Shown one piece after another: positions 1-64,000 of a DNA stretch of 64,000 nucleotides. The number at the start of each line of letters is the position of its first letter. Position 1 is the stretch's first letter. Origin of the DNA: Janthinobacterium sp. PC23-8 (GTDB lineage: Bacteria; Pseudomonadota; Gammaproteobacteria; Burkholderiales; Burkholderiaceae_D); contig NZ_NJGY01000001.1 of NCBI RefSeq assembly GCF_002250505.1, forward strand, positions 1,422,489-1,486,488, given 5' to 3'. Made by a program: the position numbers and the translations under genes. Under the pieces are notes generated by a model that was given only the letters and a program-made list of their open reading frames with translations, was not told where the DNA came from and did no database searches.

Positions 1-406
1 GCAGCGCCAGTGCGGCCCAGACGGCAAACAGCTGCCACGGGTCGGCGCCGGTCTGGTAGGTCTGGCCAAAATAGGCGAACAGGCCGCCAATGGCCAGCAT
101 GGCGATCAGCAGCAACGGCGCGCGGGCGCGCGGCGCCGCACAGGCGCCCAGGCAGGAGGCCACGAAAATGGCCTGGATCAGGGCGAAGCGGCCAGTGCGG
201 CTGAACTCGGACCAGTTGGCGGCGACCCAGAAGATCAGTCCCAGGCCCTGCAGGGCCGCACCCAGCACGGCCACGCCGCGCGGCAGCCACCAGGACAGGC
301 CGTCCGGTTCGCGCTCGAAGCCGGCCAGTTCCTGCAGTTGCCGGGTTTGCGCGGCGTCGAGCTGATTGCTCGAGGCGAGTTGATACACGGCCAGACGTAG
401 ATCCAT
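1..406 (-). CDS. DUF2157 family membrane protein (3' end outside window)
   Basis: Only the first 135 codons are inside the window; the gene runs off the left edge. It starts at an ATG (404-406) reading MDLRLAVYQLASSNQLDAAQ, followed by a short soluble stretch and then hydrophobic segments. The wording around residues 110-130 (FAYFGQTYQTGADPWQLFA) is typical of DUF2157 predicted membrane proteins, whose function is not established. Codon use is GC-rich like the neighbours. The next gene upstream on the same strand starts at 727, so the two could be co-transcribed with a 30-bp gap. Confidence 0.75.
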   Translation of the reverse strand, partial: MDLRLAVYQLASSNQLDAAQTRQLQELAGFEREPDGLSWWLPRGVAVLGAALQGLGLIFWVAANWSEFSRTGRFALIQAIFVASCLGACAAPRARAPLLLIAMLAIGGLFAYFGQTYQTGADPWQLFAVWAALAL

Positions 407-436
407 CGTTTGCTTTCGAAAGTAAGGGTATGCGGC

Positions 437-727
437 TCAGCGCTCGACCACCACGCCGCGCCAGAAAGCGACATGGCCGGCGATCTGCATGGCTTCAGCC
501 TTGGGGGCGGGGTAATACCAGGCCGCGTTCTCGTTCACCTTGCCATCGACATGGATGTCGTAATAGCTGGCGATGCCCTTCCACGGGCAGCTCGTCTGGT
601 GGTCGCTGCCGCTCAGGTACTCCTGGCGGACGGCAGAGAGAGGGAAATACACATTATTTTCAACGATCTGTACCTGATCGCTGTTCGCTTGCGCAATGAC
701 GGCGCCATTCCAGCTTGCTGTAGGCAT
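437..727 (-). CDS. DUF427 domain protein
   Basis: A 96-residue soluble protein that fills the usual length of a single DUF427 domain. Family wording is visible: VQIVENNVYFPLSAV, then TSCPWKGIASYYDI and ENAAWYYPAPKAEA. The domain is a small beta-barrel fold of unclear biochemical role found widely in bacteria and fungi. The ATG at 727 is preceded by a GAGGATAG ribosome-binding stretch. It lies 30 bp upstream of the DUF2157 gene on the same strand. Confidence 0.85.
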   Translation of the reverse strand: MPTASWNGAVIAQANSDQVQIVENNVYFPLSAVRQEYLSGSDHQTSCPWKGIASYYDIHVDGKVNENAAWYYPAPKAEAMQIAGHVAFWRGVVVER

Positions 728-804
728 TCGGCTATCCTCCGGTGAGAGGGAAGTGTAGCCTGAATATCAAGAAACGGCGCGCGCCATTGGTGCGCTGGTA
801 CCAC

Positions 805-1455
805 TTACTCTTGCGTGATGATCTGGCGCAAAGCCTGTTCGAATACTTCCGGTGGCTGGCCGCCGGAGATCAAATGGCGTTCATTGATGATAATGGCGGG
901 CACCGAGCTGATGCCGTTCTGCTGGTAAAACTGTTCGCGCGCGCGCACTTCGTCGGCATATTTGTCCGACGTGAGAATATCGCGCGCCGTCTCCGGATCG
1001 AGCCCCGCGTCAGCGGCGGCCTTGACCAGCACCTCGTGCGAGGACGGGTCCTGGCCCTGCGTGAAATAGGCGTCGAACAGGGCCATTTTCAGTTCGCGCT
1101 GGCGCCCGGCCAGTTCGGCCCAGTGCAGCAAACGGTGCGCGTCAAAGGTGTTGTAGATACGGCCGCGCTTGTCCATGGAAAAAGTAAAACCGAGCGACGC
1201 GCCACGCGCGCGGATCGCTTCGCGCGACTGCGCGATCTGTTCCGGCGTGGAGCCATATTTTTCGGCGATATGTTCGCCGATATCCTGGCCTTCGGGCGGC
1301 ATGTTGACGTTCAGCTCGAACGGCTGGAAATGGATCTCGGCAGCCACCGTGTCTTGCAGGCTCGACAGCGCCTGTTCCAGCGATTTGAGGCCGATCACGC
1401 ACCAGGGGCAGGAAACGTCGGAGACGAAATCGATACGGACGGGAGTAGCAGACAT
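805..1455 (-). CDS. DsbA family oxidoreductase, FrnE-like
   Basis: A 216-residue thioredoxin-fold protein with no signal peptide, so probably cytoplasmic. The active-site motif C16-P-W-C19 sits right after the first beta strand (VRIDFVSDVSCPWC), as in FrnE/2-hydroxychromene-2-carboxylate isomerase-like DsbA proteins. Further down are the family phrases NTFDAHRLLHWA, LFDAYFTQGQD and GISSVPAIIIN, the last containing the cis-proline loop. FrnE-type proteins act as disulfide oxidoreductases or isomerases; the substrate here is unknown. It lies downstream of plsY on the same strand, separated by a 27-bp palindrome. Confidence 0.88.
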   Translation of the reverse strand: MSATPVRIDFVSDVSCPWCVIGLKSLEQALSSLQDTVAAEIHFQPFELNVNMPPEGQDIGEHIAEKYGSTPEQIAQSREAIRARGASLGFTFSMDKRGRIYNTFDAHRLLHWAELAGRQRELKMALFDAYFTQGQDPSSHEVLVKAAADAGLDPETARDILTSDKYADEVRAREQFYQQNGISSVPAIIINERHLISGGQPPEVFEQALRQIITQE

Positions 1456-1496
1456 GGGACAGCCTTTCGCGAGTAGTGGCAGAGCAGCAGAAAACT

Positions 1497-1523
1497 GGGG
1501 TCAGACCCGTCGGGTCTGACCCC
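1497..1523. repeat. Perfect 27-bp palindrome (GGGGTCAGACCC type)
   Basis: Two exact 13-base arms (GGGGTCAGACCCG and its complement) flank a single T. It sits 6 bases beyond the plsY stop codon and 42 bases before the frnE-like start. On the minus strand it is followed by CAGTTTTC, so it could act as a weak terminator or processing hairpin for plsY. Palindromes of this wording are, as far as I recall, dispersed in Oxalobacteraceae genomes, so a REP-like repeat is an alternative. Confidence 0.7.
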
Positions 1524-1528
1524 TGATT

Positions 1529-2176
1529 TTACTTTGTCTTGCTGCCAGCCGCTTTTGCACCATCTTTCTTCGCGCCGATCTTGCTCTCTTTGCCAGCGAG
1601 CAAGTTGGCGATATTCTGGCTGTGACGATACGCCAGCAGCACGCTCATGACCACCACCGACAACAGGATCGCGTCGACGCCGAACAGCAGTCCATAATAA
1701 AACGGCGCGAACAGGGCCGCCAGCAACGCCGCCAGCGAGGAATAGCGGAAGGCGTAGGCAATGATCAGCCAGGTCGCCAGGGTGGCCAGGCCCAGCCAGG
1801 GATTGATGCCCAGCAGCACGCCCAGCGCCGTGGCGACGCCCTTGCCGCCGATAAAGCGGAAGAACACGGGCCACAAGTGGCCGAGGAAGACGGCGATGGC
1901 GACCAGCGCCACAGCGGTCTCGTCCACGCCCAGGTCGAATGCAAAATGGTTGGCCAGGAACACGGCCAGCCAGCCCTTGGCGCCGTCGCCCAGCAGGGTC
2001 ATGATGGCGGCGCCCTTGTTGCCGCTGCGCAGCACATTGGTCGCGCCCGGATTCTTCGAGCCATAGGTGCGCGGATCGGCAATGCCGTACACCTTGCTCA
2101 TCACCACGGCGAACGAAATCGAGCCGAGCAAGTAAGCGGCCACTGTCATCGCCAAGGTTGTGATTACTGGATTCAT
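1529..2176 (-). CDS. plsY: Glycerol-3-phosphate acyltransferase PlsY
   Basis: PlsY transfers an acyl group from acyl-phosphate to the sn-1 position of glycerol-3-phosphate, the first step of phospholipid synthesis, in the inner membrane. The 215-residue protein has several hydrophobic helices and the loop motifs: [12 protein letters not shown] near residue 42, the DGAKGW loop that follows, and [11 protein letters not shown] near residue 108. The C-terminus ends in a short Lys-rich tail. The start has a GGGAAG ribosome-binding site. It is probably the first gene of a unit with the downstream frnE-like gene. Confidence 0.95.
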
Positions 2177-2273
2177 TTCTTCCCTTTGTTATGTGATTGC
2201 TACCAGCGCTGCGGATGGCGCAGCAGAATATACACCAGCGTCCCGTGCAAGGACAGGGTGCCGGCGCATTTGA

Positions 2274-2765
2274 TTAATCGTGCAAGGCGCAATGCACAGC
2301 CTTGGCTTTCAACAGATCGAGCAGCACCTGTGGCGCCAGCGCGACGAGAAAGCCGCGCCGCCCGCCATTGATATAGATGCGAGGCAAGGCCAAAATGCTT
2401 TCCTCGACGTAGACCGGCATGGCCTTCCTGGTGCCGAACGGCGAGGTGCCGCCGATCATGTAGCCGGAATGGCGCTGCGCCACGTCGGGCTTGCACGGCT
2501 CGACCGACTTGCAGCCGATGGCGCGCGCCAGGTTCTTGGTCGACACCTTGCAGTCGCCGTGCATCAGCACGATCAGCGGTTTGGCCGCCTCGTCCTGCAT
2601 CACCAGCGTCTTGATCACAGAGTGTTCGGGCACGCCAAGCTCGCGCGCCGAGACGCTGGTGCCGCCATGTTCTTCATAGGGATACGGAAATTCATCAAAG
2701 GCAACCTGGTGCTTGCGCAGCAGCTGGGTCGCCTGCGTTTCTGAAATATGCTCTTTTTTAGCCAT
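2274..2765 (-). CDS. ybaK: Cys-tRNA(Pro)/Cys-tRNA(Cys) deacylase YbaK/EbsC
   Basis: A 163-residue trans-editing enzyme that hydrolyses Cys mischarged on tRNA-Pro. Family motifs are all visible: TQLLRKHQVAFDEFPYPYEE at the start, HSVIKTLVMQ with the conserved Lys in the middle, STKNLARAIG, and the SGYMIGGTSPFGTRKAMPVY signature near residue 100. Length is normal for the family. It is divergent from the next gene with only 37 bp between the two start codons, so their promoters must overlap the opposite coding starts or lie within that short gap. Confidence 0.93.
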   Translation of the reverse strand: MAKKEHISETQATQLLRKHQVAFDEFPYPYEEHGGTSVSARELGVPEHSVIKTLVMQDEAAKPLIVLMHGDCKVSTKNLARAIGCKSVEPCKPDVAQRHSGYMIGGTSPFGTRKAMPVYVEESILALPRIYINGGRRGFLVALAPQVLLDLLKAKAVHCALHD

Positions 2766-2802
2766 GCGTGATACGCTGATCGTTCAGTGAGGAGTGCTAA
2801 TT

Positions 2803-3786
2803 ATGCAGCAAGAAATACGCTTTGCCACCTTCAATGTCTGCAATCTTGCCCCGCCGGGCGCCAAGCTGTACGATAACCTGGCGCCCTTGAGCCAGGAACA
2901 GTACGACGCCAAGGCGGAATGGACGGCGCACCAGATCGATCTGCTGGGTGCCGACGTGATCGGTTTCCAGGAAGTATTCTCGCAAGGCGCCCTGCGCGAC
3001 GTGCTGTCGCGCACCCGCCACTACCGCGACGCGGTGCAGGCCGGCTACGATGCGCCGGACGGCCCGGAACGCCTGCTGCCGACCGTGGCGCTGGTGTCGC
3101 GCCTGCCGCTGGCCGGCCCCAGCGTGGCCTACGCCGACTTTCCCGCCGGCGTGGCCATGCCGGCCGACGGCCACCCGGAAGACGCCACCCTGTCGCGCTT
3201 TGCCCGCCCGCCCCTGCATGCGCAGGTGATACTGCCCGGTGGCCAGATCACCGACGTGCTGGTGGTGCATCTGAAGTCGCGCCGGCCCGACTACCGCCAC
3301 GGCGACGGCGCCGACGCGCGCAGCTATGCGCTGGCCAACCTGCGCTCGCTGCAGCGGCGCGGCGCCGAAGCGGTGGCGCTGCGCGTGCTGGTGAACGACC
3401 TGGGCCGCAGCGGCCGGCCCTGCATCGTGCTCGGCGACTTCAACGATATCGCCAGTGCCGTCACCACCTCCATCGTGATGGGCGCCGGCGCGCCGTGCGA
3501 ACCGGGCGCCGACCTGCCCGAAATGCGCGAGCGCCTGTACGACTGCAACGCCATCCAGCTGCGCCAGGACTACCTGCGCCACGTGGGCTATACCAATGTG
3601 CACGACAGCACCTACATGACGATCGACCATATCCTCGTCTCCGAACACTTCCACCCTGCTTCGCCACGCGCCATCGGTGCGGTGCAGGACGTGCTGTACG
3701 TGAACGACCACTTGCTGCAGGCGCTGCCGCAGGCGTCGGACCACGGGCAGGTGGTGGCGCGCATCAAGCTGTTGAATCTTGGCTGA
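2803..3786 (+). CDS. Endonuclease/exonuclease/phosphatase family protein
   Basis: A 327-residue protein of the EEP fold, which includes Mg-dependent nucleases and phosphodiesterases. Signature elements: RFATFNVCNL at the N-terminus, DVIGFQEVF with the metal-binding Glu, VVHLKSRRP, VLGDFNDIASA with the catalytic Asp and Asn, TIDHILVSEHF and the terminal SDHGQVVA. There is no signal peptide. The ATG at 2803 was preferred over a GTG at 2794 because TGAGGAG (2788-2794) is 8 bases upstream of it. The 3' end overlaps the convergent gene by 23 bp. Substrate cannot be told from sequence. Confidence 0.88.
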   Translation: MQQEIRFATFNVCNLAPPGAKLYDNLAPLSQEQYDAKAEWTAHQIDLLGADVIGFQEVFSQGALRDVLSRTRHYRDAVQAGYDAPDGPERLLPTVALVSRLPLAGPSVAYADFPAGVAMPADGHPEDATLSRFARPPLHAQVILPGGQITDVLVVHLKSRRPDYRHGDGADARSYALANLRSLQRRGAEAVALRVLVNDLGRSGRPCIVLGDFNDIASAVTTSIVMGAGAPCEPGADLPEMRERLYDCNAIQLRQDYLRHVGYTNVHDSTYMTIDHILVSEHFHPASPRAIGAVQDVLYVNDHLLQALPQASDHGQVVARIKLLNLG

Positions 3787-6295
3787 CCAGCAGCCTTCCC
3801 AGCACGCTGCCCTCGATCTGCGCGCTGGCGTGGCGGCCCTGGTACTGGTCGCAGCCCTGCTCGCACAGGTAGCTCAGTTGCTGCGCCGTTTCCACGCCTT
3901 CGGCGATCACCGTCAGGTGCAGCTGGCGCGCCATGGCGATGATGGTGGCGGCCACGGCCAGATCGTCGCCTTGCAAAAACGATGGGTCGATCTTCAGCTT
4001 GTCGACCGGGTACTGGCGCAGGCAGGACAGGCGCGAGTAGCCGGTGCCGAAGTCGTCGATGCTGATGGTCACGCCCAGCGCGCGCAGCTGCGCCAGCATA
4101 TCGGCCAGGCGCGCGCCGCCTTTCATCAGGATGCTTTCCGTTACCTCCAGCTCCAGGCACGCGGGCGGCAGGCCGGCGGCCAGCAGCGCTTCGCGCACGC
4201 TGTGCAGCAGGTTGTTCTGCATGCACTGCGCGGCTGACAGGTTGACGCAGATGGCCAGCAAGTGGCCCGCGTCATGCCAGGCGCGGGCGCGCAGGCAGGC
4301 CTGGCGCAGCACCCAGCCGCCGATCTGCACCATCAGCCCGCATTCCTCGGCCACGGCGATAAAGCGTTCGGGCAGCAACAGGCCCAGTTGCGGGTGGCGC
4401 CAGCGCAGCAGCGCTTCGCAGGCGATGACGGCGCCGCTGGCGATGGCGATCACGGGCTGGCAGTCGAGCACGAATTGGTCCTTGCCCAGCGCCGCGCGCA
4501 AGTCGTGTTCCAGGCTGGCGCGCTCGATGATGTGGGCGTTCATGTCGGCGTTAAAGAACTGAAAATTGTCGCGGCCGCAGCTCTTGGCGTGGTACATGGC
4601 AACGTCGGCGTTGTGCATCAGGGCGTCGATGCTGTCGCCGTCGCCTGGAAACACCGACACGCCGATCGAGACCGATACATGCAGCTCATATTCGCCCAGC
4701 TGATAGACCTGGGTGACGGCCTGCAGCACGCTGGCCGCCACGTGGGCCGCCTGGTCGGCGCCGCCCACTTCGGCCAGCAGGATGACGAATTCGTCGCCGC
4801 CGTGGCGGCTGACCGTATCGACGCCGCGCACGCAGCGCACCAGGCGCCGCGCCACTTCCTTGAGCAGCAGATCGCCCACATGGTGGCCCATGCTGTCGTT
4901 GATATGCTTGAAGTGGTCGAGGTCGAGGTACAGCAGCGCCAGCATGTGCAGCTTGCGCCGCGCGGCGGCCAGCGCCAGCGACAGCCGGTCGCGCAGCAGC
5001 ACGCGGTTCGGCAGGTCGGTCAGAAAATCATGCTCGGCCAGGTGGCGCGTCTGCGCCTCGTCTTTCTTGCGCTCGCTGATGTCGAGCAGGATGGCCATGT
5101 AGTTGCTGGCCTGGCCAGCATGGTCGCCGATGGCGGTGAGTGACAGCCAGGCCGGATACGGCGCGCCGGCCTTGCGCGGCGCCAGGAACTCGCCCTGCCA
5201 GTGGCCTTCGCTCCGCACCGCGTCCCAGGCTTGCGCCAGCACCGCTTGCTGTTCGGCGCTGGCCACATCAATGAATCTCCGGCCCAGCAGGTCTTCCAGG
5301 CGGTAGCCGCTGATGTCGCTATAGGCCGGGTTCATGCTGACCACGCAATGCTGCTCGTCCATCACCACGATGGCCTCGCGCGCATGCTCGAGCACCTGCG
5401 CGGCCAGGTACAGCGCACGCTCGGCCAGCTTGCGCGCGGAGATATCGCGTACCACGGCATAGAACAGATAGCTGTGGTCCACCGTGACGGAGGTGAGCAG
5501 CACTTCGCCCCAGAACAATTCGCCCAGGCAGGTCAGGTAGCGCCATTCGTAGCGGCGGTTGCCGTCCGCGTGCGCCTGCGCCGCCATCTGCGCGCCCAGC
5601 GCGGCGGAGAGTTCACCACCGGGCTGGCGCAGCGGCGAAAAATCGCTGAGGCGCCGCCCCAGCAGGCGTTGCCGGTCTTCACACTGGAACAGGGCCACGG
5701 CGGCCGGATTGGCTTCGGCGATATGCTCGTCGCGCAGCAGCACGATGGCGTCGGCAGATTTGTCATACAGCTGGCGGAAGTGGTCGGCCATCAGCAGCAG
5801 CGCGCCGACCGGCGTACCGTCCTGGCTGCCGGCCGTAATGTCGACGTCGATGCACACCACATGGCGCACCCTGCCCTCGTGCAGCAGCGGGAACAGCGTG
5901 GAACAGAAACAGCGCGCGCCGGCGCCGTCCAGCGCCACCTGCCACAGGCGCGCCGGCCTGGCCTTGCCGCCGGCCAGCGCCAGCGCCAGTTCCGGCCCGA
6001 AGCCGTCGGCCAGTTCGCCGGCCAGTTCCGGCGCGGCGGCCTGCGCCACCCTGGTCCAGGGCTGGCCGGCGGCCTGCTCGGTGCGCACGCCATACAGGCG
6101 CGCCGCGCCCGGACTCCAGTAGCGCACGATGCCGTCGCGGTCGATGCCGCGCACCGCCATGCCGGGTGCCTGCTCGACGGCGGCGGCGATAATGGCCAGG
6201 AAATCGAGCGCCTGGGCGGCCAGCCCCGCGTCCGCAGGCGCGCAGGCCAGCAAACGGCCCGGCGACGCGGCGGCCCTGGCAATCGGATCTACCAT
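3764..6295 (-). CDS. PAS-GGDEF-EAL cyclic-di-GMP protein
   Basis: A large signalling protein of 843 residues that probably makes and/or breaks cyclic-di-GMP. Three PAS-like segments fill about the first 410 residues (VEQAPGMAVRGIDRDGIVRY; KSADAIVLLRDEHIAEANPA; EHAREAIVVMDEQHCVVSMN). The GGDEF domain follows with an intact motif (SRHGGDEFVILL) and a full EAL domain with EALLRWRHP, NLSAAQ, ELEVTES, DDFGTGYSRL, KIDPSFL and IAEGVET. Both active sites look intact, although the last motif (YQGRHASAQI, where QGYLFSKP is usual) is divergent. No membrane segment is evident. The ATG at 6295 was chosen for its GGAAGGGGAG ribosome-binding site. It is divergent from an RND pump operon. Confidence 0.92.
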   Translation of the reverse strand: MVDPIARAAASPGRLLACAPADAGLAAQALDFLAIIAAAVEQAPGMAVRGIDRDGIVRYWSPGAARLYGVRTEQAAGQPWTRVAQAAAPELAGELADGFGPELALALAGGKARPARLWQVALDGAGARCFCSTLFPLLHEGRVRHVVCIDVDITAGSQDGTPVGALLLMADHFRQLYDKSADAIVLLRDEHIAEANPAAVALFQCEDRQRLLGRRLSDFSPLRQPGGELSAALGAQMAAQAHADGNRRYEWRYLTCLGELFWGEVLLTSVTVDHSYLFYAVVRDISARKLAERALYLAAQVLEHAREAIVVMDEQHCVVSMNPAYSDISGYRLEDLLGRRFIDVASAEQQAVLAQAWDAVRSEGHWQGEFLAPRKAGAPYPAWLSLTAIGDHAGQASNYMAILLDISERKKDEAQTRHLAEHDFLTDLPNRVLLRDRLSLALAAARRKLHMLALLYLDLDHFKHINDSMGHHVGDLLLKEVARRLVRCVRGVDTVSRHGGDEFVILLAEVGGADQAAHVAASVLQAVTQVYQLGEYELHVSVSIGVSVFPGDGDSIDALMHNADVAMYHAKSCGRDNFQFFNADMNAHIIERASLEHDLRAALGKDQFVLDCQPVIAIASGAVIACEALLRWRHPQLGLLLPERFIAVAEECGLMVQIGGWVLRQACLRARAWHDAGHLLAICVNLSAAQCMQNNLLHSVREALLAAGLPPACLELEVTESILMKGGARLADMLAQLRALGVTISIDDFGTGYSRLSCLRQYPVDKLKIDPSFLQGDDLAVAATIIAMARQLHLTVIAEGVETAQQLSYLCEQGCDQYQGRHASAQIEGSVLGRLLVSQDSTA

Positions 6296-6584
6296 GCGCT
6301 CCCCTTCCGCTTCACGGCCCGCCCGGTGGCGCAACCATCGCCCCCATTCTTGCCCGCCAGCGTATCGGCTTATTGAGACTGCACAAGCATCGCGTCCCGC
6401 TCCCGTCGCCTCACCGTGCATTCCAGCCCCGTTTTTGTGCAATCTGTCGCATCGGACTGGCACGCTGGCGGCAATCTTCATAAAGTGGCAACATGCGTAT
6501 CGTCGTGAACGGATCCCGTGGCAGGCGTGCCATGGTCCCGCCACGGCGGTACGCTACCCGAATGCCTATCCTGAAAAGTATCCT

Positions 6585-7826
6585 ATGAAAAACGAGACAA
6601 CGTCCCCGCTCCCGCCGTTACCTTTTGCCAACACCCGCCGCCCGCGCCGCTGGCGCGCGCCCGTGCTGATCCTGCTGGTGCTGGCCCTGGCGGGCGGCGG
6701 CTGGACGGTGATGCAGTCAAAACAACAATCGGCCAGGGCGGCCGAGGCGCAGGCGGCGAAGAAACAGGAAAAAACGCCCGTGCATGAACTGGCGCAAGGC
6801 GACGTGGCCGCCATCAGCGCGCGCGCCCTGAGCGTCAGCCTGCCCTTGTCCGGTTCGCTCGCGCCCCTGAACCAGGCCACCATCAAGGCCAAGGTGTCCG
6901 GTGAAATCCGCGAAACGACGGTGCAGGAAGGCCAGCAGGTGTCCAGCGGCCAGGTGCTGCTGCGCCTGGACGCGGCCGATCAGCGCGCACGCCTGACGCA
7001 GCAGCAGGCCATGCTCGACGAAGCGCAGGCGCGCTTGTCGATGGCCAGCAAGAATGAAGCGAACAGCCAGGCGCTGTTGAAGCAAAAGTACATTTCCCAG
7101 ACCGCCTACGACACGACGCAGAACTCGGTCGATCTGGCGCGCGCCAGCGTGAAGTCCGCCGCCGCCATGGTCGAGATCGCCCGCATCGCGCTGGCCGACA
7201 CCGTGATCCGCGCGCCGATGGCCGGCATCGTCAGCAAGCGCCATGTGCAGGCCGGCGAAAAGGTCGCGCCCGACATGCCCGTCTACACCATCGTCAACCT
7301 GGCCCAGCTGACGCTGGAGGCGCCCGTGCCCAGTGCGGAAATCCCGCGCATCAGGATCGGCCAGGAGGTGCGCTTCAAGGTCGACGGCTTTGGCGCGCGC
7401 GACTTTACCGGCAAGGTGGCGCGCATCAACCCCACCACCGAAAGCGGCTCGCGCGCCATGCTGGTGTATATCGCCGTCGACAATGGCGATGGCGCCCTGC
7501 GCGGCGGCATGTTCGCCAAGGGCAGCATCGTCACCGAACGCTCAAGCGTCGCGCCGATGGTGCCCTTGACGGCGGTGCGCACGGAAAAGCGCGGCACGGT
7601 GGTCTACGCCGTGGTCGACAACAAGGTGGTCGAACAGCCCGTGACCCTGGGCCTGCGCAACGAGGACGAAGGCTATGCGGAGGTCAAGGAGGGCCTCGCA
7701 GCCGGCACCAGGGTCATCGTCGCCAGGCTCGACGGCGTCAAGCCCGGTCATGGCGTGACCTTCAGCGCGCCGTCTTCCGCGACGGCCGTGGCCACGCCTC
7801 CGGCCGCGCCGGCACCGAAAGGCTGA
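6585..7826 (+). CDS. RND efflux periplasmic adaptor (MFP) subunit
   Basis: A 413-residue membrane-fusion protein. An N-terminal anchor (about residues 24-42, [18 protein letters not shown]) is followed by the barrel-sandwich hybrid (IKAKVSGEIRETTVQEGQQV, with RAPMAGIVSKRHVQAGEKV as its second half) and an alpha-hairpin rich in Gln and Ala. It links an inner-membrane RND pump to an outer-membrane channel. The stop codon is 3 bp before the pump gene starts, so the two are translated from one message. No outer-membrane gene is in this operon; a TolC from elsewhere is probably used. The C-terminus is Ala/Pro-rich. Confidence 0.93.
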   Translation: MKNETTSPLPPLPFANTRRPRRWRAPVLILLVLALAGGGWTVMQSKQQSARAAEAQAAKKQEKTPVHELAQGDVAAISARALSVSLPLSGSLAPLNQATIKAKVSGEIRETTVQEGQQVSSGQVLLRLDAADQRARLTQQQAMLDEAQARLSMASKNEANSQALLKQKYISQTAYDTTQNSVDLARASVKSAAAMVEIARIALADTVIRAPMAGIVSKRHVQAGEKVAPDMPVYTIVNLAQLTLEAPVPSAEIPRIRIGQEVRFKVDGFGARDFTGKVARINPTTESGSRAMLVYIAVDNGDGALRGGMFAKGSIVTERSSVAPMVPLTAVRTEKRGTVVYAVVDNKVVEQPVTLGLRNEDEGYAEVKEGLAAGTRVIVARLDGVKPGHGVTFSAPSSATAVATPPAAPAPKG

Positions 7827-7829
7827 GCC

Positions 7830-10800
7830 ATGTGGATGACCAAAGTCAGTATCCAGAACCCCGTGTTCGCCACCATGGTCATGGTGGCGCTGGTGGTGCT
7901 GGGCGTGTTCTCGTACCGCGGCCTGGGCGTGGAAAGCATGCCCAGCGTGCAGTTTCCGTTTGCCGCCATTGAAGTAAGCTATCCGGGCGCCTCGCCCGAA
8001 GCGGTGGAAAACGACATTACGCGGCCGATCGAAGACGCCGTCAACACCGTCAGCGGCATCAAGACCATCCGCGCCAACTCGTGGGAAGGACGCGCTGGCG
8101 TCTACCTGGAATTCGAGCTGTCGACCAATATGGACAAGGCCATGCAGGACCTGCGCGACAAGGTGGCCCTGGTGCGCCCGCGCTTTCCCAAGGAAGCCAA
8201 GGACCCGTTCATCGCGCGCGCCGAAGGCGACAATGAACGCCCGATCGCCACCATCGTGCTGACCTCCACCGGGCATGATCTGCGCGAGCTGTCGACCATG
8301 ACGGAACAGGTGCTCAGCAAGCGCTTCCAGAGCGTGGCCGGGGTCGGCCAGGTCAAGCTGCGCGGCCTGCGCGCGCGCCAGATTTTGATCAGCATGAAAC
8401 CGGTCGAACTCAATGCCCAGGGCATCGGCGTCGATGAAGTGATCCGCGCCATCCAGGCCACCAATACCAATCTGCCGGCCGGCTCGATCAGCCATGGCGC
8501 GGCCGAGCAGCTGGTGCGGGTCGAAGGCAAGATCAAGGATGCGCGTGAATTTGGCAAGATCATCGTCGCGCGCCGCGCCGTCGGCCCGGTCTACCTGGAC
8601 CAGGTGGCGACCGTCGTCGATGGCGCGCAGGAAGAGCTGTCGATCTCGCGCATGAATGGCCGGCAGGCCGTGACCATGGAAATTACCAAGGTGCAGGACG
8701 CCAATGTGGTCGAAGTGGGCACCGGCATCCTGAAAGTCGCCGCCGACCTGCAAAAGACGCTGCCGGCCGACATCAGCCTGCGGGTGCTCGACGACGAATC
8801 GGCGCGCGTGCAAAGCCAGCTCAATAACGTCAAGCGCACCATCATCGAAGGCGCGGTGCTCACCATGGTGATCGTGTTCCTGTTCCTGCACTCGTGGCGC
8901 AGCACCATCATCACCGGCTTGACCTTGCCCATTTCCGTGCTGGCCAGCTTTATCGCCATGAAGGCGTTTGGCTTTACACTGAACTTCCTCACGCTGATGG
9001 CGCTGTCCCTGTGCATCGGCCTGTTGATCGACGACGCCATCGTGGTGCGCGAGAACATCGTGCGGCACTTGGGCATGGGCAAGAACCACTACAAGGCGGC
9101 CAACGACGGCACCAATGAAATCGGCCTGGCCGTGATGGCCACCACCTTTGCCATCGTTGCCGTGTTCGTGCCGGTCGCTTTCATGGACGGCATTATCGGC
9201 CGTTTCTTCCTGCAGTTCGGCATCACGGTGGCGGTGGCGGTGCTGGTGTCGCTGTTCGTCAGCTTCACGCTCGACCCGATGCTGTCGTCGGTGTGGCGCG
9301 ACCCCGTCAAGGACCGCTTCAAGTATGCGCCGTGGCTGGGCCGCTTCATGGCCTGGCTGGAAACGGGCATCGACCGCCTGCACCTCTGGTATGGCAAGGT
9401 GCTGGCCGTGGCCCTGCGCTGGCGCAAGACCACCCTGGCCACCGCCCTGGCGCTGTTCGTCGGCAGCCTGATGCTGGTACCCATGATCGGCGGCGAGATG
9501 TTCCCTGAAACCGACCAGGGCTGGGTCAACCTGCGCTTCAAGACGCCGGTCGGCTCCAGCCTGGAATACACCGACAGCAAAGTGCGCCAGATCGAGCAGG
9601 CTTTGAAAGAATTCCCCGAAATCGACAGCCTGGTGGCCAACGTCGGCACCCCGGATGGCCGCAACGCCGCCGAAGTGAATCTGAAGCTGACGGATGTGAA
9701 AACCCACAAGCGGCGCTCGCAGCAGGAACTGGAAAAGCTGATCCGCGAACGCCTGGCGCCGATTGCCGGCATCACCCTGTCGGTGGGCCAGCGGCCGATC
9801 TTTATCGCCATTTTAGGTACCGACGAAGGCAAGCTCGATGCGGTGGCCCACACCCTGATGGCCAAGATGCGTACCATCAAGGGCCTGGCCGACATGGAGT
9901 ACAGCCAGGAAGGCGCCAACCCGTCGACCACCATCAAGATCAACAACGAACTGGCCAGCGACCTGGGTCTGTCGGTGCAGCAGATCGGCAATGCGCTGCG
10001 CCCCTTTGTCGCTGGCGACACGGTCAGCCACTGGCTGGCGTCCGACGGGCAGAACTACGATGTCAACGTGCAGCTGCCCAAATCGGGCCGCCAGAAAGTG
10101 GCCGACCTGGCCGACCTGTCGCTGGCGTCCAGCAAGCTCGATGCGAACGGCAAGCCGATCATGATCCCGCTGCGCCAGGTGGTCGACTTCGTGCCGTCGT
10201 CCAGTCCGCAGGTATTGAAACGCCAGGCGCTGCAGCGCCGGGTCGCCATCTATGCCGGCGTGCAGGGCCGCCCGGCCGGCGATGTCGACGCCGATGTGCA
10301 AAAGGCCATCAAGTCGATCGCGCTGCCGCCCGGCGTGCGCTTCGACGTGGCCGGCAATGCACAGCAGATGGCCGAAACCATGGGCGGCGCGATGATGGCG
10401 CTGGGGATCGCGGTGATCTTCATCTACCTGGTGCTCGCTTCGCAGTTCGGCAGCTTTTTGCAGCCGATCGCCATCATGGTGTCCTTGCCGCTGTCGCTGA
10501 TCGGCGTGCTGCTGGCCTTGTTAATCACCGGCAGCACCCTGAATATCTTCTCGGTGATCGGCTTTATCATGCTGATGGGGCTGGTGACGAAAAACGCCAT
10601 CTTGCTGGTCGACTTTACCAACCAGCGCCAGCGCGAAGGCCTGGGCCAGTTCGCCGCGCTGATGGAAGCGGGCCAGGTGCGCCTGCGGCCGATTTTGATG
10701 ACCACGCTGGCGATGGTGTTCGGCATGCTGCCGATGGCCATCGGCATGGGCGACGGCGGCGAATCGCAGGCGCCGATGGGACGCGCCGTGATCGGCGGCG

Positions 10801-10958
10801 TGCTCACCTCGACCCTGTTGACGCTGGTGGTGGTGCCGGTGGCCTACACCTATCTCGACAGCCTGGGCAAGCGCGCGGCGCGCTTCTTTGGCGGCGGCGC
10901 CCATGAACCTGACATCGACGACGACGGCAAGCTCGCCGTCGCCGGCAAGGCGCATTAA
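7830..10958 (+). CDS. RND efflux inner-membrane pump (HAE1/AcrB-like)
   Basis: A 1042-residue proton-driven exporter of the hydrophobe/amphiphile class. It begins MWMTKVSIQNPVFATMVMVA, has the PSVQFPFAAIEVSYPGASPE phrase of the first porter loop, and shows LCIGLLIDDAIVVREN in transmembrane helix 4 with the paired Asp residues that relay protons. The second half repeats the pattern, ending with IGFIMLMGLVTKNAILLVDF and MTTLAMVFGMLPMAIG. Length is normal for the class. It is the partner of the adaptor gene 3 bp upstream. Drug or toxin specificity cannot be read from the sequence. Confidence 0.95.
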   Translation: MWMTKVSIQNPVFATMVMVALVVLGVFSYRGLGVESMPSVQFPFAAIEVSYPGASPEAVENDITRPIEDAVNTVSGIKTIRANSWEGRAGVYLEFELSTNMDKAMQDLRDKVALVRPRFPKEAKDPFIARAEGDNERPIATIVLTSTGHDLRELSTMTEQVLSKRFQSVAGVGQVKLRGLRARQILISMKPVELNAQGIGVDEVIRAIQATNTNLPAGSISHGAAEQLVRVEGKIKDAREFGKIIVARRAVGPVYLDQVATVVDGAQEELSISRMNGRQAVTMEITKVQDANVVEVGTGILKVAADLQKTLPADISLRVLDDESARVQSQLNNVKRTIIEGAVLTMVIVFLFLHSWRSTIITGLTLPISVLASFIAMKAFGFTLNFLTLMALSLCIGLLIDDAIVVRENIVRHLGMGKNHYKAANDGTNEIGLAVMATTFAIVAVFVPVAFMDGIIGRFFLQFGITVAVAVLVSLFVSFTLDPMLSSVWRDPVKDRFKYAPWLGRFMAWLETGIDRLHLWYGKVLAVALRWRKTTLATALALFVGSLMLVPMIGGEMFPETDQGWVNLRFKTPVGSSLEYTDSKVRQIEQALKEFPEIDSLVANVGTPDGRNAAEVNLKLTDVKTHKRRSQQELEKLIRERLAPIAGITLSVGQRPIFIAILGTDEGKLDAVAHTLMAKMRTIKGLADMEYSQEGANPSTTIKINNELASDLGLSVQQIGNALRPFVAGDTVSHWLASDGQNYDVNVQLPKSGRQKVADLADLSLASSKLDANGKPIMIPLRQVVDFVPSSSPQVLKRQALQRRVAIYAGVQGRPAGDVDADVQKAIKSIALPPGVRFDVAGNAQQMAETMGGAMMALGIAVIFIYLVLASQFGSFLQPIAIMVSLPLSLIGVLLALLITGSTLNIFSVIGFIMLMGLVTKNAILLVDFTNQRQREGLGQFAALMEAGQVRLRPILMTTLAMVFGMLPMAIGMGDGGESQAPMGRAVIGGVLTSTLLTLVVVPVAYTYLDSLGKRAARFFGGGAHEPDIDDDGKLAVAGKAH

Positions 10959-10979
10959 CGCTGCAACGGTCGCCTTCAC

Positions 10980-11001
10980 CGTCCCCGCATTGGCGGGGAC
11001 G
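10980..11001 (+). terminator. GC-rich hairpin after RND operon
   Basis: Nine-base arms (CGTCCCCGC and complement) flank a 4-base loop, 22 bases after the pump stop codon. There is no T-run after it, so it may be a Rho-assisted terminator or a message-stabilising hairpin rather than a classic intrinsic terminator. Confidence 0.5.
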
Positions 11002-11030
11002 ACGCGGCGGCTGCCTGAAGAGAGCTTCAG

Positions 11031-11059
11031 TTGACCAACGCTGCGGCGCTGGCTAGACT
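11031..11059 (+). promoter_or_regulatory. Predicted sigma-70 promoter of mgtC
   Basis: TTGACC (11031-11036) and TAGACT (11054-11059) are separated by exactly 17 bp. Transcription should start near 11066, which leaves an untranslated leader of about 250 nt before the mgtC ATG. Confidence 0.6.
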
Positions 11060-11065
11060 GTCCCC

Positions 11066-11317
11066 GTTATCAATGATATGGAGTAACTCGTGGGTGCATG
11101 TTCCAGTGACAGTAGCCGATCGACCATCGGTGTTCGACCCTAGACAAGACGCGCTCACACCGCTCGCCTTGCTCCGGACAAGGTGCGGTTCCCAACGCGG
11201 CGAGTTCCTCGCCGCACCTCCCTCCTGATCGTTCCACCGTCATCGTCTGCTGCCCTTCGCGGGGCGGTTTTGCCACGCCCTTGCACTTGCCTGTTGCTCC
11301 CCAGCCGGGAGAAACTG
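11066..11317 (+). promoter_or_regulatory. Long structured 5' leader of mgtC, possible Mg-responsive attenuator
   Basis: This gap of about 250 nt holds no convincing ordinary gene but several mutually exclusive hairpins. CCGAT/ATCGG pair at 11116-11130; CCTTG/CAAGG at 11167-11183; the 7-bp stem CGGCGAG/CTCGCCG at 11198-11214; and AGGTGCGG (11181-11188) can instead pair with CCGCACCT (11212-11219), which breaks the previous two. An ATG at 11073 opens a 51-codon reading frame with several Pro codons, ending at 11228, although it lacks a ribosome-binding site. Leaders with short peptides control mgtC and mgtA in enterobacteria; a similar role here is inference. Confidence 0.45.
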
Positions 11318-12040
11318 ATGGTGATATTTGACTTTGCGCTGCGCGTGGCCGCAGCATTGACCCTGGGCGCCATGATCGGCGCCGAACGCCAGCTGCGCCA
11401 GCGCATGGCCGGTCTGCGCACCAATGCACTGGTGTCGGTCGGCGCCTCGCTGTTCGTGATGGTGTCGGCGCTCGATGGCGACCGCTCCGGCCAGATGCGC
11501 ATCGCCGCGCAGGTGGTGTCAGGCATCGGCTTTTTGGGCGCCGGCGTCATCATGCGCGAAGGCATGACGGTGCGCGGCCTGAATACGGCCGCCACCCTGT
11601 GGTGCTCGGCCGCCATCGGCGTGCTGTGCGGCCTGGGCTTTCCACTGGAAGCGGCGATCGGCACGGGCTTCGTGCTGGTTGCCAACCTGGTGCTGCGCCA
11701 CCTGGCCCAGCGCATCAACACGCATGGCAGCGCCGCCGGCATCGAGATGGAAAGCATCTACCGCGTCACGGCCGTGTGCGAGGCGCAGCAGGAAATCGTG
11801 GTGCGCAAACTCATGCTGCGCCTGATCAGCGGCATGCCGGCGCTGATGCTGCAGTCCTTGCACAGCGAGGACGCGGCGCAGGCCGGGCGCATCGAAGTGC
11901 GGGCCGACCTGCTCACGCCGGTGGCCAGCCTGGGCCTGCTGGAGCAGATCGTCAGCCAGGTCAGCCTGGAAGGCAGCGTCTCGGCCGTGCGCTGGGCGCT
12001 GGTCAACAATGCGGAATTTGTCGCCGAACGGGGCGTCTGA
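11318..12040 (+). CDS. MgtC/SapB family protein
   Basis: A 240-residue membrane protein. The N-terminal 130 residues carry the MgtC signature: IGAERQLRQRMAGLRTNALV, VSGIGFLGAGVIMREG and VRGLNTAATLWCSAAIG, with four or five hydrophobic helices. The C-terminal 100 residues form a soluble ACT-like domain. In pathogens MgtC supports growth at low magnesium and inhibits the F-type ATPase; in environmental bacteria the role is less clear. The ATG at 11318 was chosen for the GGGAGAAA ribosome-binding site 5 bases upstream. A long leader precedes it. Confidence 0.9.
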   Translation: MVIFDFALRVAAALTLGAMIGAERQLRQRMAGLRTNALVSVGASLFVMVSALDGDRSGQMRIAAQVVSGIGFLGAGVIMREGMTVRGLNTAATLWCSAAIGVLCGLGFPLEAAIGTGFVLVANLVLRHLAQRINTHGSAAGIEMESIYRVTAVCEAQQEIVVRKLMLRLISGMPALMLQSLHSEDAAQAGRIEVRADLLTPVASLGLLEQIVSQVSLEGSVSAVRWALVNNAEFVAERGV

Positions 12041-12049
12041 CGCGACGCT

Positions 12050-13447
12050 TTAATGTGAAGCGGGCAGGCGCATGGTAAACAACGCGCCGCCGCCAGGCCG
12101 GTTGCACGCCTCGATGCGCCCGCCATAGGCGTGCACGATGGCTTGCGACAGCGCCAGGCCCAGGCCGAAGCCGGGCGCTTCGCCTGCGCGCGCCTGCGCG
12201 CCTCGGTAAAACCGTTCGAACAGGTGCGGCAGGTCTTCCACGCCGATGCCTGCACCCGCGTCGGCCACGCCAACGAGTGCATCGCCGCCGTCGCGCGTGA
12301 CGTGCACCGTGATCAGGCTGCCGAAAGGCGAAAATTTGACGGCGTTATCAAACAGGTTGGCCAGCACCAGATCGGCGGGGCCGGCCGCCACGCGCGCATG
12401 CACGGGGCCACCCTCGTCGAACACGATGCGGATGCCGCGCTGCGCCGCCACGTTCTCGAGCCGCCGGGCGGCGGCGCGCGCCAGTGGCGCCAGGTCCACC
12501 GTTTCGAGCGCATTGCGCTCCTGGCCCGCGTCGAGCCGGGTGAGCATCAGCAGCTCTTCGACCAGAGTCGTCAGGCGTTGCACTTCATCGAGGCAGGACG
12601 CCAGCGCCTCGACATAGTCAGACGTATCGCGCGGGCGGCGCAGGGTGATTTCGATTTCCGTGCGCAGGCGCGACAGCGGCGAGCGCAATTCGTGCGAGGC
12701 GTCGGCCGTAAAGCGGCGCTGCGCCTCGTAGCCGTTTTCCAGGCGGTCGAGCATGGCGTTCAAGGTATCGACCAGGCGGCCGATTTCATCCTGGGTGCCG
12801 GCATGGGCCAGGCGCTGGTCCAGACTGGCCTCGCCGATCGAGCGCGCCTGGCGCACCACGTCGTCGATGGCGCCCAGCACGCGGCGCGCCAGCATTTCGC
12901 CGGCCAGGCCGACGGCCGCCAGCAGCGCCAGCGCCATCGCGCCGAACAGCAGGGTGGCGGCGGCCAGCACGCTGTTGACGTCATCGAGCGAGCCGGCCAC
13001 CTGCACCGCCAGCCGCTCGTTTGAACCGCGCACCGGGATCGACACCATGCGCACCGGTTCCTCGCCAAACCTGGGCAGGGTTTCGAACACGGTCTGGCCG
13101 GCCGCCAGGCGCGCCAGCAGGATGGCATCGGCCGGCAGCTGCGCCGCGTCCAGGTTGCGGCTGCGCGCCAGTACGCGGCCCTGGCCGTCGATGATCTGCA
13201 CCAGGCGGTCGAGCCGCACCAGCGACGGCGGCGCGCCTGCGGACGCCACCTCGTGCACCTTGACAGGCTGGCGCGGCGCGGCCGGCAGCATCGCCATTTC
13301 CGTCTCGCCCAGCGCCAGCAAGGCCGCATCGAGCTGGCCGTGCACGGCGCGCGCCAGGCCCCAGTAGCCGGCCAGCGCGGTGCAGGCGACGATGGCCAGG
13401 ATCACCGCCAGATGCACCAGCAGCAAGCGCTTGCGAAAGCTAACCAC
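12050..13447 (-). CDS. Two-component sensor histidine kinase, probable metal sensor
   Basis: A 465-residue inner-membrane kinase with two hydrophobic segments (about residues 8-30 and 160-185) enclosing a periplasmic domain, then HAMP, the dimerisation/phosphoacceptor domain with H252 (FTADASHELRSPLSRL) and an ATPase domain (NLFDNAVKFSP, GVADAGAGIG, GFGLGLALSQAIV). The GTG start at 13447 overlaps the regulator's stop by 8 bp, so translation is coupled. Its position opposite a heavy-metal RND operon suggests it senses a metal cation in the periplasm, as CusS and CzcS do. Which metal is unknown. Confidence 0.92.
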   Translation of the reverse strand: MVSFRKRLLLVHLAVILAIVACTALAGYWGLARAVHGQLDAALLALGETEMAMLPAAPRQPVKVHEVASAGAPPSLVRLDRLVQIIDGQGRVLARSRNLDAAQLPADAILLARLAAGQTVFETLPRFGEEPVRMVSIPVRGSNERLAVQVAGSLDDVNSVLAAATLLFGAMALALLAAVGLAGEMLARRVLGAIDDVVRQARSIGEASLDQRLAHAGTQDEIGRLVDTLNAMLDRLENGYEAQRRFTADASHELRSPLSRLRTEIEITLRRPRDTSDYVEALASCLDEVQRLTTLVEELLMLTRLDAGQERNALETVDLAPLARAAARRLENVAAQRGIRIVFDEGGPVHARVAAGPADLVLANLFDNAVKFSPFGSLITVHVTRDGGDALVGVADAGAGIGVEDLPHLFERFYRGAQARAGEAPGFGLGLALSQAIVHAYGGRIEACNRPGGGALFTMRLPASH

Positions 13448-14120
13448 CGCTGTTTTCCGCCAGGCGGAAGCCGCGCCCGCGCACCGTGTGGATCAGCTGC
13501 GCCATCCCCGGCGCATCGACTTTGCCGCGCAAATTGCGCACATGGACGTCGATCAGGTTGTCGATGCCGATCAGGTCCGCCTGCCAGATCTGCTCGGCCA
13601 GGCGCGCGCGGCTGACCACTTCGCCCGCCTGGCGCAGCAATATCAACAGAATCGCGTATTCCTTGGGCGTGAGCACCAGCGGCGCGCCGGCGCGCGTGAC
13701 CTGATGGCTGACCGGGTCGAGCGTCAGGTCGGCCAGCGCCAGCACCAGCGGGCGGCTGATATCGGAGCGGCGCAGCAGCGCGCGGATGCGCGCCAGCAGT
13801 TCCTCGAATTCGAACGGCTTGGTCAGGTAGTCGTCGGCGCCCGTGTTCAGGCCTGCGACCCGGTCGGCGGTGGCGTCGCGCGCGGTCAGCATCAGCACCG
13901 GCGTCTGGATCGCGCGCGCGCGCAGGTCGCGGCAAAAGTCGATGCCCTGCTTGCCCGGCAACATCCAGTCGAGCACGATCAGGTCGTAGTCGACGGCGTA
14001 GCTTTCGTCCTCGCCCTCTTCGGCGCTGTGCGCCACGTCGACCACAAATCCTTCTTCCTGCAAGCCGCGCGCCAGCAGCCGCGCCGCCTTGCGGTCGTCT
14101 TCCACCAAGAGGATTCTCAT
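13440..14120 (-). CDS. OmpR-family response regulator
   Basis: A 226-residue regulator with a receiver domain (acidic pair EDD at 7-9, phosphoacceptor D51 in LIVLDWMLPG, conserved K in YLTKPFE) and a C-terminal winged helix (LTPKEYAILLILLRQAGEVV, then VHVRNLRGKVD and IHTVRGRGFRL). It is first in an operon with the kinase. The gene is divergent from the RND adaptor gene, so it most likely activates that operon in response to metal, as CusR, CopR and CzcR do. Confidence 0.93.
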   Translation of the reverse strand: MRILLVEDDRKAARLLARGLQEEGFVVDVAHSAEEGEDESYAVDYDLIVLDWMLPGKQGIDFCRDLRARAIQTPVLMLTARDATADRVAGLNTGADDYLTKPFEFEELLARIRALLRRSDISRPLVLALADLTLDPVSHQVTRAGAPLVLTPKEYAILLILLRQAGEVVSRARLAEQIWQADLIGIDNLIDVHVRNLRGKVDAPGMAQLIHTVRGRGFRLAENSGG

Positions 14121-14192
14121 GCCTGCCTTTCGCGCTGCGCCGTCAGCTTAGGGATCAGCCTGCATTTTACCGCGCAGCCCCCGCTGGCAGCC

Positions 14193-14235
14193 GAATCTGA
14201 AGAAGGATTCAGGCTTTCTTGGGAGCATCTTCAGG
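14193..14235. promoter_or_regulatory. Possible response-regulator binding repeats between regulator and RND operon
   Basis: Within the 224-bp divergent gap lie an interrupted inverted repeat (GAATC at 14193, GATTC at 14206) and two direct TTCAGG hexamers at 14208 and 14230, 22 bp apart, which is two helical turns. OmpR-type regulators commonly bind such tandem repeats. No clear -35/-10 pair was found. Assignment is inference. Confidence 0.3.
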
Positions 14236-14344
14236 ACCAGCTTGCTATGCTTTCGGGGCGCTGTTGTGACCACCGCATTCTACTGCCCGCCTGGGCAAGG
14301 CATCCACGCATGCCCCCTACCCACCAACAACAAGGAAACACGGG

Positions 14345-15484
14345 ATGAACACGAGCACCCCCAACGCCATGACCATGGGCGCATGCGCCCTGGCCGTCGC
14401 CCTCGCCTGCACGGGCCTGGCCGGCTGCGGCAAGGCCAGCGAGGCGGCCCAGCCGCAGCCGCAGGCGCAATTGCGCCATCTGGACGATGGCAGCATCGAA
14501 GTGAACAAGACAGCGCCGCTGCGCCAGCGCCTGCAGGTCGAACCGGCGCTCGAACGGGAGATCGCCACCGAGACCGAAGCGCCGGGCAGCATCGAGGCGA
14601 TGCCGGAAAAACTGGTGCGCATCACGCCGCCGGTGGCCGGACGCATCACGCGCCTGCAACGCACGCTGGGCGACAGCGTCAAGGCTGGCGACGCGCTGTT
14701 TACGCTGGACTCGGCCGAACTGAGCGCCGCCTACGCGGAGCACAGCAAGGCCAGCTCGGCCCTGCTGCAGGCGCGCCAGGAACTGCAGCGCCAGAAGACC
14801 CTGTTCGAAGCGGAGATCGCCGCGCGCAAAGATTACGAAGCGGCGCAGGCCGGCTACGACCAGGCCAGCAGCGACGCCCAGGCCAGCGCCGACAAGCTGG
14901 CCCAGTATGGCGCCGGCGCACGCGGTTCGCGCCGCGACTACGTGCTGCGCTCGCCGATTGCCGGCACCGTGATCGCCATGGATGGCGCCCAGGGCGGCTA
15001 CTGGAACGATATCAATGCGCCCGTGATGACGGTGGCCGACCTGTCGACGGTCTGGCTGTCGGCCAATGTGGCCGAAAAAGACCTGGCGCAGGTGGCCGTC
15101 GGCCAGGTTGCACGCATCCATGTCGACGCCTGGCCCGGCAAGTCGTTCGAAGGCAAGGTCGCCTATGTCGGCGCCATGCTCGACGCCGACACGCGCACGG
15201 TGAAGGTGCGCGTGGCCATCGACAACCGCGCCGGCACGTTCAAGCCGGGCATGTTCGCGCGCGCCACTTTTACCGGTGCGAGCCGGCGCGCCATCCTGGT
15301 GCCGGCCTCGGCCCTGCTGCAAGCGGGACTCGACACGCGCGTGATGGTCGAACGCGGCGCGCTGCGCTTTGCGCCAACGGTAGTGCAGGTAGGCGCCAGC
15401 CACGGCGACCAGGTGGAAATCCTGTCGGGGCTGCGGGCCGGCGAACGCATCGTGGCCAAGGAAGGAGTGCTGCTCAATGATTGA
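14345..15484 (+). CDS. Heavy-metal RND efflux adaptor lipoprotein, CzcB/CusB-like
   Basis: A 379-residue membrane-fusion protein. The N-terminus is a lipoprotein signal ending in LAGC (cysteine near residue 28). The biotinyl-lipoyl halves (VRITPPVAGRITRLQRTLGD and VLRSPIAGTVIAMDGAQGG) flank a helical hairpin, followed by the beta-barrel (WLSANVAEKDLAQV) and the proximal domain (LRAGERIVAKEGVLL). Its last 8 bp overlap the pump gene (ATGATTGA), which indicates translational coupling. The downstream pump belongs to the heavy-metal class, so this is the periplasmic arm of that complex. Confidence 0.92.
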   Translation: MNTSTPNAMTMGACALAVALACTGLAGCGKASEAAQPQPQAQLRHLDDGSIEVNKTAPLRQRLQVEPALEREIATETEAPGSIEAMPEKLVRITPPVAGRITRLQRTLGDSVKAGDALFTLDSAELSAAYAEHSKASSALLQARQELQRQKTLFEAEIAARKDYEAAQAGYDQASSDAQASADKLAQYGAGARGSRRDYVLRSPIAGTVIAMDGAQGGYWNDINAPVMTVADLSTVWLSANVAEKDLAQVAVGQVARIHVDAWPGKSFEGKVAYVGAMLDADTRTVKVRVAIDNRAGTFKPGMFARATFTGASRRAILVPASALLQAGLDTRVMVERGALRFAPTVVQVGASHGDQVEILSGLRAGERIVAKEGVLLND

Positions 15485-18400
15485 CCGCCTGATCGCCACC
15501 TGCTGCCAGCGGCGCGGCATCGTCTGGCTGGTGCTGCTGTTCGTCGCCATCTACGGCGTCTACAGCTGGAAGCAGCTGCCCATCGAAGCCTATCCCGATA
15601 TTGCCGACGTCACCTCGCAGATCGTCACGCAAGTGCCGGGCCTGGGCGCCGAGGAAATCGAACAGCAGATCACGATTCCGCTCGAGCGCGCGCTGCTGGG
15701 TACGCCCGGCATGCATGTGCTGCGCACGCGCAGCCTGTTCGCGCTGTCGCTGGTGACCGTGGTGTTCGAGGACGGCAGCGACGGCTACTTCACGCGCCAG
15801 CGGCTGCAGGAGCGCATGGATACCGTCAACCTGCCCTACGGCGCCAAGCCGGCGCTCGACCCCTACACCTCGCCCACCGGCGAGATCTACCGCTATACGC
15901 TGGAATCGAAAACGCGCAGCCTGCGCGAACTGTCCGAGCTGCAGTTCTGGACCGTGATCCCGCGCCTGCAGCAGGTGCGCGGCGTGGCCGGCGTCAGCAA
16001 TTTCGGCGGCCTGACGACGCAATTCATGCTGGAGCTCGACCCGGCAAAACTGTCCAGCTACGGGCTGTCGCTGGCCCAGGTCAAGGACGCCATCAACGCC
16101 AATAATATCAGCGGCGGCGGCAGCGTGATCGACCGTGGCCAGCAGTCCTACGTGGTGCGCGGCGTGGGCCTGCTGCATTCGCTGGACGACATGGGCAATG
16201 TGGTGGTGACGTCCAAAAATGGCGTGCCGGTGCTGGTCAAGGACCTGGGCAAGCTCGCCTACGGCAACGTCGAACGGCGCGGCGTGCTGGGCAAGGACAA
16301 CAATCCCGACACCATCGAAGGCATCACCCTGCTGCTGAAGGACTTCAATCCGTCCGAGGCGCTGGCCGGCATCCATGCGGCCGTCGACGAACTCAATACG
16401 CGCCAGCTGCCGAAAGACGTCAAAATCGTGCCGTATCTTGACCGCAGCTCGCTGATCGACGCCACCTTGCACACGGTCGGCTCGACCCTGGGCGAAGGCA
16501 TGCTGCTGGTGGCCCTAGTGCTGCTGCTGTTCCTGGGCAGCCCGCGCGCGGCCGCCATCGTTGCGCTGACGATCCCGCTGGCGCTGCTGATCGCCTTTAT
16601 CTTCATGCATCATTTTAAAATTCCCGCCAACCTGCTGTCGCTGGGGGCGATCGACTTCGGCATCCTGGTCGACGGTTCGGTGGTGGTGCTGGAAAACCTG
16701 CTGCGCCGCCGCGAGCGCGAGCAGCAGCGGCCCTTGAGCATCGAGGACGCCATCGAGGCGACGTTGCAGGTGGCGCGCCCCATCATGTTCGGCATGGCCG
16801 TCATCATCGCCGCCTATTTGCCGCTGTTCGCCTTCCAGCGCATCGAATACAAGCTGTTTTCGCCGATGGCCTACGCGGTCGGCGCGGCGCTGGTGGGTGC
16901 GCTGGTGGTGGCGCTGGTGCTGATCCCTGGCCTGGCCTGGATCGCCTTGCGCAAGCCGCGCCCCATGTTCCACAACCGCGCGCTGGAAAAGCTGGCCGCG
17001 CTGTACGGCCGCTTCCTGGAGCGGGCGGTAGGCGGCAGGCGCTGGGTGGTGATGGTGTGCGCCGCCTCGCTGGCCGGCCTGGCGCTGCTGGGCGCGACCA
17101 TCGGCCGCGACTTCCTGCCTTATCTTGATGAAGGCTCCTTGTGGCTGCAGGTGCAGATGCCGCCCGGCATCACGCTGGAAAAAGCGTCCATCATGGCCAG
17201 CGAATTGCGCCACGCCGCGCTGGAGTTTCCGGAAGTGTCGACCATCGTCACGCAGACCGGGCGCAATGACGACGGCACCGATTACTGGACGCCGTCGCAT
17301 ATCGAAGCGAGCGTGGGCCTGCAGCCGTACAAAAGCTGGAAGTCGGGCATGGACAAGCAGCAGCTGATCGCCAAGATGAACGAACGCTTCGCGCGCATGC
17401 CCGGCTACACGGTGGCCTTCATGCAGCCGATGATCGACGGCGTGCAGGACAAGCTGTCGGGCGCGCACAGCGACCTGACGGTCAAGATCTTCGGCAATGA
17501 CCTCGATGAAGTGCGCACCCTGGCCGGCAAGGTGGCCAAGGTGCTGCGCACCGTGCCGGGCGCCTCCGACGTGGCGGTCGACGTCGAGCCGCCGCTGCCG
17601 AACCTGAAAGTGGAACTCGATCGCGCGGCCGCCGCCCGCTACGGCATCAACGCGGCCGACGTGGCCGACCTGATCTCGACCGGCATCGGCGGCGCGCCGA
17701 TCGGCCAGCTGTATGTAGGCGAGAAAAGCTACAGCATCGCCGTGCGCTTTCCACTGGCCATGCGATCAAACCCCGACGCCATCGCCGGCCTGATGCTGAC
17801 CGCCGCCAATGGCGCGCGGATTCCTCTGGCGCAGGTGGCCACCATCAGCACCACCTCGGGCGAGAGCGTGATCGTGCGCGAAATGGGGCGGCGCCACATC
17901 ATCGTGCGCCTGAACGCCCGTGGCCGCGACCTGGCCAGCTTCCTGGCCGAAGCGCGTCCGCTGCTGGACCAGGCCGTCGCCTACGACCACCAGCGCATCA
18001 ACATGGAATGGGGCGGCCAGTTCGAGAACCTGCAGCGCGCGCAAAGCCGCCTGGCCATCATTTTGCCGATGACCCTGGGCGCCATGTTCTTGCTGCTGTT
18101 CTGCCAGTTCCGCAACCTGCGCCAGCCGGCGCTGGTGCTGCTGGCCGTGCCGCTGGCCATGCTCGGCGGCCTGGCCGCGCTGCACCTGCGCGGCATGACC
18201 CTGAACGTATCGAGCGCGGTCGGCTTTATCGCCCTGTTCGGCGTGGCCGTCCTGAACGCCGTGCTGATGCTGGCGCAGCTCAACCGGCTGCGGCTGCAGG
18301 AAAACAAAAGCCTGCGCGAGGCCGTGCTCGAAGGCGCGCGCGACCGCATGCGCCCGGTGCTGATGACGGCCACCGTGGCCGCCCTGGGCCTGACACCCGC

Positions 18401-18590
18401 CATGCTGGCCACGGGCCTGGGCAGCGATGTGCAGCGCCCGCTGGCGACGGTGGTGGTGGGTGGCCTGGTGACGGCTACCGCCTTGACCCTGCTGCTGTTG
18501 CCGGCTCTGTATTACCTGATCGAGGCGCACATGATCAAACGGGCCGAGCGCCAGCATCCAACCGAGGGAGAAACCCATGACAAGATTTAA
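15477..18590 (+). CDS. Heavy-metal RND efflux pump, CzcA-like
   Basis: A 1037-residue pump of the HME-RND family. It begins MIDRLIATCCQRRGIVWLVL, has IEAYPDIADVTSQIVTQVPG in the first porter loop, and in helix 4 reads LGAIDFGILVDGSVVVLENL. This DFG-x3-DG-x4-LEN pattern is the proton-relay signature of the CzcA/divalent-cation branch, unlike the monovalent Cu/Ag branch typified by CusA. It is coupled to both neighbours by overlapping codons. Likely cargo is Zn, Cd or Co, but that rests only on the family pattern. Confidence 0.94.
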   Translation: MIDRLIATCCQRRGIVWLVLLFVAIYGVYSWKQLPIEAYPDIADVTSQIVTQVPGLGAEEIEQQITIPLERALLGTPGMHVLRTRSLFALSLVTVVFEDGSDGYFTRQRLQERMDTVNLPYGAKPALDPYTSPTGEIYRYTLESKTRSLRELSELQFWTVIPRLQQVRGVAGVSNFGGLTTQFMLELDPAKLSSYGLSLAQVKDAINANNISGGGSVIDRGQQSYVVRGVGLLHSLDDMGNVVVTSKNGVPVLVKDLGKLAYGNVERRGVLGKDNNPDTIEGITLLLKDFNPSEALAGIHAAVDELNTRQLPKDVKIVPYLDRSSLIDATLHTVGSTLGEGMLLVALVLLLFLGSPRAAAIVALTIPLALLIAFIFMHHFKIPANLLSLGAIDFGILVDGSVVVLENLLRRREREQQRPLSIEDAIEATLQVARPIMFGMAVIIAAYLPLFAFQRIEYKLFSPMAYAVGAALVGALVVALVLIPGLAWIALRKPRPMFHNRALEKLAALYGRFLERAVGGRRWVVMVCAASLAGLALLGATIGRDFLPYLDEGSLWLQVQMPPGITLEKASIMASELRHAALEFPEVSTIVTQTGRNDDGTDYWTPSHIEASVGLQPYKSWKSGMDKQQLIAKMNERFARMPGYTVAFMQPMIDGVQDKLSGAHSDLTVKIFGNDLDEVRTLAGKVAKVLRTVPGASDVAVDVEPPLPNLKVELDRAAAARYGINAADVADLISTGIGGAPIGQLYVGEKSYSIAVRFPLAMRSNPDAIAGLMLTAANGARIPLAQVATISTTSGESVIVREMGRRHIIVRLNARGRDLASFLAEARPLLDQAVAYDHQRINMEWGGQFENLQRAQSRLAIILPMTLGAMFLLLFCQFRNLRQPALVLLAVPLAMLGGLAALHLRGMTLNVSSAVGFIALFGVAVLNAVLMLAQLNRLRLQENKSLREAVLEGARDRMRPVLMTATVAALGLTPAMLATGLGSDVQRPLATVVVGGLVTATALTLLLLPALYYLIEAHMIKRAERQHPTEGETHDKI

Positions 18591-19854
18591 TTACTTCCTG
18601 GCCGCCTGCCTGATGAGCCCCTGCGCCATGGCCGCGCCGCTGAGTTTTGACGCCTATCTGTCGGCCGTGGAGCACAACAGCCTGGAACTGCAGGCGCAGC
18701 AGGAAAGCATCACCTCGGCCAAAGCCGGCATCGGCATCGCCGGCCTGCGCCCCGACCCGCAATTTTCGCTCGGCGCGGGGCGCGAGGCGGTGCAGTCGCT
18801 GCCGCGCCATCCCGTGACCTGGACGCCGGCGCTGGCCATGACGATCGAGACGGGCGGCAAGCGCGACGCGCGCATCAAGGCCGCGCACAGCAACGTGGCG
18901 CTGGCCGAGGAAAACGTGGCCGGCTTCAAAAGCGCGCTGTACGCGAGCAGCGCGGCCGCCTTTACGGAAGCGTGCCGCACGCGCGACGTGGTGGCGCGCA
19001 AGGAGCAGACCCTGGCGGCGCTGTCAAAAGTGGTAGCCGCCAATGAGGTGCGGCGCAAGGCGGGCGACGTGGGCGGCATCGAGCTGCTGCAGTCGCGCGT
19101 CGAACGCGACCGGTTCCAGGCCGAGCTGCTGCAGGCGCGCAGCGATGCGCACAGCGCGCAGCTGGCCTTGTCGCCGCCGCTGGGCCGCCCGTTCGACGAG
19201 CTGTTCCCCGAGGCGCAGCTGGCCTGCGAGGTGCTTGAATTTGACGGCGGCACCAGCAGCGCGCTGCTGGCGCAGGCGCTCGATGCGCGCAGCGACGTGC
19301 GCATCGCCCGCGCCACCTTGGACAATCTGCGCGACGGCGCGGCGCTGGTGCGCGCCAACCGCTCGGTCGACCCGACCGTGACCCTGGGCCTGTCCGCCGT
19401 GCGCGGCTACCATGGCGGCGTTGATGGCAATGGCGCAGCGGTTGACGGCACGGCCCGTTCGCGCGCCGTGACGCTCACGCTGGCCGTGCCGATTCCGCTG
19501 TCGCGGCGCGACCATGGCGACGTGGTGCAGGCCGAAGCGGGCGTGACGCAAGCGATGCTGGCGCTGCGCCAGGCCGAGCTGCAGGCACAGATCCAGGTGC
19601 GCACGGCGCAGTTGCAACTGCGCGCGGCGCAGGACAAGCTGGCGCGCTACCACGACGGCGTGCTGGTCGACGCGCAAAAAGTGGTGGACGGCCTGCGCCT
19701 GTCCTACTTCAGTGGCAACGCCTCGCTGCTGGAGTGGCTGGCGGCGCAGCGCTCGGCCGACGATGCCTGGCAGGGCTATCTGCAGGCGCGCGCCGATGCC
19801 GCCAATGCCAGCACGCAGCTGCAACTGGCCATCGGCCGGCGGCCGGTGCTGTAA
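18577..19854 (+). CDS. TolC-family outer-membrane efflux protein, CzcC-like
   Basis: A 425-residue outer-membrane channel subunit with a signal peptide ending near ALA-type residues (CAMAAPLSF). Two long Ala/Gln/Leu-rich helical repeats are separated by a strand segment (DPTVTLGLSAVRGYH), as in the CzcC branch of TolC-like proteins. The start overlaps the pump stop by 14 bp, and GAGGGAGAAA lies just upstream of the ATG. It completes the adaptor-pump-channel operon. Confidence 0.9.
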   Translation: MTRFNYFLAACLMSPCAMAAPLSFDAYLSAVEHNSLELQAQQESITSAKAGIGIAGLRPDPQFSLGAGREAVQSLPRHPVTWTPALAMTIETGGKRDARIKAAHSNVALAEENVAGFKSALYASSAAAFTEACRTRDVVARKEQTLAALSKVVAANEVRRKAGDVGGIELLQSRVERDRFQAELLQARSDAHSAQLALSPPLGRPFDELFPEAQLACEVLEFDGGTSSALLAQALDARSDVRIARATLDNLRDGAALVRANRSVDPTVTLGLSAVRGYHGGVDGNGAAVDGTARSRAVTLTLAVPIPLSRRDHGDVVQAEAGVTQAMLALRQAELQAQIQVRTAQLQLRAAQDKLARYHDGVLVDAQKVVDGLRLSYFSGNASLLEWLAAQRSADDAWQGYLQARADAANASTQLQLAIGRRPVL

Positions 19855-19868
19855 GGGAAGAAAGACAG

Positions 19869-19891
19869 CCGGCGCGGTGAGTCCGCGCCGG
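19869..19891. terminator. Hairpin after heavy-metal RND operon
   Basis: Perfect 8-bp arms CCGGCGCG and CGCGCCGG flank a 7-base loop, 14 bases past the stop codon. No T-run follows on either strand. It separates the RND operon from a convergent small gene and may serve both. Confidence 0.5.
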
Positions 19892-19906
19892 AGAGGAACG
19901 AAAAAA

Positions 19907-20125
19907 TTACTGCGGCTGGGCTGGCGCGTCGCCTTCAGCCGTGTTGGTACCAGACTCGTCGGCGTCATCGGCGTCGTCGGTTTCTGCGCCCGCTTCACCT
20001 TCGCTGCCATCAGCCGCCTTCGGATTGTTTTTCGCTTCCAGCTTGCGCCTGGCTTTTTCCTCGGCTTTCTTCTTCTTTTCCAGCTCTTTTTGCCGTTTTT
20101 CGTATTGGAAATTTGTCTTGGCCAT
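19907..20125 (-). CDS. Small highly charged conserved protein
   Basis: A 72-residue protein. Residues 1-35 are a Lys/Glu-rich helix with coiled-coil character (MAKTNFQYEKRQKELEKKKK); the rest is an Asp/Glu/Ala-rich, probably disordered tail ending APAQPQ. Small proteins beginning with this MAKTNFQYEKRQKEL wording occur in many proteobacteria without a known function; that is from memory. Start and frame are supported by the charged composition. It is convergent with the RND operon. Confidence 0.7.
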   Translation of the reverse strand: MAKTNFQYEKRQKELEKKKKAEEKARRKLEAKNNPKAADGSEGEAGAETDDADDADESGTNTAEGDAPAQPQ

Positions 20126-20204
20126 TTACTACCTCTTTAATGTTTGTTGTGACAGATAAGCGCACTAGCCACATTATGACGCAGTTAGGCCAAATGCAAA
20201 ATTT

Positions 20205-21122
20205 TCAGCCCCGCGGATGATGTTCGGCATGTAACAACTTCAGCCGTTCGCGCGCCACATGGGTATAGATCTGGGTAGTGGAAATATCGGCGTGCCCCAG
20301 TAACAATTGCACCACACGCAAGTCGGCGCCGTGGTTCAGCAAATGCGTGGCAAACGCGTGGCGCAAGGTGTGCGGCGACAGGGGCGACGTGATGCCGGCG
20401 TGCATCGCATGTTTCTTGATGATGAGCCAGAACATCTGCCGCGTCATGGCGCCGCCGCGGCGCGTGACGAACAGCGCGTCATCCATCTGGCCGTCGAGAA
20501 TAACGGCACGCGCTTGCTTCAGGTAACGCTCGATCCATTGCCGCGCCTGCCCGCCGAACGGTACCAGACGCGTCTTGTCGCCCTTGCCCGTGATGCGCAG
20601 CACGCCATCGTTCAGGCTCAGTTCCACCGTTTTCAGGTCCACCAGTTCCGACACGCGCAGGCCGCTCGCATACATTAATTCAAGCATCGTGCGCTCGCGC
20701 AGGCCCAGCGGCGTGGCCACGTCGGGCGCGGCCAGCAGCGCTTCGACCTGCGCTTCGGAGAGGGTATGGACGAAACGCGCGGGCTGCCTGGCCGACACCA
20801 GCTTCAGGCAGGGATCGACATCGATATGTTTCTGGCGCAGCGCCAGTTGGTAAAAGCGCTTGAGCACCGACAGGCGGCGGTTCGAGGACGTGGCCTTGCT
20901 GTCGTCGTGGCGGGCCGTGAAATAGGCTTCGATGTCGGCCGTGCTGACGTCGAACAGGCTGTCGCGCCCGGGGAGGTTCACTTCCAGCCAGCGCGCGAAC
21001 AGGCGCATGTCGCGCCGGTAGGCGTCGAGCGAGTTCTTCGACAGGCCGTCTTCCAGCCACAGGCTGTCGCAGAATTCATCGATCAGGGTGGCATTATCGG
21101 GCGCAAGCAGGCTGTTCATCAT
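20205..21122 (-). CDS. xerD: Site-specific tyrosine recombinase XerD
   Basis: XerD with XerC resolves chromosome dimers at dif. At 305 residues it has the usual length. The N-terminal SAM-like domain (LIDEFCDSLWLEDGLSKNSL) is followed by the catalytic domain with R in YASGLRVSELV, K in TGKGDKTRLVPF, H-x-x-R in SPHTLRHAFATHLL, H in LLGHADISTT and the nucleophile in QIYTHVARERLK. The start MMNSLLAPDN (21122) was chosen because sequence upstream of it matches no Xer protein. It is a housekeeping gene and not an island integrase. Confidence 0.92.
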   Translation of the reverse strand: MMNSLLAPDNATLIDEFCDSLWLEDGLSKNSLDAYRRDMRLFARWLEVNLPGRDSLFDVSTADIEAYFTARHDDSKATSSNRRLSVLKRFYQLALRQKHIDVDPCLKLVSARQPARFVHTLSEAQVEALLAAPDVATPLGLRERTMLELMYASGLRVSELVDLKTVELSLNDGVLRITGKGDKTRLVPFGGQARQWIERYLKQARAVILDGQMDDALFVTRRGGAMTRQMFWLIIKKHAMHAGITSPLSPHTLRHAFATHLLNHGADLRVVQLLLGHADISTTQIYTHVARERLKLLHAEHHPRG

Positions 21123-21253
21123 CGGCACGGTCGCGATCAAAAAATTAAATGTGGTAAATATACAACTGGAACTGGCTGTCCGCGCACCAGAAAGTGGCGT
21201 GCACCTGATTATGCCTGCACCAAGGGCGGGGAGGTGATGGTGTGCGGCGGACG

Positions 21254-21280
21254 AAAAAAAAGCGCACCAGCCGGTGCGCT
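21254..21280 (-). terminator. Intrinsic terminator on the minus strand
   Basis: An 8-bp stem (AGCGCACC/GGTGCGCT, 21261-21280) with a 4-base loop is followed on the minus strand by a run of T (A-run 21254-21261 on the plus strand). It is well placed to end transcription from the TRAP operon, or from the small reading frame just upstream of it, before xerD. Confidence 0.8.
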
Positions 21281-21351
21281 TCAAGTATTTCTTCACGTTC
21301 CCGGTCGTTTGGGTCCGCCGGTGACAGCTTGTGGCCGCAGACAGCGATGAC

Positions 21352-21489
21352 TCAACAACTTCTGTGAAACGTGTGTCTCCTCAATATATCCCCGGTATCA
21401 ATACCGTTTTTATAGACCACTCCCCCCACCAACCATATAACCAATTCTGTCTTGCCTGCCTTGCTGACGGACCGTAGCAACTCGTCCAT
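21352..21489 (-). CDS. Possible 45-residue small protein
   Basis: A short frame beginning MDELLRSVSKAGKTELVIW is preceded by AAGGGGG four bases before the ATG, and ends at 21352, about 70 bases before an intrinsic terminator. It sits in the 447-bp gap between dctM and xerD. A hydrophobic centre (LVIWLVGGVVY) could span a membrane. I do not recognise it. It could equally be part of a small RNA ending at that terminator. The rest of the gap shows nothing else. Confidence 0.3.
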   Translation of the reverse strand: MDELLRSVSKAGKTELVIWLVGGVVYKNGIDTGDILRRHTFHRSC

Positions 21490-21569
21490 GTTTCCCCCTT
21501 AAGGCCGCCCATCATAACGTATTTAATCTGCAGGATCGACTTTTTTTGCACCATGACGTGGCAGGCCGA

Positions 21570-22850
21570 TCAGCTATAAATTAAATTTGGCAGCCACAGC
21601 GATATTTGTGGTACGTACGTAATGAGCATGAGGAAGGCCAGCATGGTCAGCAGCCATGGCATCACCGCCACGGTCAGCTCGGAAATACCCATCTTGGTGA
21701 TGCCGGAGGCGACATACAAGTTCAATCCGACGGGCGGATGACACATGCCGACTTCCATGTTGACCACGATCAGAATGCCGAAATGCACGGGATCGATGCC
21801 CAGTTTCATGGCCACGGGGAACAGGATGGGCGCCATGATCAGCACGATCGACGATGGCTCCATCACATTGCCGGCCAGCAGCAGCAGGACGTTGACCACC
21901 AACAGGAAGCTGATCACGCCCAGGCCCTTGCCCGTGATCCACTCGGCCATCGCTTGTGGAATATTCTCGCTGGTCATCAGGAACGAGAACAGCACGGCGT
22001 TGGTGATGATGTACAGCAACATCGCCGACATGGCGGCCGAATCGAGCAGCACTTTGCCCACCTGCTTGAGTTTCAGGTCCTTGTAGACAAAGACGGCGAT
22101 GAAGAAGGCATACACGGCGGCCATGGCAGCCGCTTCCGTCGGCGTAAAGGCGCCAGAGTAGATTCCCCCCATGACGATGACGATCAACAACAATCCCCAG
22201 GCACTTTTCTTGAACGTGACGAAGCGCTCGCCCCAGCTGGCCTTTTTCATGCGCGGATAGTTGTGCTTGCGCGCCAAAAACCAGGTGGTCAGGCCCAGCA
22301 GCATGGCCAGCATCATGCCGGGAATCACGCCTGCCATGAACAGCTTGCCGACCGAGGTGTTGGTGCTGACCGAATACATCACCATCACGATCGATGGCGG
22401 AATCAGAATGCCCAGGGCACCCGAAGTGGTGATGACGCCGGCGCCAAAGCCGCGCGGATAACCCTGCTTGACCATGGCCGGCAGGATGATCGAGCCGATG
22501 GCCACCACGGTGGCCGGGCTCGAACCGGAGACGGCGGCAAACAGCGCGCACGCCATCACGCCGGCCAGCGCCAGCCCGCCATGCCAGTGTCCGACCATGG
22601 AACTGGCAAAGTTGATCATGCGCCGCGCCACCCCGCCATGCGTGAGGAAGTTGCCCGCCAGGATAAAAAACGGAATGGCCATGATCTCGAACTTCTCGAT
22701 GCCCGTGAAAATCTTCAGGGCCACCGATTCGATCGGCACGCTGGTCATGGTAAACAGGAAGGTCAGCACCGTCAGACCCAGCGAGATGGAGATCGGCATG
22801 CCTGTCAGCATCAGTGCCAGCAATAACACAAAGATAATCAGGGCATTCAT
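21570..22850 (-). CDS. dctM: TRAP transporter large permease DctM
   Basis: A 426-residue, roughly 12-helix subunit that carries the solute in Na+-coupled TRAP transport. Family phrases: LALMLTGMPISISLGL at the start, FFILAGNFLTHGGVARRMI, AVSGSSPATVVAIGSIILPAM, GALGILIPPSIVMVMY and IDPVHFGILIVVNMEVG. It overlaps the small subunit gene by 4 bp (ATGA). With DctP and DctQ it forms a C4-dicarboxylate-type uptake system. It is the last gene of the operon. Confidence 0.95.
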   Translation of the reverse strand: MNALIIFVLLLALMLTGMPISISLGLTVLTFLFTMTSVPIESVALKIFTGIEKFEIMAIPFFILAGNFLTHGGVARRMINFASSMVGHWHGGLALAGVMACALFAAVSGSSPATVVAIGSIILPAMVKQGYPRGFGAGVITTSGALGILIPPSIVMVMYSVSTNTSVGKLFMAGVIPGMMLAMLLGLTTWFLARKHNYPRMKKASWGERFVTFKKSAWGLLLIVIVMGGIYSGAFTPTEAAAMAAVYAFFIAVFVYKDLKLKQVGKVLLDSAAMSAMLLYIITNAVLFSFLMTSENIPQAMAEWITGKGLGVISFLLVVNVLLLLAGNVMEPSSIVLIMAPILFPVAMKLGIDPVHFGILIVVNMEVGMCHPPVGLNLYVASGITKMGISELTVAVMPWLLTMLAFLMLITYVPQISLWLPNLIYS

Positions 22851-23419
22851 GCTTTGGCTCCTTTTTCTTCGGCGGCCAATTCTTCATCGAGGCCTTCGAC
22901 ATGCGAATGGTCGTGTTTGGGCAAGGCGCCGGTCTTGATGAAATGCACCATCACCTGCATGAAACGGAAACACATCAGATAGGAACCCAGCGGCACGGCC
23001 AGGTAGACGATCCACATCGGCATTTCCATGTCGGCCGAGGTCTGGTCGGTATGGCCGATGGACCAGACGAAGCTCGCTCCCAGCGTTCCCACGATGGCGG
23101 TAAACAGCGCGCCGGCGCCCAGACCGAAGACGATGAAACGATCGCGCCAGCGCGGGTTCATGCGGTTGATCAGCACATCGACGCCCACATGGATGCCGGT
23201 GCGCACGCCATAGGCGGCGCCGAACTTGGCCATCCAGACGAACATGTAGATGCACAGCTCCTGGGCCCAGCTGGTATTGATTTGAATCAGATAGTCTTGC
23301 ACGCCCGGAATGGGCAGGCCGGAAAGGTAGCGGTGCACGACCGCCACGAAGATGATGAAGGTGGCCGCGCCCATCAGGGACGCGATCAGCCACTCTTCCA
23401 GGTGATCCAGAAATTTCAT
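22847..23419 (-). CDS. dctQ: TRAP transporter small permease DctQ
   Basis: A 190-residue, four-helix partner of DctM. It starts MKFLDHLEEWLIASLMGAAT and shows the family stretch WAQELCIYMFVWMAKFGAAY followed by VRTGIHVGVDVLI. The C-terminus is an acidic, His-containing tail. It lies 125 bp after dctP and overlaps dctM by 4 bp, so the order dctP-dctQ-dctM matches the classical Rhodobacter capsulatus operon. Confidence 0.94.
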   Translation of the reverse strand: MKFLDHLEEWLIASLMGAATFIIFVAVVHRYLSGLPIPGVQDYLIQINTSWAQELCIYMFVWMAKFGAAYGVRTGIHVGVDVLINRMNPRWRDRFIVFGLGAGALFTAIVGTLGASFVWSIGHTDQTSADMEMPMWIVYLAVPLGSYLMCFRFMQVMVHFIKTGALPKHDHSHVEGLDEELAAEEKGAKA

Positions 23420-23544
23420 GATCGACTCTCAAAGAAATGCGGGTGCAGGAACGCCTGCGCAGGACGCGCAGGCGAGGTTCGGGCATCAATGGCGGGAGCG
23501 TTCCCCCGCCCGCCGCGCAGCGGCGCGGCGGAACTGCGCCGTGT

Positions 23545-24543
23545 TTACTTGGCGCTTTCCTTGTTGATGGCCGAGATCAGCTCCTTGCCGATGCGCTCTT
23601 CCATGCTCTTTTGCACGGGCGCGAGCGCACGGCGCCATTCAGCCTGCTCCTGCACCGTCAGGGTGTAGACCTGGGTCTTGCCCGTCTTCTTGATGGCGTC
23701 GAGGGCCTGGTCATTGTCGCGCTGGGCGATGGCTTTTTCAAACGTCGTCGCTTCGCGCATGGCTTTTTCCAGCTGGCCGCGTATCTCCGGCGGCAAGCCA
23801 TCCCAGAATTTCTTGTTGACGATGACGGCGTAGCCCAGGTAGCCATGATTGGACACAGTCACATGCTTTTGCACTTCATGCATTTTTTGCGTATACATGT
23901 TCGACGGCGGATTTTCCGTGCCATCGACCACGCCGGTCTGCAGGGCCTGATACACTTCCGAAAAAGCCAGCACCTGTGGATTGGCGCCCAGCGCGCGCAT
24001 CTGTGCGTCGAGCACCTTGGACGACTGGATGCGCATCTTCAGGCCCTTGAAGTCAGCCGGCTTGTGCAGCGGTTTGTTGGCCGACATGACCTTGAAACCA
24101 TTGTCCCAGTACGCCAGCCCCGTGATACCCTTGGGTTCGAGCTTTTTCAGCAGGCTCTTGCCGATATCGCCTTCGGTGACGTTGTACAGGGCGGTCTTGG
24201 TCGGGAAAATATACGGCAGGTCGAACGCTTCGAATTCCTTCACGCCCAGCGGGCCGAATTTGGCCAGCGAAGGCGCCAGCATCTGCACCGCACCCAGTTG
24301 CAGGGCTTCAAGCTCTTCCTTGTCCTTGTACAGCTGGCTGTTCGGATACAGTTCGACCTTGACCTTGCCGTTGGTGGCTTTCTCGGCCAGTTGCTTGAAG
24401 CGCTCGGCAGCCTGGCCTTTTGGCGTATCGGTGGCCACCACATGGCTGAATTTGATGACGATCGGGGCCTGGGCATGGGCGCCGACGGCGGCGGTGGCGC
24501 CGATGGCCGCGCATAGCGCGACCAGAATGGATTTCATGTGCAT
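23545..24543 (-). CDS. dctP: TRAP transporter periplasmic solute-binding protein DctP
   Basis: A 332-residue binding protein with a Sec signal peptide (MHMKSILVALCAAIGATAAV, cleavage after AHA). DctP-family elements include IKFSHVVATDTPKGQAAERF, PYIFPTKTALYNV, GLKMRIQSSKVLDA containing the conserved carboxylate-binding Arg, and LQTGVVDGTENPPSNMY. The MHM start (24543) was chosen because AGGAG lies six bases upstream of it. Likely ligands are C4-dicarboxylates such as succinate, malate or fumarate, by similarity to the family and by the adjacent DctS/DctR-type genes. Confidence 0.94.
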   Translation of the reverse strand: MHMKSILVALCAAIGATAAVGAHAQAPIVIKFSHVVATDTPKGQAAERFKQLAEKATNGKVKVELYPNSQLYKDKEELEALQLGAVQMLAPSLAKFGPLGVKEFEAFDLPYIFPTKTALYNVTEGDIGKSLLKKLEPKGITGLAYWDNGFKVMSANKPLHKPADFKGLKMRIQSSKVLDAQMRALGANPQVLAFSEVYQALQTGVVDGTENPPSNMYTQKMHEVQKHVTVSNHGYLGYAVIVNKKFWDGLPPEIRGQLEKAMREATTFEKAIAQRDNDQALDAIKKTGKTQVYTLTVQEQAEWRRALAPVQKSMEERIGKELISAINKESAK

Positions 24544-24573
24544 TGCTGTCTCCTGTATGGTTTTTTAAAATTT

Positions 24574-24602
24574 ATTATTTGTCTATTTCGATATTCCGCC
24601 AA
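24574..24602 (-). promoter_or_regulatory. Predicted promoter of dctPQM
   Basis: On the minus strand TTGGCG (24602-24597) and AATAAT (24579-24574) are 17 bp apart, upstream of dctP. The weak -35 box and the palindrome centred about 60 bp upstream of the expected start site fit an activator-dependent promoter. Confidence 0.45.
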
Positions 24603-24616
24603 AGAAAAATTCATGA

Positions 24617-24638
24617 CTATTGTGGTTAACCACAATAG
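24617..24638. promoter_or_regulatory. Perfect 22-bp palindrome, probable DctR operator
   Basis: CTATTGTGGTT followed by its exact complement stands midway between the divergent dctPQM and sensor-kinase genes. The cognate regulator encoded at 26743 has a LuxR-type helix-turn-helix that would bind such a dyad as a dimer. The assignment to that regulator is inference. Confidence 0.6.
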
Positions 24639-24671
24639 CCGCGTGCCGATTAGCCGCTACCCTGCGATCCC

Positions 24672-26690
24672 ATGAACCGTCCCCCCACTTTCGCGCGCCG
24701 TTTTAAATTGTCCAGTCCGGTGCGCTGGCTGCTGCCGGTGATCCTGCTGCTGCTGTTCCTGTCGGTCCTGTTCTGGTTGCCATGGCAGGCGCGCCAGATG
24801 GAAAGCAACGAACGCCAGGAACAGCTGATCGCCGACACCCTGTGGGTGGAGCAAACCATCCGCTTTCAGCTTGGACGCAATGAGGAAAGCCTGTACAACC
24901 TGGGGGCCGACATCGCCAGCGGCATGCTGGACACGCCAAAGGTGCGCGAGCGGCTGCAGCAGATGTTGCGCAATGGCCGTGAACTGCAGCGCGTGCTGTG
25001 GCTCGACACCAGCGGCAAGATGCTCGCCAGCAGCGACGCCGGCGTGCCCCATGCGCTGACGTTCGCGCCCGCTTCGCTGACGGCCGCCGACAATGCGCGC
25101 CGGCTGCACCGTGGCCAGTACGCCCAGCCGGCGCAGCAAAGCGGCTTTCCCGACGTCCCGCCCGGCGCCATGCTGATGGACTACCATCAGCCTTTGTACA
25201 ACGGCCAGCACTATATCGGCAGCCTGGTGGCCACCTATCAGATCAGTAGCCTGCTCGATGAAATGGTGCCCTGGTGGTTCGCCCAGGATAACCAGATTTC
25301 GCTGATCGACCGCGACGACAAGGTGCTGGCGCGGCGCGCCGCCGCCGGCCCCGGCCACGGCGTCTACACGCACAAGCGCGCGCTCGACGTGCCGGGCGCG
25401 AACATCACCCTGTTTACCGACAGCGTGAAAAGCCAGCCCAAGCTGCTGCCCAACCTGCTGGTCGGCTCGGTCATCGCCCTGTCGCTCGGTTTGCTGTGGA
25501 GCTTGCTGGCCCTGTGGCGCCATATCTCGCGCCGTCTGACGGCCGAAGGCGCGCTGCGCCAGCAGATGCTGTTTCGCACGGCGATGGAAAATTCGCTGGT
25601 CACCGGCATGCGCGCGCGCGACCTGGAGGGGCGCGTGACGTATGTGAATCCGGCGTTCTGCCAGATGGTCGGCTACAGCTCGGCAGACATCCTGGGACGA
25701 TTGCCGCCGATGCCCTACTGGGCGCCCGAAGCAATGGACGAATACCAGCAGCGCTTTGCCAAGGCGCTGGCCGGCGACCTGACGCCGCAGTTCGAAACCT
25801 ATTTCCAGCGCCCCGACGGCACCCGCGTGCCGGTGCTGATTTTCGAGGCGCCGCTGGTCGACAAGAACGGCAAGCAGACCGGCTGGATGGGCTCCGTGCT
25901 CGATATCTCGGACCGCAAGCGGGTCGAGGAACTCAATCGCCAGCAGCAGGAAAAGCTGCAGACCAGTTCGCGCCTGGCCACCATGGGCGAACTGGCCTCC
26001 ATGCTCGCGCATGAGCTGAACCAGCCGCTGGCGGCCATTTCCAGCTATACCACCGGCGCGCTGAACCTGATCAGCAGGGCCAGCGACAGCGGCCAGCCGG
26101 TACCAGCCAATACCCTCAAACCGGCGCTGGAGCAGGCCAGCGCGCAGGCGCAGCGGGCTGGCCAGATCATCCGCAGCGTGCACGATTTCGTGCGCAAGAG
26201 CGAGCCGCAGCGCCAGGACATCGCTGTGCGCAGCCTGCTCGATGGCATCCGCGCGCTGATCGACCTGCAGGCGCGCAAATTCTATGTCACCATCGTCGAG
26301 GAAATTGCGCCCGAGCTGCCGCTGCTGCATGCCGATCCGGTGATGATCGAGCAGGTGCTGCTGAACCTGACGCGCAACGCCATCGAGGCGATGCAGGACG
26401 CCGCGCCTGGACGGCGTATCATGCGCCTGCGCGCCAGTTACGACGCACAGCAGGAAATGGTGACGGTGGAGGTGATCGACCAGGGCCATGGCATCCCCGA
26501 GGAGGTGGCCGAACGCCTGTTTTCGCCGTTTTTCTCGACCAAGGCCGAAGGCATGGGCATGGGCCTCAATATCTGCCGCACCGCCATCGAGTTCCATGGC
26601 GGCGCGCTGACTTTTGGTGCGAACCCGGCCGGCGGCACCATCTTCACCTTCAGCGTGCCGGCCGTGCCGCGCACCGTAACCGCAACGTAA
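24672..26690 (+). CDS. dctS: C4-dicarboxylate sensor histidine kinase, DctS-like
   Basis: A 672-residue kinase. Two membrane segments (about residues 17-38 and 255-277) bracket a periplasmic sensory region of about 220 residues. A cytoplasmic PAS domain follows (NPAFCQMVGYSSADILGR), then a dimerisation domain with the phosphoacceptor His in SMLAHELNQPLAAISSY and an ATPase domain (LLNLTRNAIEAMQD, DQGHGIPEE, GMGMGLNICRTAIEF). Together with the FixJ-type regulator downstream it matches Rhodobacter DctS/DctR and not the NtrC-type DctB/DctD system. It is divergent from dctPQM. Confidence 0.9.
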   Translation: MNRPPTFARRFKLSSPVRWLLPVILLLLFLSVLFWLPWQARQMESNERQEQLIADTLWVEQTIRFQLGRNEESLYNLGADIASGMLDTPKVRERLQQMLRNGRELQRVLWLDTSGKMLASSDAGVPHALTFAPASLTAADNARRLHRGQYAQPAQQSGFPDVPPGAMLMDYHQPLYNGQHYIGSLVATYQISSLLDEMVPWWFAQDNQISLIDRDDKVLARRAAAGPGHGVYTHKRALDVPGANITLFTDSVKSQPKLLPNLLVGSVIALSLGLLWSLLALWRHISRRLTAEGALRQQMLFRTAMENSLVTGMRARDLEGRVTYVNPAFCQMVGYSSADILGRLPPMPYWAPEAMDEYQQRFAKALAGDLTPQFETYFQRPDGTRVPVLIFEAPLVDKNGKQTGWMGSVLDISDRKRVEELNRQQQEKLQTSSRLATMGELASMLAHELNQPLAAISSYTTGALNLISRASDSGQPVPANTLKPALEQASAQAQRAGQIIRSVHDFVRKSEPQRQDIAVRSLLDGIRALIDLQARKFYVTIVEEIAPELPLLHADPVMIEQVLLNLTRNAIEAMQDAAPGRRIMRLRASYDAQQEMVTVEVIDQGHGIPEEVAERLFSPFFSTKAEGMGMGLNICRTAIEFHGGALTFGANPAGGTIFTFSVPAVPRTVTAT

Positions 26691-26742
26691 CGCATAACGC
26701 GACCAACGCATAACGACAGCGACGACTGTTACCGGAGAGACC

Positions 26743-27327
26743 ATGCTGCATATTATCGACGACGAAGAAGTAGTGCGCGACTCCCTGTCCTGGCTGGCCG
26801 CCTCGCGCGGCATCGAGGCCCGCAGCTACGCCAGCGCACAGCAGTTCCTCGACAGCCTGGACGGCAGCTTTGACGAACAGGGCGACTGCGTGCTGCTCGA
26901 CGTGCGCATGCCCGACATGAACGGCATCGCCCTGTTCGACCAGTTGGTCAAGCGCGACCTGGCGGCGCGCCTGCCGGTGATTTTCCTCACCGGCCACGGC
27001 GACGTGCCGATGGCCGTCGACAGCCTGAAACGCGGCGCGCTCGATTTCTTTGAAAAGCCGTTCAACGACAACGACCTGATGGACCGCGTGCAGCAGGGCC
27101 TGGCCAGCTCGCGCCAGGCCGGCGAACTGGCCGCCGTGCACGCCCGCCTGGCCACCCTGTCGACGCGCGAGCGCGAAGTGCTGGACCTGATTTTGGCCGG
27201 CAAGATGAACAAGGTGGTAGCCGACAAGCTGGGCATCAGCATGCGCACGGTGGAAGTGCACCGCGCGCATATTTTCGACAAGATGCAGGTCAAGACGGCG
27301 GTGGAGCTGGCGGGGTTGCTGAAGTAG
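26743..27327 (+). CDS. dctR: FixJ/LuxR-family response regulator, DctR-like
   Basis: A 194-residue regulator. The receiver domain carries IIDDEEVVRDSL, phosphoacceptor D53 in LLDVRMPDMNG, the Thr in FLTGHGDV and Lys in FFEKPFND. The C-terminal LuxR helix-turn-helix reads LSTREREVLDLILAGKMNKV, then LGISMRTVEVHRAHIFDKM. It lies 52 bp after the kinase gene on the same strand. It presumably activates dctPQM through the 22-bp palindrome between the two transcription units. Confidence 0.9.
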   Translation: MLHIIDDEEVVRDSLSWLAASRGIEARSYASAQQFLDSLDGSFDEQGDCVLLDVRMPDMNGIALFDQLVKRDLAARLPVIFLTGHGDVPMAVDSLKRGALDFFEKPFNDNDLMDRVQQGLASSRQAGELAAVHARLATLSTREREVLDLILAGKMNKVVADKLGISMRTVEVHRAHIFDKMQVKTAVELAGLLK

Positions 27328-27416
27328 CCCCTTAGCCTTAGCCGGCAAGTTACGTCCCTGCGCCTTGAGTCCACCCGCAAAGCGAATTAAAACCTGAGTC
27401 GCCGGCACGGGCACAT

Positions 27417-27444
27417 CGGGCCGCGTCTCCGGCCCGCCGTTTTG
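27417..27444 (+). terminator. Possible terminator after dctR
   Basis: CGGGCC/GGCCCG arms (27417-27422, 27431-27436) with an 8-base loop are followed by CCGTTTTG. The stem is short but GC-rich, 90 bases past the dctR stop. It faces the convergent ferric-reductase gene. Confidence 0.45.
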
Positions 27445-27511
27445 TGCCTTGCGCCTGCAAATGCATGGCACAGCTTAACCAGACGACATCAGCATCAGCC
27501 GCCGGGCTTGA

Positions 27512-28339
27512 TCAATCATCATGGTGTTCATGATGCTCGGCCGTGCCATGCTTCCAGTAACTGGCCACATGCAAATGCTGCTTCGGCACGCCGGCGTCGA
27601 TAAAATGCGTGCGCAGCCCCTGCACCTGCGCATGCTCGCACGCCACCCACACATGGCCGTCGCCCTGCTGCGGCAAGGCGATCGCGCGCAGTTCTTCCAG
27701 CAAGAGCGCGCCGCTGCGGCCATTGCGCCCGACCCAGTGCAGATCGACCTGCGCGACTGACTCCAGCGCCAGCTGCTCGCCATCCTCGATGGTTTCAATC
27801 ACGGCAATCGCGCGCGCGCCGGCCGGCAGTTGTTCCAGGCGGCGCGCGATCGCCGGCAGCGCCGTCTGGTCGCCGACCAGCACATACCAGTCAAAGTCGA
27901 GCGGCACCACCATCGAGCCGCGCGGCCCGCCCACGCCCAGGGTCTGGCCCGGCGCCGCTTGCGCGGCCCAGCTTGATGCCGGCCCGTCGCCATGCAGCAC
28001 GAAGTCGATCTCGAGCTCGCCCTTGAGCGGGTCGTAGCGGCGCGGCGTGTAGTTGCGCGCGACCGGACGCGCGCCGTCGGCGTATTGAATCGGATTGGCG
28101 CCCTTGCCCAGCGCCGGCAATACCGGCCGGCTGTCGCCGGACGCCGGGAAAAACAGTTTGACGTGGTCGTCGTGCGAGGGCGACACAAAACCGTCAAGGT
28201 CGCCGCCGGCCAGGGTGATGCGGCGCATGTGCGCCGTCAGCGCCTCGGTGCGCACCACCGTCAGTACGCGCAGCTTGAGTTCATGGCGCAGGCGTTCGAC
28301 GGCGTGCGGGCGCTGGGAAGTGCTTGCTGCATCAGTCAT
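27512..28339 (-). CDS. Siderophore-interacting / ferric-chelate reductase, YqjH-like
   Basis: A 275-residue FAD- and NAD(P)H-binding reductase of the ViuB/YqjH family, which releases iron from ferric siderophores in the cytoplasm. The FAD-binding motif RNYTPRRYDPLKGELEIDFV, the phosphate loop GGPRGSMVVP, the nucleotide-binding VLVGDQTALPAIARRLE and the terminal HVASYWKHG are all family hallmarks. It follows the PadR-type regulator by 23 bp on the same strand. In E. coli yqjH is repressed by the adjacent YqjI, so the pairing here supports both calls. The C-terminus is His-rich. Confidence 0.9.
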   Translation of the reverse strand: MTDAASTSQRPHAVERLRHELKLRVLTVVRTEALTAHMRRITLAGGDLDGFVSPSHDDHVKLFFPASGDSRPVLPALGKGANPIQYADGARPVARNYTPRRYDPLKGELEIDFVLHGDGPASSWAAQAAPGQTLGVGGPRGSMVVPLDFDWYVLVGDQTALPAIARRLEQLPAGARAIAVIETIEDGEQLALESVAQVDLHWVGRNGRSGALLLEELRAIALPQQGDGHVWVACEHAQVQGLRTHFIDAGVPKQHLHVASYWKHGTAEHHEHHDD

Positions 28340-28362
28340 GTTCTGTCCTTTGTCGGTGAAGA

Positions 28363-28998
28363 TCAGTGGCCGTCGACGATCTCGTTGGCGGCTTTTTCCA
28401 GGATGGCGGCTACCCGTTCGGTCTGCTCGTCGCTCCAGCTGGTTTTATTGAGCAGCAGCGCGTGCTTGAGGGTATGCATGGCCTGGTGCAGGCGCTCGGG
28501 CAGCGCGCGGCGCGCCTGCATGCGGGCGACCATGTCGAGACGGGCGAAAATGCCGTCGACCTGGGCACGGTTGGCGTCGAGATAAAGGCGGCCCTGCTCC
28601 GTGATGGTATAGAGCTTCTTGCCGCTGCCGCTATCGGACGCCGTCACCTGGTCCTGCTCTTCGAGCAAGGTCAAGGTCGGGTAGACCGCGCCCGGGCTGG
28701 GGGCATAGGCGCCGGCGCAACGCTCTTCGATGGCCTTGATGATTTCGTAACCGTGGCGCGGGCTGATCTCGATCAGCGCCAGCACGATCAGCGGCAGGTC
28801 GCCGCGGCCAAACACGCGCTCGGCGCGTTCGCCGCGCCCGCCACGGCCCATGCCGTCGCCGCGTTCGCCGCCGTTGCCGTCAAGGCCGCCACGCGGTCCG
28901 CGCCCGTGCAGATCCATGCGCTCATGCCGATGGTGGTGGTCATGATGATGGTGATGGCGGCCGCCATGGCCCTGTTCTGTGTATGCCGAGTTTCTCAT
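28363..28998 (-). CDS. PadR-family regulator with His-rich N-terminus, YqjI-like
   Basis: A 211-residue repressor. Residues 11-27 are almost pure His (interrupted by Arg and Asp), then a Gly/Arg-rich linker, and from about residue 67 a PadR winged helix: DLPLIVLALIEISPRHGYEI, APSPGAVYPTLTLLEEQDQV and GKKLYTITEQGRLYL. E. coli YqjI has the same layout and uses the His-rich tail to sense nickel while controlling yqjH. The start has AAGAGA seven bases upstream. A long inverted repeat in its own promoter suggests autoregulation of the two-gene operon. Confidence 0.88.
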   Translation of the reverse strand: MRNSAYTEQGHGGRHHHHHDHHHRHERMDLHGRGPRGGLDGNGGERGDGMGRGGRGERAERVFGRGDLPLIVLALIEISPRHGYEIIKAIEERCAGAYAPSPGAVYPTLTLLEEQDQVTASDSGSGKKLYTITEQGRLYLDANRAQVDGIFARLDMVARMQARRALPERLHQAMHTLKHALLLNKTSWSDEQTERVAAILEKAANEIVDGH

Positions 28999-29015
28999 GT
29001 TTTCTCTTCTTTAAA

Positions 29016-29067
29016 GATATATCGTTAGTAGGTATCGTCATCTTATAACGATATATCGATAAGTCAA
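29016..29067 (-). promoter_or_regulatory. yqjI-like promoter with embedded operator
   Basis: An exact 12-bp inverted repeat, GATATATCGTTA (29016-29027) and its complement (29046-29057), flanks 18 bp. On the minus strand TTGACT (29067-29062) and TAAGAT (29045-29040) form a 16-bp-spaced promoter, with one operator arm lying entirely in the spacer. Bound repressor would block polymerase. The binding protein is inferred to be the adjacent PadR regulator. Confidence 0.6.
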
Positions 29068-29087
29068 GGAAAAGAAATGTAACTGGC

Positions 29088-30179
29088 TCAGGCCACGCCG
29101 TGCAGGGCCAGCGCCCATTCAATGTGTTCGCGCACCATCGCGGACGGATGGTCGCGCCGTGACAGCAGCGCCGCCACGATATCGGGCTGGCCCTTGGCCT
29201 TGGCCGCTGCATTGCCCATGCCGACGGCCAGGTTGCGCAGCCAGCGTTCGTGGCCGATGCGGCGGATCGCGCTGCCTTCCATGCGGCGGTTGAACTCTTC
29301 TTCGCTCCAGGCGAACAGTTGGGCCATGCCGGCGCTGCCCAGGCCGTGGCGCTCGTCGAAGTCGGGCACCACGGCGCGCTGGGCGAACTTGTTCCACGGG
29401 CAGACGGTCTGGCAATCGTCGCAGCCATACACCTTGTTGCCGATCAGTGCACGCATCTCGACCGGAATCGCGCCCTTCAATTCGATGGTGAGATAGGAGA
29501 TGCAGCGGCGCGCGTCGAGCTTGTGCGGTCCCAGAATGGCCTGGGTCGGGCACACCGTGATGCAGGCCGAGCACTGGCCGCAGCGCGGGGTCTCGGGCGC
29601 ATCGACCGGCAGCGGCACGTCGACCAGGATCTCGCCGAGAAAAAAGAAGGAGCCGCCCTGGCGGTTGATCAGCAAGGTGTGCTTGCCGCGCCAGCCCAGC
29701 CCCGCCCTGGTGGCCAGTTCGACTTCCATCACGGGCGCCGAATCGCTGAACACGCGGTAGCCGAAGTCGCCGATTTCGCCCTTGATGCGTTCGGCCAGCT
29801 GCTGCAGGCGCGAGCGCATCACCTTGTGATAGTCGCGCCCGCGCGCGTACACCGAGATCACGGCGGCCGACGGATCGGCGTCGCGCGCCGCCTCGTGTGC
29901 GCGCCAGTCGGGCCCCAGCGCCGGCGGCAGGTAGTTCATGCGCGCGCTGATGGCGCGCACCGTACCCGGCACCAGTTCGGCCGGACGCGCACGCTTCATG
30001 CCGTGGCTGGCCATGTATTCCATCTCGCCGTGATACCCTGCGTCCAGCCAGGCCTGCAAGGGCGCCTCCATGTGCGCCAGGTCGACATCGGCGATGCGCA
30101 CCTCGGCAAAACCGAGCTCGCGCCCCCATTGCTTGATGGTGCGCGCCAAGGCGACGAGATCGGTGACGGTGGTGGACAT
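29088..30179 (-). CDS. queG: Epoxyqueuosine reductase QueG
   Basis: A 363-residue cobalamin-dependent iron-sulfur enzyme that reduces epoxyqueuosine to queuosine in tRNA. Two ferredoxin-like cluster motifs are present: CGQCSACITVCPTQAI and CDDCQTVCPWN. The N-terminal cobalamin-binding region shows GYHGEMEYMASHG and ISVYARGRDYHKVMRSRL. The C-terminal HEAT-like part (GHERWLRNLAVGMGNAAAKA) contacts tRNA in the family. It is divergent from tsaE. Confidence 0.95.
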   Translation of the reverse strand: MSTTVTDLVALARTIKQWGRELGFAEVRIADVDLAHMEAPLQAWLDAGYHGEMEYMASHGMKRARPAELVPGTVRAISARMNYLPPALGPDWRAHEAARDADPSAAVISVYARGRDYHKVMRSRLQQLAERIKGEIGDFGYRVFSDSAPVMEVELATRAGLGWRGKHTLLINRQGGSFFFLGEILVDVPLPVDAPETPRCGQCSACITVCPTQAILGPHKLDARRCISYLTIELKGAIPVEMRALIGNKVYGCDDCQTVCPWNKFAQRAVVPDFDERHGLGSAGMAQLFAWSEEEFNRRMEGSAIRRIGHERWLRNLAVGMGNAAAKAKGQPDIVAALLSRRDHPSAMVREHIEWALALHGVA

Positions 30180-30274
30180 AGGAAACTTTACGAAATGCGG
30201 CAGCAGCGCTGGCGGTTACAATGACTGCTGCGCGCAGGCGCAGGCGGCCTCTATTTTATGCGATACCGACAACC

Positions 30275-30763
30275 ATGACCGAACACTTCAAAGCCCATCT
30301 CCACGATGAAGCCGGCACGGCCGCCCTGGGCAGCGCCCTGGCGCGCGCGCTGGCGCCGGGACTGGCGATCCATCTGCACGGTGACCTGGGCGCCGGCAAG
30401 ACGGCCCTCACGCGCGCCCTGCTGCACGCGGCCGGCCATGCGGGCCATGTAAAAAGTCCCACCTACACCCTGTCCGAACCGTATTCGATACAGCTGGACG
30501 GCCAGGCCGTGCAGGTGATTCACTTCGACCTGTACCGCATGGGCAGCGCCGAAGAATTCCTCGACGCCGGTTTTCGCGAGGACTTCGACGGCCATAACAT
30601 CTGCATCATCGAGTGGCCGGAAAAAGCCTTTCCGGTGCTGCCGCCGGCCGACCTCGCTATTTATTTGAGCGTGGCGGGACAGGGCCGTGATGTAAAATTG
30701 CAAGCGTCTTCTGAATTGGGTCTGTCATGCCTCCACCGTCTCACATTCGCCCCGAACCTTTGA
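30275..30763 (+). CDS. tsaE: tRNA threonylcarbamoyladenosine biosynthesis ATPase TsaE
   Basis: A 162-residue P-loop ATPase that works with TsaB and TsaD to make t6A37 in tRNA. Walker A is GDLGAGKT (residues 36-43); SPTYTLSEPY, FDLYRMGSAEEFLDAGF and CIIEWPEKA are the other signatures. The ATG at 30275 follows the usual start of the family. Its last 37 bp overlap the amidase gene, a TsaE-AmiC arrangement common in betaproteobacteria. Confidence 0.95.
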   Translation: MTEHFKAHLHDEAGTAALGSALARALAPGLAIHLHGDLGAGKTALTRALLHAAGHAGHVKSPTYTLSEPYSIQLDGQAVQVIHFDLYRMGSAEEFLDAGFREDFDGHNICIIEWPEKAFPVLPPADLAIYLSVAGQGRDVKLQASSELGLSCLHRLTFAPNL

Positions 30764-32136
30764 TATCGTCGCCGATCACACGGCGTACGGTACTGAAGGC
30801 CGGCGGCACCCTGCTGTTGTCCGTGTTCGCGCCGATGTCGGCGATGGCGGCGCAAATCCTCGCCGTGCGCGTCTGGCCGGCCGACGACTACACCCGCGTC
30901 ACGCTGGAAAACGACAGCATCCTCAAGGCGACCCATTTCATCGTCAAGGACCCGGAACGCCTGGTGGTCGATATCGAGGGACTCGAACTCAATCCCACGC
31001 TCAAGGGCCTGGTGGCCAAGATCCAGTCAAACGATCCGTACATCAAGCAGGTGCGCGTGGGCCAGAACCGGCCGCACGTGGTGCGCCTGGTGTTCGACCT
31101 GAAGGAAGAAGTGCGCCCGCAGCTGTTTACCCTGCCGCCGGCGGGCGCCTATAACCACCGCCTGATCTTCGATTTGTATCCGGTGCAGGAACCGGACCTG
31201 ATCGCGCAGATGATCGAAAAAGGCGACTGGTCGAGCGACCCGAACAAGCCGTTGATGAGCGACACGCACACGCCGCCGCCGGCGCTGCCCCTGCCCGAAA
31301 GCGGCAAGCCGCCGCTGGTCGTGGTGATACCGGGCGTGCCGGCTACGCCCGCCGTGCCGGCGATGCGCCCCGACCTGCGCCCGGAACAGCGTCCCGAGGC
31401 GCGGCGCCAGCCGGGCCAGAAAGTGGTGCGCATGATTACCGTCACACTCGACCCCGGCCATGGCGGCGAGGACCCGGGCGCCAGCGGGAGCCGTGGCAGC
31501 CGCGAAAAAGACGTGGTGCTGGCCATTGCCAAGCGCTTGAAAGCCAAGCTTGAGCTGCTGCCGAACATGCGCGTGATGCTCACGCGCGACGCCGACTTTT
31601 TCGTCCCGCTCGGCATGCGCGTGGAAAAGGCGCGCAAGGTGCAGGCCGACCTGTTCGTCTCGATCCACGCCGACGCCTTCGTGCAGCCGACCGCGCGCGG
31701 TTCGTCCGTGTTCGCGCTGTCCGAAAAAGGCGCCTCCTCGAGCGCGGCGCGCTGGCTGGCGGATAAAGAAAACCAGGCCGACCTGATCGGCGGCGTCAAC
31801 ATGGGCAACCACGACCGGCAGCTGGCCAGCGTGCTGCTCGACCTGTCGACCACCGCGCAGATCAACGACAGCATGAAGCTGGGCGCGGCCGTGCTGCGCG
31901 AAATCGGCGGCATCAACCGCCTGCACAAGGGCTCGGTCGAGCAGGCCGGCTTCGCCGTGCTCAAAGCGCCCGACATTCCCTCCATCCTGATCGAGACCGC
32001 CTTTATTTCCAACCCGGAAGAAGAAGCCAAGCTGACCGACAACGGCTACCAGGACCAGATGGCCGACGCCATCGTCACGGGCATCAAGAATTATTTTGCG
32101 AAAAATCCGCCGCTGGCGAAAAGCCGCATGACCTGA
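30727..32136 (+). CDS. amiC: N-acetylmuramoyl-L-alanine amidase AmiC-type, Tat-exported
   Basis: A 469-residue periplasmic cell-wall hydrolase that splits septal peptidoglycan during daughter-cell separation. A twin-arginine signal is seen (TRRTVLK, residues 18-24, then a hydrophobic stretch ending AMAAQ). An AMIN domain follows (about residues 45-150), a Pro-rich linker, and the Amidase_3 zinc domain with H245 in LDPGHGGEDPGA, the Glu of REKDVVL, the His of SIHADAF and the catalytic Glu of ILIETAFISN. Length and order match AmiC. Confidence 0.93.
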   Translation: MPPPSHIRPEPLISSPITRRTVLKAGGTLLLSVFAPMSAMAAQILAVRVWPADDYTRVTLENDSILKATHFIVKDPERLVVDIEGLELNPTLKGLVAKIQSNDPYIKQVRVGQNRPHVVRLVFDLKEEVRPQLFTLPPAGAYNHRLIFDLYPVQEPDLIAQMIEKGDWSSDPNKPLMSDTHTPPPALPLPESGKPPLVVVIPGVPATPAVPAMRPDLRPEQRPEARRQPGQKVVRMITVTLDPGHGGEDPGASGSRGSREKDVVLAIAKRLKAKLELLPNMRVMLTRDADFFVPLGMRVEKARKVQADLFVSIHADAFVQPTARGSSVFALSEKGASSSAARWLADKENQADLIGGVNMGNHDRQLASVLLDLSTTAQINDSMKLGAAVLREIGGINRLHKGSVEQAGFAVLKAPDIPSILIETAFISNPEEEAKLTDNGYQDQMADAIVTGIKNYFAKNPPLAKSRMT

Positions 32137-32149
32137 CAGGAACACAAGC

Positions 32150-32995
32150 ATGAGCAAGAACACATTTGGCCAGTTGCCGGCCGTGACCATCCGCGCCGCC
32201 GATGGCGCGCAGGCGACGGTAACGCTGTACGGCGGCCACCTGGTGTCGTGGCGCAGCAGCGATGGCCGCGAACGCCTGTTCTGCAGCCGCGAGTCAAAGC
32301 TCGACGGCAGCCGCGCGATCCGTGGCGGCGTGCCCGTGATCTTCCCGCAGTTCGGCGCGCGCGGCGCCGGCATGCGCCACGGCTTTGCCCGCGTGGCGAC
32401 CTGGCAGCAAGCAGCCAGCGGCGTGGACGACGGCGCTGCCTGGGTCGAATTGCGCCTGACCCAGGACGCTTTGCCGCCGGCGATCGCCGCCGCCTGGCCA
32501 TTCGCGTTTGCGCTGCGCCTGCGCGTGGCGGTGCGAGACCAGTCGCTCGATATCGATTTTACCGTGCACAACACGGGCGAGCAGGCCTTCCCGTTTTCGG
32601 CCGCCCTGCACAGCTATTTCGCCATCGAGCGGCTGGACCAGGCGCGCATCACCGGCCTGCAGCGCGTGCGCTATTCGGACGAGACGCCGCCGGACGCGCT
32701 GCAAGCCGAAGAGGTGCTGCAATTTGCCGACAAGTTGGATCGCATCTATCACCAGCTGCCCGGCCCCTTGCAACTGGCCTCAGGCGGCGACACGCTGCGC
32801 CTGGCGCAACAGGGTTTTACCGATGCGGTGGTGTGGAATCCGGGCGCGCAGGACGCAGCCGCCCTGCCCGACCTGGCCGACGATGAATATACGCGTTTTG
32901 TCTGCATCGAAGCGGCCCTGATCGAGCCGGACCTGCTGGCCGCCGGCGCCGCATGGCATGGCAGCGCGCAGTTGCAGTTCAATTCGATTCCTTGA
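32150..32995 (+). CDS. D-hexose-6-phosphate mutarotase (YeaD-like)
   Basis: A 281-residue aldose-1-epimerase-fold enzyme that interconverts anomers of glucose-6-phosphate. Recognisable stretches are ATVTLYGGHLVSW, AIRGGVPVIFPQFG, MRHGFARVATW, the central ALHSYFAIERLD with catalytic His, VVWNPGA and YTRFVCIEAAL with catalytic Glu. No signal peptide. The start at 32150 has AGGAAC a few bases upstream. It overlaps the convergent carbonic anhydrase gene by 17 bp. Confidence 0.92.
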   Translation: MSKNTFGQLPAVTIRAADGAQATVTLYGGHLVSWRSSDGRERLFCSRESKLDGSRAIRGGVPVIFPQFGARGAGMRHGFARVATWQQAASGVDDGAAWVELRLTQDALPPAIAAAWPFAFALRLRVAVRDQSLDIDFTVHNTGEQAFPFSAALHSYFAIERLDQARITGLQRVRYSDETPPDALQAEEVLQFADKLDRIYHQLPGPLQLASGGDTLRLAQQGFTDAVVWNPGAQDAAALPDLADDEYTRFVCIEAALIEPDLLAAGAAWHGSAQLQFNSIP

Positions 32996-34004
32996 TGATC
33001 CTGCCGTTGGTAGCCTGAACCGGGCGTGCGTTCAGCGGATACAAGCGGCTGAACAGCGCCATCTGCGCCGCCGACGCCTGCACCGGCTGCTTCATCACCA
33101 GCCACAGCACGTTCTCGCTGCAGGGCGGCTCCGTCATCGAGCCCATGTAGGTGTAGTAATCGCGCCGCGCCGGCACCATCTCCATCGGGTCGAGCAGAAT
33201 CGACGGGCTCATGGTGTCGAATTTCTCCAGCGGCAGGTTGTTCCACACGGTCTGGATGGTCGCTTGCGGCGTACCGCGTTCGAGCATCAGCGCCAGGATG
33301 GCCAGTTTGCCTTCGGCGTCGCGGTGCACCAGGTGCACCACCATCTCATAGGTCTTGCCATTGATGCGGTCTTCCGACGGCCGGTGGAAATGGAACTGCT
33401 GCAGCTCGAACATGCGGTTCTGCACCGTGAGGTAGTTGCCGCTGCCCACGCCCACCTGCACCGTGTGGCCGTTGTCGATCACGTTGAACGACGAGGGATG
33501 GTAGTCAAAACTGATCTGCTCCAGTTCCACCTTCATGCCGTCGCGGATATCGATCGGCGACTGGCGGTTGCCGCTGCCGCACTTGCCCCAGTCCACATTG
33601 ATCTTGCTCCAGTTGGCCGGGCCGCTGTCGCCTTCGTACGACCAGTGCGTGCCGCGCGCCACCGGTGGCGTTGGCGCAGACGGCGCGGCTTTCGCCACGG
33701 TGGCGTGCCTGGCACGGGCGGCCGCGCGGGCGGCCTGGGTGGCGCGCATGGCCGCCAGGCGTGCCGCGATGCGTTCGGACAGATCGACTTCGGACGCCTC
33801 TTCCTTGTCGCGCGCGGTGGGGGCCACGATCACGGGCGGCTTGCCCTTGACGGACTCGGTCAGGGTTTTCATGGCGGCCGCGCGCTCGGACGCCGACGCG
33901 GGAGCCTTGGCGGCGGGAACCGGCGACGCGGGGGCATCTTTGGCGCTGGCCATCGCCGTCATCACGGCCAGGCTGCAAGCTAACAGGGCGCTCAAGTGTC
34001 GCAT
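32979..34004 (-). CDS. Alpha-type carbonic anhydrase, periplasmic
   Basis: A 341-residue zinc enzyme with a Sec signal peptide (residues 1-21, ending AMASA). Zinc ligands are H205 and H207 in LQQFHFHRP and H224 in YEMVVHLVH; GNRQSPIDI and SMTEPPCSENVLW are the other class signatures. Between the signal and the catalytic domain lies an unusual linker of about 95 residues rich in Ala, Lys and Arg (RAAARARHATVAKAAP), which may be helical or bind the cell wall. The role is CO2/bicarbonate interconversion in the periplasm. Confidence 0.93.
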   Translation of the reverse strand: MRHLSALLACSLAVMTAMASAKDAPASPVPAAKAPASASERAAAMKTLTESVKGKPPVIVAPTARDKEEASEVDLSERIAARLAAMRATQAARAAARARHATVAKAAPSAPTPPVARGTHWSYEGDSGPANWSKINVDWGKCGSGNRQSPIDIRDGMKVELEQISFDYHPSSFNVIDNGHTVQVGVGSGNYLTVQNRMFELQQFHFHRPSEDRINGKTYEMVVHLVHRDAEGKLAILALMLERGTPQATIQTVWNNLPLEKFDTMSPSILLDPMEMVPARRDYYTYMGSMTEPPCSENVLWLVMKQPVQASAAQMALFSRLYPLNARPVQATNGRIIKESN

Positions 34005-34100
34005 GGAAATCCAGAAAGTAAGAGTACTCTCTGGTTTACGGCTGGAAAGATCCAAAACTTGAATGCAGGGGGAGGCACGACAGGACAAAAGAAGGGAAAA

Positions 34101-34131
34101 GCCGGCTGCGGGCGCGATGGCCACGCAGCCG
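34101..34131 (-). terminator. Terminator after dedA
   Basis: Perfect 8-bp arms CGGCTGCG (34103-34110) and CGCAGCCG (34124-34131). On the minus strand the stem is followed by GCTTTTCCC. It ends the dedA message 11 bases past the stop codon. Confidence 0.6.
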
Positions 34132-34141
34132 TGTGCTGCGA

Positions 34142-34792
34142 TCAAGCCGACCTGGCCGTCATTTTCTTGTACAGTTTCCAGATGCCGCCCAGCGCCACCG
34201 GCACCACGGCCGCGCCCACGCCGATCAGCACGATCAGGGTCAGGTGGTCGCGGATCCACGGAATATTGCCAAAGAAGTAGCCGGCCGTGACCAGGCCCAC
34301 CACCCACAGCACCGCGCCCGTGATGTTGTACATCTGGAAGCGCGTGTGCGTCATGTCGGAAATACCGGCCACGAACGGGGCAAAGGTGCGCACCACCGGC
34401 ACGAAGCGCGCCAGGATGATCGTCTTGCCGCCATGCTTTTCAAAAAACTCATGCGTGCGGCGCATGGCGTCCTTGTTGATCCAGCGGTAATCGTGGGTAA
34501 ACACCCTTTGCCCGATGGCCTCGCCTATCCAGTAATTGAGGGTATTGCCGGTGACGGCGGCCGTGACCAGCAAAGCGATCAGCAGGCCCAGGTGCATCTG
34601 GCCGGTCGCGCAAAAAGCGCCGGCGATAAACAGCAAGGTATCGCCGGGAAAGAAAAACAGCACCACCAAACCTGTTTCACAAAAAATAATGGCGAACAAC
34701 ACCGCATACACGAGCGTGCCGTACTGTTCAATCAAGAGGCCGAGTGTCTTGTCGACATGAACAATCATGTCGAGGAATTGCACAAAATCCAT
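34142..34792 (-). CDS. DedA family membrane protein
   Basis: A 216-residue inner-membrane protein of the DedA/VTT family, linked to undecaprenyl-phosphate or phospholipid flipping and membrane homeostasis. Signature segments are ETGLVVLFFFPGDTLLFIAG, GNTLNYWIGEAIG, HGGKTIILARFVPVVRTFAP and MYNITGAVLWVVGLVTAGYF. The start at MDFVQFLDM (34792) was taken because upstream codons do not resemble the family; the ribosome-binding site is weak. Confidence 0.9.
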   Translation of the reverse strand: MDFVQFLDMIVHVDKTLGLLIEQYGTLVYAVLFAIIFCETGLVVLFFFPGDTLLFIAGAFCATGQMHLGLLIALLVTAAVTGNTLNYWIGEAIGQRVFTHDYRWINKDAMRRTHEFFEKHGGKTIILARFVPVVRTFAPFVAGISDMTHTRFQMYNITGAVLWVVGLVTAGYFFGNIPWIRDHLTLIVLIGVGAAVVPVALGGIWKLYKKMTARSA

Positions 34793-35063
34793 ATTTTTTT
34801 CCCTAAAGGTAGCGCCGGAATCATACACCACCGAGCCTGTGCGACGGCAGTCCCGGGGCCGATATTTCGTGATTAATTTATCAGCGCCCGGGCAAGCGTG
34901 GCACGCGGTGTCACAATTTAAGGCCAGGTTAAGGAAACCGCAAGCCGCCGGCCTTGCGGCATCACATGCGGGCGCGCTGTTGCGCCATGTTTTTCCTTCC
35001 GAAATATTGCTATTGCGTTATACACTTTCCGCCGGGCGCAAGCCGCGCCAGCCAGGAGAGACC

Positions 35064-35996
35064 ATGCGAAAACCCCACCTCACGGCACTGACCATCGCCG
35101 CCGCCCTCGGCGCCGCGCTGCCGTCCCTGCACGCCGCCACCATCCGCGCGCCAGCCGAACTGCCCGCCAAACCGACGGTGGCCGACACCATCAAGGCGTC
35201 CACGCCGGCCGACTGGCGCGCGCTGGACCCGGCCAATACCTTGTACCTGGATATTGCGGCAGGGCGCGTCGTGATCGAACTGGCGCCCGAGTTCGCGCCG
35301 AAGCACGTGGCCAATATCAAGGCGCTGGTGGCCGAGCGCTATTACGACGGCCTGGCGATCACGCGCGCGCAGGACAACTGGGTGGCGCAATGGGGCGACC
35401 CCGATGAAAAGAATCCGAAAGCCATCCATCATGCACAGCGCACCCTGCCCGGCGAATTTACCGTGCCGATGAACACCATCAGCAGCTTCACGCGCCTGCC
35501 TGACGCGGACGGCTACGCGCCGCAAGTGGGCCACAGCAACGGTTTTGCTTCGGCGCGCGATCCGCAAAGCGGCACCGCCTGGCTCACGCATTGCTACGCC
35601 ACCGTCGGCGTGGGCCGCGACGTGGGCAGCGACAGCGGCGGCGGCACCGAGCTGTACGCCGTCATCGGCCAGTCGCCGCGCCACCTGGACCGCGACATCA
35701 CGGTGGTCGGGCGGGTGGTCTCCGGCATGCCCCTGCTCTCGACCCTGCCACGCGGCGCCGGACCGATGGGCTTTTACGACAGCCCGGACAAAAACGTGCC
35801 GATCAAGTCCGTGCGCCTGGCATCGGAAGTGCCGCCTGAACAGCGCGTGCGGCTGGAAGTGATGCGCACCGACAGCGCCGCCTACCAGGGCGTACTGGAA
35901 GCCCAGCGCAACCGGGGCGGACCGTGGAGCAAGGTGCAGGCCGGGCATGTTGACTTGTGCAATGCACCGATACCGGTACGCGAGGTGGGGAAATAG
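35064..35996 (+). CDS. Secreted cyclophilin-type peptidyl-prolyl isomerase
   Basis: A 310-residue exported protein with a signal peptide ([20 protein letters not shown], cleavage after LHA). The cyclophilin fold is recognisable from [40 protein letters not shown] and [20 protein letters not shown], ending in [16 protein letters not shown]. There is a C-terminal extension of about 60 residues. It probably helps proline-limited folding in the periplasm. AGGAGAG precedes the ATG. Confidence 0.88.
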
Positions 35997-36026
35997 GCGT
36001 CACGCCAGCCACGCTATAATCACGGC

Positions 36027-37940
36027 ATGAACGCTCCCCTCACGCCCCACCGTCCGATCCAGGCCCTGCCTGACCAGCTGATTTCGCAAATCGCCGCCGG
36101 CGAGGTGGTCGAGCGGCCTTCGGCGGTGGTCAAGGAGCTGCTGGAAAACGCGCTCGACTCGGGCGCCACGCAGATCACCGTGCGCCTGGAAGAGGGTGGC
36201 GTGAAGCGCATCGCGATCACCGACAACGGCCGCGGCATAGCCAAAGACCAGCTGCCGCTGGCCCTGGCGCGCCACGCCACGTCAAAAATCGCCTCGCTGC
36301 ACGACCTGGAAAACGTCGGTACTTTGGGCTTTCGCGGCGAGGCGCTGGCCTCGATCGCGTCGGTGGCGGCCGTCACCGTCACCTCGCGCACGGCGGACGC
36401 TGACCACGCCTGGGAAATCGTCGGCTCGCACACTGGCACGGTGGCGCCCTCGTCGGGCGCACCGGGCACCACGGTCGACGTGCAGGACCTGTATTTCAAT
36501 ACCCCGGCGCGGCGCAAATTCCTGAAGTCCGAACAGACCGAATACGGCCACTGCGCCGAAGTCGTGCGCCGCATCGCGCTGGCGCGGCCCGACGTGTCGT
36601 TCTCGCTGTCGCACAACGGCCGCACCATCGATCAATGGAACATCACTGAACTGGCCAGGCGCAGCGCGCATATCCTTGGCAATGATTTTGCCGAAGCGCG
36701 CCTGGCGCTGGACGAAGCGGCCGGCAGCCTGCGCCTGCACGGCTTTGCCGGCTTGCCAACGGCCTCCAAGGCGCGCGCCGACGGCCAGTTCTTTTATGTC
36801 AACGGCCGCTTCGTGCGCGACAAGCTGCTGGTGCACGCGGTGCGCATGGCCTACCAGGACGTGCTGCACGGCGACCGCTTTCCGTCCTACGTGCTGGCGC
36901 TCGATCTCGACCCGTCGCTGGTTGACGTGAACGTCCATCCGTCCAAAATCGAAGTGCGCTTCCGCGACAGCCGCTCGGTGCACCAGTTCGTGTTCCACGC
37001 GGTGCAGCGCGCGCTGGCGCAAACCTCGGCCACCGCTTTTGGCAGCGTGCCGGCGCCCTTGCCGGCCGCCGCCAGCCTCGGCGGCGATACTGCTGGCCCC
37101 GGCCTGGGTGGACCTGGCCTATGGCGCCGCGAGCAGACGCAGACCTCGTTCGGCGCGCAGTTCACCAATACCTTTGCGCCGGCCCCGGTCCCGGTCCCGG
37201 CTGGCGGCGCCGTGCCCTTCTTTGCCGACGCGCCGGGGGTTGAGCAGACGACGGCCGCGTATGGCGCGCTGTTTGGCGGCGCCGCGTCGCCGGTCACGCA
37301 GGTGCAGCCCTATGTCGCCTCGCCCGAAGCGATGGCGCGCGAAGAGTATCCACTGGGCTTCGCCCTGGCCCAGCTGCACGGCATTTATATTCTGGCGCAG
37401 AACACCAGGGGCCTGGTGCTGGTCGACATGCACGCGGCACATGAGCGCATCCTGTACGAGCAGCTGAAAAACGCGCTGCAGGCGCAGGTGTCGGGCCAGG
37501 ACATGCAGGTGCAAGCCTTGCTGATTCCCGTGACGTTTTATGCGGACGCGATCGAAGTGTCGACGGCGAACGAAAACCAGGACACGTTAAAGGCGCTGGG
37601 CTTCGATATCGCCGCCCTGTCGCCCACCACCCTGGCCGTGCGCAGCGTGCCGACGCTGCTGAAAAACGCCGACGCGCAGACGCTGGCGCGCGACGTGCTG
37701 CGCGACGTGCGCGAATACGGCGGCTCGCGCGTGCTGATCGAGCGCCAGAACGAACTGTTGGGCACCCTCGCCTGCCACACGGCCGTGCGCGCCAACCGCA
37801 TCCTGTCAGTGCAGGAAATGAACGCCCTGTTGCGCCAGATGGAAAGCACCGAGCGCGCCGACCAGTGCAACCATGGTCGGCCGACCTGGGTGCAGGTCGA
37901 GATCAATGCGCTCGATAAATTATTTTTACGTGGGCAGTAG
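36027..37940 (+). CDS. mutL: DNA mismatch repair protein MutL
   Basis: A 637-residue GHKL ATPase linking MutS to strand processing. N-terminal motifs: [66 protein letters not shown] variable linker with Ala, Pro and Gly repeats (residues about 340-430) leads to the C-terminal dimerisation domain ([29 protein letters not shown] and [11 protein letters not shown]). No DQHA(X)2E(X)4E endonuclease motif is seen; the equivalent reads [12 protein letters not shown], so nuclease activity needs checking. It is followed 7 bp later by miaA. Confidence 0.95.
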
Positions 37941-37947
37941 ATTCAAT

Positions 37948-38895
37948 ATGACCAACACCCCCACGCTCCCCCCCGCCGTCGCCATCATGGGCCCCACGGC
38001 CAGCGGCAAGACCGCCTGCGCGCTGGCCATCGCGCAAGCCATCCCTTCCGAGATCATCTCGGTCGACTCCGCCCTCGTCTATCGCGGCATGGATATCGGC
38101 ACGGCCAAGCCCACGCTTGACGAACTGGCGGCCGTGCCGCATCACCTGATCGATATCATCGACCCGCTCGACGCCTACTCGGTGGCGCAGTTCCGCAACG
38201 CTACCCTGCGCCTGGTGAGTGAGATCACGGCGCGCGGCAAGTTGCCACTGCTGGTCGGCGGCACCATGTTGTATTTCAAGGCTCTGGCCGATGGCCTGGA
38301 CGACCTGCCCGGCGCCGACCCGGCCCTGCGTGTGCAACTGGAAGAAGACGCGGCCGCCATCGGCTGGCCCGCCATGCATGCGCGCCTGGCCGCGCTCGAT
38401 CCCGTCACGGCGGCGCGCCTGGCGCCGAACGACGCGCAGCGCGTCCAGCGCGCGCTGGAAATCATCGCCCTGTCGGGCCAGCCCATGTCGGCCCTGCTGG
38501 CGCTGCGCGAAAAAACCGTGCTGCCATTCCAGCTGCAGTCGTTTGCGCTGGAGCCGTCCGACCGCGCCGTGCTGCACGCGCGCATCGCCACGCGTTTTGA
38601 TGCCATGCTGAAAGACGACGCCCTGCTGGACGAAGTGGAAACGCTGCGCCGGCGCGGCGACCTGCACCCGGGCCTGCCTTCGATGCGCTGCGTCGGCTAC
38701 CGCCAGGCCTGGGACTACCTCGACGGTCGCATCGACCGCGCCGCACTGCGCGAGACAGGCATTATCGCCACGCGCCAACTGGCCAAGCGCCAGCTGACCT
38801 GGCTGCGTTCCATGCCGGAGCGCATCGTCATCGACTGCCTGGGTGCTGACCCGGCCGGACAGATGCTGGCGCAGATCCGGACGCGCCTGAGCTAA
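37948..38895 (+). CDS. miaA: tRNA dimethylallyltransferase MiaA
   Basis: A 315-residue enzyme that prenylates A37 of tRNAs reading UNN codons. Walker A is GPTASGKT (residues 15-22). Other hallmarks: [67 protein letters not shown] and the C-terminal [15 protein letters not shown] and [14 protein letters not shown]. The mutL-miaA order is widely conserved in proteobacteria. Confidence 0.96.
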
Positions 38896-38933
38896 GCCGG
38901 GGCGAAAAACCCACAGATTTTTTGCGGCCGGCA

Positions 38934-38962
38934 TTGACAAGGAAAACGGAAGACCGGATAAT
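38934..38962 (+). promoter_or_regulatory. Promoter of tRNA-Met
   Basis: TTGACA (38934-38939) and GATAAT (38957-38962) with a 17-bp spacer form a near-consensus sigma-70 promoter. Transcription would begin about 6 bases before the tRNA. Confidence 0.85.
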
Positions 38963-38974
38963 GCTCGGCTGTTG

Positions 38975-39051
38975 GGTGATATAGCTCAGTTGGTTAGAGC
39001 ACAGCATTCATAATGCTGGGGTCGGTGGTTCAAGTCCACCTATCACCACCA
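38975..39051 (+). tRNA. Elongator tRNA-Met (CAT anticodon)
   Basis: A complete 77-nt cloverleaf. The acceptor arms GGTGATA and TATCACC pair perfectly and the encoded CCA end follows. The anticodon stem is CAGCA/TGCTG with loop TTCATAA, giving anticodon CAT. The T arm is GGTGG-TTCAAGT-CCACC. The anticodon arm (ACAGCATTCATAATGCTGGG) resembles elongator Met and not the Ile-CAT species. Its 3' end is the insertion site of the genomic island that follows. Confidence 0.95.
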
Positions 39052-39057
39052 AGAATT
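39037..39057 (+). other. Left attachment site (attL) of genomic island, in the tRNA 3' end
   Basis: The 21-base stretch from the T arm through CCA to AAGAATT is repeated at 47520-47539 with one base missing. The final 12 bases (CCACCAAGAATT) are identical in both copies. tRNA 3' ends are standard targets for tyrosine integrases. The island itself spans from here to about 47539. Confidence 0.7.
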
Positions 39058-39161
39058 CATCTTCCAAGGTACCAGGAAGGCGAAGAAGCTGTAGTTCTCC
39101 CTCTGGAGACTGCGGCTTTTTTACGTCTGGTCATCCCAAGACGTCCCGCAGCGTCCGAACT

Positions 39162-39293
39162 TTATGGAGGGGGTGGGGTACGACCACCAGAGGCAACGGT
39201 CTTGACGATCAGGCTGCGATCTTCGACACGGCGCTCACACTCAGGAACCTCGCCCTCACGTAACAGCACTTTCACTTCAAAGATCTGGCTCAA
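39162..39293 (-). CDS. Possible short or remnant reading frame
   Basis: A 43-residue frame starting at TTG (39293) reads MSQIFEVKVLLREGEVPECE and ends RTPPPP. It directly follows, and slightly overlaps, the end of the XRE regulator gene. It has no recognisable domain and may be the remnant of a partner gene lost when the island formed. The remaining bases between it and the tRNA (39058-39161) hold only a weak CTCC/GGAG hairpin with a T-run near 39118. Confidence 0.2.
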   Translation of the reverse strand: MSQIFEVKVLLREGEVPECERRVEDRSLIVKTVASGGRTPPPP

Positions 39294-39633
39294 GAGGCTG
39301 ACCTTTAACTACCCCGTCATTTAATTTCGAACGGATGCTCGTCAATGCAGCATCTAGCCCACGTGGCTTCGACGGTATGAAGTGCGCTGGGAAGAGCGTC
39401 TCGAAACCCGCACCTCGTCCAAATCCCTGCGCAACGCGTATTAAAACTTCTACGGAGTCGCAACCTCCCAACTCGAATCGCTTAAAAGTACGCAACGGAA
39501 TACCGCATCTCTCAGCAAATGTTGTCTGGGTAAAGCCCAATTTCTTACGTTCCATGCGAACGCGATCACGTAGCAACGCGAGTACGTCTTGGCTTTCCAT
39601 CGCGTTGGCACGCTCAAAGCTAGGTATAGGCAT
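39277..39633 (-). CDS. XRE-family helix-turn-helix regulator, HipB-like
   Basis: A 118-residue DNA-binding protein. The helix-turn-helix is residues about 22-55 (RMERKKLGFTQTTFAERCGI, PLRTFKRFE). The C-terminal half is a short basic tail. Such proteins serve as antitoxins or island regulators; no HipA or other toxin follows it. Start choice: ATG at 39633 was preferred over 39678 because a TACAAT -10 box overlaps the latter and a 16-bp palindrome lies between the two. It is divergent from the DUF3800 gene. Confidence 0.7.
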   Translation of the reverse strand: MPIPSFERANAMESQDVLALLRDRVRMERKKLGFTQTTFAERCGIPLRTFKRFELGGCDSVEVLIRVAQGFGRGAGFETLFPAHFIPSKPRGLDAALTSIRSKLNDGVVKGQPLEPDL

Positions 39634-39640
39634 AAGAAAA

Positions 39641-39656
39641 GTGCCAAGTTTGGCAC
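39641..39656. promoter_or_regulatory. 16-bp palindrome, probable operator of the XRE regulator
   Basis: GTGCCAA and TTGGCAC flank two bases, directly upstream of the chosen start of the XRE gene. A -10-like TACAAT (minus strand, 39682-39677) lies beyond it. Autoregulation by the adjacent regulator is a reasonable inference. Confidence 0.5.
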
Positions 39657-39778
39657 TAGTGCTGTGGGTAAGTCGCATTGTACCTATTTTTTGGCTATCC
39701 TACGCTCAGCCTTTAAGCATTTAAAACCTTATTAGAATTTTCCGACGGCTGACCGATGTGGCACTAACAGGAGCATGC

Positions 39779-40945
39779 ATGAATAATTACGCGGCCTACA
39801 TAGACGAATCTGGCAATCACGATCTCGCGACTGAAAAAGAGGGGGCATCCAAATATTTTTTAGTGTTGGCAGTTCTGGTCCCACAGACTAAAGTCTCCGA
39901 GTTGGAGGCTGCGATTGAGGTAATCCGCGCCAAACATTTCGGCGTGGGAGAGATGAAGTCGAGCAATGTAAAGGATAAGCGTAGAATTCGGATTCTTGCA
40001 GAGCTGGCACCAATAGATTTTCAATTCTATGCTGTTGCAGTCGATAAGGAAAGAGTGGACAAAGACAGCGGACTGAGACATAAAAAATCATTTATAAAAT
40101 TTGCCAATGGACGACTATACTCCGCACTTTTCAAAAATATAGCTGACGTTTCGATTTTCGCTGATGGCCATGGAAGCCCTGAATTTACTTCAAGTTTTAC
40201 AAAATACATTCGCGAGAATCACAAACCGGACCTGTTCTCCACAGGTGAACTGAAGATGCTAGATAGTAAGACAAGCGTTTTAATTCAGTTGGCTGATTTT
40301 CTTGTCGGCACCATAGCTAAGCTCTACGAAAAAAAATCGACAGAGCAATTCCGGAAAAATTTTTTAACGTTTATCACAAACAAAAGAATTCGTGTGGATG
40401 AGTGGCCTCCGCGCTATGAGTGGCACGGTAAAGAAATCTCAGGGTCAAATCAATTAGACGAAAAGATTCGTAATATTTCATTAAATTCAGCCACTAGCTT
40501 TCTCAACCGTTCGTCGCAAGACGATGATATAGAAAGAAGAATTCAAGAAGCAACACTTCAATTCCTGCTCTTCCAAGCAACGTTCTCGACAAATGAAGAA
40601 GTCCATATTCCAACCCAGAAAATCGTAGAACACCTGCATCTACATGGGTTCACTGAAGTAACAAAGCATTACTTAAGGTCAAGCGTCATATCGAAACTTC
40701 GCGACCATGACGTGATTGTTGCAAGCTCTCCTCGCGGGTACAAAATCCCTACGTCCTATAGTGATATTGTCGAGTTCGCAGACCTAGTTGACGGAATCGC
40801 GTCACCTCTTCTAGCTAGACTGGATCGAGCAAGTGACATTTTCGATTTAGCGAGTATTGGACAAATCCGAATTCTCGATGAGCCACGATTTAAACGTCTT
40901 CGATTTATGCTTGCAAAACTAAAAGAGGCCAGCGATGTAAATTAA
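39779..40945 (+). CDS. DUF3800 domain protein with C-terminal winged-helix-like region
   Basis: A 388-residue protein. The first about 200 residues are DUF3800 (YIDESGNHD at 7-15; FYAVAVDKERVDKDSGLRH; LDSKTSVLIQLADFLVGTIA), an RNase H-like fold with acidic residues D9 and E10 where a metal site would be. Residues about 250-385 look like a winged helix (VHIPTQKIVEHLHLHGFTEV, VISKLRDHDVIVAS). DUF3800 proteins are common in mobile islands and near toxin or defence genes; activity is unproven. AGGAG lies 5 bases before the ATG. Codon use is AT-rich, unlike the chromosome. Confidence 0.8.
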   Translation: MNNYAAYIDESGNHDLATEKEGASKYFLVLAVLVPQTKVSELEAAIEVIRAKHFGVGEMKSSNVKDKRRIRILAELAPIDFQFYAVAVDKERVDKDSGLRHKKSFIKFANGRLYSALFKNIADVSIFADGHGSPEFTSSFTKYIRENHKPDLFSTGELKMLDSKTSVLIQLADFLVGTIAKLYEKKSTEQFRKNFLTFITNKRIRVDEWPPRYEWHGKEISGSNQLDEKIRNISLNSATSFLNRSSQDDDIERRIQEATLQFLLFQATFSTNEEVHIPTQKIVEHLHLHGFTEVTKHYLRSSVISKLRDHDVIVASSPRGYKIPTSYSDIVEFADLVDGIASPLLARLDRASDIFDLASIGQIRILDEPRFKRLRFMLAKLKEASDVN

Positions 40946-41405
40946 CTATGAGGTTTTGGACTCAGCGCTTATAAGTTTCAACGCGATCGCCTCAACCCCT
41001 TTGTTGGCGCCGACCGGAAACTGACCCACCGGGTCAAGTTTTGATAGCCAGACACACGGTTGGGTCGAGCCTACTCGGCTCCAGCTCTTCTATGCTTTAG
41101 TCAACAAACAGCGGCCCCGGGCGCCACAACCGCTGAAACTTAAAGTCAGGCTCTTCTCAGCGTGAGGCGCCGAGCTGTGGCAGCTTGTAAAAGGAGGGAT
41201 CTAGAGAGATAAGACACAGCTAGTGCAAGCGAACCGTCCACCATCTTTCTCCCGCAAACCATATCATGTGAAACGTCGAAGATCTGGGGTCCTCCAGATT
41301 TCAAAAAAGCTCTCAAGAATGGCACGTCATGCCTGTATAAAAGTGTAATATCGTAGAAATGTATTCTAAAACATTAACGTTTTCGTTAGGAACGTGAATG
41401 CTTAA
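40946..41405. other. Intergenic stretch inside the island
   Basis: About 460 bp between two convergent units. No credible gene seen. An imperfect inverted repeat AAACTGACCC-ACC-GGGTCAAGTTT at about 41027-41050 resembles the outer end of an IS element and may be a remnant. A small TAACG-TTTT-CGTTA hairpin lies at 41375-41388, close to the end of the helicase gene. Confidence 0.4.
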
Positions 41406-43562
41406 TTATGTCAATGCACGTGCTATAAATTTTTTATCTAAGTCAGTAAGATTCTTCATGGATCGATACCGAAGGCGGAGATAACGTGCTAATACGTTAA
41501 CATTTACTTTTGCCAAGCGCTCACTTTTTATTTTACTAAGCGTTTGCACGGGAATCCCCATCTCTTCAAGCGCAGAAAATACACCGGGAAGATGGCTATT
41601 TTCAAATTTAGCTTTAACATAATCGAACTGAGCCGAGAAAAGGAGACCGCGCTCATTAATAACGTGATTTATAAGATCTTGCAGAAGAGACAATGTCCGA
41701 GGGACTGCGAATCCAAATATATTACGGATTATTTTTAGATCGCGATCCATAGCAGTGGATTTTAAAATATCTGTAGCATAATGCAAATCTATCCACGCAA
41801 TTATTTCGTCGAGATATGACTGATGACTTTCTGCAAATAAATAACGCGAAATTTTTAATTTCAGGTCCGATTCTTGTGAATGCAAGTTCAAATGCAATAG
41901 TGTTCGGTATTCTGCAATTCTCAATGCGTTACACATTAGCTCTAGCTGAGCTGCGCTAGGCTTCTTCGAACAAGCCTCCTCCAGTTCATAATTTGAATGA
42001 GCTTTTACTGCCTCCAGAACTGCACGGAGAGTCTCTACCCGATATGTAGCATGCTTCTTCAGGATCGACAGCGGTACATGACTCGAAGCAATATAGTCAC
42101 TCAACGTGCCTGCAGCAGCCTCTTGGACATGTTCCGTTTCAATACCCGCTAGTAAATTTGGTGGCGTGGAGGAGCTTTGTAGACCGAGCGGAACATCAAC
42201 AATTCGCCCCTCAATTGTATCTTCAGGAATTTTTTCGAGGCAATGTACATTTCCAACAAAATGCACATTCATACGACCCGCACGTCCTTTTATATTATTA
42301 TGAGTGAATCGATCAATCGATCCAGTTCCGCTTCGATTATCAAATACAACTACCGTTTCTGCATTTGTATTTACACCCTCAATTATTGTGGCCGTACAAA
42401 TCAACACCTTTAATTTTTTCTCATTGAATAGATCAATAGTGTATTGCTGAATGGCGCGAGGCAAAGAACCGTGATGAATACCGATGCCGGCGCGCACTGC
42501 ACGAGAATATGCCCAGGTCGTGCTGTAGTGAGTGTCGATCCAGTCGGTATAACTGGAACGAACACTTGCTCCAATTTCATTTTCTATCAAACTCTCCACG
42601 ATTTCCGCTGCTGCCTGTGGAGAACGACAATAAATAATTGTTTGCTCACCAGAAGTCGACCCAATGGGCCTAAGTATTTTCAACAAGGCTCGGGTTTTTT
42701 CCTCACGATCGTTCGCAGGAATATTATATTCTGTAACATTTACCGCTACTGTATTAAATGCAGAAGGTACGAAAACATAATTTCGACCAAAGTCGTTTAG
42801 TCCGCGCACCTCGTCAACGCTAGGGCCGATCATGTAAAACTGTTTACTTACGAGCAGTAATTTACTCAGGCAGATATTTAGTGAGATAGTTCTTGCGTCA
42901 GCATCATTTTTTTTGAAAGCCAACTTGTAAAACTCATCAATTACGAACAAATCTATGTGTTTGAGATCAGTTCGTTCATTAATGCGCTCTTGGGTGAGCA
43001 CGAACACTGTTTTCCGTGAATCTCGTAGCTCCTGCGAATTATGAGAAATAACATCATAGCGCGACGCAAATTTGTGGGCAATTCGTCGCCGTGTCTCATC
43101 AATAAGTGCAATTGTGGGCACTACGATAACCACTCGAAAATATTTATCACTTGCTATGAGCGAGTCAACGATTGCACTTTTCCCCATACTAGTCGGGGCG
43201 CTCAATACGACATTTCTACCCTCATTTAGTAATTTCAGGATTTTTAGCTGCATCGAATGATATATAAATCCGGGCAGATAAGCGGCTCGGTATATCTCTA
43301 TAGCATATTGCTCCTCGATGGAGATTTTCGCGAACTCACTACTAAGATATGGATAAAGACCCGCCTTACGCACCATAGCTTTCAAGATACCAAGATGGTT
43401 AATGAATTTCTCTTTAGCATCTAATGCACGAATGACCAGCTCTCTACCAAGCACTTCCTCGTATGGATTCGAGAGCAAACTGTTCGCAGTGCTCAGGTAT
43501 ACGAAAGTATCTAACTGATTGCTCCCAAGAGAGCTTATAGCAGTCTCGAATTTTTTAGACAT
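41406..43562 (-). CDS. SF2 helicase of a Hachiman/AbpAB-like defence operon (HamB/AbpB-like)
   Basis: A 718-residue helicase. Motif I is APTSMGKS (residues 122-129), motif II is DEFY (209-212, in place of DEAD), LICTATIIEGVN marks motif V, and KGRAGR (425-430) is motif VI. The C-terminal 280 residues are helical and unrecognised. This layout (Ski2/HamB-type, with TATIIEGVN) fits helicases of the Hachiman and AbpAB anti-phage systems. ATGTCTAA overlaps the stop of the preceding nuclease gene, so the two are made together. Strongly AT-rich codon use marks it as acquired. The helicase presumably senses or tracks phage DNA and licenses the nuclease. Confidence 0.8.
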   Translation of the reverse strand: MSKKFETAISSLGSNQLDTFVYLSTANSLLSNPYEEVLGRELVIRALDAKEKFINHLGILKAMVRKAGLYPYLSSEFAKISIEEQYAIEIYRAAYLPGFIYHSMQLKILKLLNEGRNVVLSAPTSMGKSAIVDSLIASDKYFRVVIVVPTIALIDETRRRIAHKFASRYDVISHNSQELRDSRKTVFVLTQERINERTDLKHIDLFVIDEFYKLAFKKNDADARTISLNICLSKLLLVSKQFYMIGPSVDEVRGLNDFGRNYVFVPSAFNTVAVNVTEYNIPANDREEKTRALLKILRPIGSTSGEQTIIYCRSPQAAAEIVESLIENEIGASVRSSYTDWIDTHYSTTWAYSRAVRAGIGIHHGSLPRAIQQYTIDLFNEKKLKVLICTATIIEGVNTNAETVVVFDNRSGTGSIDRFTHNNIKGRAGRMNVHFVGNVHCLEKIPEDTIEGRIVDVPLGLQSSSTPPNLLAGIETEHVQEAAAGTLSDYIASSHVPLSILKKHATYRVETLRAVLEAVKAHSNYELEEACSKKPSAAQLELMCNALRIAEYRTLLHLNLHSQESDLKLKISRYLFAESHQSYLDEIIAWIDLHYATDILKSTAMDRDLKIIRNIFGFAVPRTLSLLQDLINHVINERGLLFSAQFDYVKAKFENSHLPGVFSALEEMGIPVQTLSKIKSERLAKVNVNVLARYLRLRYRSMKNLTDLDKKFIARALT

Positions 43563-45198
43563 ATTTTGTGCTTTGCAATTTCTCGGCAACAGCTTGTTGC
43601 AACGTCGTTAAACAAGGGTTTGGGAAAAGATATACAAAAAATCTCATTTTATGGAAAAATGTATCTTTCGACAAAAGAATGGAAATCATATCTTGAAATA
43701 ATAATTGCGCTTCTAAAAGGTGAGCATCATTACTACTCAACTGGCCGCGCAACTCAAAATGAGATGATTTATAACCTAGAAATATCACAAAGCAAAACCG
43801 GTCGATATTGTCATCAATTGGGATGCTTTCGTTTAGCAAGTCTGCGACATCGTGGTTAATAAAATAACTATCCTCTTTTATATCCAGAATTCTACGTCTT
43901 TGCTTGCCAAAATCATTTGATATTAATAGATTTATCTTTTCAGCTAATGATTCCATCACATCCGGAAGATCCGCGCTTTCGGAAAATTCGCTTATTCCTA
44001 ACCAAAGCTCGTCACCAGCAGATCGTTTCACAATATGAATATTTTCGAATTCGTCGAATGCAGCGCCTGCATCTACGTACAAGGTAGCCGGAACCGGTTG
44101 ACTATCCGAAAAAAACCGTAAGGCGGAGTGCATTAGAACACGCCCAATAAGCGAAGCTAGCTCTTTCTTTTCTTTATTTAGCCTTTCTGCGATCAGGTTA
44201 AGCTTTCCAAGCACACTCTTCCCAGTATTGTCTGCCAATTCGCTAGGCCTTAGTAATATCTCAGGCAACCACTCCACGACAGATTCTGCAATATATTGAT
44301 AGCGATATACTCCTCTTTCATAGCCTTGTCCAAGCGCCATGCCCGCGAGTTTTTCCGGAACTCCCAAATCAATAAATTTAACTAATATTGGATTCTTTGA
44401 TCCAACACCGTTAAAGTAAACTTTTTTGTAGATAGCCGTATTTTCGCCAACCAGTATTATTTCATTGCTAAACCACGAAATAAAGTCTTCACGTTTATAA
44501 GTTTTATCGTCAGCAGTATATATAGTTCGAGATAATGCACTTTTTTTCGTAATTATCGTCAGTATCGAGTTAAGGATCGCTTGATCCCCAACTCCTGGCT
44601 CCAAGACAATACTTTGTGAAATTGCTGCTTTAAGTATCGAATTTCTTGCCCGAAGCTCCAGTATCTCAAGAGAACTCGCGACTTCCCAAAATGCATTATC
44701 TACCCATTCCTTCACCGCAAGCCCGCTAGAGGTGACGTAAGAATTTAGTTTGGTCTCAAGCGAAGATATAAAGTCCGATCTCGCGTTATTATCAATTCTC
44801 TTATTAGGCGTCGTTCGCAAATACAAAAGTTCTTTGCGAACATCTCGCATACTCAGAATTCGAAATTTCGCTACTCTACCAATACCCTTGCACTGCATCG
44901 ATTTATGAATAATAGAGTCTTCACTAGGAAGAGGTTTTGGCTTCCCTTTCTCTTTTTTTCTTTTGGTCACAGCGCACACTTCGGTGATGGTCCACTTACT
45001 TTCACCATCTGTAGTTTTAACCTGAACAAATTCTTCGTGATCATCAAAAATAAGGTCTATATCGTCTGTTACCTCACATCGCACAGCAAGCAAAGTTTTA
45101 TCGGTTAACATTTGGATGACATATAGAGCGGCAGCATAGTCTTGGAAAAGAAATCCTGCCTTCGCCCCCACGCCGCCAGCATTTGAAGAAATCATCAT
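43555..45198 (-). CDS. Cap4/DUF4297-type nuclease with HamA/AbpA-like C-terminal domain
   Basis: A 547-residue protein. Residues 8-62 read as the start of a DUF4297/Cap4-like PD-(D/E)xK nuclease: GAKAGFLFQDYAAALYV, then E42, DDIDLI (D46-D48) and FVQVKT (Q59, K61), the expected metal and catalytic residues. The middle part is unrecognised. Residues about 370-535 resemble the domain shared by HamA and AbpA (DUF1837): VDAGAAFDEFENIHIVKR, DELWLGISEF, then a helix and FCFVIFLGYKSSHFE. In HamA the equivalent phrase carries Glu and Lys (LGExK); here it reads LGISEFS. The ATG at 45198 was preferred over an upstream TTG. Confidence 0.72.
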   Translation of the reverse strand: MMISSNAGGVGAKAGFLFQDYAAALYVIQMLTDKTLLAVRCEVTDDIDLIFDDHEEFVQVKTTDGESKWTITEVCAVTKRKKEKGKPKPLPSEDSIIHKSMQCKGIGRVAKFRILSMRDVRKELLYLRTTPNKRIDNNARSDFISSLETKLNSYVTSSGLAVKEWVDNAFWEVASSLEILELRARNSILKAAISQSIVLEPGVGDQAILNSILTIITKKSALSRTIYTADDKTYKREDFISWFSNEIILVGENTAIYKKVYFNGVGSKNPILVKFIDLGVPEKLAGMALGQGYERGVYRYQYIAESVVEWLPEILLRPSELADNTGKSVLGKLNLIAERLNKEKKELASLIGRVLMHSALRFFSDSQPVPATLYVDAGAAFDEFENIHIVKRSAGDELWLGISEFSESADLPDVMESLAEKINLLISNDFGKQRRRILDIKEDSYFINHDVADLLNESIPIDDNIDRFCFVIFLGYKSSHFELRGQLSSNDAHLLEAQLLFQDMISILLSKDTFFHKMRFFVYLFPNPCLTTLQQAVAEKLQSTKYV

Positions 45199-45516
45199 AG
45201 ATAAATTGGACTCATGCAAATAACATACAAAACAATGGTTGAGAGACTTTGTGTGTCCATTCTAACCATTTATTCAGAGAAACTGAAATAATTAGTGTAG
45301 CCCTGACCGCTTCGTTACCTATCAGCGAACATTTTTGTCTGCTCGGAAGCACTCCCCCCCCCCGCGAGCAGCAAGTTGAAGATTGCCTCGCCTTATTTGC
45401 GCAAAAATAGGTAGACTTAAAGTTGCTGGAATGACATTTAGTTGACCCTGGTGGGTTCTCTTGCTAGATTTAGTGTATGAGCTCGCAGCACGGTGGCGCT
45501 TCAGATTATGACTAGA
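45199..45516. other. Leader region of the defence operon
   Basis: About 320 bp upstream of the nuclease gene that should hold its promoter, although no strong -35/-10 pair could be fixed. It contains a run of ten C (45354-45363) inside a GCTCG/CGAGC hairpin. No gene seen. Confidence 0.4.
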
Positions 45517-45826
45517 TCACATCAGCCTCTGACTTCCGGCGGAAAGCGGTCTGATAGCAAGCGCATATGGCATATTGATTCCGAAGTATTCATTCCATTC
45601 GGCAAAGTCAATAGCGAACCCATCGGGGATGCGCTCGTCTTCGGCAAGTAATAGTTTTCGATCAGCGTCTGCTGCGTTACGCCGTAACGACTGCGATCCG
45701 TTTCAGTGCCAGCGCCGACCAGGTAATGCGCCATACATTGATCCGGCGCTGGCCCTCGCCGTCCTTGCCGCTAATTACTTTGCTCGCTCGATAGCTTGCT
45801 TGCCTCTCCGCTGCCGTTTCCACCAT
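45517..45826 (-). pseudogene. Decayed plasmid-type small gene, two frameshifts
   Basis: The frame starts well, with GGGGAGAG before ATG 45826, and reads MVETAAERQASYRASKVISG ... WSALALKRIA, then breaks. The sense resumes in a second frame (RYGVTQQTLIE) and again in a third (KLLLAEDERIPDGFAIDFAE, ending RLM). Joined, this matches a small protein family I remember from plasmids and phages (AxxRQxxYRAR ... ALALxRLARRYGVTQREMLE). The function of that family is uncertain. Two frame breaks within 60 bp mark it as inactive. Confidence 0.6.
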
Positions 45827-45845
45827 CGCGCTCTCCCCTGAACAT

Positions 45846-45884
45846 CGTTTATAGCGTCGTTACGCTGTAACGACGCTATAAACG
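45846..45884. repeat. 39-bp palindrome upstream of the decayed gene
   Basis: Perfect 18-bp arms, CGTTTATAGCGTCGTTAC and its complement, flank GCT. It begins 20 bases upstream of the pseudogene start. The central CGTTAC-nnn-GTAACG recurs inside the pseudogene at about 45675-45689. It could be an operator, a plasmid replication element or a terminator stem; no T-run follows. Confidence 0.7.
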
Positions 45885-46073
45885 AAAATTTGAGGTTCAT
45901 CCATGACTCGGCAAAATTTCACCTGCGTCAGATTCGACTGTTCCTGAGCAACATCGGCGAATGCAACGATCACATGAGTTCGCCAAGTTGGTAAAAATGT
46001 TACAGGAATCCCATTGCGAATTCGCGTAAATCTCGATGCATTCAAGAGATTTTCGGCGATTCATTCACCTTAA

Positions 46074-47406
46074 CAGGGTGTTGAATTAATCGCTGTGCCC
46101 GTCAACCGTCACGGGCCGGTAAACGTTGTTGCATCAGCCCCACTTCCCCACCGCCATCATGCGCAAGACCGACGTCACCCAGCACTCTCTGTACAGCTAC
46201 CGCTCGTTGGAAGAACGCATCCCGAATGCGCATCCCTTGCGCAAATTGCGGGTGCTGGTCGACGCCATCCTGGTCAATATGAACGATGATTTCCAGGCGC
46301 TGTATTCGCGTCGGGGCCGTCCTTCGATTGCCCCGGAACGCCTGCTGCGCGCCAGCCTGATCCAGACGCTGTTCTCCATCCGTTCCGAGCGCCAATTGGT
46401 GCAGCACATCGATTACAACCTGCTCTACCGCTGGTTCGTCGGCATGAATCTCGACGAGGCCGTGTGGAATCACTCAACCTTCAGCGCCAACCGTGAGCGC
46501 CTGTTCAGCGAAGCGATGACACAGCGTTTCTTCGCCCAGGTGCTGCGCATCGCCGAATGGAAAAACCTCGTTTCGGACGAGCATTTCACCGTTGACGGCA
46601 CCATGATCGAGGCGTGGGCATCGGTCAAGAGCTTCACCAGGAAGGACGGCAGCGGACCGCCGCCGAGCGACGGCGGGCGCAACGCCACGGTCGACTTCAA
46701 AGGCGAGAAACGCTGCAACGAGACGCATCAATCGACGACCGATCCGGATGCGCGCTTGTACAAGAAAGGCGACGGCGATAAGTCAAGGCTGTGCTACCTG
46801 GGCCACGCGCTGATGGAGAACCGCAATGGCCTCGTGGTCGATGCCACCACCACGCTGGCAAGTGGCACGGCCGAACGGGACGCGGCGCTGATCATGGCCG
46901 GGCGCAGCATCGACAAATCCGGCGCGACGCTGGGCGCCGACAAGGGCTACGACGCGGCCGCGTTCGTCAAGGAACTGCGCGCTCTGGGCGTGACGCCGCA
47001 TGTGGCGCAAAAAAACACAGCGCCATCGATGGACGCACCACGCGCCATGCGGGCTACGCGGTGAGCATCAAGAAACGCAAACTGGTCGAAGAGATCTTCG
47101 GCTGGAGCAAAACCATCGGCGGACTGCGCAAGGCGCGCTTCGTCGGCCTTGCGAAAGTGCGTGCCCAGACCACGTTTACTTTCGCCGCTTACAACCTGAC
47201 ACGCATGGCGACGATCTTTGGCTGGCGGTTATCGGCGATGGTGGGATAGCTCCGTCCAAAGTGGGTAGAAAGCGCTAAAAAATGCCAAAAATCGGCCTGA
47301 AAAGTGGCTGAAAACTGCTTTTTAGGAAAAAAGCGGCTTCCAGCCCAAAAAAATCGCATGTCGGGAGACAAAATCCGAAGGACTGGGTTCCTTTTTCAAC
47401 ACCCTG
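46074..47406 (+). mobile_element. IS5-family insertion sequence, 1333 bp
   Basis: Terminal inverted repeats CAGGGTGTTGAA and TTCAACACCCTG are exact over 12 bp. TTAA stands outside both ends (46070-46073 and 47407-47410), consistent with a 4-bp target duplication of the YTAR type used by IS5. One DDE transposase is encoded, in two overlapping frames. Base composition is higher in GC than the surrounding island, so the IS arrived from a different source. Confidence 0.88.
46159..47249 (+). CDS. IS5-family DDE transposase, interrupted by a -1 frame change
   Basis: The zero frame starts at ATG 46159 (MRKTDVTQHSLYSYRSLEER), contains the DUF772 N-terminal domain and DDE residues in FTVDGTMIEAWAS and GADKGYDAAAF, and stops at 47064. 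At 47010-47016 lies A-AAA-AAC in frame. Reading on in the -1 frame gives HSAIDGRTTRHAGYAVSIKK followed by RKLVEEIFGWSKT, which supplies the catalytic Glu, to a stop at 47249. Either ribosomal slippage makes the fused protein, or a C was lost from an ancestral CAAAACAAACAC and the gene is broken. Confidence 0.82.
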
Positions 47407-47519
47407 TTAACGGTCACTTTTTTAGGCGCTCGCGACCGGTATCAATGGTAGAGCCAATTTCCGTTACCTGAGCAGCTGCAACCGAGCATCCATGCTGCCT
47501 CCAGCGAATCCGAACTGTT

Positions 47520-47539
47520 CACCTATCCCACCAAGAATT
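47520..47539 (+). other. Right attachment site (attR) of genomic island
   Basis: CACCTATCCCACCAAGAATT matches the tRNA-Met 3' region (39037-39057) with one A missing. A terminator follows within 20 bases, as expected for the original downstream flank of the tRNA gene. Confidence 0.65.
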
Positions 47540-47554
47540 TGCAGCATTGACAAC

Positions 47555-47586
47555 CCGCTGCTGCCTTGCGCAGCGGCGGTTTTTTT
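47555..47586 (+). terminator. Terminator, probably of the original tRNA-Met gene
   Basis: CCGCTGC (47555-47561) and GCAGCGG (47570-47576) form a 7-bp stem followed by CGG and seven T. Without the island it would lie about 17 bases past the tRNA. Confidence 0.75.
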
Positions 47587-47600
47587 CATGGGCGCATATG

Positions 47601-47634
47601 AAAAAAATGCCGGTTCATCGGAACCGGCATTTTT
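47601..47634. terminator. Bidirectional terminator
   Basis: A 10-bp perfect stem (ATGCCGGTTC/GAACCGGCAT, loop ATCG) is flanked by A-run and T-run. It ends the minus-strand MFS gene that stops at 47653 and blocks plus-strand readthrough. Confidence 0.88.
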
Positions 47635-47652
47635 AATCACAGACTGCGTCGA

Positions 47653-48951
47653 TTACTCCCACGCTTCCTTGCCCGCACGTGGTTTGCCCACCAGCAGCAA
47701 GGCGCCCAGGGTCAGCAAGGCGGCCAGGGTCAGGTAGTAACCTACATATTGCAGGCCGTAGTTGGTGCCGAGCCAGGTGGCGATATACGGCGCCAGCGAG
47801 GCGCCCAGGATGCCGGCCAGGTTGAAGGTCAGCGAGGCGCCCGTGTAGCGCACTTCCGGCGGGAACAGTTCCGACAGCATGGTGCCCAGGGGACCATAGG
47901 TCATGCCCATCAGGCCCAGGCCGACGGCCATGAACAGCGTCACTTCCCAGGTCACGCCCGAGCCGAACATGGGCGCGAGCACCAGGCCGAAGACGGCGAT
48001 GGCGACCGAGACCCAGATCAACGTGGTGCGGCGGCCGCGGCGGTCCGCCAGGATGGCCGAGAACGGGATCGTCAGCGCGAAGAACAGCACGGCGAACAAT
48101 TGCACGATCAGGAATTCCTTGCGCGTGAAGCCCAGCTTGGTGGTGCCCCAGCTCAGTGCGAACACCGTCATCAGGTAGAACAGCACGAAGGTGGCCAGCG
48201 CCACGATGGTGCCCAGGAACAGCATGCGGCCGTGCTGGCGGAACACGGTGGCCACCGGCAGTTTTACGCGTTCGTTCTTGTCGAGCACTTTCTGGAAGTC
48301 CGGCGTTTCGGTGATTTTCAGGCGCACATACAGGCCGACGATGACCAACAGCGCGCTGGCCAGGAAAGGAATGCGCCAGCCGTAGCTGAAGAACTGCTCT
48401 TCGCTCAAGGTTTCGCTCAGCAGCAGGAAGATGCCGCCCGACAGGAAAAAGCCGATCGGCGCGCCCAGCTGCGGGAACATGCCGTACCAGGCGCGCTTGC
48501 CCGGTGGCGCGTTTTCCGTGGCCAGCAGCACCGCGCCGCCCCATTCGCCACCGAGACCCAGGCCCTGGCCGAAGCGGCACAGCGCCAGCAGCAAGGGCGC
48601 CATGGTGCCGATCGCGGCATAGGTCGGCAGCAGGCCGATCACGACGGTGGAAATGCCCATCGTCAGCAGCGCCGCCACCAGGGTCGCCTTGCGGCCGATG
48701 CGGTCGCCGTAGTGGCCGAACACGGCCGAGCCGATCGGACGCGCGAAAAACGCGATGGCAAAGGTGGCCAGCGACTGCAGCACGGCGGCCGACGGGTCGC
48801 CGGCGGGGAAAAACAATTTCGGGAACACCAGCACGGCGGCGGTGGCGTAGATATAGAAGTCGAAGAACTCGATGGTAGTGCCGATCAGGCTGGCAAACAG
48901 CACCGTGCCTGCCGAATTTTTCTTGGGGGTAATGCTCGGGGTATTGCTCAT
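47653..48951 (-). CDS. MHS-family MFS transporter (a)
   Basis: A 432-residue, 12-helix proton symporter of the metabolite:H+ symporter family, related to ShiA and ProP. Visible: TIEFFDFYIYATAAVLVFP, the helix 2-3 loop FGHYGDRIGRKATL, LGLGGEWGGAVLLATENAPP and the second loop LADRRGRRTTL. The substrate is unknown; relatives carry shikimate, alpha-ketoglutarate or other organic acids. The start MSNTPSITP (48951) has AAGGAG nine bases upstream. It is separate from the second MHS gene and lies just outside the island. Confidence 0.92.
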   Translation of the reverse strand: MSNTPSITPKKNSAGTVLFASLIGTTIEFFDFYIYATAAVLVFPKLFFPAGDPSAAVLQSLATFAIAFFARPIGSAVFGHYGDRIGRKATLVAALLTMGISTVVIGLLPTYAAIGTMAPLLLALCRFGQGLGLGGEWGGAVLLATENAPPGKRAWYGMFPQLGAPIGFFLSGGIFLLLSETLSEEQFFSYGWRIPFLASALLVIVGLYVRLKITETPDFQKVLDKNERVKLPVATVFRQHGRMLFLGTIVALATFVLFYLMTVFALSWGTTKLGFTRKEFLIVQLFAVLFFALTIPFSAILADRRGRRTTLIWVSVAIAVFGLVLAPMFGSGVTWEVTLFMAVGLGLMGMTYGPLGTMLSELFPPEVRYTGASLTFNLAGILGASLAPYIATWLGTNYGLQYVGYYLTLAALLTLGALLLVGKPRAGKEAWE

Positions 48952-49402
48952 GTACTGCGCTCCTTGGGGAGGGTGTCTAAAGGCCATTCTCTGGATGTTT
49001 GTTCAGGCGGCAGCACGGCGCGTTGTCTCGACGCGTCGCTGGCATATCATAGCCGCGCGCGCTCGCGTTTGCTGCGCATTTGCCAATCAATGTGCAAACA
49101 AAAAAACAACGTTCGTGCGCAATCCGGTGATCCGGGGCACGGCAGGAAGGGCGTCAGGGGATGAGGACGTGTGTCAGCGCCCGGCGATTGCCAGGCATTT
49201 CCGTACCAGAATTGCGCGTCGCATCGCGGCATCGGTCATTTGTGGTGAATCCTTGCCTGCGGCCGCCCGCGGTGGAGCCGGCCGTGATGATCGCGCCTGC
49301 ATCTTGTGAGGGATGCGGTTGATCTTGCTGTATGGATTCATGATACGCGTAGTGGTGCACTGCGGCAAGAAAGTTGTGGCGCGGCGGCGCCACGGGCCGC
49401 AT
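48952..49402. other. Intergenic stretch of 451 bp
   Basis: No clear gene. A minus-strand frame from about 49340 to 49174 (MNPYSKINRIPHKMQ ... MRRAILVRKCLAIAGR) is open but has no ribosome-binding site and no recognisable domain. The promoter for the MFS gene must lie at its left side. Confidence 0.4.
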
Positions 49403-49726
49403 TCAAATGTCGATCAGGGCGAACGCCTGCCCGATCTCGCCGCTGTCGAGCGGGCGCACCAGCCGCGCCACTTCCTGGCCGTCCTTGAGGAAGATCAGGG
49501 TTGGCCACAGCTTGACCCTGAACGAACGCCCGAGCAGGCGGCCGCTGCCGTCCTCCACGCGCAGGTGCGGCACGTCGGGGTGGTGTGCAAAGGCGGCCGC
49601 CAGCGGCGCGTCGGTGGCGCGGCAATGGCCGCACCAGCCGGTGCCAAATTCCAGCAAGGTCGCGCCCGGCAATGCGTCGATGTCGGCGCGCGTGGGCTGC
49701 GCCACGGCGTAGGTTTTGCTCATCAT
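49403..49726 (-). CDS. Thioredoxin-family protein
   Basis: A 107-residue thioredoxin fold with active-site W-C-G-H-C (FGTGWCGHCRATDAPLAAAF) in place of the usual CGPC, and the cis-proline loop FRVKLWPTLIFLKDG. No signal peptide. Probably a cytoplasmic disulfide reductase of unknown partner. GAGGAG precedes the start. It follows the FAH-family gene on the same strand after a GCCTGATCAGGC palindrome and six T. Confidence 0.88.
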   Translation of the reverse strand: MMSKTYAVAQPTRADIDALPGATLLEFGTGWCGHCRATDAPLAAAFAHHPDVPHLRVEDGSGRLLGRSFRVKLWPTLIFLKDGQEVARLVRPLDSGEIGQAFALIDI

Positions 49727-49767
49727 CGGTGTCTCCTCAAAAAAGCCAGTAGCCTGATCAGGCCGCG

Positions 49768-50463
49768 TCAGACGACCTTGAGGCGCAATTCGCCCAGGCC
49801 GGTGATGGTACCCAGCAGTTCGTCGCCACGCTGCACCGCCGCCACGCCGGCCGGTGTGCCCGTGTAGATCAGGTCGCCCGGCTGCAAGGTGAAATAGGTC
49901 GACAGGTCGGCAATGGTTTCGGCCACGTTCCAGATCAGTTTGTCGATATTGCTGCTTTGCCGCACGGCGCCATTGACCTGCAGCGTGATGGCGGCGCTAC
50001 CGATCTCGCCGGCCTGGGCGGCCGGAGTGATGGGGCCGATCGGCGCGGAGTATTCAAACGCCTTGCCCGTATCCCAGGGCCGGCCCAGTTTTTTGGCCGC
50101 GCCCTGCACGTCGCGGCGCGTCATGTCGAGGCCAATCGCATAGCCCCACACATGCTCCATTGCCTGTTCCACGGCGATATCGCTGCCGCCCTTGCCGATC
50201 GCCACCACCAGTTCCATCTCGTGCTGGAAGTCCTCCGTTTGCGCCGGATACGGCAGTTCGCCGGTGGCGCCGTGTGCCACCGGCAGCACGGCGTCGGCCG
50301 GCTTCATGAAAAAGAACGGCGCCTCGCGGCCCGTGTGGCCCATTTCCTGGGCGTGATCGACGTAGTTGCGACCCACGCAATAAATGCGGTGGACGGGAAA
50401 CAGGGCCTGCTGACCGACGACGGGCACGGCGGCCTGCACCGGTGCGGCGAAAACATACGACAT
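49768..50463 (-). CDS. Fumarylacetoacetate hydrolase family protein
   Basis: A 231-residue Mg-dependent enzyme of the FAH superfamily, which includes fumarylpyruvate and acylpyruvate hydrolases. Key stretches: IYCVGRNYVDHAQEMGH, EAPFFFMKPADAVL, the metal-site DFQHEMELVVAIG, WGYAIGLDMTRRDVQ and the terminal GDLIYTGTPAGVAAV. The exact substrate is uncertain; position near pca genes suggests aromatic degradation, but a terminator-like hairpin separates it from the gene upstream. AGGAGAG precedes the ATG. Confidence 0.9.
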   Translation of the reverse strand: MSYVFAAPVQAAVPVVGQQALFPVHRIYCVGRNYVDHAQEMGHTGREAPFFFMKPADAVLPVAHGATGELPYPAQTEDFQHEMELVVAIGKGGSDIAVEQAMEHVWGYAIGLDMTRRDVQGAAKKLGRPWDTGKAFEYSAPIGPITPAAQAGEIGSAAITLQVNGAVRQSSNIDKLIWNVAETIADLSTYFTLQPGDLIYTGTPAGVAAVQRGDELLGTITGLGELRLKVV

Positions 50464-50485
50464 GGTCTCTCCTGGAAAATGGGGT

Positions 50486-50514
50486 AAAAAATGGCAGCCA
50501 TCACGCTGCCATTT
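50486..50514 (-). terminator. Minus-strand terminator upstream of the FAH gene
   Basis: AAATGGCAG (50489-50497) and CTGCCATTT (50506-50514) form a 9-bp stem with an 8-base loop; the minus strand then runs into T-rich sequence. It ends the MHS transporter message and lies only 22 bases before the next start codon. Confidence 0.75.
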
Positions 50515-50545
50515 CCTGAGTGCTTATTCTACGACGTTTGCATGC

Positions 50546-51838
50546 TTATTTCAGCAGGCCCGAACGGCTCGGGTCCGGCATGCGGATGGCCACGATAAAC
50601 GAGATCAGGCACATGACGGTGACGTACCAGTAGAAATACTCCTCCACGTGCCAGGCCTTGAACTGCAGCGCCACGTATTCGGCCGAACCGCCGAACATGG
50701 CGTTGGCCACCGCATACGACAGGCCCACACCCAGCGCGCGCACTTCGACCGGGAACATCTCGGCCTTGATCAGGCCGCTGATCGAGGTGTAGAAGCTGAT
50801 GATGGCCAGCGCGATGATGATCAGGCCAAACGCCGCGTACGGGCTGCTGATGTCTTTCAGGGTGTGCATGATCGGCAGCACGCACAAGGTGGCCAGGCCG
50901 CCGAAGAACAGCATCGAGGTGCGCCGGCCGATACGGTCCGACAAGGCGCCGAACACCGGCTGCAGGATCATATACACCAGCAAGGCGCAGGTCATCACGG
51001 CGCTGGCCGTCTTGGTGTCCATGCCGGCCGTGTTGACCAGGTATTTCTGCATATAGGTGGTAAAGGTGTAGAACACCAGCGAGCCGCCGGCCGTAAAGCC
51101 CAGCACCGTGACAAAGGCGCGCTTGTGCTTGAGCAGGCCGCGCAAGCTGCCCGCGTCCTTGTCCTTGCGCTCGCTGGCGGTGGTCGTTTCGGTCAGGGAC
51201 TTGCGCAGGTTCAGCGACACCAACGCAGCCAGCGCGCCAAACACGAAGGGGATGCGCCAGCCCCAGGCACGCAGCTCTTCCAGGGTCAGCAGTTGCTGCA
51301 GCACCACCAGCACCAGCAGCGCCAGCAACTGGCCGCCGATCAGGGTGACGTACTGGAACGAGGCGAAAAAGCCGCGCTTGCCCGATTCCGACACTTCGCT
51401 CATGTAGGTGGCGCTGGTGCCGTATTCGCCGCCGACCGACAGGCCCTGGAACAGGCGCGCCAGCAGCAGCAGGAACGGCGCGAAGGCGCCGATGGTGTCA
51501 TAGGTGGGCATGACGGCGATCATCAGCGAGCCGCCGCACATCATCAGCACGGAAATCATCATCGACTGACGGCGGCCGTATTTGTCGGCGATGCGGCCGA
51601 ACAGCCAGCCGCCGACCGGGCGCATCAGGAAGCCGGCGGCAAAGATGCCGGCCGTTTGCAGCAGCTGCGTGGTCGGATTACCGGAAGGGAAAAAAGCGTG
51701 CGAGAAATACAGGGCACAGAAGGAATAAATATAGAAATCGAACCATTCCACCAGGTTGCCGGAGGAGGCGCCGATAATGGCCTTGATGCGTTGCTGGGAT
51801 GTCAGCTGCGCAACGTCGTGCGGTGTGTCATGTGTCAT
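50546..51838 (-). CDS. MHS-family MFS transporter (b), KgtP/PcaT-like
   Basis: A 430-residue, 12-helix proton symporter. Signature segments: [74 protein letters not shown] and [14 protein letters not shown]. It stands directly downstream of pcaIJF, so beta-ketoadipate, alpha-ketoglutarate or an aromatic acid are likely cargo (inference). The first codon is at 51838, 20 bases past a strong terminator. The ribosome-binding site is AAGAAGA. Confidence 0.9.
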
Positions 51839-51858
51839 AGGCGTCTTCTTGTTCGTGT

Positions 51859-51901
51859 AAAAAAGGCAAGGCCAGCCCGGGTTTTGGGGGCTGGCCTTGC
51901 C
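51859..51901 (-). terminator. Strong minus-strand terminator after pcaF
   Basis: Perfect 14-bp arms (GGCAAGGCCAGCCC at 51865-51878 and complement at 51888-51901) flank a 9-base loop; on the minus strand six T follow. It closes the pcaIJF message. Confidence 0.88.
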
Positions 51902-51982
51902 ATCATACGCGCTGCAAACGCGCCGCGCGCCCGCCCGGCGTACGCATAAATACGTATGCCGGGCAATCGCTCCGCAGCAGCA

Positions 51983-53185
51983 TCAAACTCTTTCCAGCAC
52001 CAGCGCAATGCCCTGGCCCACGCCGATGCACATGGTGCACAGCGCATAGCGCCCGCCCGTGCGGTGCAGCTGGTTGACGGCTGTCATGGCCAGGCGTGCA
52101 CCGGACGCACCCAACGGATGGCCCAGCGCAATCGCGCCGCCGTTCGGGTTGACGCGCGGATCGTCGTCGCGCACGCCAAGCTGGCGCAGCACGGCCAGGC
52201 CCTGCGCGGCAAACGCCTCGTTCAGTTCGATCACGTCGAAGTCCGCCATCGTCAAGCCCGTCATGGCCAGCACTTTTTGGGTGGCGGGCGCCGGGCCGAT
52301 GCCCATGATGCGCGGCGCCACGCCGGCGGTGGCCATCGCCACCACGCGCGCGCGCGGCGTCAGGCCATGGCGGGCGGCACTCGCTTCGTCGGCCAGCAGC
52401 AGGGCCACGGCGCCGTCATTGACGCCGGAGGCATTGCCGGCCGTCACGGTGCCGTCGGGGCGCACCACCGGTTTCAATTTCGCCAGCGTTTCCAGCGTGG
52501 TGGCACGCGGATGCTCGTCACGCGTGACGATGACGGGATCGCCCTTTTTTTGCGCGATGGTGACGGGGCAGATCTCGCTGTCGAACACGCCAGCTTCCTG
52601 AGCGGCCAGCGCCTTGGTCTGGCTGGCCAGCGCCATCAGATCCTGGTCCGCGCGGCTGATGCCGAAATCGCTGGCGACGTTTTCCGCCGTTTCCGGCATC
52701 GAATCGACGCCATACTGCGCCTTCATCAGGGGATTGATAAAGCGCCAGCCGATGGTGGTGTCTTCCATTTTCATGCCGCGCGAAAAGGCGCTGTCGGCCT
52801 TGCCCATCACGAACGGCGCGCGGCTCATGCTTTCCACGCCGCCGGCGATCATCAGGCCCGCTTCGCCGCTCTTGATAAAGCGCGCGGCGCTGCCGACGGC
52901 GTCCAGGCCCGAGCCACATAAACGGTTCAGGGTGGCGCCCGGCACCGTGACGGGCAAGCCGGCCAGCAAGGCCACCATGCGCGCCACGTTGCGGTTGTCT
53001 TCGCCGGCCTGGTTGGCGCTGCCGTACAGCACGTCGGTGACGGCTTCCCAGTCGACGTTCGGGTTGCGCGCCATCAGGGCGCGGATCGGCACTGCGCCAA
53101 GATCGTCGGCGCGCACGCCGGACAAGGCGCCGCCATAGCGGCCAAAGGCGGTACGCTGGGCGTCACAAATAAAGGCTGCGGTCAT
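51983..53185 (-). CDS. pcaF: 3-oxoadipyl-CoA thiolase PcaF
   Basis: A 400-residue thiolase that splits beta-ketoadipyl-CoA into succinyl-CoA and acetyl-CoA, the last step of the protocatechuate branch. Catalytic C90 is in TLNRLCGSGLDAV, the His in GGAIALGHPLGASGAR and the second Cys in ALCTMCIGVGQG. That last phrase is typical of PcaF/PaaJ. The start MTAAFICDAQ (53185) has GGAGG eight bases upstream. It follows pcaJ by 39 bp in an operon. Confidence 0.93.
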   Translation of the reverse strand: MTAAFICDAQRTAFGRYGGALSGVRADDLGAVPIRALMARNPNVDWEAVTDVLYGSANQAGEDNRNVARMVALLAGLPVTVPGATLNRLCGSGLDAVGSAARFIKSGEAGLMIAGGVESMSRAPFVMGKADSAFSRGMKMEDTTIGWRFINPLMKAQYGVDSMPETAENVASDFGISRADQDLMALASQTKALAAQEAGVFDSEICPVTIAQKKGDPVIVTRDEHPRATTLETLAKLKPVVRPDGTVTAGNASGVNDGAVALLLADEASAARHGLTPRARVVAMATAGVAPRIMGIGPAPATQKVLAMTGLTMADFDVIELNEAFAAQGLAVLRQLGVRDDDPRVNPNGGAIALGHPLGASGARLAMTAVNQLHRTGGRYALCTMCIGVGQGIALVLERV

Positions 53186-53224
53186 GTTACTTTCCTCCAA
53201 GAAAGGTTATGTATTGGTGAGAAT

Positions 53225-53866
53225 TCAGCGCGCGTCCGTCAGGGTGACGGGCGTCAAGGCCTGCAACTGTTCGAAACTGAGGCCCTCGACCAGTTCGATC
53301 ACGCTTGCACCCTGCGGCCCCAGGTCGATCACGGCCAGGTCGCTGTAGATGCGGCTGACGCAGCCCACGCCGGTCAGCGGGTAGGTGCAGTGCTGCACCA
53401 GCTTGCTGTCGCCGGTCTTGGTCAGCAATTCCATCATGACCCAGGTTTTTTTCGCGCCGATGGCCAGGTCCATCGCGCCGCCGACGGCCGGAATCGCATC
53501 CGGCGCGCCAGTATGCCAGTTGGCCAGGTCACCGGTGGCGGACACCTGGAAGGCGCCCAGCACGCAGATATCGAGGTGGCCGCCGCGCATCATGGCAAAG
53601 CTGTCGGCATGGTGGAAATAGCTGCCACCGGGCAGCAAGGTGACGGGCTGCTTGCCCGCGTTGATCAGGTCGTAGTCCTCTTCGCCGGGCGCCGGCGCCG
53701 GGCCCATGCCGATCACGCCGTTTTCGCTGTGCAAAATGATCTCGGCACCGGCCGGCAGGTGGTTGGCGACCAGGGTCGGCAAGCCGATGCCCAGGTTCAC
53801 CACGGATCCTTCATGGATGTCGGCTGCCACGCGGGCCGCCATCTGGTCTCGATTCCATTTGTTCAT
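53225..53866 (-). CDS. pcaJ: 3-oxoadipate CoA-transferase subunit B
   Basis: A 213-residue beta subunit of a succinyl-CoA:3-ketoacid transferase. The catalytic Glu lies in ILHSENGVIGMGPAPA. Other signatures are VVNLGIGLPTLVANHLP, GGHLDICVLGAFQVS and CTYPLTGVGCVSRIYSDLAV. With the adjacent A subunit it converts beta-ketoadipate to its CoA ester. ScoB (acetoacetate) is the other possible identity; the thiolase and the IclR regulator next to it favour PcaJ. Confidence 0.92.
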   Translation of the reverse strand: MNKWNRDQMAARVAADIHEGSVVNLGIGLPTLVANHLPAGAEIILHSENGVIGMGPAPAPGEEDYDLINAGKQPVTLLPGGSYFHHADSFAMMRGGHLDICVLGAFQVSATGDLANWHTGAPDAIPAVGGAMDLAIGAKKTWVMMELLTKTGDSKLVQHCTYPLTGVGCVSRIYSDLAVIDLGPQGASVIELVEGLSFEQLQALTPVTLTDAR

Positions 53867-53875
53867 AGTTCTCTC

Positions 53876-54574
53876 TCAGGAAGCTTTGAAGCCGGCCGGG
53901 CCGGTGGCGGTGCGCGGCACTTGCACGATGCGCTGCACGAACAGGCCCGGCGTGATCACGTGTTCGGGGTCGATGGCGCCCAGCTCGAGCACCTCATGCA
54001 CTGAGGCAATCGCCACTTTCGCAGCCATCGCCATGATGGGACCGAAGTTGCGCGCCGTCTTGCGGTAGGTAAGGTTGCCCCAGCGGTCGCCCTGCTCGGC
54101 CTTGATCAGCGCGAAGTCGGCGTGGATCGGCGACTCGAACACATACATGCGCCCGTTGATCTCGCGTGTTTCCTTGCCCTTGGCAAGTTCGGTGCCATAG
54201 CCGGTGGGCGTGAAGAAGCCACCAATGCCGGCACCGGCGGCGCGGATGCGCTCGGCCAGATTCCCCTGCGGCACCAGTTCGAGTTCCAGCTTGCCGGCGC
54301 GGTACAGGCCGTCGAACACCTGCGAGTCGGCCTGGCGCGGAAACGAGCAGATGATCTTGCGCACCTGGCCGTTTTTCAGCAGCGCCGCCAGGCCCGTGTC
54401 GCCATTGCCGGCATTGTTGTTGACGATCACCAGGTCGCGCGCGCCATGGGCGATCAGGCCATCGATCAGCTCGGCCGGCTGGCCGGCGCCGCCGAAGCCG
54501 CCGATCATGATGGTGGCGCCATCGTGGATATCGGCCAACGCCTCGCTGACGCTGGTACGGAGTTTATCGATCAT
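53876..54574 (-). CDS. pcaI: 3-oxoadipate CoA-transferase subunit A
   Basis: A 232-residue alpha subunit. Visible: ATIMIGGFGGAGQPAELIDG, LVIVNNNAGNGDTGLAALLK, GIGGFFTPTGYGTELAKGKE and ADFALIKAEQGDRWGNLTYR. It lies 9 bp before pcaJ, so the two are co-translated. The start MIDKL (54574) has AAGGAG at a proper distance; the overlapping ATG three codons up is out of frame. It is divergent from the IclR regulator. Confidence 0.92.
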   Translation of the reverse strand: MIDKLRTSVSEALADIHDGATIMIGGFGGAGQPAELIDGLIAHGARDLVIVNNNAGNGDTGLAALLKNGQVRKIICSFPRQADSQVFDGLYRAGKLELELVPQGNLAERIRAAGAGIGGFFTPTGYGTELAKGKETREINGRMYVFESPIHADFALIKAEQGDRWGNLTYRKTARNFGPIMAMAAKVAIASVHEVLELGAIDPEHVITPGLFVQRIVQVPRTATGPAGFKAS

Positions 54575-54601
54575 GCATGGTCTCCTTATGGAATATGTTA
54601 A

Positions 54602-54640
54602 ATTTGTTCTATATACGAACAAATATTCGCATTGAGAACA
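54602..54640. promoter_or_regulatory. Probable PcaR/PcaU-type operator
   Basis: ATTTGTTC (54602-54609) and GAACAAAT (54617-54624) form a perfect dyad with a 7-base centre, and a third GAAC half-site follows at 54636. A dyad plus a third half-site is the layout known for PcaU/PobR-class IclR regulators. It lies between pcaI and the regulator. Confidence 0.55.
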
Positions 54641-54703
54641 TAATCATGAGAATATGCCTGTTCGCCGTGCTTGTCAATTTGCCGTTCGCACTGATGGCAT
54701 GGC

Positions 54704-54709
54704 TATAAT
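54704..54709 (+). promoter_or_regulatory. -10 box of the IclR regulator gene
   Basis: A consensus TATAAT lies 21 bases before the start codon. The nearest -35-like hexamer, TTGCCG (54679-54684), is 19 bp upstream, which is longer than ideal. Confidence 0.45.
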
Positions 54710-54729
54710 TGCCACCTTGATCCACTGGA

Positions 54730-55557
54730 ATGCTTATGAACGAGCGCAGCACCAACCCAGGCACGACCAACCTCGCTACCGAAGACGGCCCCCGTCCCGG
54801 CGACAGCTATGTGCAGTCCTTTGCGCGCGGGCTGGCCGTGCTGCGCAGCTTTGGCTTTGATGCGCCGCAGCAAACCCTGAGCGAAGTGGCGGAACGGGCA
54901 CAGCTGACACGCGCCGGCGCGCGGCGCATCCTGCTGACCTTGCTGCAACTCGGTTATGTGGAAGCGGACGGCCGGCTGTTCCGGCTCACGCCCAAGGTGC
55001 TGGACCTCGGCTACGCCTATCTGTCGTCCCTGCCGATCTGGACCCAGGCTCAGCCGCTGCTGGAGGAATTGATGCAGGCGCTGCGCCAGTCGTGCTCGGC
55101 CACCGTGCTCGACGGCGACGATATCGTGTATGTGGTGCGGCTGTCGGCGCACCGCACCATGTCGATCAACCTCGGCATCGGCAGCCGGCTGCCCGCCTAT
55201 TGCACCTCGATGGGCCGCGTGCTGCTGTCGGGCCTGGCGCCGGACGCCTTGCGCGCGCGGCTGTCCAGCATGGCGCTATTGAAAATCACGCCAGCGACGA
55301 AAATCGATATCGAGGTGCTGATGGAAGAGATCGCGCAAGTGCGGCGCCAGGGCTGGTGCCTGGTGCAGGAAGAACTGGAACAGGGCCTGGTCGCGCTGGC
55401 CGCACCCGTGTTCGACCGGGCTGGCAAGGTGGTGGCGGCGATCAATGTCAGCGGCCAGACGGCCGGGCCGTCGGTGACCCAGTGGCTGGAACACAGCTTG
55501 CCGACGCTGCTGGCAACGGCGGCGAAAGTCAGTGCGCTGATCGGCATGCAACGCTGA
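54730..55557 (+). CDS. IclR-family regulator of the pca operon, PcaR-like
   Basis: A 275-residue regulator with an N-terminal winged helix (ARGLAVLRSFGFDAPQQTLS, RAQLTRAGARRILLTLLQLG) and the C-terminal ligand-binding domain (RLSAHRTMSINLGIGSRLPA, YCTSMGRVLLSGL, GLVALAAPVFDRAGKVVAAI). This wording is close to PcaR/PcaU/PobR. It is divergent from pcaIJF across a dyad operator, and probably activates that operon with beta-ketoadipate. A second ATG at 54736 is equally possible. Its stop codon abuts the convergent gene's stop exactly. Confidence 0.9.
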   Translation: MLMNERSTNPGTTNLATEDGPRPGDSYVQSFARGLAVLRSFGFDAPQQTLSEVAERAQLTRAGARRILLTLLQLGYVEADGRLFRLTPKVLDLGYAYLSSLPIWTQAQPLLEELMQALRQSCSATVLDGDDIVYVVRLSAHRTMSINLGIGSRLPAYCTSMGRVLLSGLAPDALRARLSSMALLKITPATKIDIEVLMEEIAQVRRQGWCLVQEELEQGLVALAAPVFDRAGKVVAAINVSGQTAGPSVTQWLEHSLPTLLATAAKVSALIGMQR

Positions 55558-57792
55558 TCACGGCGGCCCGATCCAGACCGGATTGCTGTAGGCCTTGTGT
55601 CCATCGCGGTCTTCGACGATCAGCGCATACCAGGCGGCGTTCTCCGTCAGCCTGAAATCGACGCGCCGGGTCTGCGGAAAATGGTCGAAGCTCTGGCTGG
55701 CGAGCACCTTCCCGCCACCGATCAGTTCGACGCGCTTGATGCCGGCCAGCGATTGCAGCGCAAAACCCAGCGAGGCAGGTTGTTTTGCCAGGCGCGTGCC
55801 GAACAGGATATCGGGCTCGATCAGCGGCCCGGCGCTCACATAGGCATGGCCTGCCTTGACGGCGGCGCTGAAACTGGCGGCCGTCAAGGCGCCATCGACA
55901 TGGGCAAACGTGCGCACCCGCCCGGACACATCCTTCCAGACGTCATGCACATCGGTACCGCCGCTCAGGTAATAAGGCTGGCCCTGGTTCCAGTATTGCC
56001 ACAGCCGCTGCAGCACCTTGACATCATCGCCGGGCGTGGCGGCATTGATTTCCACCACGTCAAAGCCCGGGTTGAAACCGCCGGGCGCCAGGCTGGCGTC
56101 GAGGCTGGCGAAATAGCCATACGGGATGAAAGGATGATTAACCTGTATCGTCGTCGCTCCCAGCCGCCGCGCCTCGGCAAAAATCTGTCCCACGCTTGCG
56201 GTGCTCATGTCGATCGCCAGGGTTTGCCCCGCCTTCAAGGGATAGGCGTTGAAATGGGCCCACGAAGCCGACAATTCCATCGAGCCGATAAAGGGCATGC
56301 GGCGGCGCTCGGCAATCGATGCCAGCGCGGGCAAATTGCGCATGGTGTCATGGTCGCTGACGAACAGCAGATCGAGCCCGGCCGCCAGTTGCGCACGCGC
56401 CAGATCGGACGGCGGCGTCACGGCTTCGGCCTGATCCGCATGGTGGTGCAGGTCGGCGGCAAACCAGCCGCGCGCGCGCGGTTCGGCAAACGGCTGCAGC
56501 AGCACCGTGGCGCGCTGGCGCACGCCGGCGGCAACTTGCAGTGTCAGGCGCACCGGCTCGGCCAGGAAGGCGCCGCCCGACGAGACCGTCAACACATACG
56601 GCCCTGGCGCCAGCGTCAGCTCGGCCTTGCCCTTGCGGTCAAGCTCGGTGAAAAAAGTCTTTTTGCCGAGAAACTCCACCACCGGCTGCTGGCCTTCTGT
56701 AATGACGATGCGCGCGTCGAGCGGCACGCCACCGGCGCCGGCGCGCCTGACGTCGATATCGACCGTACCCGGCCCCTGCAACTGATGGAAGTCTTGCGTC
56801 ACGGCCTGGCCGCTGGCCATGTTCAAGGCTTGCGAGGCCGTCTGTCCATGGCCTTTCGCGGTCGCATACATGCGGTAATCGCCCTGCGGCAGCCGCATGC
56901 TGTAGCGCCCGGCCGGCGCCAGCGTCCAGCCGTAGGGCTGGCCCGATTTTTCCACCACCACCACGGCTTGCCGCACCGGCTTGCCGTCGGCGCCGCGCAC
57001 CATGCCGCGCACTTCGCCGGCCGGCAAGCCATCGCGCTCGATCTCGGCGCGCATCACCGGCGCCAGGTCGCCGCTGGCGCCCACTTGCAGCGAGCCGTCA
57101 AAGCGCCGGCTCTCGCCTGGCCCCAGCGTGTGCAACTGATACAGGTCTTTCGACGCATATTCGACATGATCAAAATACGCCGCATGTAGCGCCACGCTCC
57201 AGTCGGCGTCATACGCTGCCATGCGATGCGCCAGGGCCTGCGGTGCCGGCCCATGCTCGGGCGCTCCCGGCACCCCGAACAGGAAGCCGCCCTTCGGCCA
57301 ATACGTCAGGCCCGACAGCAAGCCCGGCAAGGCCACCTCGCCGTCATTGCGCATGAGCGTGCTTATTTCCACCCGGTCCGCGCCGTCTTTCAGGGTGTAG
57401 CTTGTGCTGATCACGACCTTGCCCCAATCACGCGTGGCGCGTATCACGACTTGCTGCGGCCCGGCGTCGAGAATCTCGATCTTCTGATACGTGTTCGGCC
57501 AGGCCGACCAGTTATTCGGAATGAAGTCGGCGAAGACGGCGCGGTCGCGTCCTATCTTGCCCTGGACGACGGCGGCGATATCGACCAGCGCGCCGCGCGG
57601 CACGCCGTACGGCACGGGCGACTCGATGGCCAGCGCGAAGGCCAGGTGCTGATTGACGACGGTGAGGTCGCCGCGCGCCCTGGCGTCACCGTCGCCAATC
57701 GGCGTCGGCCCCGTGACAATGCGCACGGCGGCGCTGGCCAACAGCGGAAGTGCGCACATCAGCCACAGGGCCAGCCTGAAATACCTGCTCAT
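55558..57792 (-). CDS. CehA/McbA family metallohydrolase, exported
   Basis: A 744-residue exported protein with a signal peptide (MSRYFRLALWLMCALPLLAS, cleavage near ASA). Its C-terminal half is a PHP-type metal-dependent hydrolase: AADLHHHADQAEAV, LLFVSDHDTM, TTIQVNHPFIPYG and GGTDVHDVWKDV supply the His and Asp ligands. Two middle beta-domains (GMVRGADGKPVRQAVVVVEK) resemble carboxypeptidase-regulatory folds. The CehA name comes from carbaryl hydrolase, but relatives act on varied esters or phosphoesters. It follows a TonB receptor gene, which hints at uptake of a metal complex or plant-derived compound. Start chosen at 57792 because the upstream codons fall in a terminator. Confidence 0.85.
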   Translation of the reverse strand: MSRYFRLALWLMCALPLLASAAVRIVTGPTPIGDGDARARGDLTVVNQHLAFALAIESPVPYGVPRGALVDIAAVVQGKIGRDRAVFADFIPNNWSAWPNTYQKIEILDAGPQQVVIRATRDWGKVVISTSYTLKDGADRVEISTLMRNDGEVALPGLLSGLTYWPKGGFLFGVPGAPEHGPAPQALAHRMAAYDADWSVALHAAYFDHVEYASKDLYQLHTLGPGESRRFDGSLQVGASGDLAPVMRAEIERDGLPAGEVRGMVRGADGKPVRQAVVVVEKSGQPYGWTLAPAGRYSMRLPQGDYRMYATAKGHGQTASQALNMASGQAVTQDFHQLQGPGTVDIDVRRAGAGGVPLDARIVITEGQQPVVEFLGKKTFFTELDRKGKAELTLAPGPYVLTVSSGGAFLAEPVRLTLQVAAGVRQRATVLLQPFAEPRARGWFAADLHHHADQAEAVTPPSDLARAQLAAGLDLLFVSDHDTMRNLPALASIAERRRMPFIGSMELSASWAHFNAYPLKAGQTLAIDMSTASVGQIFAEARRLGATTIQVNHPFIPYGYFASLDASLAPGGFNPGFDVVEINAATPGDDVKVLQRLWQYWNQGQPYYLSGGTDVHDVWKDVSGRVRTFAHVDGALTAASFSAAVKAGHAYVSAGPLIEPDILFGTRLAKQPASLGFALQSLAGIKRVELIGGGKVLASQSFDHFPQTRRVDFRLTENAAWYALIVEDRDGHKAYSNPVWIGPP

Positions 57793-57805
57793 GAAATATC
57801 TTTCC

Positions 57806-57839
57806 AAAAAAAACGCGGTGGGCAAGCTGCGCCACCGCG
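57806..57839 (-). terminator. Terminator between TonB receptor and metallohydrolase
   Basis: CGCGGTGG (57814-57821) and CCACCGCG (57832-57839) form an 8-bp stem; on the minus strand eight T follow (A-run 57806-57813). It begins 28 bases past the receptor stop codon and ends 13 bases before the next start codon. Confidence 0.85.
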
Positions 57840-57867
57840 TGCGGTCAAGGACCGGCCTGCTTTGAGC

Positions 57868-60090
57868 TTACAGCTTGCCGCTGATGGTCAGAAATACCTG
57901 GCGCGGCGCGCCGGCCAGCAAGGTGGCGAGCGTGCCGTTCGGATCGGAGGCGGCAAAGCCGTTGGTGCCGATGGTGCTGTAGTACTGCTTGTCAAACAAG
58001 TTGCTGACATTCAATTGCAGCGAGACATCCTTGAAGGCGCCCAGGTTCTTCAATTTGTAGCCGGCCGACAGACTCGACGTCCAGAACGATGGCACGGACG
58101 CATCGTTGGTGTAGGTGTAGTAACGCTTGTCGGTAAATTTTCCGCCCACGCGCGCAAACCACTCGGCATGTTCATACGACAATTCGGTGTTGAACATGAT
58201 GCGCGGCGCGTCCACCACGTCCTTGCCGGCCACCGCGACCACCTTGCCGTTGTCCATGTAATCCGACTTGTATTTCGAACTGTTATAGGTGAAAGAATTG
58301 AACCACGACACTTCGCGCGCGATTTTCCAGACGGCCAGCGCCTCCAGGCCGCTGGTTTCAACCTTGCCCACGTTGGCGATGGTACTGGGGCAACCGACGA
58401 TGCCGGCGCAGGTGGCGATGCCCAGCTGGCGATCCTTGAAGTCGGCGTAATACACGGCGATCGAGCCTTGCACGGCGTCACGCTTGAAGCGCATGCCGAG
58501 GTCGACGGTGGTCGAAGTTTCCGGTTTCAGCTGACCCACGTTCAGGTTGAACGCGCTTTGCGTTTGCGAAAATGGCCCGTTCACGCCGGGCTGGTAAGCG
58601 CGCATATTCTGCGAGAACGAGGTAAAGATCTCATCGTTGTGATTGAGGCGATAGGTAATGCCCGCTTGCGGCAGAAACGTTTTCTTCGCAGTGATGTCGC
58701 CAGCGGCGCGCGTACCGACCAGGCTGACGGCATCGATTGTCACCTTCGGCGTCTTGAAGCCAGCATTGATCGTCAGCTTGTCGTCGAGTAACGACAGCGT
58801 GTCCTGCACATAAAACTGGCGGGTGGTGGTGGTGAAATCCTGCTTGAAGCCGGTCGAGGTCGGGTTCGTCAGGAAATGATCCTGGTAGCTGCCGTCGCTT
58901 ACCGCATAGAAATTGCGCGTCAGCGTATGCAGGCTGCGCTCACCCCAGAAGCCGGCATTGATGGCATGGTTGGCCACATCCCAGCTCAGGTCGGCGGTCA
59001 CGCCATCGCGACCGATCGAATATTCGGTGGTGCGGATCGAAATCGGCACGCTCGACGACGACGCGTTGTACGGCGTGTACCAGTGGCCCTGGCCTTTGTT
59101 GTCATGATGATAGATCGTGGTTTTCAACACCGCCGCAGGGGTCAGTTGCAGATCCAGCGACAGGGCGCCCAGGTTATCCTTGCGCAAGCCGCGCCCCAGA
59201 TAATAGGCGTCGTCCATGCTGGTCACGCCGCCCGTATAGATCCCGTTGGCGGCATTGACGGCGCGCTGCCAGTTCGGTGCGTAGTTATCCCATTGATAAC
59301 CGAGTCGCTTGGTCATTTCCAGCGACAAATCCTGGTAATCGACTTCGCTGCGGTTGGAATAATTGTAGAAGCCACTTAACTTGTTGTCGCCGAACGTGTG
59401 CACGAACTTGCTGTTGAACTGATCCTGGTCTTGCGGGCCGTCGCCCTTCCATTTGTCGGCGCGCATGCGCGTGCCGCTCAGGTAAAACTTGGTGCCTGTG
59501 GACAACAAGCCGCTATCGACGCGGACCACCGTGCGCGAGGTGCTGTCGCTGCCCAGGGTTTGCGCCGCCGTCACCCCCATCGTATCGGATGGGTCCAGGG
59601 TGTAGAACTGCACGGTGCCACCGAGGTTGCTGGTCGACGCGGTGCTCAGCGAGCCGGCGCCTTGCGAGACGGCCACGCGGCCGATGTTTTCCGAGGCAAT
59701 CGCGCGGCTGATATGCAAGCCGTTGTTATTGCCGTAGCTCATGTCGCCCAAGGGCACGCCATCGAGCGTGAATCCGAGCTGATTCTGATTGAAACCGCGT
59801 ATGCTGAAGCGCGTCGACCACTCATAGGCGCCGAACGGATCTGCCGACTGGAAACTGACGCCTGGCAATTTTTCCAGCGTCTGCAAGGGACTGGCTCCGG
59901 GAATTGCCTTCAGCAAATCGGCGCGCGTGATGTTTTGCACCTGGCGCGACTGCCCCTGGCCCGTCACTTCGACGACCTGCACCGGAGCGCTGACGTCATC
60001 GCCTTCGGGTGCGGCGGCGTACGCATGGCCAGCGAGCGCTTGCAGCACCAGCAAGCAAATCGGTTTTAATGGGTAACGACGCTGTTGCAT
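57868..60090 (-). CDS. TonB-dependent outer-membrane receptor
   Basis: A 740-residue receptor with a signal peptide (MQQRRYPLKPICLLVLQALA, cleavage after HAYA). The plug domain reads VVEVTGQGQSRQVQNITRAD, LQTLEKLPGVSFQSADPFG and FSIRGFNQNQLGFTLDGVPL; the barrel follows with repeated aromatic strands and ends RQVFLTISGKL. Substrate unknown: no siderophore genes adjoin it. Terminal residue is Leu instead of the usual Phe. It is upstream of the exported metallohydrolase on the same strand. Confidence 0.92.
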   Translation of the reverse strand: MQQRRYPLKPICLLVLQALAGHAYAAAPEGDDVSAPVQVVEVTGQGQSRQVQNITRADLLKAIPGASPLQTLEKLPGVSFQSADPFGAYEWSTRFSIRGFNQNQLGFTLDGVPLGDMSYGNNNGLHISRAIASENIGRVAVSQGAGSLSTASTSNLGGTVQFYTLDPSDTMGVTAAQTLGSDSTSRTVVRVDSGLLSTGTKFYLSGTRMRADKWKGDGPQDQDQFNSKFVHTFGDNKLSGFYNYSNRSEVDYQDLSLEMTKRLGYQWDNYAPNWQRAVNAANGIYTGGVTSMDDAYYLGRGLRKDNLGALSLDLQLTPAAVLKTTIYHHDNKGQGHWYTPYNASSSSVPISIRTTEYSIGRDGVTADLSWDVANHAINAGFWGERSLHTLTRNFYAVSDGSYQDHFLTNPTSTGFKQDFTTTTRQFYVQDTLSLLDDKLTINAGFKTPKVTIDAVSLVGTRAAGDITAKKTFLPQAGITYRLNHNDEIFTSFSQNMRAYQPGVNGPFSQTQSAFNLNVGQLKPETSTTVDLGMRFKRDAVQGSIAVYYADFKDRQLGIATCAGIVGCPSTIANVGKVETSGLEALAVWKIAREVSWFNSFTYNSSKYKSDYMDNGKVVAVAGKDVVDAPRIMFNTELSYEHAEWFARVGGKFTDKRYYTYTNDASVPSFWTSSLSAGYKLKNLGAFKDVSLQLNVSNLFDKQYYSTIGTNGFAASDPNGTLATLLAGAPRQVFLTISGKL

Positions 60091-60263
60091 GGAATTCTTT
60101 CATTGGATTTGGATAAAAGAGTAGCCACGAGGTGAACGGTGCATCAGTCACGAACTCGGCTGCAGCGAATTCTATTCAGACAATGTGACGCACCAATGAC
60201 AGCAACAACGTCAATACAGATGTGAACTCCCGGTAAAAAGCTACCGGGCAGGCCAGGAGCGGC

Positions 60264-61124
60264 CTAGTTGGTCTTGAATTTGGCGCACGGATCCGGCCGC
60301 GGCTGGGCCGGCATGGTCTGCGTCAGGTCGAACACACCCGGATAGCTGGCGCCGCCCTGCTCCAGGTAGCCGATGGCGCGCACATTGAGTTGTGGGTCGG
60401 CCAGTTTCAGCCAGCGCGGCACGCCGATGTCCTTGCGCACATGGCCGTTGCCGGCGAACAGCACCACGTCGCGCGGCGCCTGGTCGCGGATCAGCTTGGC
60501 CATCCAGATATCGCGCGCCACCTGGGCGTCGACCATGCCGCCTATCATCATGTCGGGCAGCATGCCGCAATGGCCGTCCTGGATTTCCTTCTTCTGTGCG
60601 GCCAGAATATCGGCCGGCACCGGCGCGGCCAGGTAGGTAGCACGCATGGCCGGCGGCATCGACCATTGCACGCCGTCGCGCACGGTGCGCGAGGCGTCGG
60701 CACGCGACAGGTTGGCGGCGATCAGCGGCAACTGGTAGCTGATGACGAGGTCGAGCACGGGGCGGTACAAGCTCCAGTCCCAGCGCGGCTGTTCCATCAC
60801 GCGGATAATGCACTCGGGGTCGGCGCAATCGCGGGCCGCGCGCGTCAGCAAGGGCTGGGTTTCGCGGTCGAACTGTTCCATGGCGATGGCCGGGCGCCAG
60901 CCGGCGGCCACGCGGCGCTGCAACTCTTCGAAGCGCAAACGGTGGCCCTGGGCATTGTCGTGCACTTCACCGAGCAGCAGCACTTGCGGATTGGGCAGGC
61001 TGTCGGCCACCGGCGCGGGGGCCGGCGGCGGCGACTTTTTCAGCAAGCCGCCACAGGCGGACAGCGCCAGCACGCCGCACAATACGGTGGCACGCGCGGG
61101 GGCGCGAAAAGTCAGGGTCTTCAT
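60264..61124 (-). CDS. ChaN-like haem-binding lipoprotein
   Basis: A 286-residue lipoprotein: the signal ends LALSAC with Cys near residue 24. The domain matches the ChaN family (haem-binding uptake protein): VLLLGEVHDNAQGHRLRFEE, PAIAMEQFDRETQPLL, LPLIAANLSRADASR and VVLFAGNGHVRKDIGVPRWL. ChaN binds haem in the outer membrane of Campylobacter; elsewhere its role is uncertain. Start at MKTLT (61124). Confidence 0.85.
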   Translation of the reverse strand: MKTLTFRAPARATVLCGVLALSACGGLLKKSPPPAPAPVADSLPNPQVLLLGEVHDNAQGHRLRFEELQRRVAAGWRPAIAMEQFDRETQPLLTRAARDCADPECIIRVMEQPRWDWSLYRPVLDLVISYQLPLIAANLSRADASRTVRDGVQWSMPPAMRATYLAAPVPADILAAQKKEIQDGHCGMLPDMMIGGMVDAQVARDIWMAKLIRDQAPRDVVLFAGNGHVRKDIGVPRWLKLADPQLNVRAIGYLEQGGASYPGVFDLTQTMPAQPRPDPCAKFKTN

Positions 61125-61167
61125 GGTCGGGGATTCCTGGAGTGGCGATGCGCCAGATTGTACCGTC

Positions 61168-61599
61168 TCAGGCCGGGCGGCGAGCAGCTCTGCGGCGTTC
61201 CAGCACTTCGAACACCAGCATGCCGGCCAGCATGGCGCCGGCAAAGATCCAGGCCTGCGGCAAGCCGGTCAGCAAGGACACCAGCGCCGGTCCCGGGCAA
61301 AAGCCGGCGATGCCCCAGCCGGCGCCAAAGGCCAGGCTGCCCAGCAGCAAGCGGCGGTCGATGGCGTGCGCGGTGGGCAGCTGCATGGCGTCGCCCAGCC
61401 AGGCCGTGCGGCGGCGCCGCGCCAGCCAGAAAGCGGGCATGGCCACCAGGATGGCGCCAAGCATGACCAGCGCCAGCGAGGGATCCCAGTTGCCGGCCAG
61501 GTCGAGAAAACCGAGGACCTTGGCCGGATTGCTCATGCCTGAAATTAACAAGCCGATGCCAAACACCAGGCCGCTCAACAGGGAAAACAGCAGTCTCAT
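61168..61599 (-). CDS. YeeE/YedE family half-transporter (DUF6691 type)
   Basis: A 143-residue membrane protein with about four helices. Family motifs: LLISGMSNPAKVLGFLDLAG at the start and GAGWGIAGFCPGPALVSLLT, which carries a conserved Cys. YeeE-type proteins move thiosulfate or related sulfur compounds. It follows a second YeeE half by 3 bp and a BigR regulator, the same trio known from Xylella and Agrobacterium sulfide-response loci. Confidence 0.9.
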   Translation of the reverse strand: MRLLFSLLSGLVFGIGLLISGMSNPAKVLGFLDLAGNWDPSLALVMLGAILVAMPAFWLARRRRTAWLGDAMQLPTAHAIDRRLLLGSLAFGAGWGIAGFCPGPALVSLLTGLPQAWIFAGAMLAGMLVFEVLERRRAARRPA

Positions 61600-61602
61600 G
61601 AT

Positions 61603-62034
61603 TCAGCCCAGCGCATGGCGCAACACATATACCGTCACAAAACCGGCCGCCATAAAGGCGATGGTGGCCGCCAGCGAACGCGCCGACCAGCGCGACAGGC
61701 CGCAGACGCCATGGCCGCTGGTGCAGCCGGCGCCATAGCGTACGCCCAGCCCCACCAGCAGGCCCGCGACGATCAACGCCGGCGTGCCGGCCTCGACACG
61801 CGCCTCGGGCAGCGCATGGAACAGCAGATACAGCACCGGGCTGGCCAGCAAGCCGGCAATAAAAGCCAGGCGCCAGGCCAGGTCGCCGTGGCGCGGGCGC
61901 AGCAGGCCGCCGACAATGCCGCTGATGCCGGCGATGCGGCCATTGAACAGGATCAGCAAAGCGGCGGCAAGGCCGATCAGCATGCCGCCAGCCAGCGCGG
62001 TCCACGGCGTGAAGTGTTGCCAGGCGATTTGCAT
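61603..62034 (-). CDS. YeeE/YedE family half-transporter
   Basis: A 143-residue partner of the previous entry. Motifs: LFNGRIAGISGIVGGLLRP and YGAGCTSGHGVCGLSRWSAR, with the conserved Cys pair in GCTSGHGVCG. Together the two halves should form one complete YeeE-like pore for a sulfur compound. Its start is 3 bp past the BigR stop codon. Confidence 0.9.
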   Translation of the reverse strand: MQIAWQHFTPWTALAGGMLIGLAAALLILFNGRIAGISGIVGGLLRPRHGDLAWRLAFIAGLLASPVLYLLFHALPEARVEAGTPALIVAGLLVGLGVRYGAGCTSGHGVCGLSRWSARSLAATIAFMAAGFVTVYVLRHALG

Positions 62035-62037
62035 GGA

Positions 62038-62400
62038 TCAGTCCGCCTCGTCGTCGAACTGCGCGCGCGGCGCGCAAAAATGCGCGTACAGCACCTGCAG
62101 CACGGCCAGCACGGCGGGGCTGGCGACACGGTAATAGATTTGCTTGCCGTCGCGGCGGGTGGCGACCAGCATGTCTTCGCGCAACACACCGAGCTGCTGC
62201 GACAGGGTCGGCTGGCCGATGCCGGTGCGCTGTTCCAGGTCGCTCACGCAATGCTCGCCCTGCGTCAACTGGCACAGCAGCATCAAGCGGTCGGCATTGC
62301 CCATGGCTTTCAACAGCGAACTGGCTTTATAGGCGGACGCGCGCATGGCGTCGAGATTGAATGGCGCAGGCAGTTCCTGCGCTTGCAACGTTTCCATCAT
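62038..62400 (-). CDS. BigR-like ArsR-family repressor
   Basis: A 120-residue winged-helix repressor. LLKAMGNADRLMLLCQLTQG, TGIGQPTLSQQLGVLREDML and GKQIYYRVASP are typical. C43 (LLCQL) and C109 (YAHFCAP) match the redox Cys pair of BigR (Cys42/Cys108), which forms a disulfide when sulfide or persulfide builds up and releases DNA. It leads the operon with two YeeE halves and is preceded by a 9-bp dyad operator. Confidence 0.9.
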   Translation of the reverse strand: MMETLQAQELPAPFNLDAMRASAYKASSLLKAMGNADRLMLLCQLTQGEHCVSDLEQRTGIGQPTLSQQLGVLREDMLVATRRDGKQIYYRVASPAVLAVLQVLYAHFCAPRAQFDDEAD

Positions 62401-62451
62401 GCCCTCCCACAGGCGTGGTCTTCACGGCAGCCACCAGGACAGCGGCACCTG

Positions 62452-62477
62452 AACAATATACTAATCGATATATTGTT
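62452..62477. promoter_or_regulatory. Probable BigR operator
   Basis: AACAATATA (62452-62460) and TATATTGTT (62469-62477) flank CTAATCGA. It lies about 50 bp upstream of the regulator's start, and its AT-rich arms overlap -10-like sequence. Confidence 0.65.
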
Positions 62478-62543
62478 TATCTGCTGCCGGCGCGCCAAAA
62501 AAACAACGCGGCGCGCCCATTAAGACCATGGGGACGGTTAATA

Positions 62544-63110
62544 TTATTGGGCTGCCGTTGCAGCGCCATTCAACAAGGCGTCGAGTTTCTGCATGGTGGC
62601 CCAGTTGCGCGAGGTGACGCCATCGCCGAGCAATACCCCCAGCGCGGCCACCACCTTGCTGGCCAGTACGCCATCGGGACACCAGGCATAGGCCGCCCAA
62701 TTGCCCAGTGCCAACGCTTCGGGCTGCCAGGGCTGGCCCAGCAGCGGCGCCAGGCGCGCGCCATCGGCCGGGTTGTTCAGCACCAGCGCCAGCAAACGCG
62801 CCGGGTCATCACCCGGCGCCAGCGTGTTTTGCGCCATCAGCTCGCCAAACTGGCCGGCCGACAAGACCGTGACGCGCGCGGCCACGCCCAGTTTCAGCAC
62901 CAGCGCTTCCTCGATGCGCGCCCTTGACGTGGCCGGTGGCACGCCGTCAGCGGCGAATACCGCGTTGCCGCTGTTGAGCACGGTACGCACCTCGCCATAG
63001 CCCAGGTCGCTCAGCAGCTTGCGCAAATCCGCCATCGCCACGCGCTTGGCGCGACCGACGTTTATGCCGCGCAGCAACGCCACCTGCCGCTCATTGTGTT
63101 CGATCGCCAT
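62544..63110 (-). CDS. DUF1697 domain protein
   Basis: A 188-residue cytoplasmic protein with DUF1697 wording: QVALLRGINVGRAKRVAMAD, LGYGEVRTVLNSGNAVF and the C-terminal SRNWATMQKLDALL. Function unknown for the family. Its start overlaps the end of the sensor kinase gene by 20 bp, suggesting co-transcription. Confidence 0.9.
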   Translation of the reverse strand: MAIEHNERQVALLRGINVGRAKRVAMADLRKLLSDLGYGEVRTVLNSGNAVFAADGVPPATSRARIEEALVLKLGVAARVTVLSAGQFGELMAQNTLAPGDDPARLLALVLNNPADGARLAPLLGQPWQPEALALGNWAAYAWCPDGVLASKVVAALGVLLGDGVTSRNWATMQKLDALLNGAATAAQ

Positions 63111-64000
63111 GCCCTTCTCCTTTGCTGTGCGCCAACGGCGTCACGCGGGGCAGGCGCAACAAAAAGGTGGCGCCCTGGCCCAGCGTGCTACTGACCGTGA
63201 TGGTGCCGCCAAACTGCTTGGCAATCAAGTTGAACACGATATTGAGACCCAGGCCGGTGCCGCCCTGGCCGCGCCGCGTGGTGACAAACGGGTCGAACAC
63301 GCGCTCCAACAGGTCGGGCGCAATGCCGCAGCCATTGTCGCGCACCTGCATGACGATCCACTGCGCCTTGGCGTTAGCGTTGGCGTTCGCCTTGCCCTCC
63401 CCTTCGCAGCGTACGCCGATATGGATGGTGCCGGCCGTATCGGCATCGAACGCGTGTTCGACGCAATTCAAGACCAGGTTGGTCAGTACCTGCGCCAGCG
63501 CGCCCGGATAACTGTCGAACTCGATGCCGGGCGGACAGTCGATGATGACTTCGCTGCGCGTCTTTTTCAGCGTCGGCTGCAGGCTGTCCATCACTTCAAC
63601 TATATAGGAGCGCAACTCGAAGGCGCGCCGCGCCTCGCTGACCTGGTCGGCGGCGATCTGCTTGAAGCTGTGGATCAGGTGCGCGGCGCGGTAGGCATTG
63701 TTCATGATCAGGCGCGAGCTTTCGCTGGCCGTTTCCAGGTAGCGCACGATATCGGTTTTCCTGATATTGCCGGCGGCCACCGCCGCGCTGATCGCGTCGG
63801 TCGCTTCCTTGAGCACCGAGGCGCTGGTCAGCGCAATGCCGACCGGCGTATTGATTTCATGCGCCACGCCGGCCACCAGGCTGCCAAGCGAGGCCAGCCT
63901 TTCAGACTGCAGCAGCGATTCCTGGGTGCGCCGCAAATCCATCATGGCCTGCGCCGTTTCCTGCTGCGAACGGCGCGCCGCGTCTTCCGCATGGCGGGTG
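63091..64000 (-). CDS. Sensor histidine kinase (5' end outside window)
   Basis: The C-terminal 302 residues of a kinase; the frame is open through 64000. A coiled segment leads into the phosphoacceptor His in SLVAGVAHEINTPVGIALTS; the ATPase domain has TNLVLNCVEHAFD, VRDNGCGIAPDLLERVFDPF, TTRRGQGGTGLGLNIVF and LGQGATFLLRLPR. An Ala-Asn repeat (KANANANAKAQ) lies between N and G boxes. The sensory part is beyond the window. It is followed by DUF1697. Confidence 0.9.
   Translation of the reverse strand, partial: TRHAEDAARRSQQETAQAMMDLRRTQESLLQSERLASLGSLVAGVAHEINTPVGIALTSASVLKEATDAISAAVAAGNIRKTDIVRYLETASESSRLIMNNAYRAAHLIHSFKQIAADQVSEARRAFELRSYIVEVMDSLQPTLKKTRSEVIIDCPPGIEFDSYPGALAQVLTNLVLNCVEHAFDADTAGTIHIGVRCEGEGKANANANAKAQWIVMQVRDNGCGIAPDLLERVFDPFVTTRRGQGGTGLGLNIVFNLIAKQFGGTITVSSTLGQGATFLLRLPRVTPLAHSKGEGHGDRTQ

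What the first reader, a model, noticed from the sequence alone, without database searches (positions are those of the whole stretch)
41406..45198. Two-gene nuclease-helicase defence operon related to Hachiman/AbpAB but with a different nuclease
Seen: two AT-rich genes overlap by ATGTCTAA. The first has an N-terminal PD-(D/E)xK pattern of the DUF4297/Cap4 type (E42, D46-D48, QVK 59-61) and a C-terminal part resembling the HamA/AbpA domain. The second is an SF2 helicase with APTSMGKS, DEFY and KGRAGR motifs. Known: Hachiman pairs HamA with the helicase HamB, and AbpAB is a nuclease-helicase pair. Inferred: this is a variant where the nuclease of one defence family is mounted on the docking domain of another.
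Basis: partly seen in the sequence, partly recalled or inferred. Interest (0 to 1): 0.85.

Follow-up and report, generated by a model that had tools for sequence, protein, structure and literature searches.

The report
AbpAB-type Hachiman phage-defence gene pair
Two overlapping genes encode a DNA-cutting enzyme and a helicase that are distant but end-to-end relatives of the known E. coli phage-defence pair AbpA-AbpB, here on a small island at a tRNA gene; it is a new example of a known system, not a new kind.

Summary
On the minus strand, 45198-43555 encodes 547 aa and 43562-41406 encodes 718 aa, overlapping by ATGTCTAA. Protein 1 is Cap4_nuclease plus HamA; protein 2 is an SF2 helicase. They match the two chains of one solved complex, 8ZUE (E. 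coli AbpA and AbpB), nearly end to end (E 1e-103, 2e-187). So this is AbpAB, not a variant with a different nuclease. The Cap4-on-HamA make-up, the dead HamA site and the label 'Hachiman variant' are in print (Tuck 2024; Sasaki 2023); PADLOC holds a full-length model. In 62 distinct Cap4-HamA proteins the Cap4 residues are kept in 62, the HamA D-E-K triad in 0, against 14 of 15 HamAs without Cap4. The pair sits on an 8.5-kb island at tRNA-Met that five genus members examined lack there. Ordinary and well explained; low interest.

The parts
43555..45198 (-). abpA homologue, 547 aa: Cap4-type nuclease domain (residues 8-196) and inactive HamA domain (303-526)
   Evidence: Pfam; PDB 8zue_A E 1.4e-103 over residues 2-542; PADLOC PDLC00153 E 9e-172; structure model
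41406..43562 (-). abpB homologue, 718 aa, SF2 (Ski2-like) helicase
   Evidence: PDB 8zue_B E 1.8e-187 over 3-718 of the 719-residue stretch given (one extra residue in front of the Met); PADLOC HamB PDLC00180 E 6e-213; motifs
45016..45078 (-). Cap4 catalytic core coding stretch, C41-K61 (E42, D45, D46, Q59, V60, K61)
   Evidence: 62 of 62 distinct fusion rows keep E, D, D, Q, V, K; K-12 equivalents of Q59 and K61 are Q58 and K60, needed for defence by Sasaki 2023
43987..44046 (-). former HamA catalytic site, residues 385-404: D to E385, E to I402, K to E404
   Evidence: alignment with HamAs lacking Cap4
38975..39051 (+). tRNA-Met(CAT) at the left edge of the island
   Evidence: ARAGORN
39046..39057 (+). 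left copy of 12-bp direct repeat CCACCAAGAATT (putative attL core at the tRNA 3' end)
47528..47539 (+). right copy of the 12-bp direct repeat (putative attR core)
   Evidence: the sequence here follows tRNA-Met directly in five genus members
39058..47527 (.). putative integrated island (about 8.5 kb) carrying the pair
   Evidence: interruption against relatives L101-L105; low GC over most of it

Best explanation
This is an AbpAB (Cap4-fused Hachiman) abortive-infection system gained on a small tRNA-Met island. Most likely working: AbpA and AbpB form a complex through the HamA domain of AbpA, which has lost its own nuclease site and serves as the docking and gating part. AbpB watches DNA; single-stranded ends, SSB-coated replication intermediates or damage trigger ATP-driven movement of the helicase. 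That releases or assembles the Cap4-type domain, which cuts phage and host DNA, so the infected cell stops before phage are made. Shown here: domain make-up, predicted fold of AbpA, conserved nuclease and helicase motifs, loss of the HamA triad, gene pairing, island. Taken from published work on E. coli AbpAB and HamAB: complex, trigger, need for nuclease and helicase residues, abortive infection. Inferred: that this copy is expressed and works the same way, and that its HamA domain is the dock and gate.
For: Near full-length matches of both proteins to the two chains of 8ZUE. Pfam Cap4_nuclease + HamA. PADLOC HamA and HamB full-length models, the same top models as for K-12 AbpA and AbpB. Model: mean pLDDT 85.6; Z 26.4 to 8zue_A, 16.4 to LmuA 9ux7_C, 14.2 to Cap4 6vm6_B, 15.6 to HamA 8vx9_A. 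Cap4 residues kept in 62 of 62, HamA D-E-K in 0 of 62. An AbpB-like ORF lies next on the same strand in 61 of 61 fusion loci examined. Sasaki 2023 (PMC10732053, abstract and passages): Q58A or K60A in AbpA, or ATP-site changes in AbpB, abolish defence; phage Gp32 on ssDNA or host DNA damage triggers. Tuck 2024 (PMC12278908, passages): AbpA is a Cap4-HamA chimera with an inactive HamA site; in HamAB the helicase gates the nuclease.
Against: No functional data for this copy. Identity to E. coli AbpA is only 37%, and the window row sits on a long branch with an Arcobacteraceae sequence, so trigger and target range could differ. Sasaki 2023 speculated that AbpAB is 'not a direct equivalent' of Hachiman. 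Superposition of the whole model on 8zue_A is loose (rmsd 8.5 over 490 residues) and pTM is 0.63, so the relative placing of the two domains is uncertain. Promoter-like sites are no more than in shuffles (12 against a mean of 10.5).
Confidence: 0.92

Rival explanations
1. A canonical Hachiman in which the HamA domain itself cuts DNA and the N-terminal Cap4 domain is an accessory.
For: HamA fold in the model (8vx9_A Z 15.6); PADLOC files it as HamA.
Against: The D-GExK triad reads E385, I402, E404 here; 0 of 62 fusions keep all three, against 14 of 15 HamAs without Cap4. In E. coli AbpA the Cap4 residues Q58 and K60 are needed.
Confidence: 0.03
2. A new system: Cap4 nuclease newly recruited by this lineage to a Hachiman scaffold, separate from AbpAB.
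For: Only 37% identity to K-12 AbpA; no other full-length match in 195 genomes of the same family or in 369 of the class sample, both counts including the own genome.
Against: In the HamA-domain tree the 62 Cap4 fusions are one side of one branch (support 99/96, in 98% of 200 bootstrap trees), and the window lies inside the half that holds K-12 AbpA (several long branches, one origin compatible but not proved). End-to-end match to 8ZUE.
Confidence: 0.03
3. A decayed, non-functional copy on an old island.
For: The IS5-like transposase reading upstream is split over two frames; no integrase among the island ORFs scanned; no promoter signal above chance.
Against: Both long genes are open, overlap as in many other members, and keep every nuclease and helicase motif tested.
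Confidence: 0.05

Closest known systems
AbpAB of Escherichia coli (PDB 8ZUE, titled there 'Hachiman defense system from Escherichia coli')
   Same: Same two proteins in the same order with overlapping genes, same domains end to end, same Cap4 residues (D45/Q58/K60 in E. coli are D46/Q59/K61 here), dead HamA site. The K-12 copy lies near rnlAB and alpA; that this is a cryptic prophage is recalled.
   Different: 37% identical in AbpA; 8-base gene overlap against 4; different island, tRNA-Met site and host.
Hachiman HamAB (E. coli ECOR31, PDB 8VX9)
   Same: HamA fold and Ski2-like helicase partner.
   Different: In HamAB the HamA domain is the nuclease; here its triad is lost and a Cap4-type nuclease is fused in front. 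The helicase is shorter (718 aa against 1174).
Trypsin-HamA (HamMAB) Hachiman, Science 2025 (PMC12799240, passages); example L016
   Same: Another effector fused in front of a HamA with a lost triad (SSS in L016).
   Different: The fused part is a protease that activates a separate nuclease.
Cap4 of CBASS; LmuA of Lamassu; DUF4297 of HerA-DUF4297
   Same: Same nuclease fold (Z 14.2, 16.4 and 15.4).
   Different: No SAVED domain found, and the partner is an SF2 helicase, not an SMC-like LmuB or HerA.

Membership tests
AbpAB (Cap4-fused Hachiman) | AbpA: N-terminal Cap4 nuclease domain plus C-terminal HamA domain | tested here: met
   PF14130 res 8-196 E 2.2e-33; PF08878 res 303-526 E 6e-19; model matches
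AbpAB (Cap4-fused Hachiman) | Cap4 residues shown to be needed for defence in E. coli (Q58, K60), and the aligned acid D45, present | tested here: met
   D46, Q59, K61; Q58A and K60A effects from Sasaki 2023 passages, which name D45 without a mutant in what I saw
AbpAB (Cap4-fused Hachiman) | HamA catalytic triad degenerate | tested here: met
   E385, I402, E404 in place of D, E, K
AbpAB (Cap4-fused Hachiman) | AbpB SF2 helicase encoded directly downstream, intact motifs | tested here: met
   8zue_B E 1.8e-187; motifs; 8-base overlap
AbpAB (Cap4-fused Hachiman) | Phylogenetic placement with E. coli AbpA | tested here: met
   window in the 30-row group with K12, support 100/100, inside the 62-row fusion group, 99/96 (long branches)
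AbpAB (Cap4-fused Hachiman) | AbpA and AbpB form a complex | not testable with these tools
   no co-folding offered; solved for the E. coli relatives (8zue chains A and B)
AbpAB (Cap4-fused Hachiman) | Protection against phage by abortive infection | not testable with these tools
   needs a plaque assay
Canonical Hachiman (HamA as nuclease) | intact D-GExK nuclease site in HamA | tested here: not met
Canonical Hachiman (HamA as nuclease) | HamA-fold domain with partner Ski2-like helicase | tested here: met
   8vx9_A Z 15.6, rmsd 3.5, 225 aligned; PADLOC HamB
Cap4 effector of CBASS | C-terminal SAVED domain | tested here: not met
   Pfam lists only Cap4_nuclease and HamA at E up to 1
Lamassu LmuA | SMC-like LmuB partner | tested here: not met
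   the neighbouring partner is a DEAD/Helicase_C protein

The most novel reading that the evidence does not exclude
The dead HamA domain is not a mere leftover but a reused docking-and-gating module: its nuclease site was lost about when Cap4 was fused (the tree is compatible with one origin) and is intact in none of 62 surveyed proteins, while residues beside the old pocket (H388, W399, G401) stayed nearly fixed, so the old pocket may now bind DNA ends or gate Cap4 assembly. This would bear on Tuck et al.'s open remark on why AbpA keeps an inactive HamA.
Probability: 0.25. Interest if true: 0.4.

Novelty: new member of a known kind. Interest (0 to 1): 0.14.

Why it matters
It adds a diverged AbpAB, carried on a tRNA-Met island, in a family where the 195-genome sample held no other full-length copy. 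The survey attached to it (Cap4 site kept in 62 of 62, HamA triad in 0 of 62) supports, on a wider set, the published view that AbpA's HamA domain is catalytically dead and the Cap4 domain does the cutting. It does not open a new mechanism.

Tried and rejected
Different nuclease from AbpAB: rejected, since E. coli AbpA has the same Cap4 domain. Active HamA: rejected on the triad. A Cap4-HamA with an intact HamA triad (an intermediate): looked for in 62 fusions and one more, L109 (regex only); none seen. A link between the DUF3800 and HTH neighbours and AbpAB: blastp of both against the ORFs (120 aa or more) of the loci held found only the window's own copies. The 19-nt perfect hairpin at 45845-45885 as a recurring repeat: found at one place in the own genome and in none of 20 further genus members. 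NCBIfam gave nothing for AbpA. Cui 2025 (Nat Commun, a Hachiman complex paper that I take, unchecked, to describe 8ZUE) is not held; I saw only its reference-list entry.

Dropped rows: of the 65 loci, 12 were left out of the 62-row count: L043, L055 and L078 (incomplete), L081 (the two halves in different frames), and L079, L080, L082, L083, L085, L086, L087, L088 (no full-length match; Pfam on L082 and L083 shows Cap4 without HamA). L001 and L019 (copies of the window) and L050 (identical to L049) were also dropped; K-12 AbpA was added. The scan used patterns that include the CE..DDI motif, so conservation of C41-I47 is partly built in; Q59-V60-K61 and the HamA columns are not. The HamA-without-Cap4 set is 14 of the 16 hits (the other two being the window and the fusion L017) plus L007. 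In one search, of 10 further loci (L098, L106-L114), 7 showed a GExK or TExK motif in context, L109 (a fusion) did not, and in L112 and L114 no such motif was found in context. The structure model used 33 of the 62 fusions. For the empty site I took 5 of the 39 other genus genomes.
Full report
What is there. Both genes are on the minus strand. The first, 45198-43555, encodes 547 aa; the second starts at ATG 43562 and ends at 41406 (718 aa); they overlap by ATGTCTAA (sequence). GC in 2-kb windows is 0.40-0.44 over the pair against 0.63-0.67 in the windows 36001-39000 and 48001-51000.

Domains. Protein 1 has Cap4_nuclease (PF14130) at 8-196, E 2.2e-33, and HamA (PF08878) at 303-526, E 6e-19; protein 2 has DEAD and Helicase_C. 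PADLOC gives full-length HamA (PDLC00153, E 9.1e-172, residues 2-543) and HamB (PDLC00180, E 6.2e-213) models; the same two models are the best for K-12 AbpA and AbpB. NCBIfam has no match for protein 1. Against solved structures, protein 1 matches 8zue_A ('Anti-bacteriophage protein A') over 2-542, E 1.4e-103, and protein 2 matches 8zue_B ('Anti-bacteriophage protein B') over 3-718 of the 719 residues given, E 1.8e-187. So the pair is AbpAB.

Structure. An AlphaFold2 model of protein 1, made with 33 of the 62 fusion sequences, has mean pLDDT 85.6 and pTM 0.63. VIA-align gives Z 26.4 to 8zue_A (490 aligned, rmsd 8.5), 16.4 to LmuA 9ux7_C (200, 3.0), 15.4 to DUF4297 in 9c1m_G (184, 3.3), 14.2 to Cap4 6vm6_B (194, 3.6) for the N-terminal half, and 15.6 to HamA 8vx9_A (225, 3.5) for the C-terminal half. 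Foldseek also ranks 8zue_A first, E 1.6e-38. The loose whole-chain rmsd and the pTM mean that the placing of the two domains is not reliable.

Catalytic sites across the family. A profile of six AbpA-like proteins was scanned over genome contigs (65 loci) and viral contigs (2 loci). With five records from plasmids and phages, one sampled genome (L017), K-12 and the window, 62 distinct full-length fusions remained after dropping 12 of the 65 loci and copies (list under Tried and rejected). E42, D45, D46, Q59, V60 and K61 are kept in 62 of 62; the E and D columns were partly selected by the scan pattern, QVK was not. The HamA D, E and K columns are all three kept in 0 of 62 fusions, but in 14 of 15 HamA proteins without Cap4; the one exception, L016, is itself a trypsin-HamA fusion. 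Taken singly, D is still there in 5 and K in 8 of the 62 fusions, E in none. In the window the three read E385, I402, E404. The E column in the fusions holds F, L, R, V, I, Q, H or T and never an acid, while the neighbouring G401 is kept in 61 of 62. One more fusion (L109) also lacks the motif (regex).

Pairing and ancestry. In 61 of 61 fusion loci (K-12 not in this count, but annotated so) a helicase ORF like AbpB comes next on the same strand, with gaps of -113 to +103 bases by first-start ORF calls. Helicase residues are fixed in 63 of 63 rows (62 partners of fusions and the helicase of L007) at the Walker A GKS, the DE and the GRAGR positions. In a tree of the HamA domain (77 rows) the Cap4 fusions form one side of one branch (99/96; 98% of 200 bootstrap trees); the window groups with an Arcobacteraceae MAG sequence (98/93) inside the 30-row half that holds K-12 AbpA (100/100). 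Several branches are long and the tool warns of this, so one origin of the fusion is compatible, not proved. It agrees with the remark in the Science 2025 paper that other HamA fusions occurred just once each (PMC12799240, passages).

Spread. In the own genome there is one copy. No other full-length match was found in 195 genomes of the family (three partial matches, L098-L100) or in 369 of the class sample, both counts including the own genome. PF08878 hits 16 of 398 genomes of the phylum sample and 13 of 385 of another class of the phylum. The E. coli form, found with the Citrobacter genes as query, is in 362 of 5,426 complete E. coli genomes.

Setting. One tRNA-Met lies at 38975-39051. In the five genus members that I looked at (5 of the 39 others), the tRNA-Met 3' end is followed directly by the sequence that in the window begins at 47528; the 12-mer CCACCAAGAATT stands at 39046-39057 and 47528-47539. 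About 75 bases right of the junction align in all five. Further right, L101 and L102 align again from the MFS gene on, after about 0.65 kb and 4.2 kb of other sequence; L103-L105 do not align further in the stretches fetched. Four of the five have two tandem tRNA-Met genes, L104 one. This fits an 8.5-kb island integrated at the tRNA 3' end; none of the island ORFs that I scanned with Pfam (HTH, DUF3800, AbpA, AbpB, two transposase frames) is an integrase, so how it moved is unknown.

What is in print. Sasaki et al. 2023 (PMC10732053; abstract and passages): AbpA has Cap4 (5-215) and HamA (294-519) domains; Q58A or K60A abolish defence; AbpB ATP-site changes too; Gp32 on ssDNA or DNA damage activates; they speculated that AbpAB is not a direct equivalent of Hachiman. 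Tuck et al. 2024 (PMC12278908; passages): the C-terminal part of AbpA is like HamA but with inactive residues; [quoted passage not shown] why it keeps a dead HamA 'remains enigmatic'. Passages of four further papers were seen: PMC10952713 lists PF08878 as shared by Hachiman and AbpA/AbpB, PMC12198126 tabulates AbpAB among two-component systems, PMC13381803 lists it among SSB-activated systems, PMC13316683 does not mention it. Found by the searches. The structure 8ZUE is titled a Hachiman defence system from E. coli.

Mechanism. Shown here: the parts, the predicted fold and the conserved sites. Carried over from E. coli AbpAB and HamAB: complex, trigger, need for both enzymes, abortive infection. 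Inferred: that this copy works, and that its HamA domain is the dock and gate. Verdict: a new, diverged member of a known kind.

Noticed in passing
window 39758-40945 (+): DUF3800 protein (PF12686 E 1e-13), matching PADLOC candidate PDC-M04A (E 6e-15), on the same island; no relative among the ORFs of the other loci held.
   Followed up: partly
window 39277-39678 (-): Small HTH protein at the left end of the island, weak matches to RstR/MqsA-type regulators, below the curated cut-offs.
   Followed up: no
window 46070-47410: IS5-like element with 16-bp perfect inverted ends (46070-46085 / 47395-47410; plasmid relatives annotated IS5 family); the transposase reading is split over two frames near a run of A, programmed frameshift or broken gene not decided.
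   Followed up: partly
window 45845-45885: 19-nt perfect hairpin with a 3-nt loop and a partial further copy at 45675-45691; at one place in the own genome and absent from 20 genus members.
   Followed up: partly
L016:1453-2901: Trypsin-HamA fusion with the triad SSS and a 244-aa upstream gene without a Pfam match over its cut-off; resembles the published HamMAB arrangement.
   Followed up: partly
L081:6776-8595: Cap4 and HamA halves lie in two different overlapping frames in a Stutzerimonas locus: a split or broken AbpA.
   Followed up: no
L101-L105: Four of five genus members carry two tandem tRNA-Met genes where the window has one; one copy may have been lost with the island's arrival.
   Followed up: no
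window 20001-25000: Second dip in GC (0.57-0.60), not examined.
   Followed up: no
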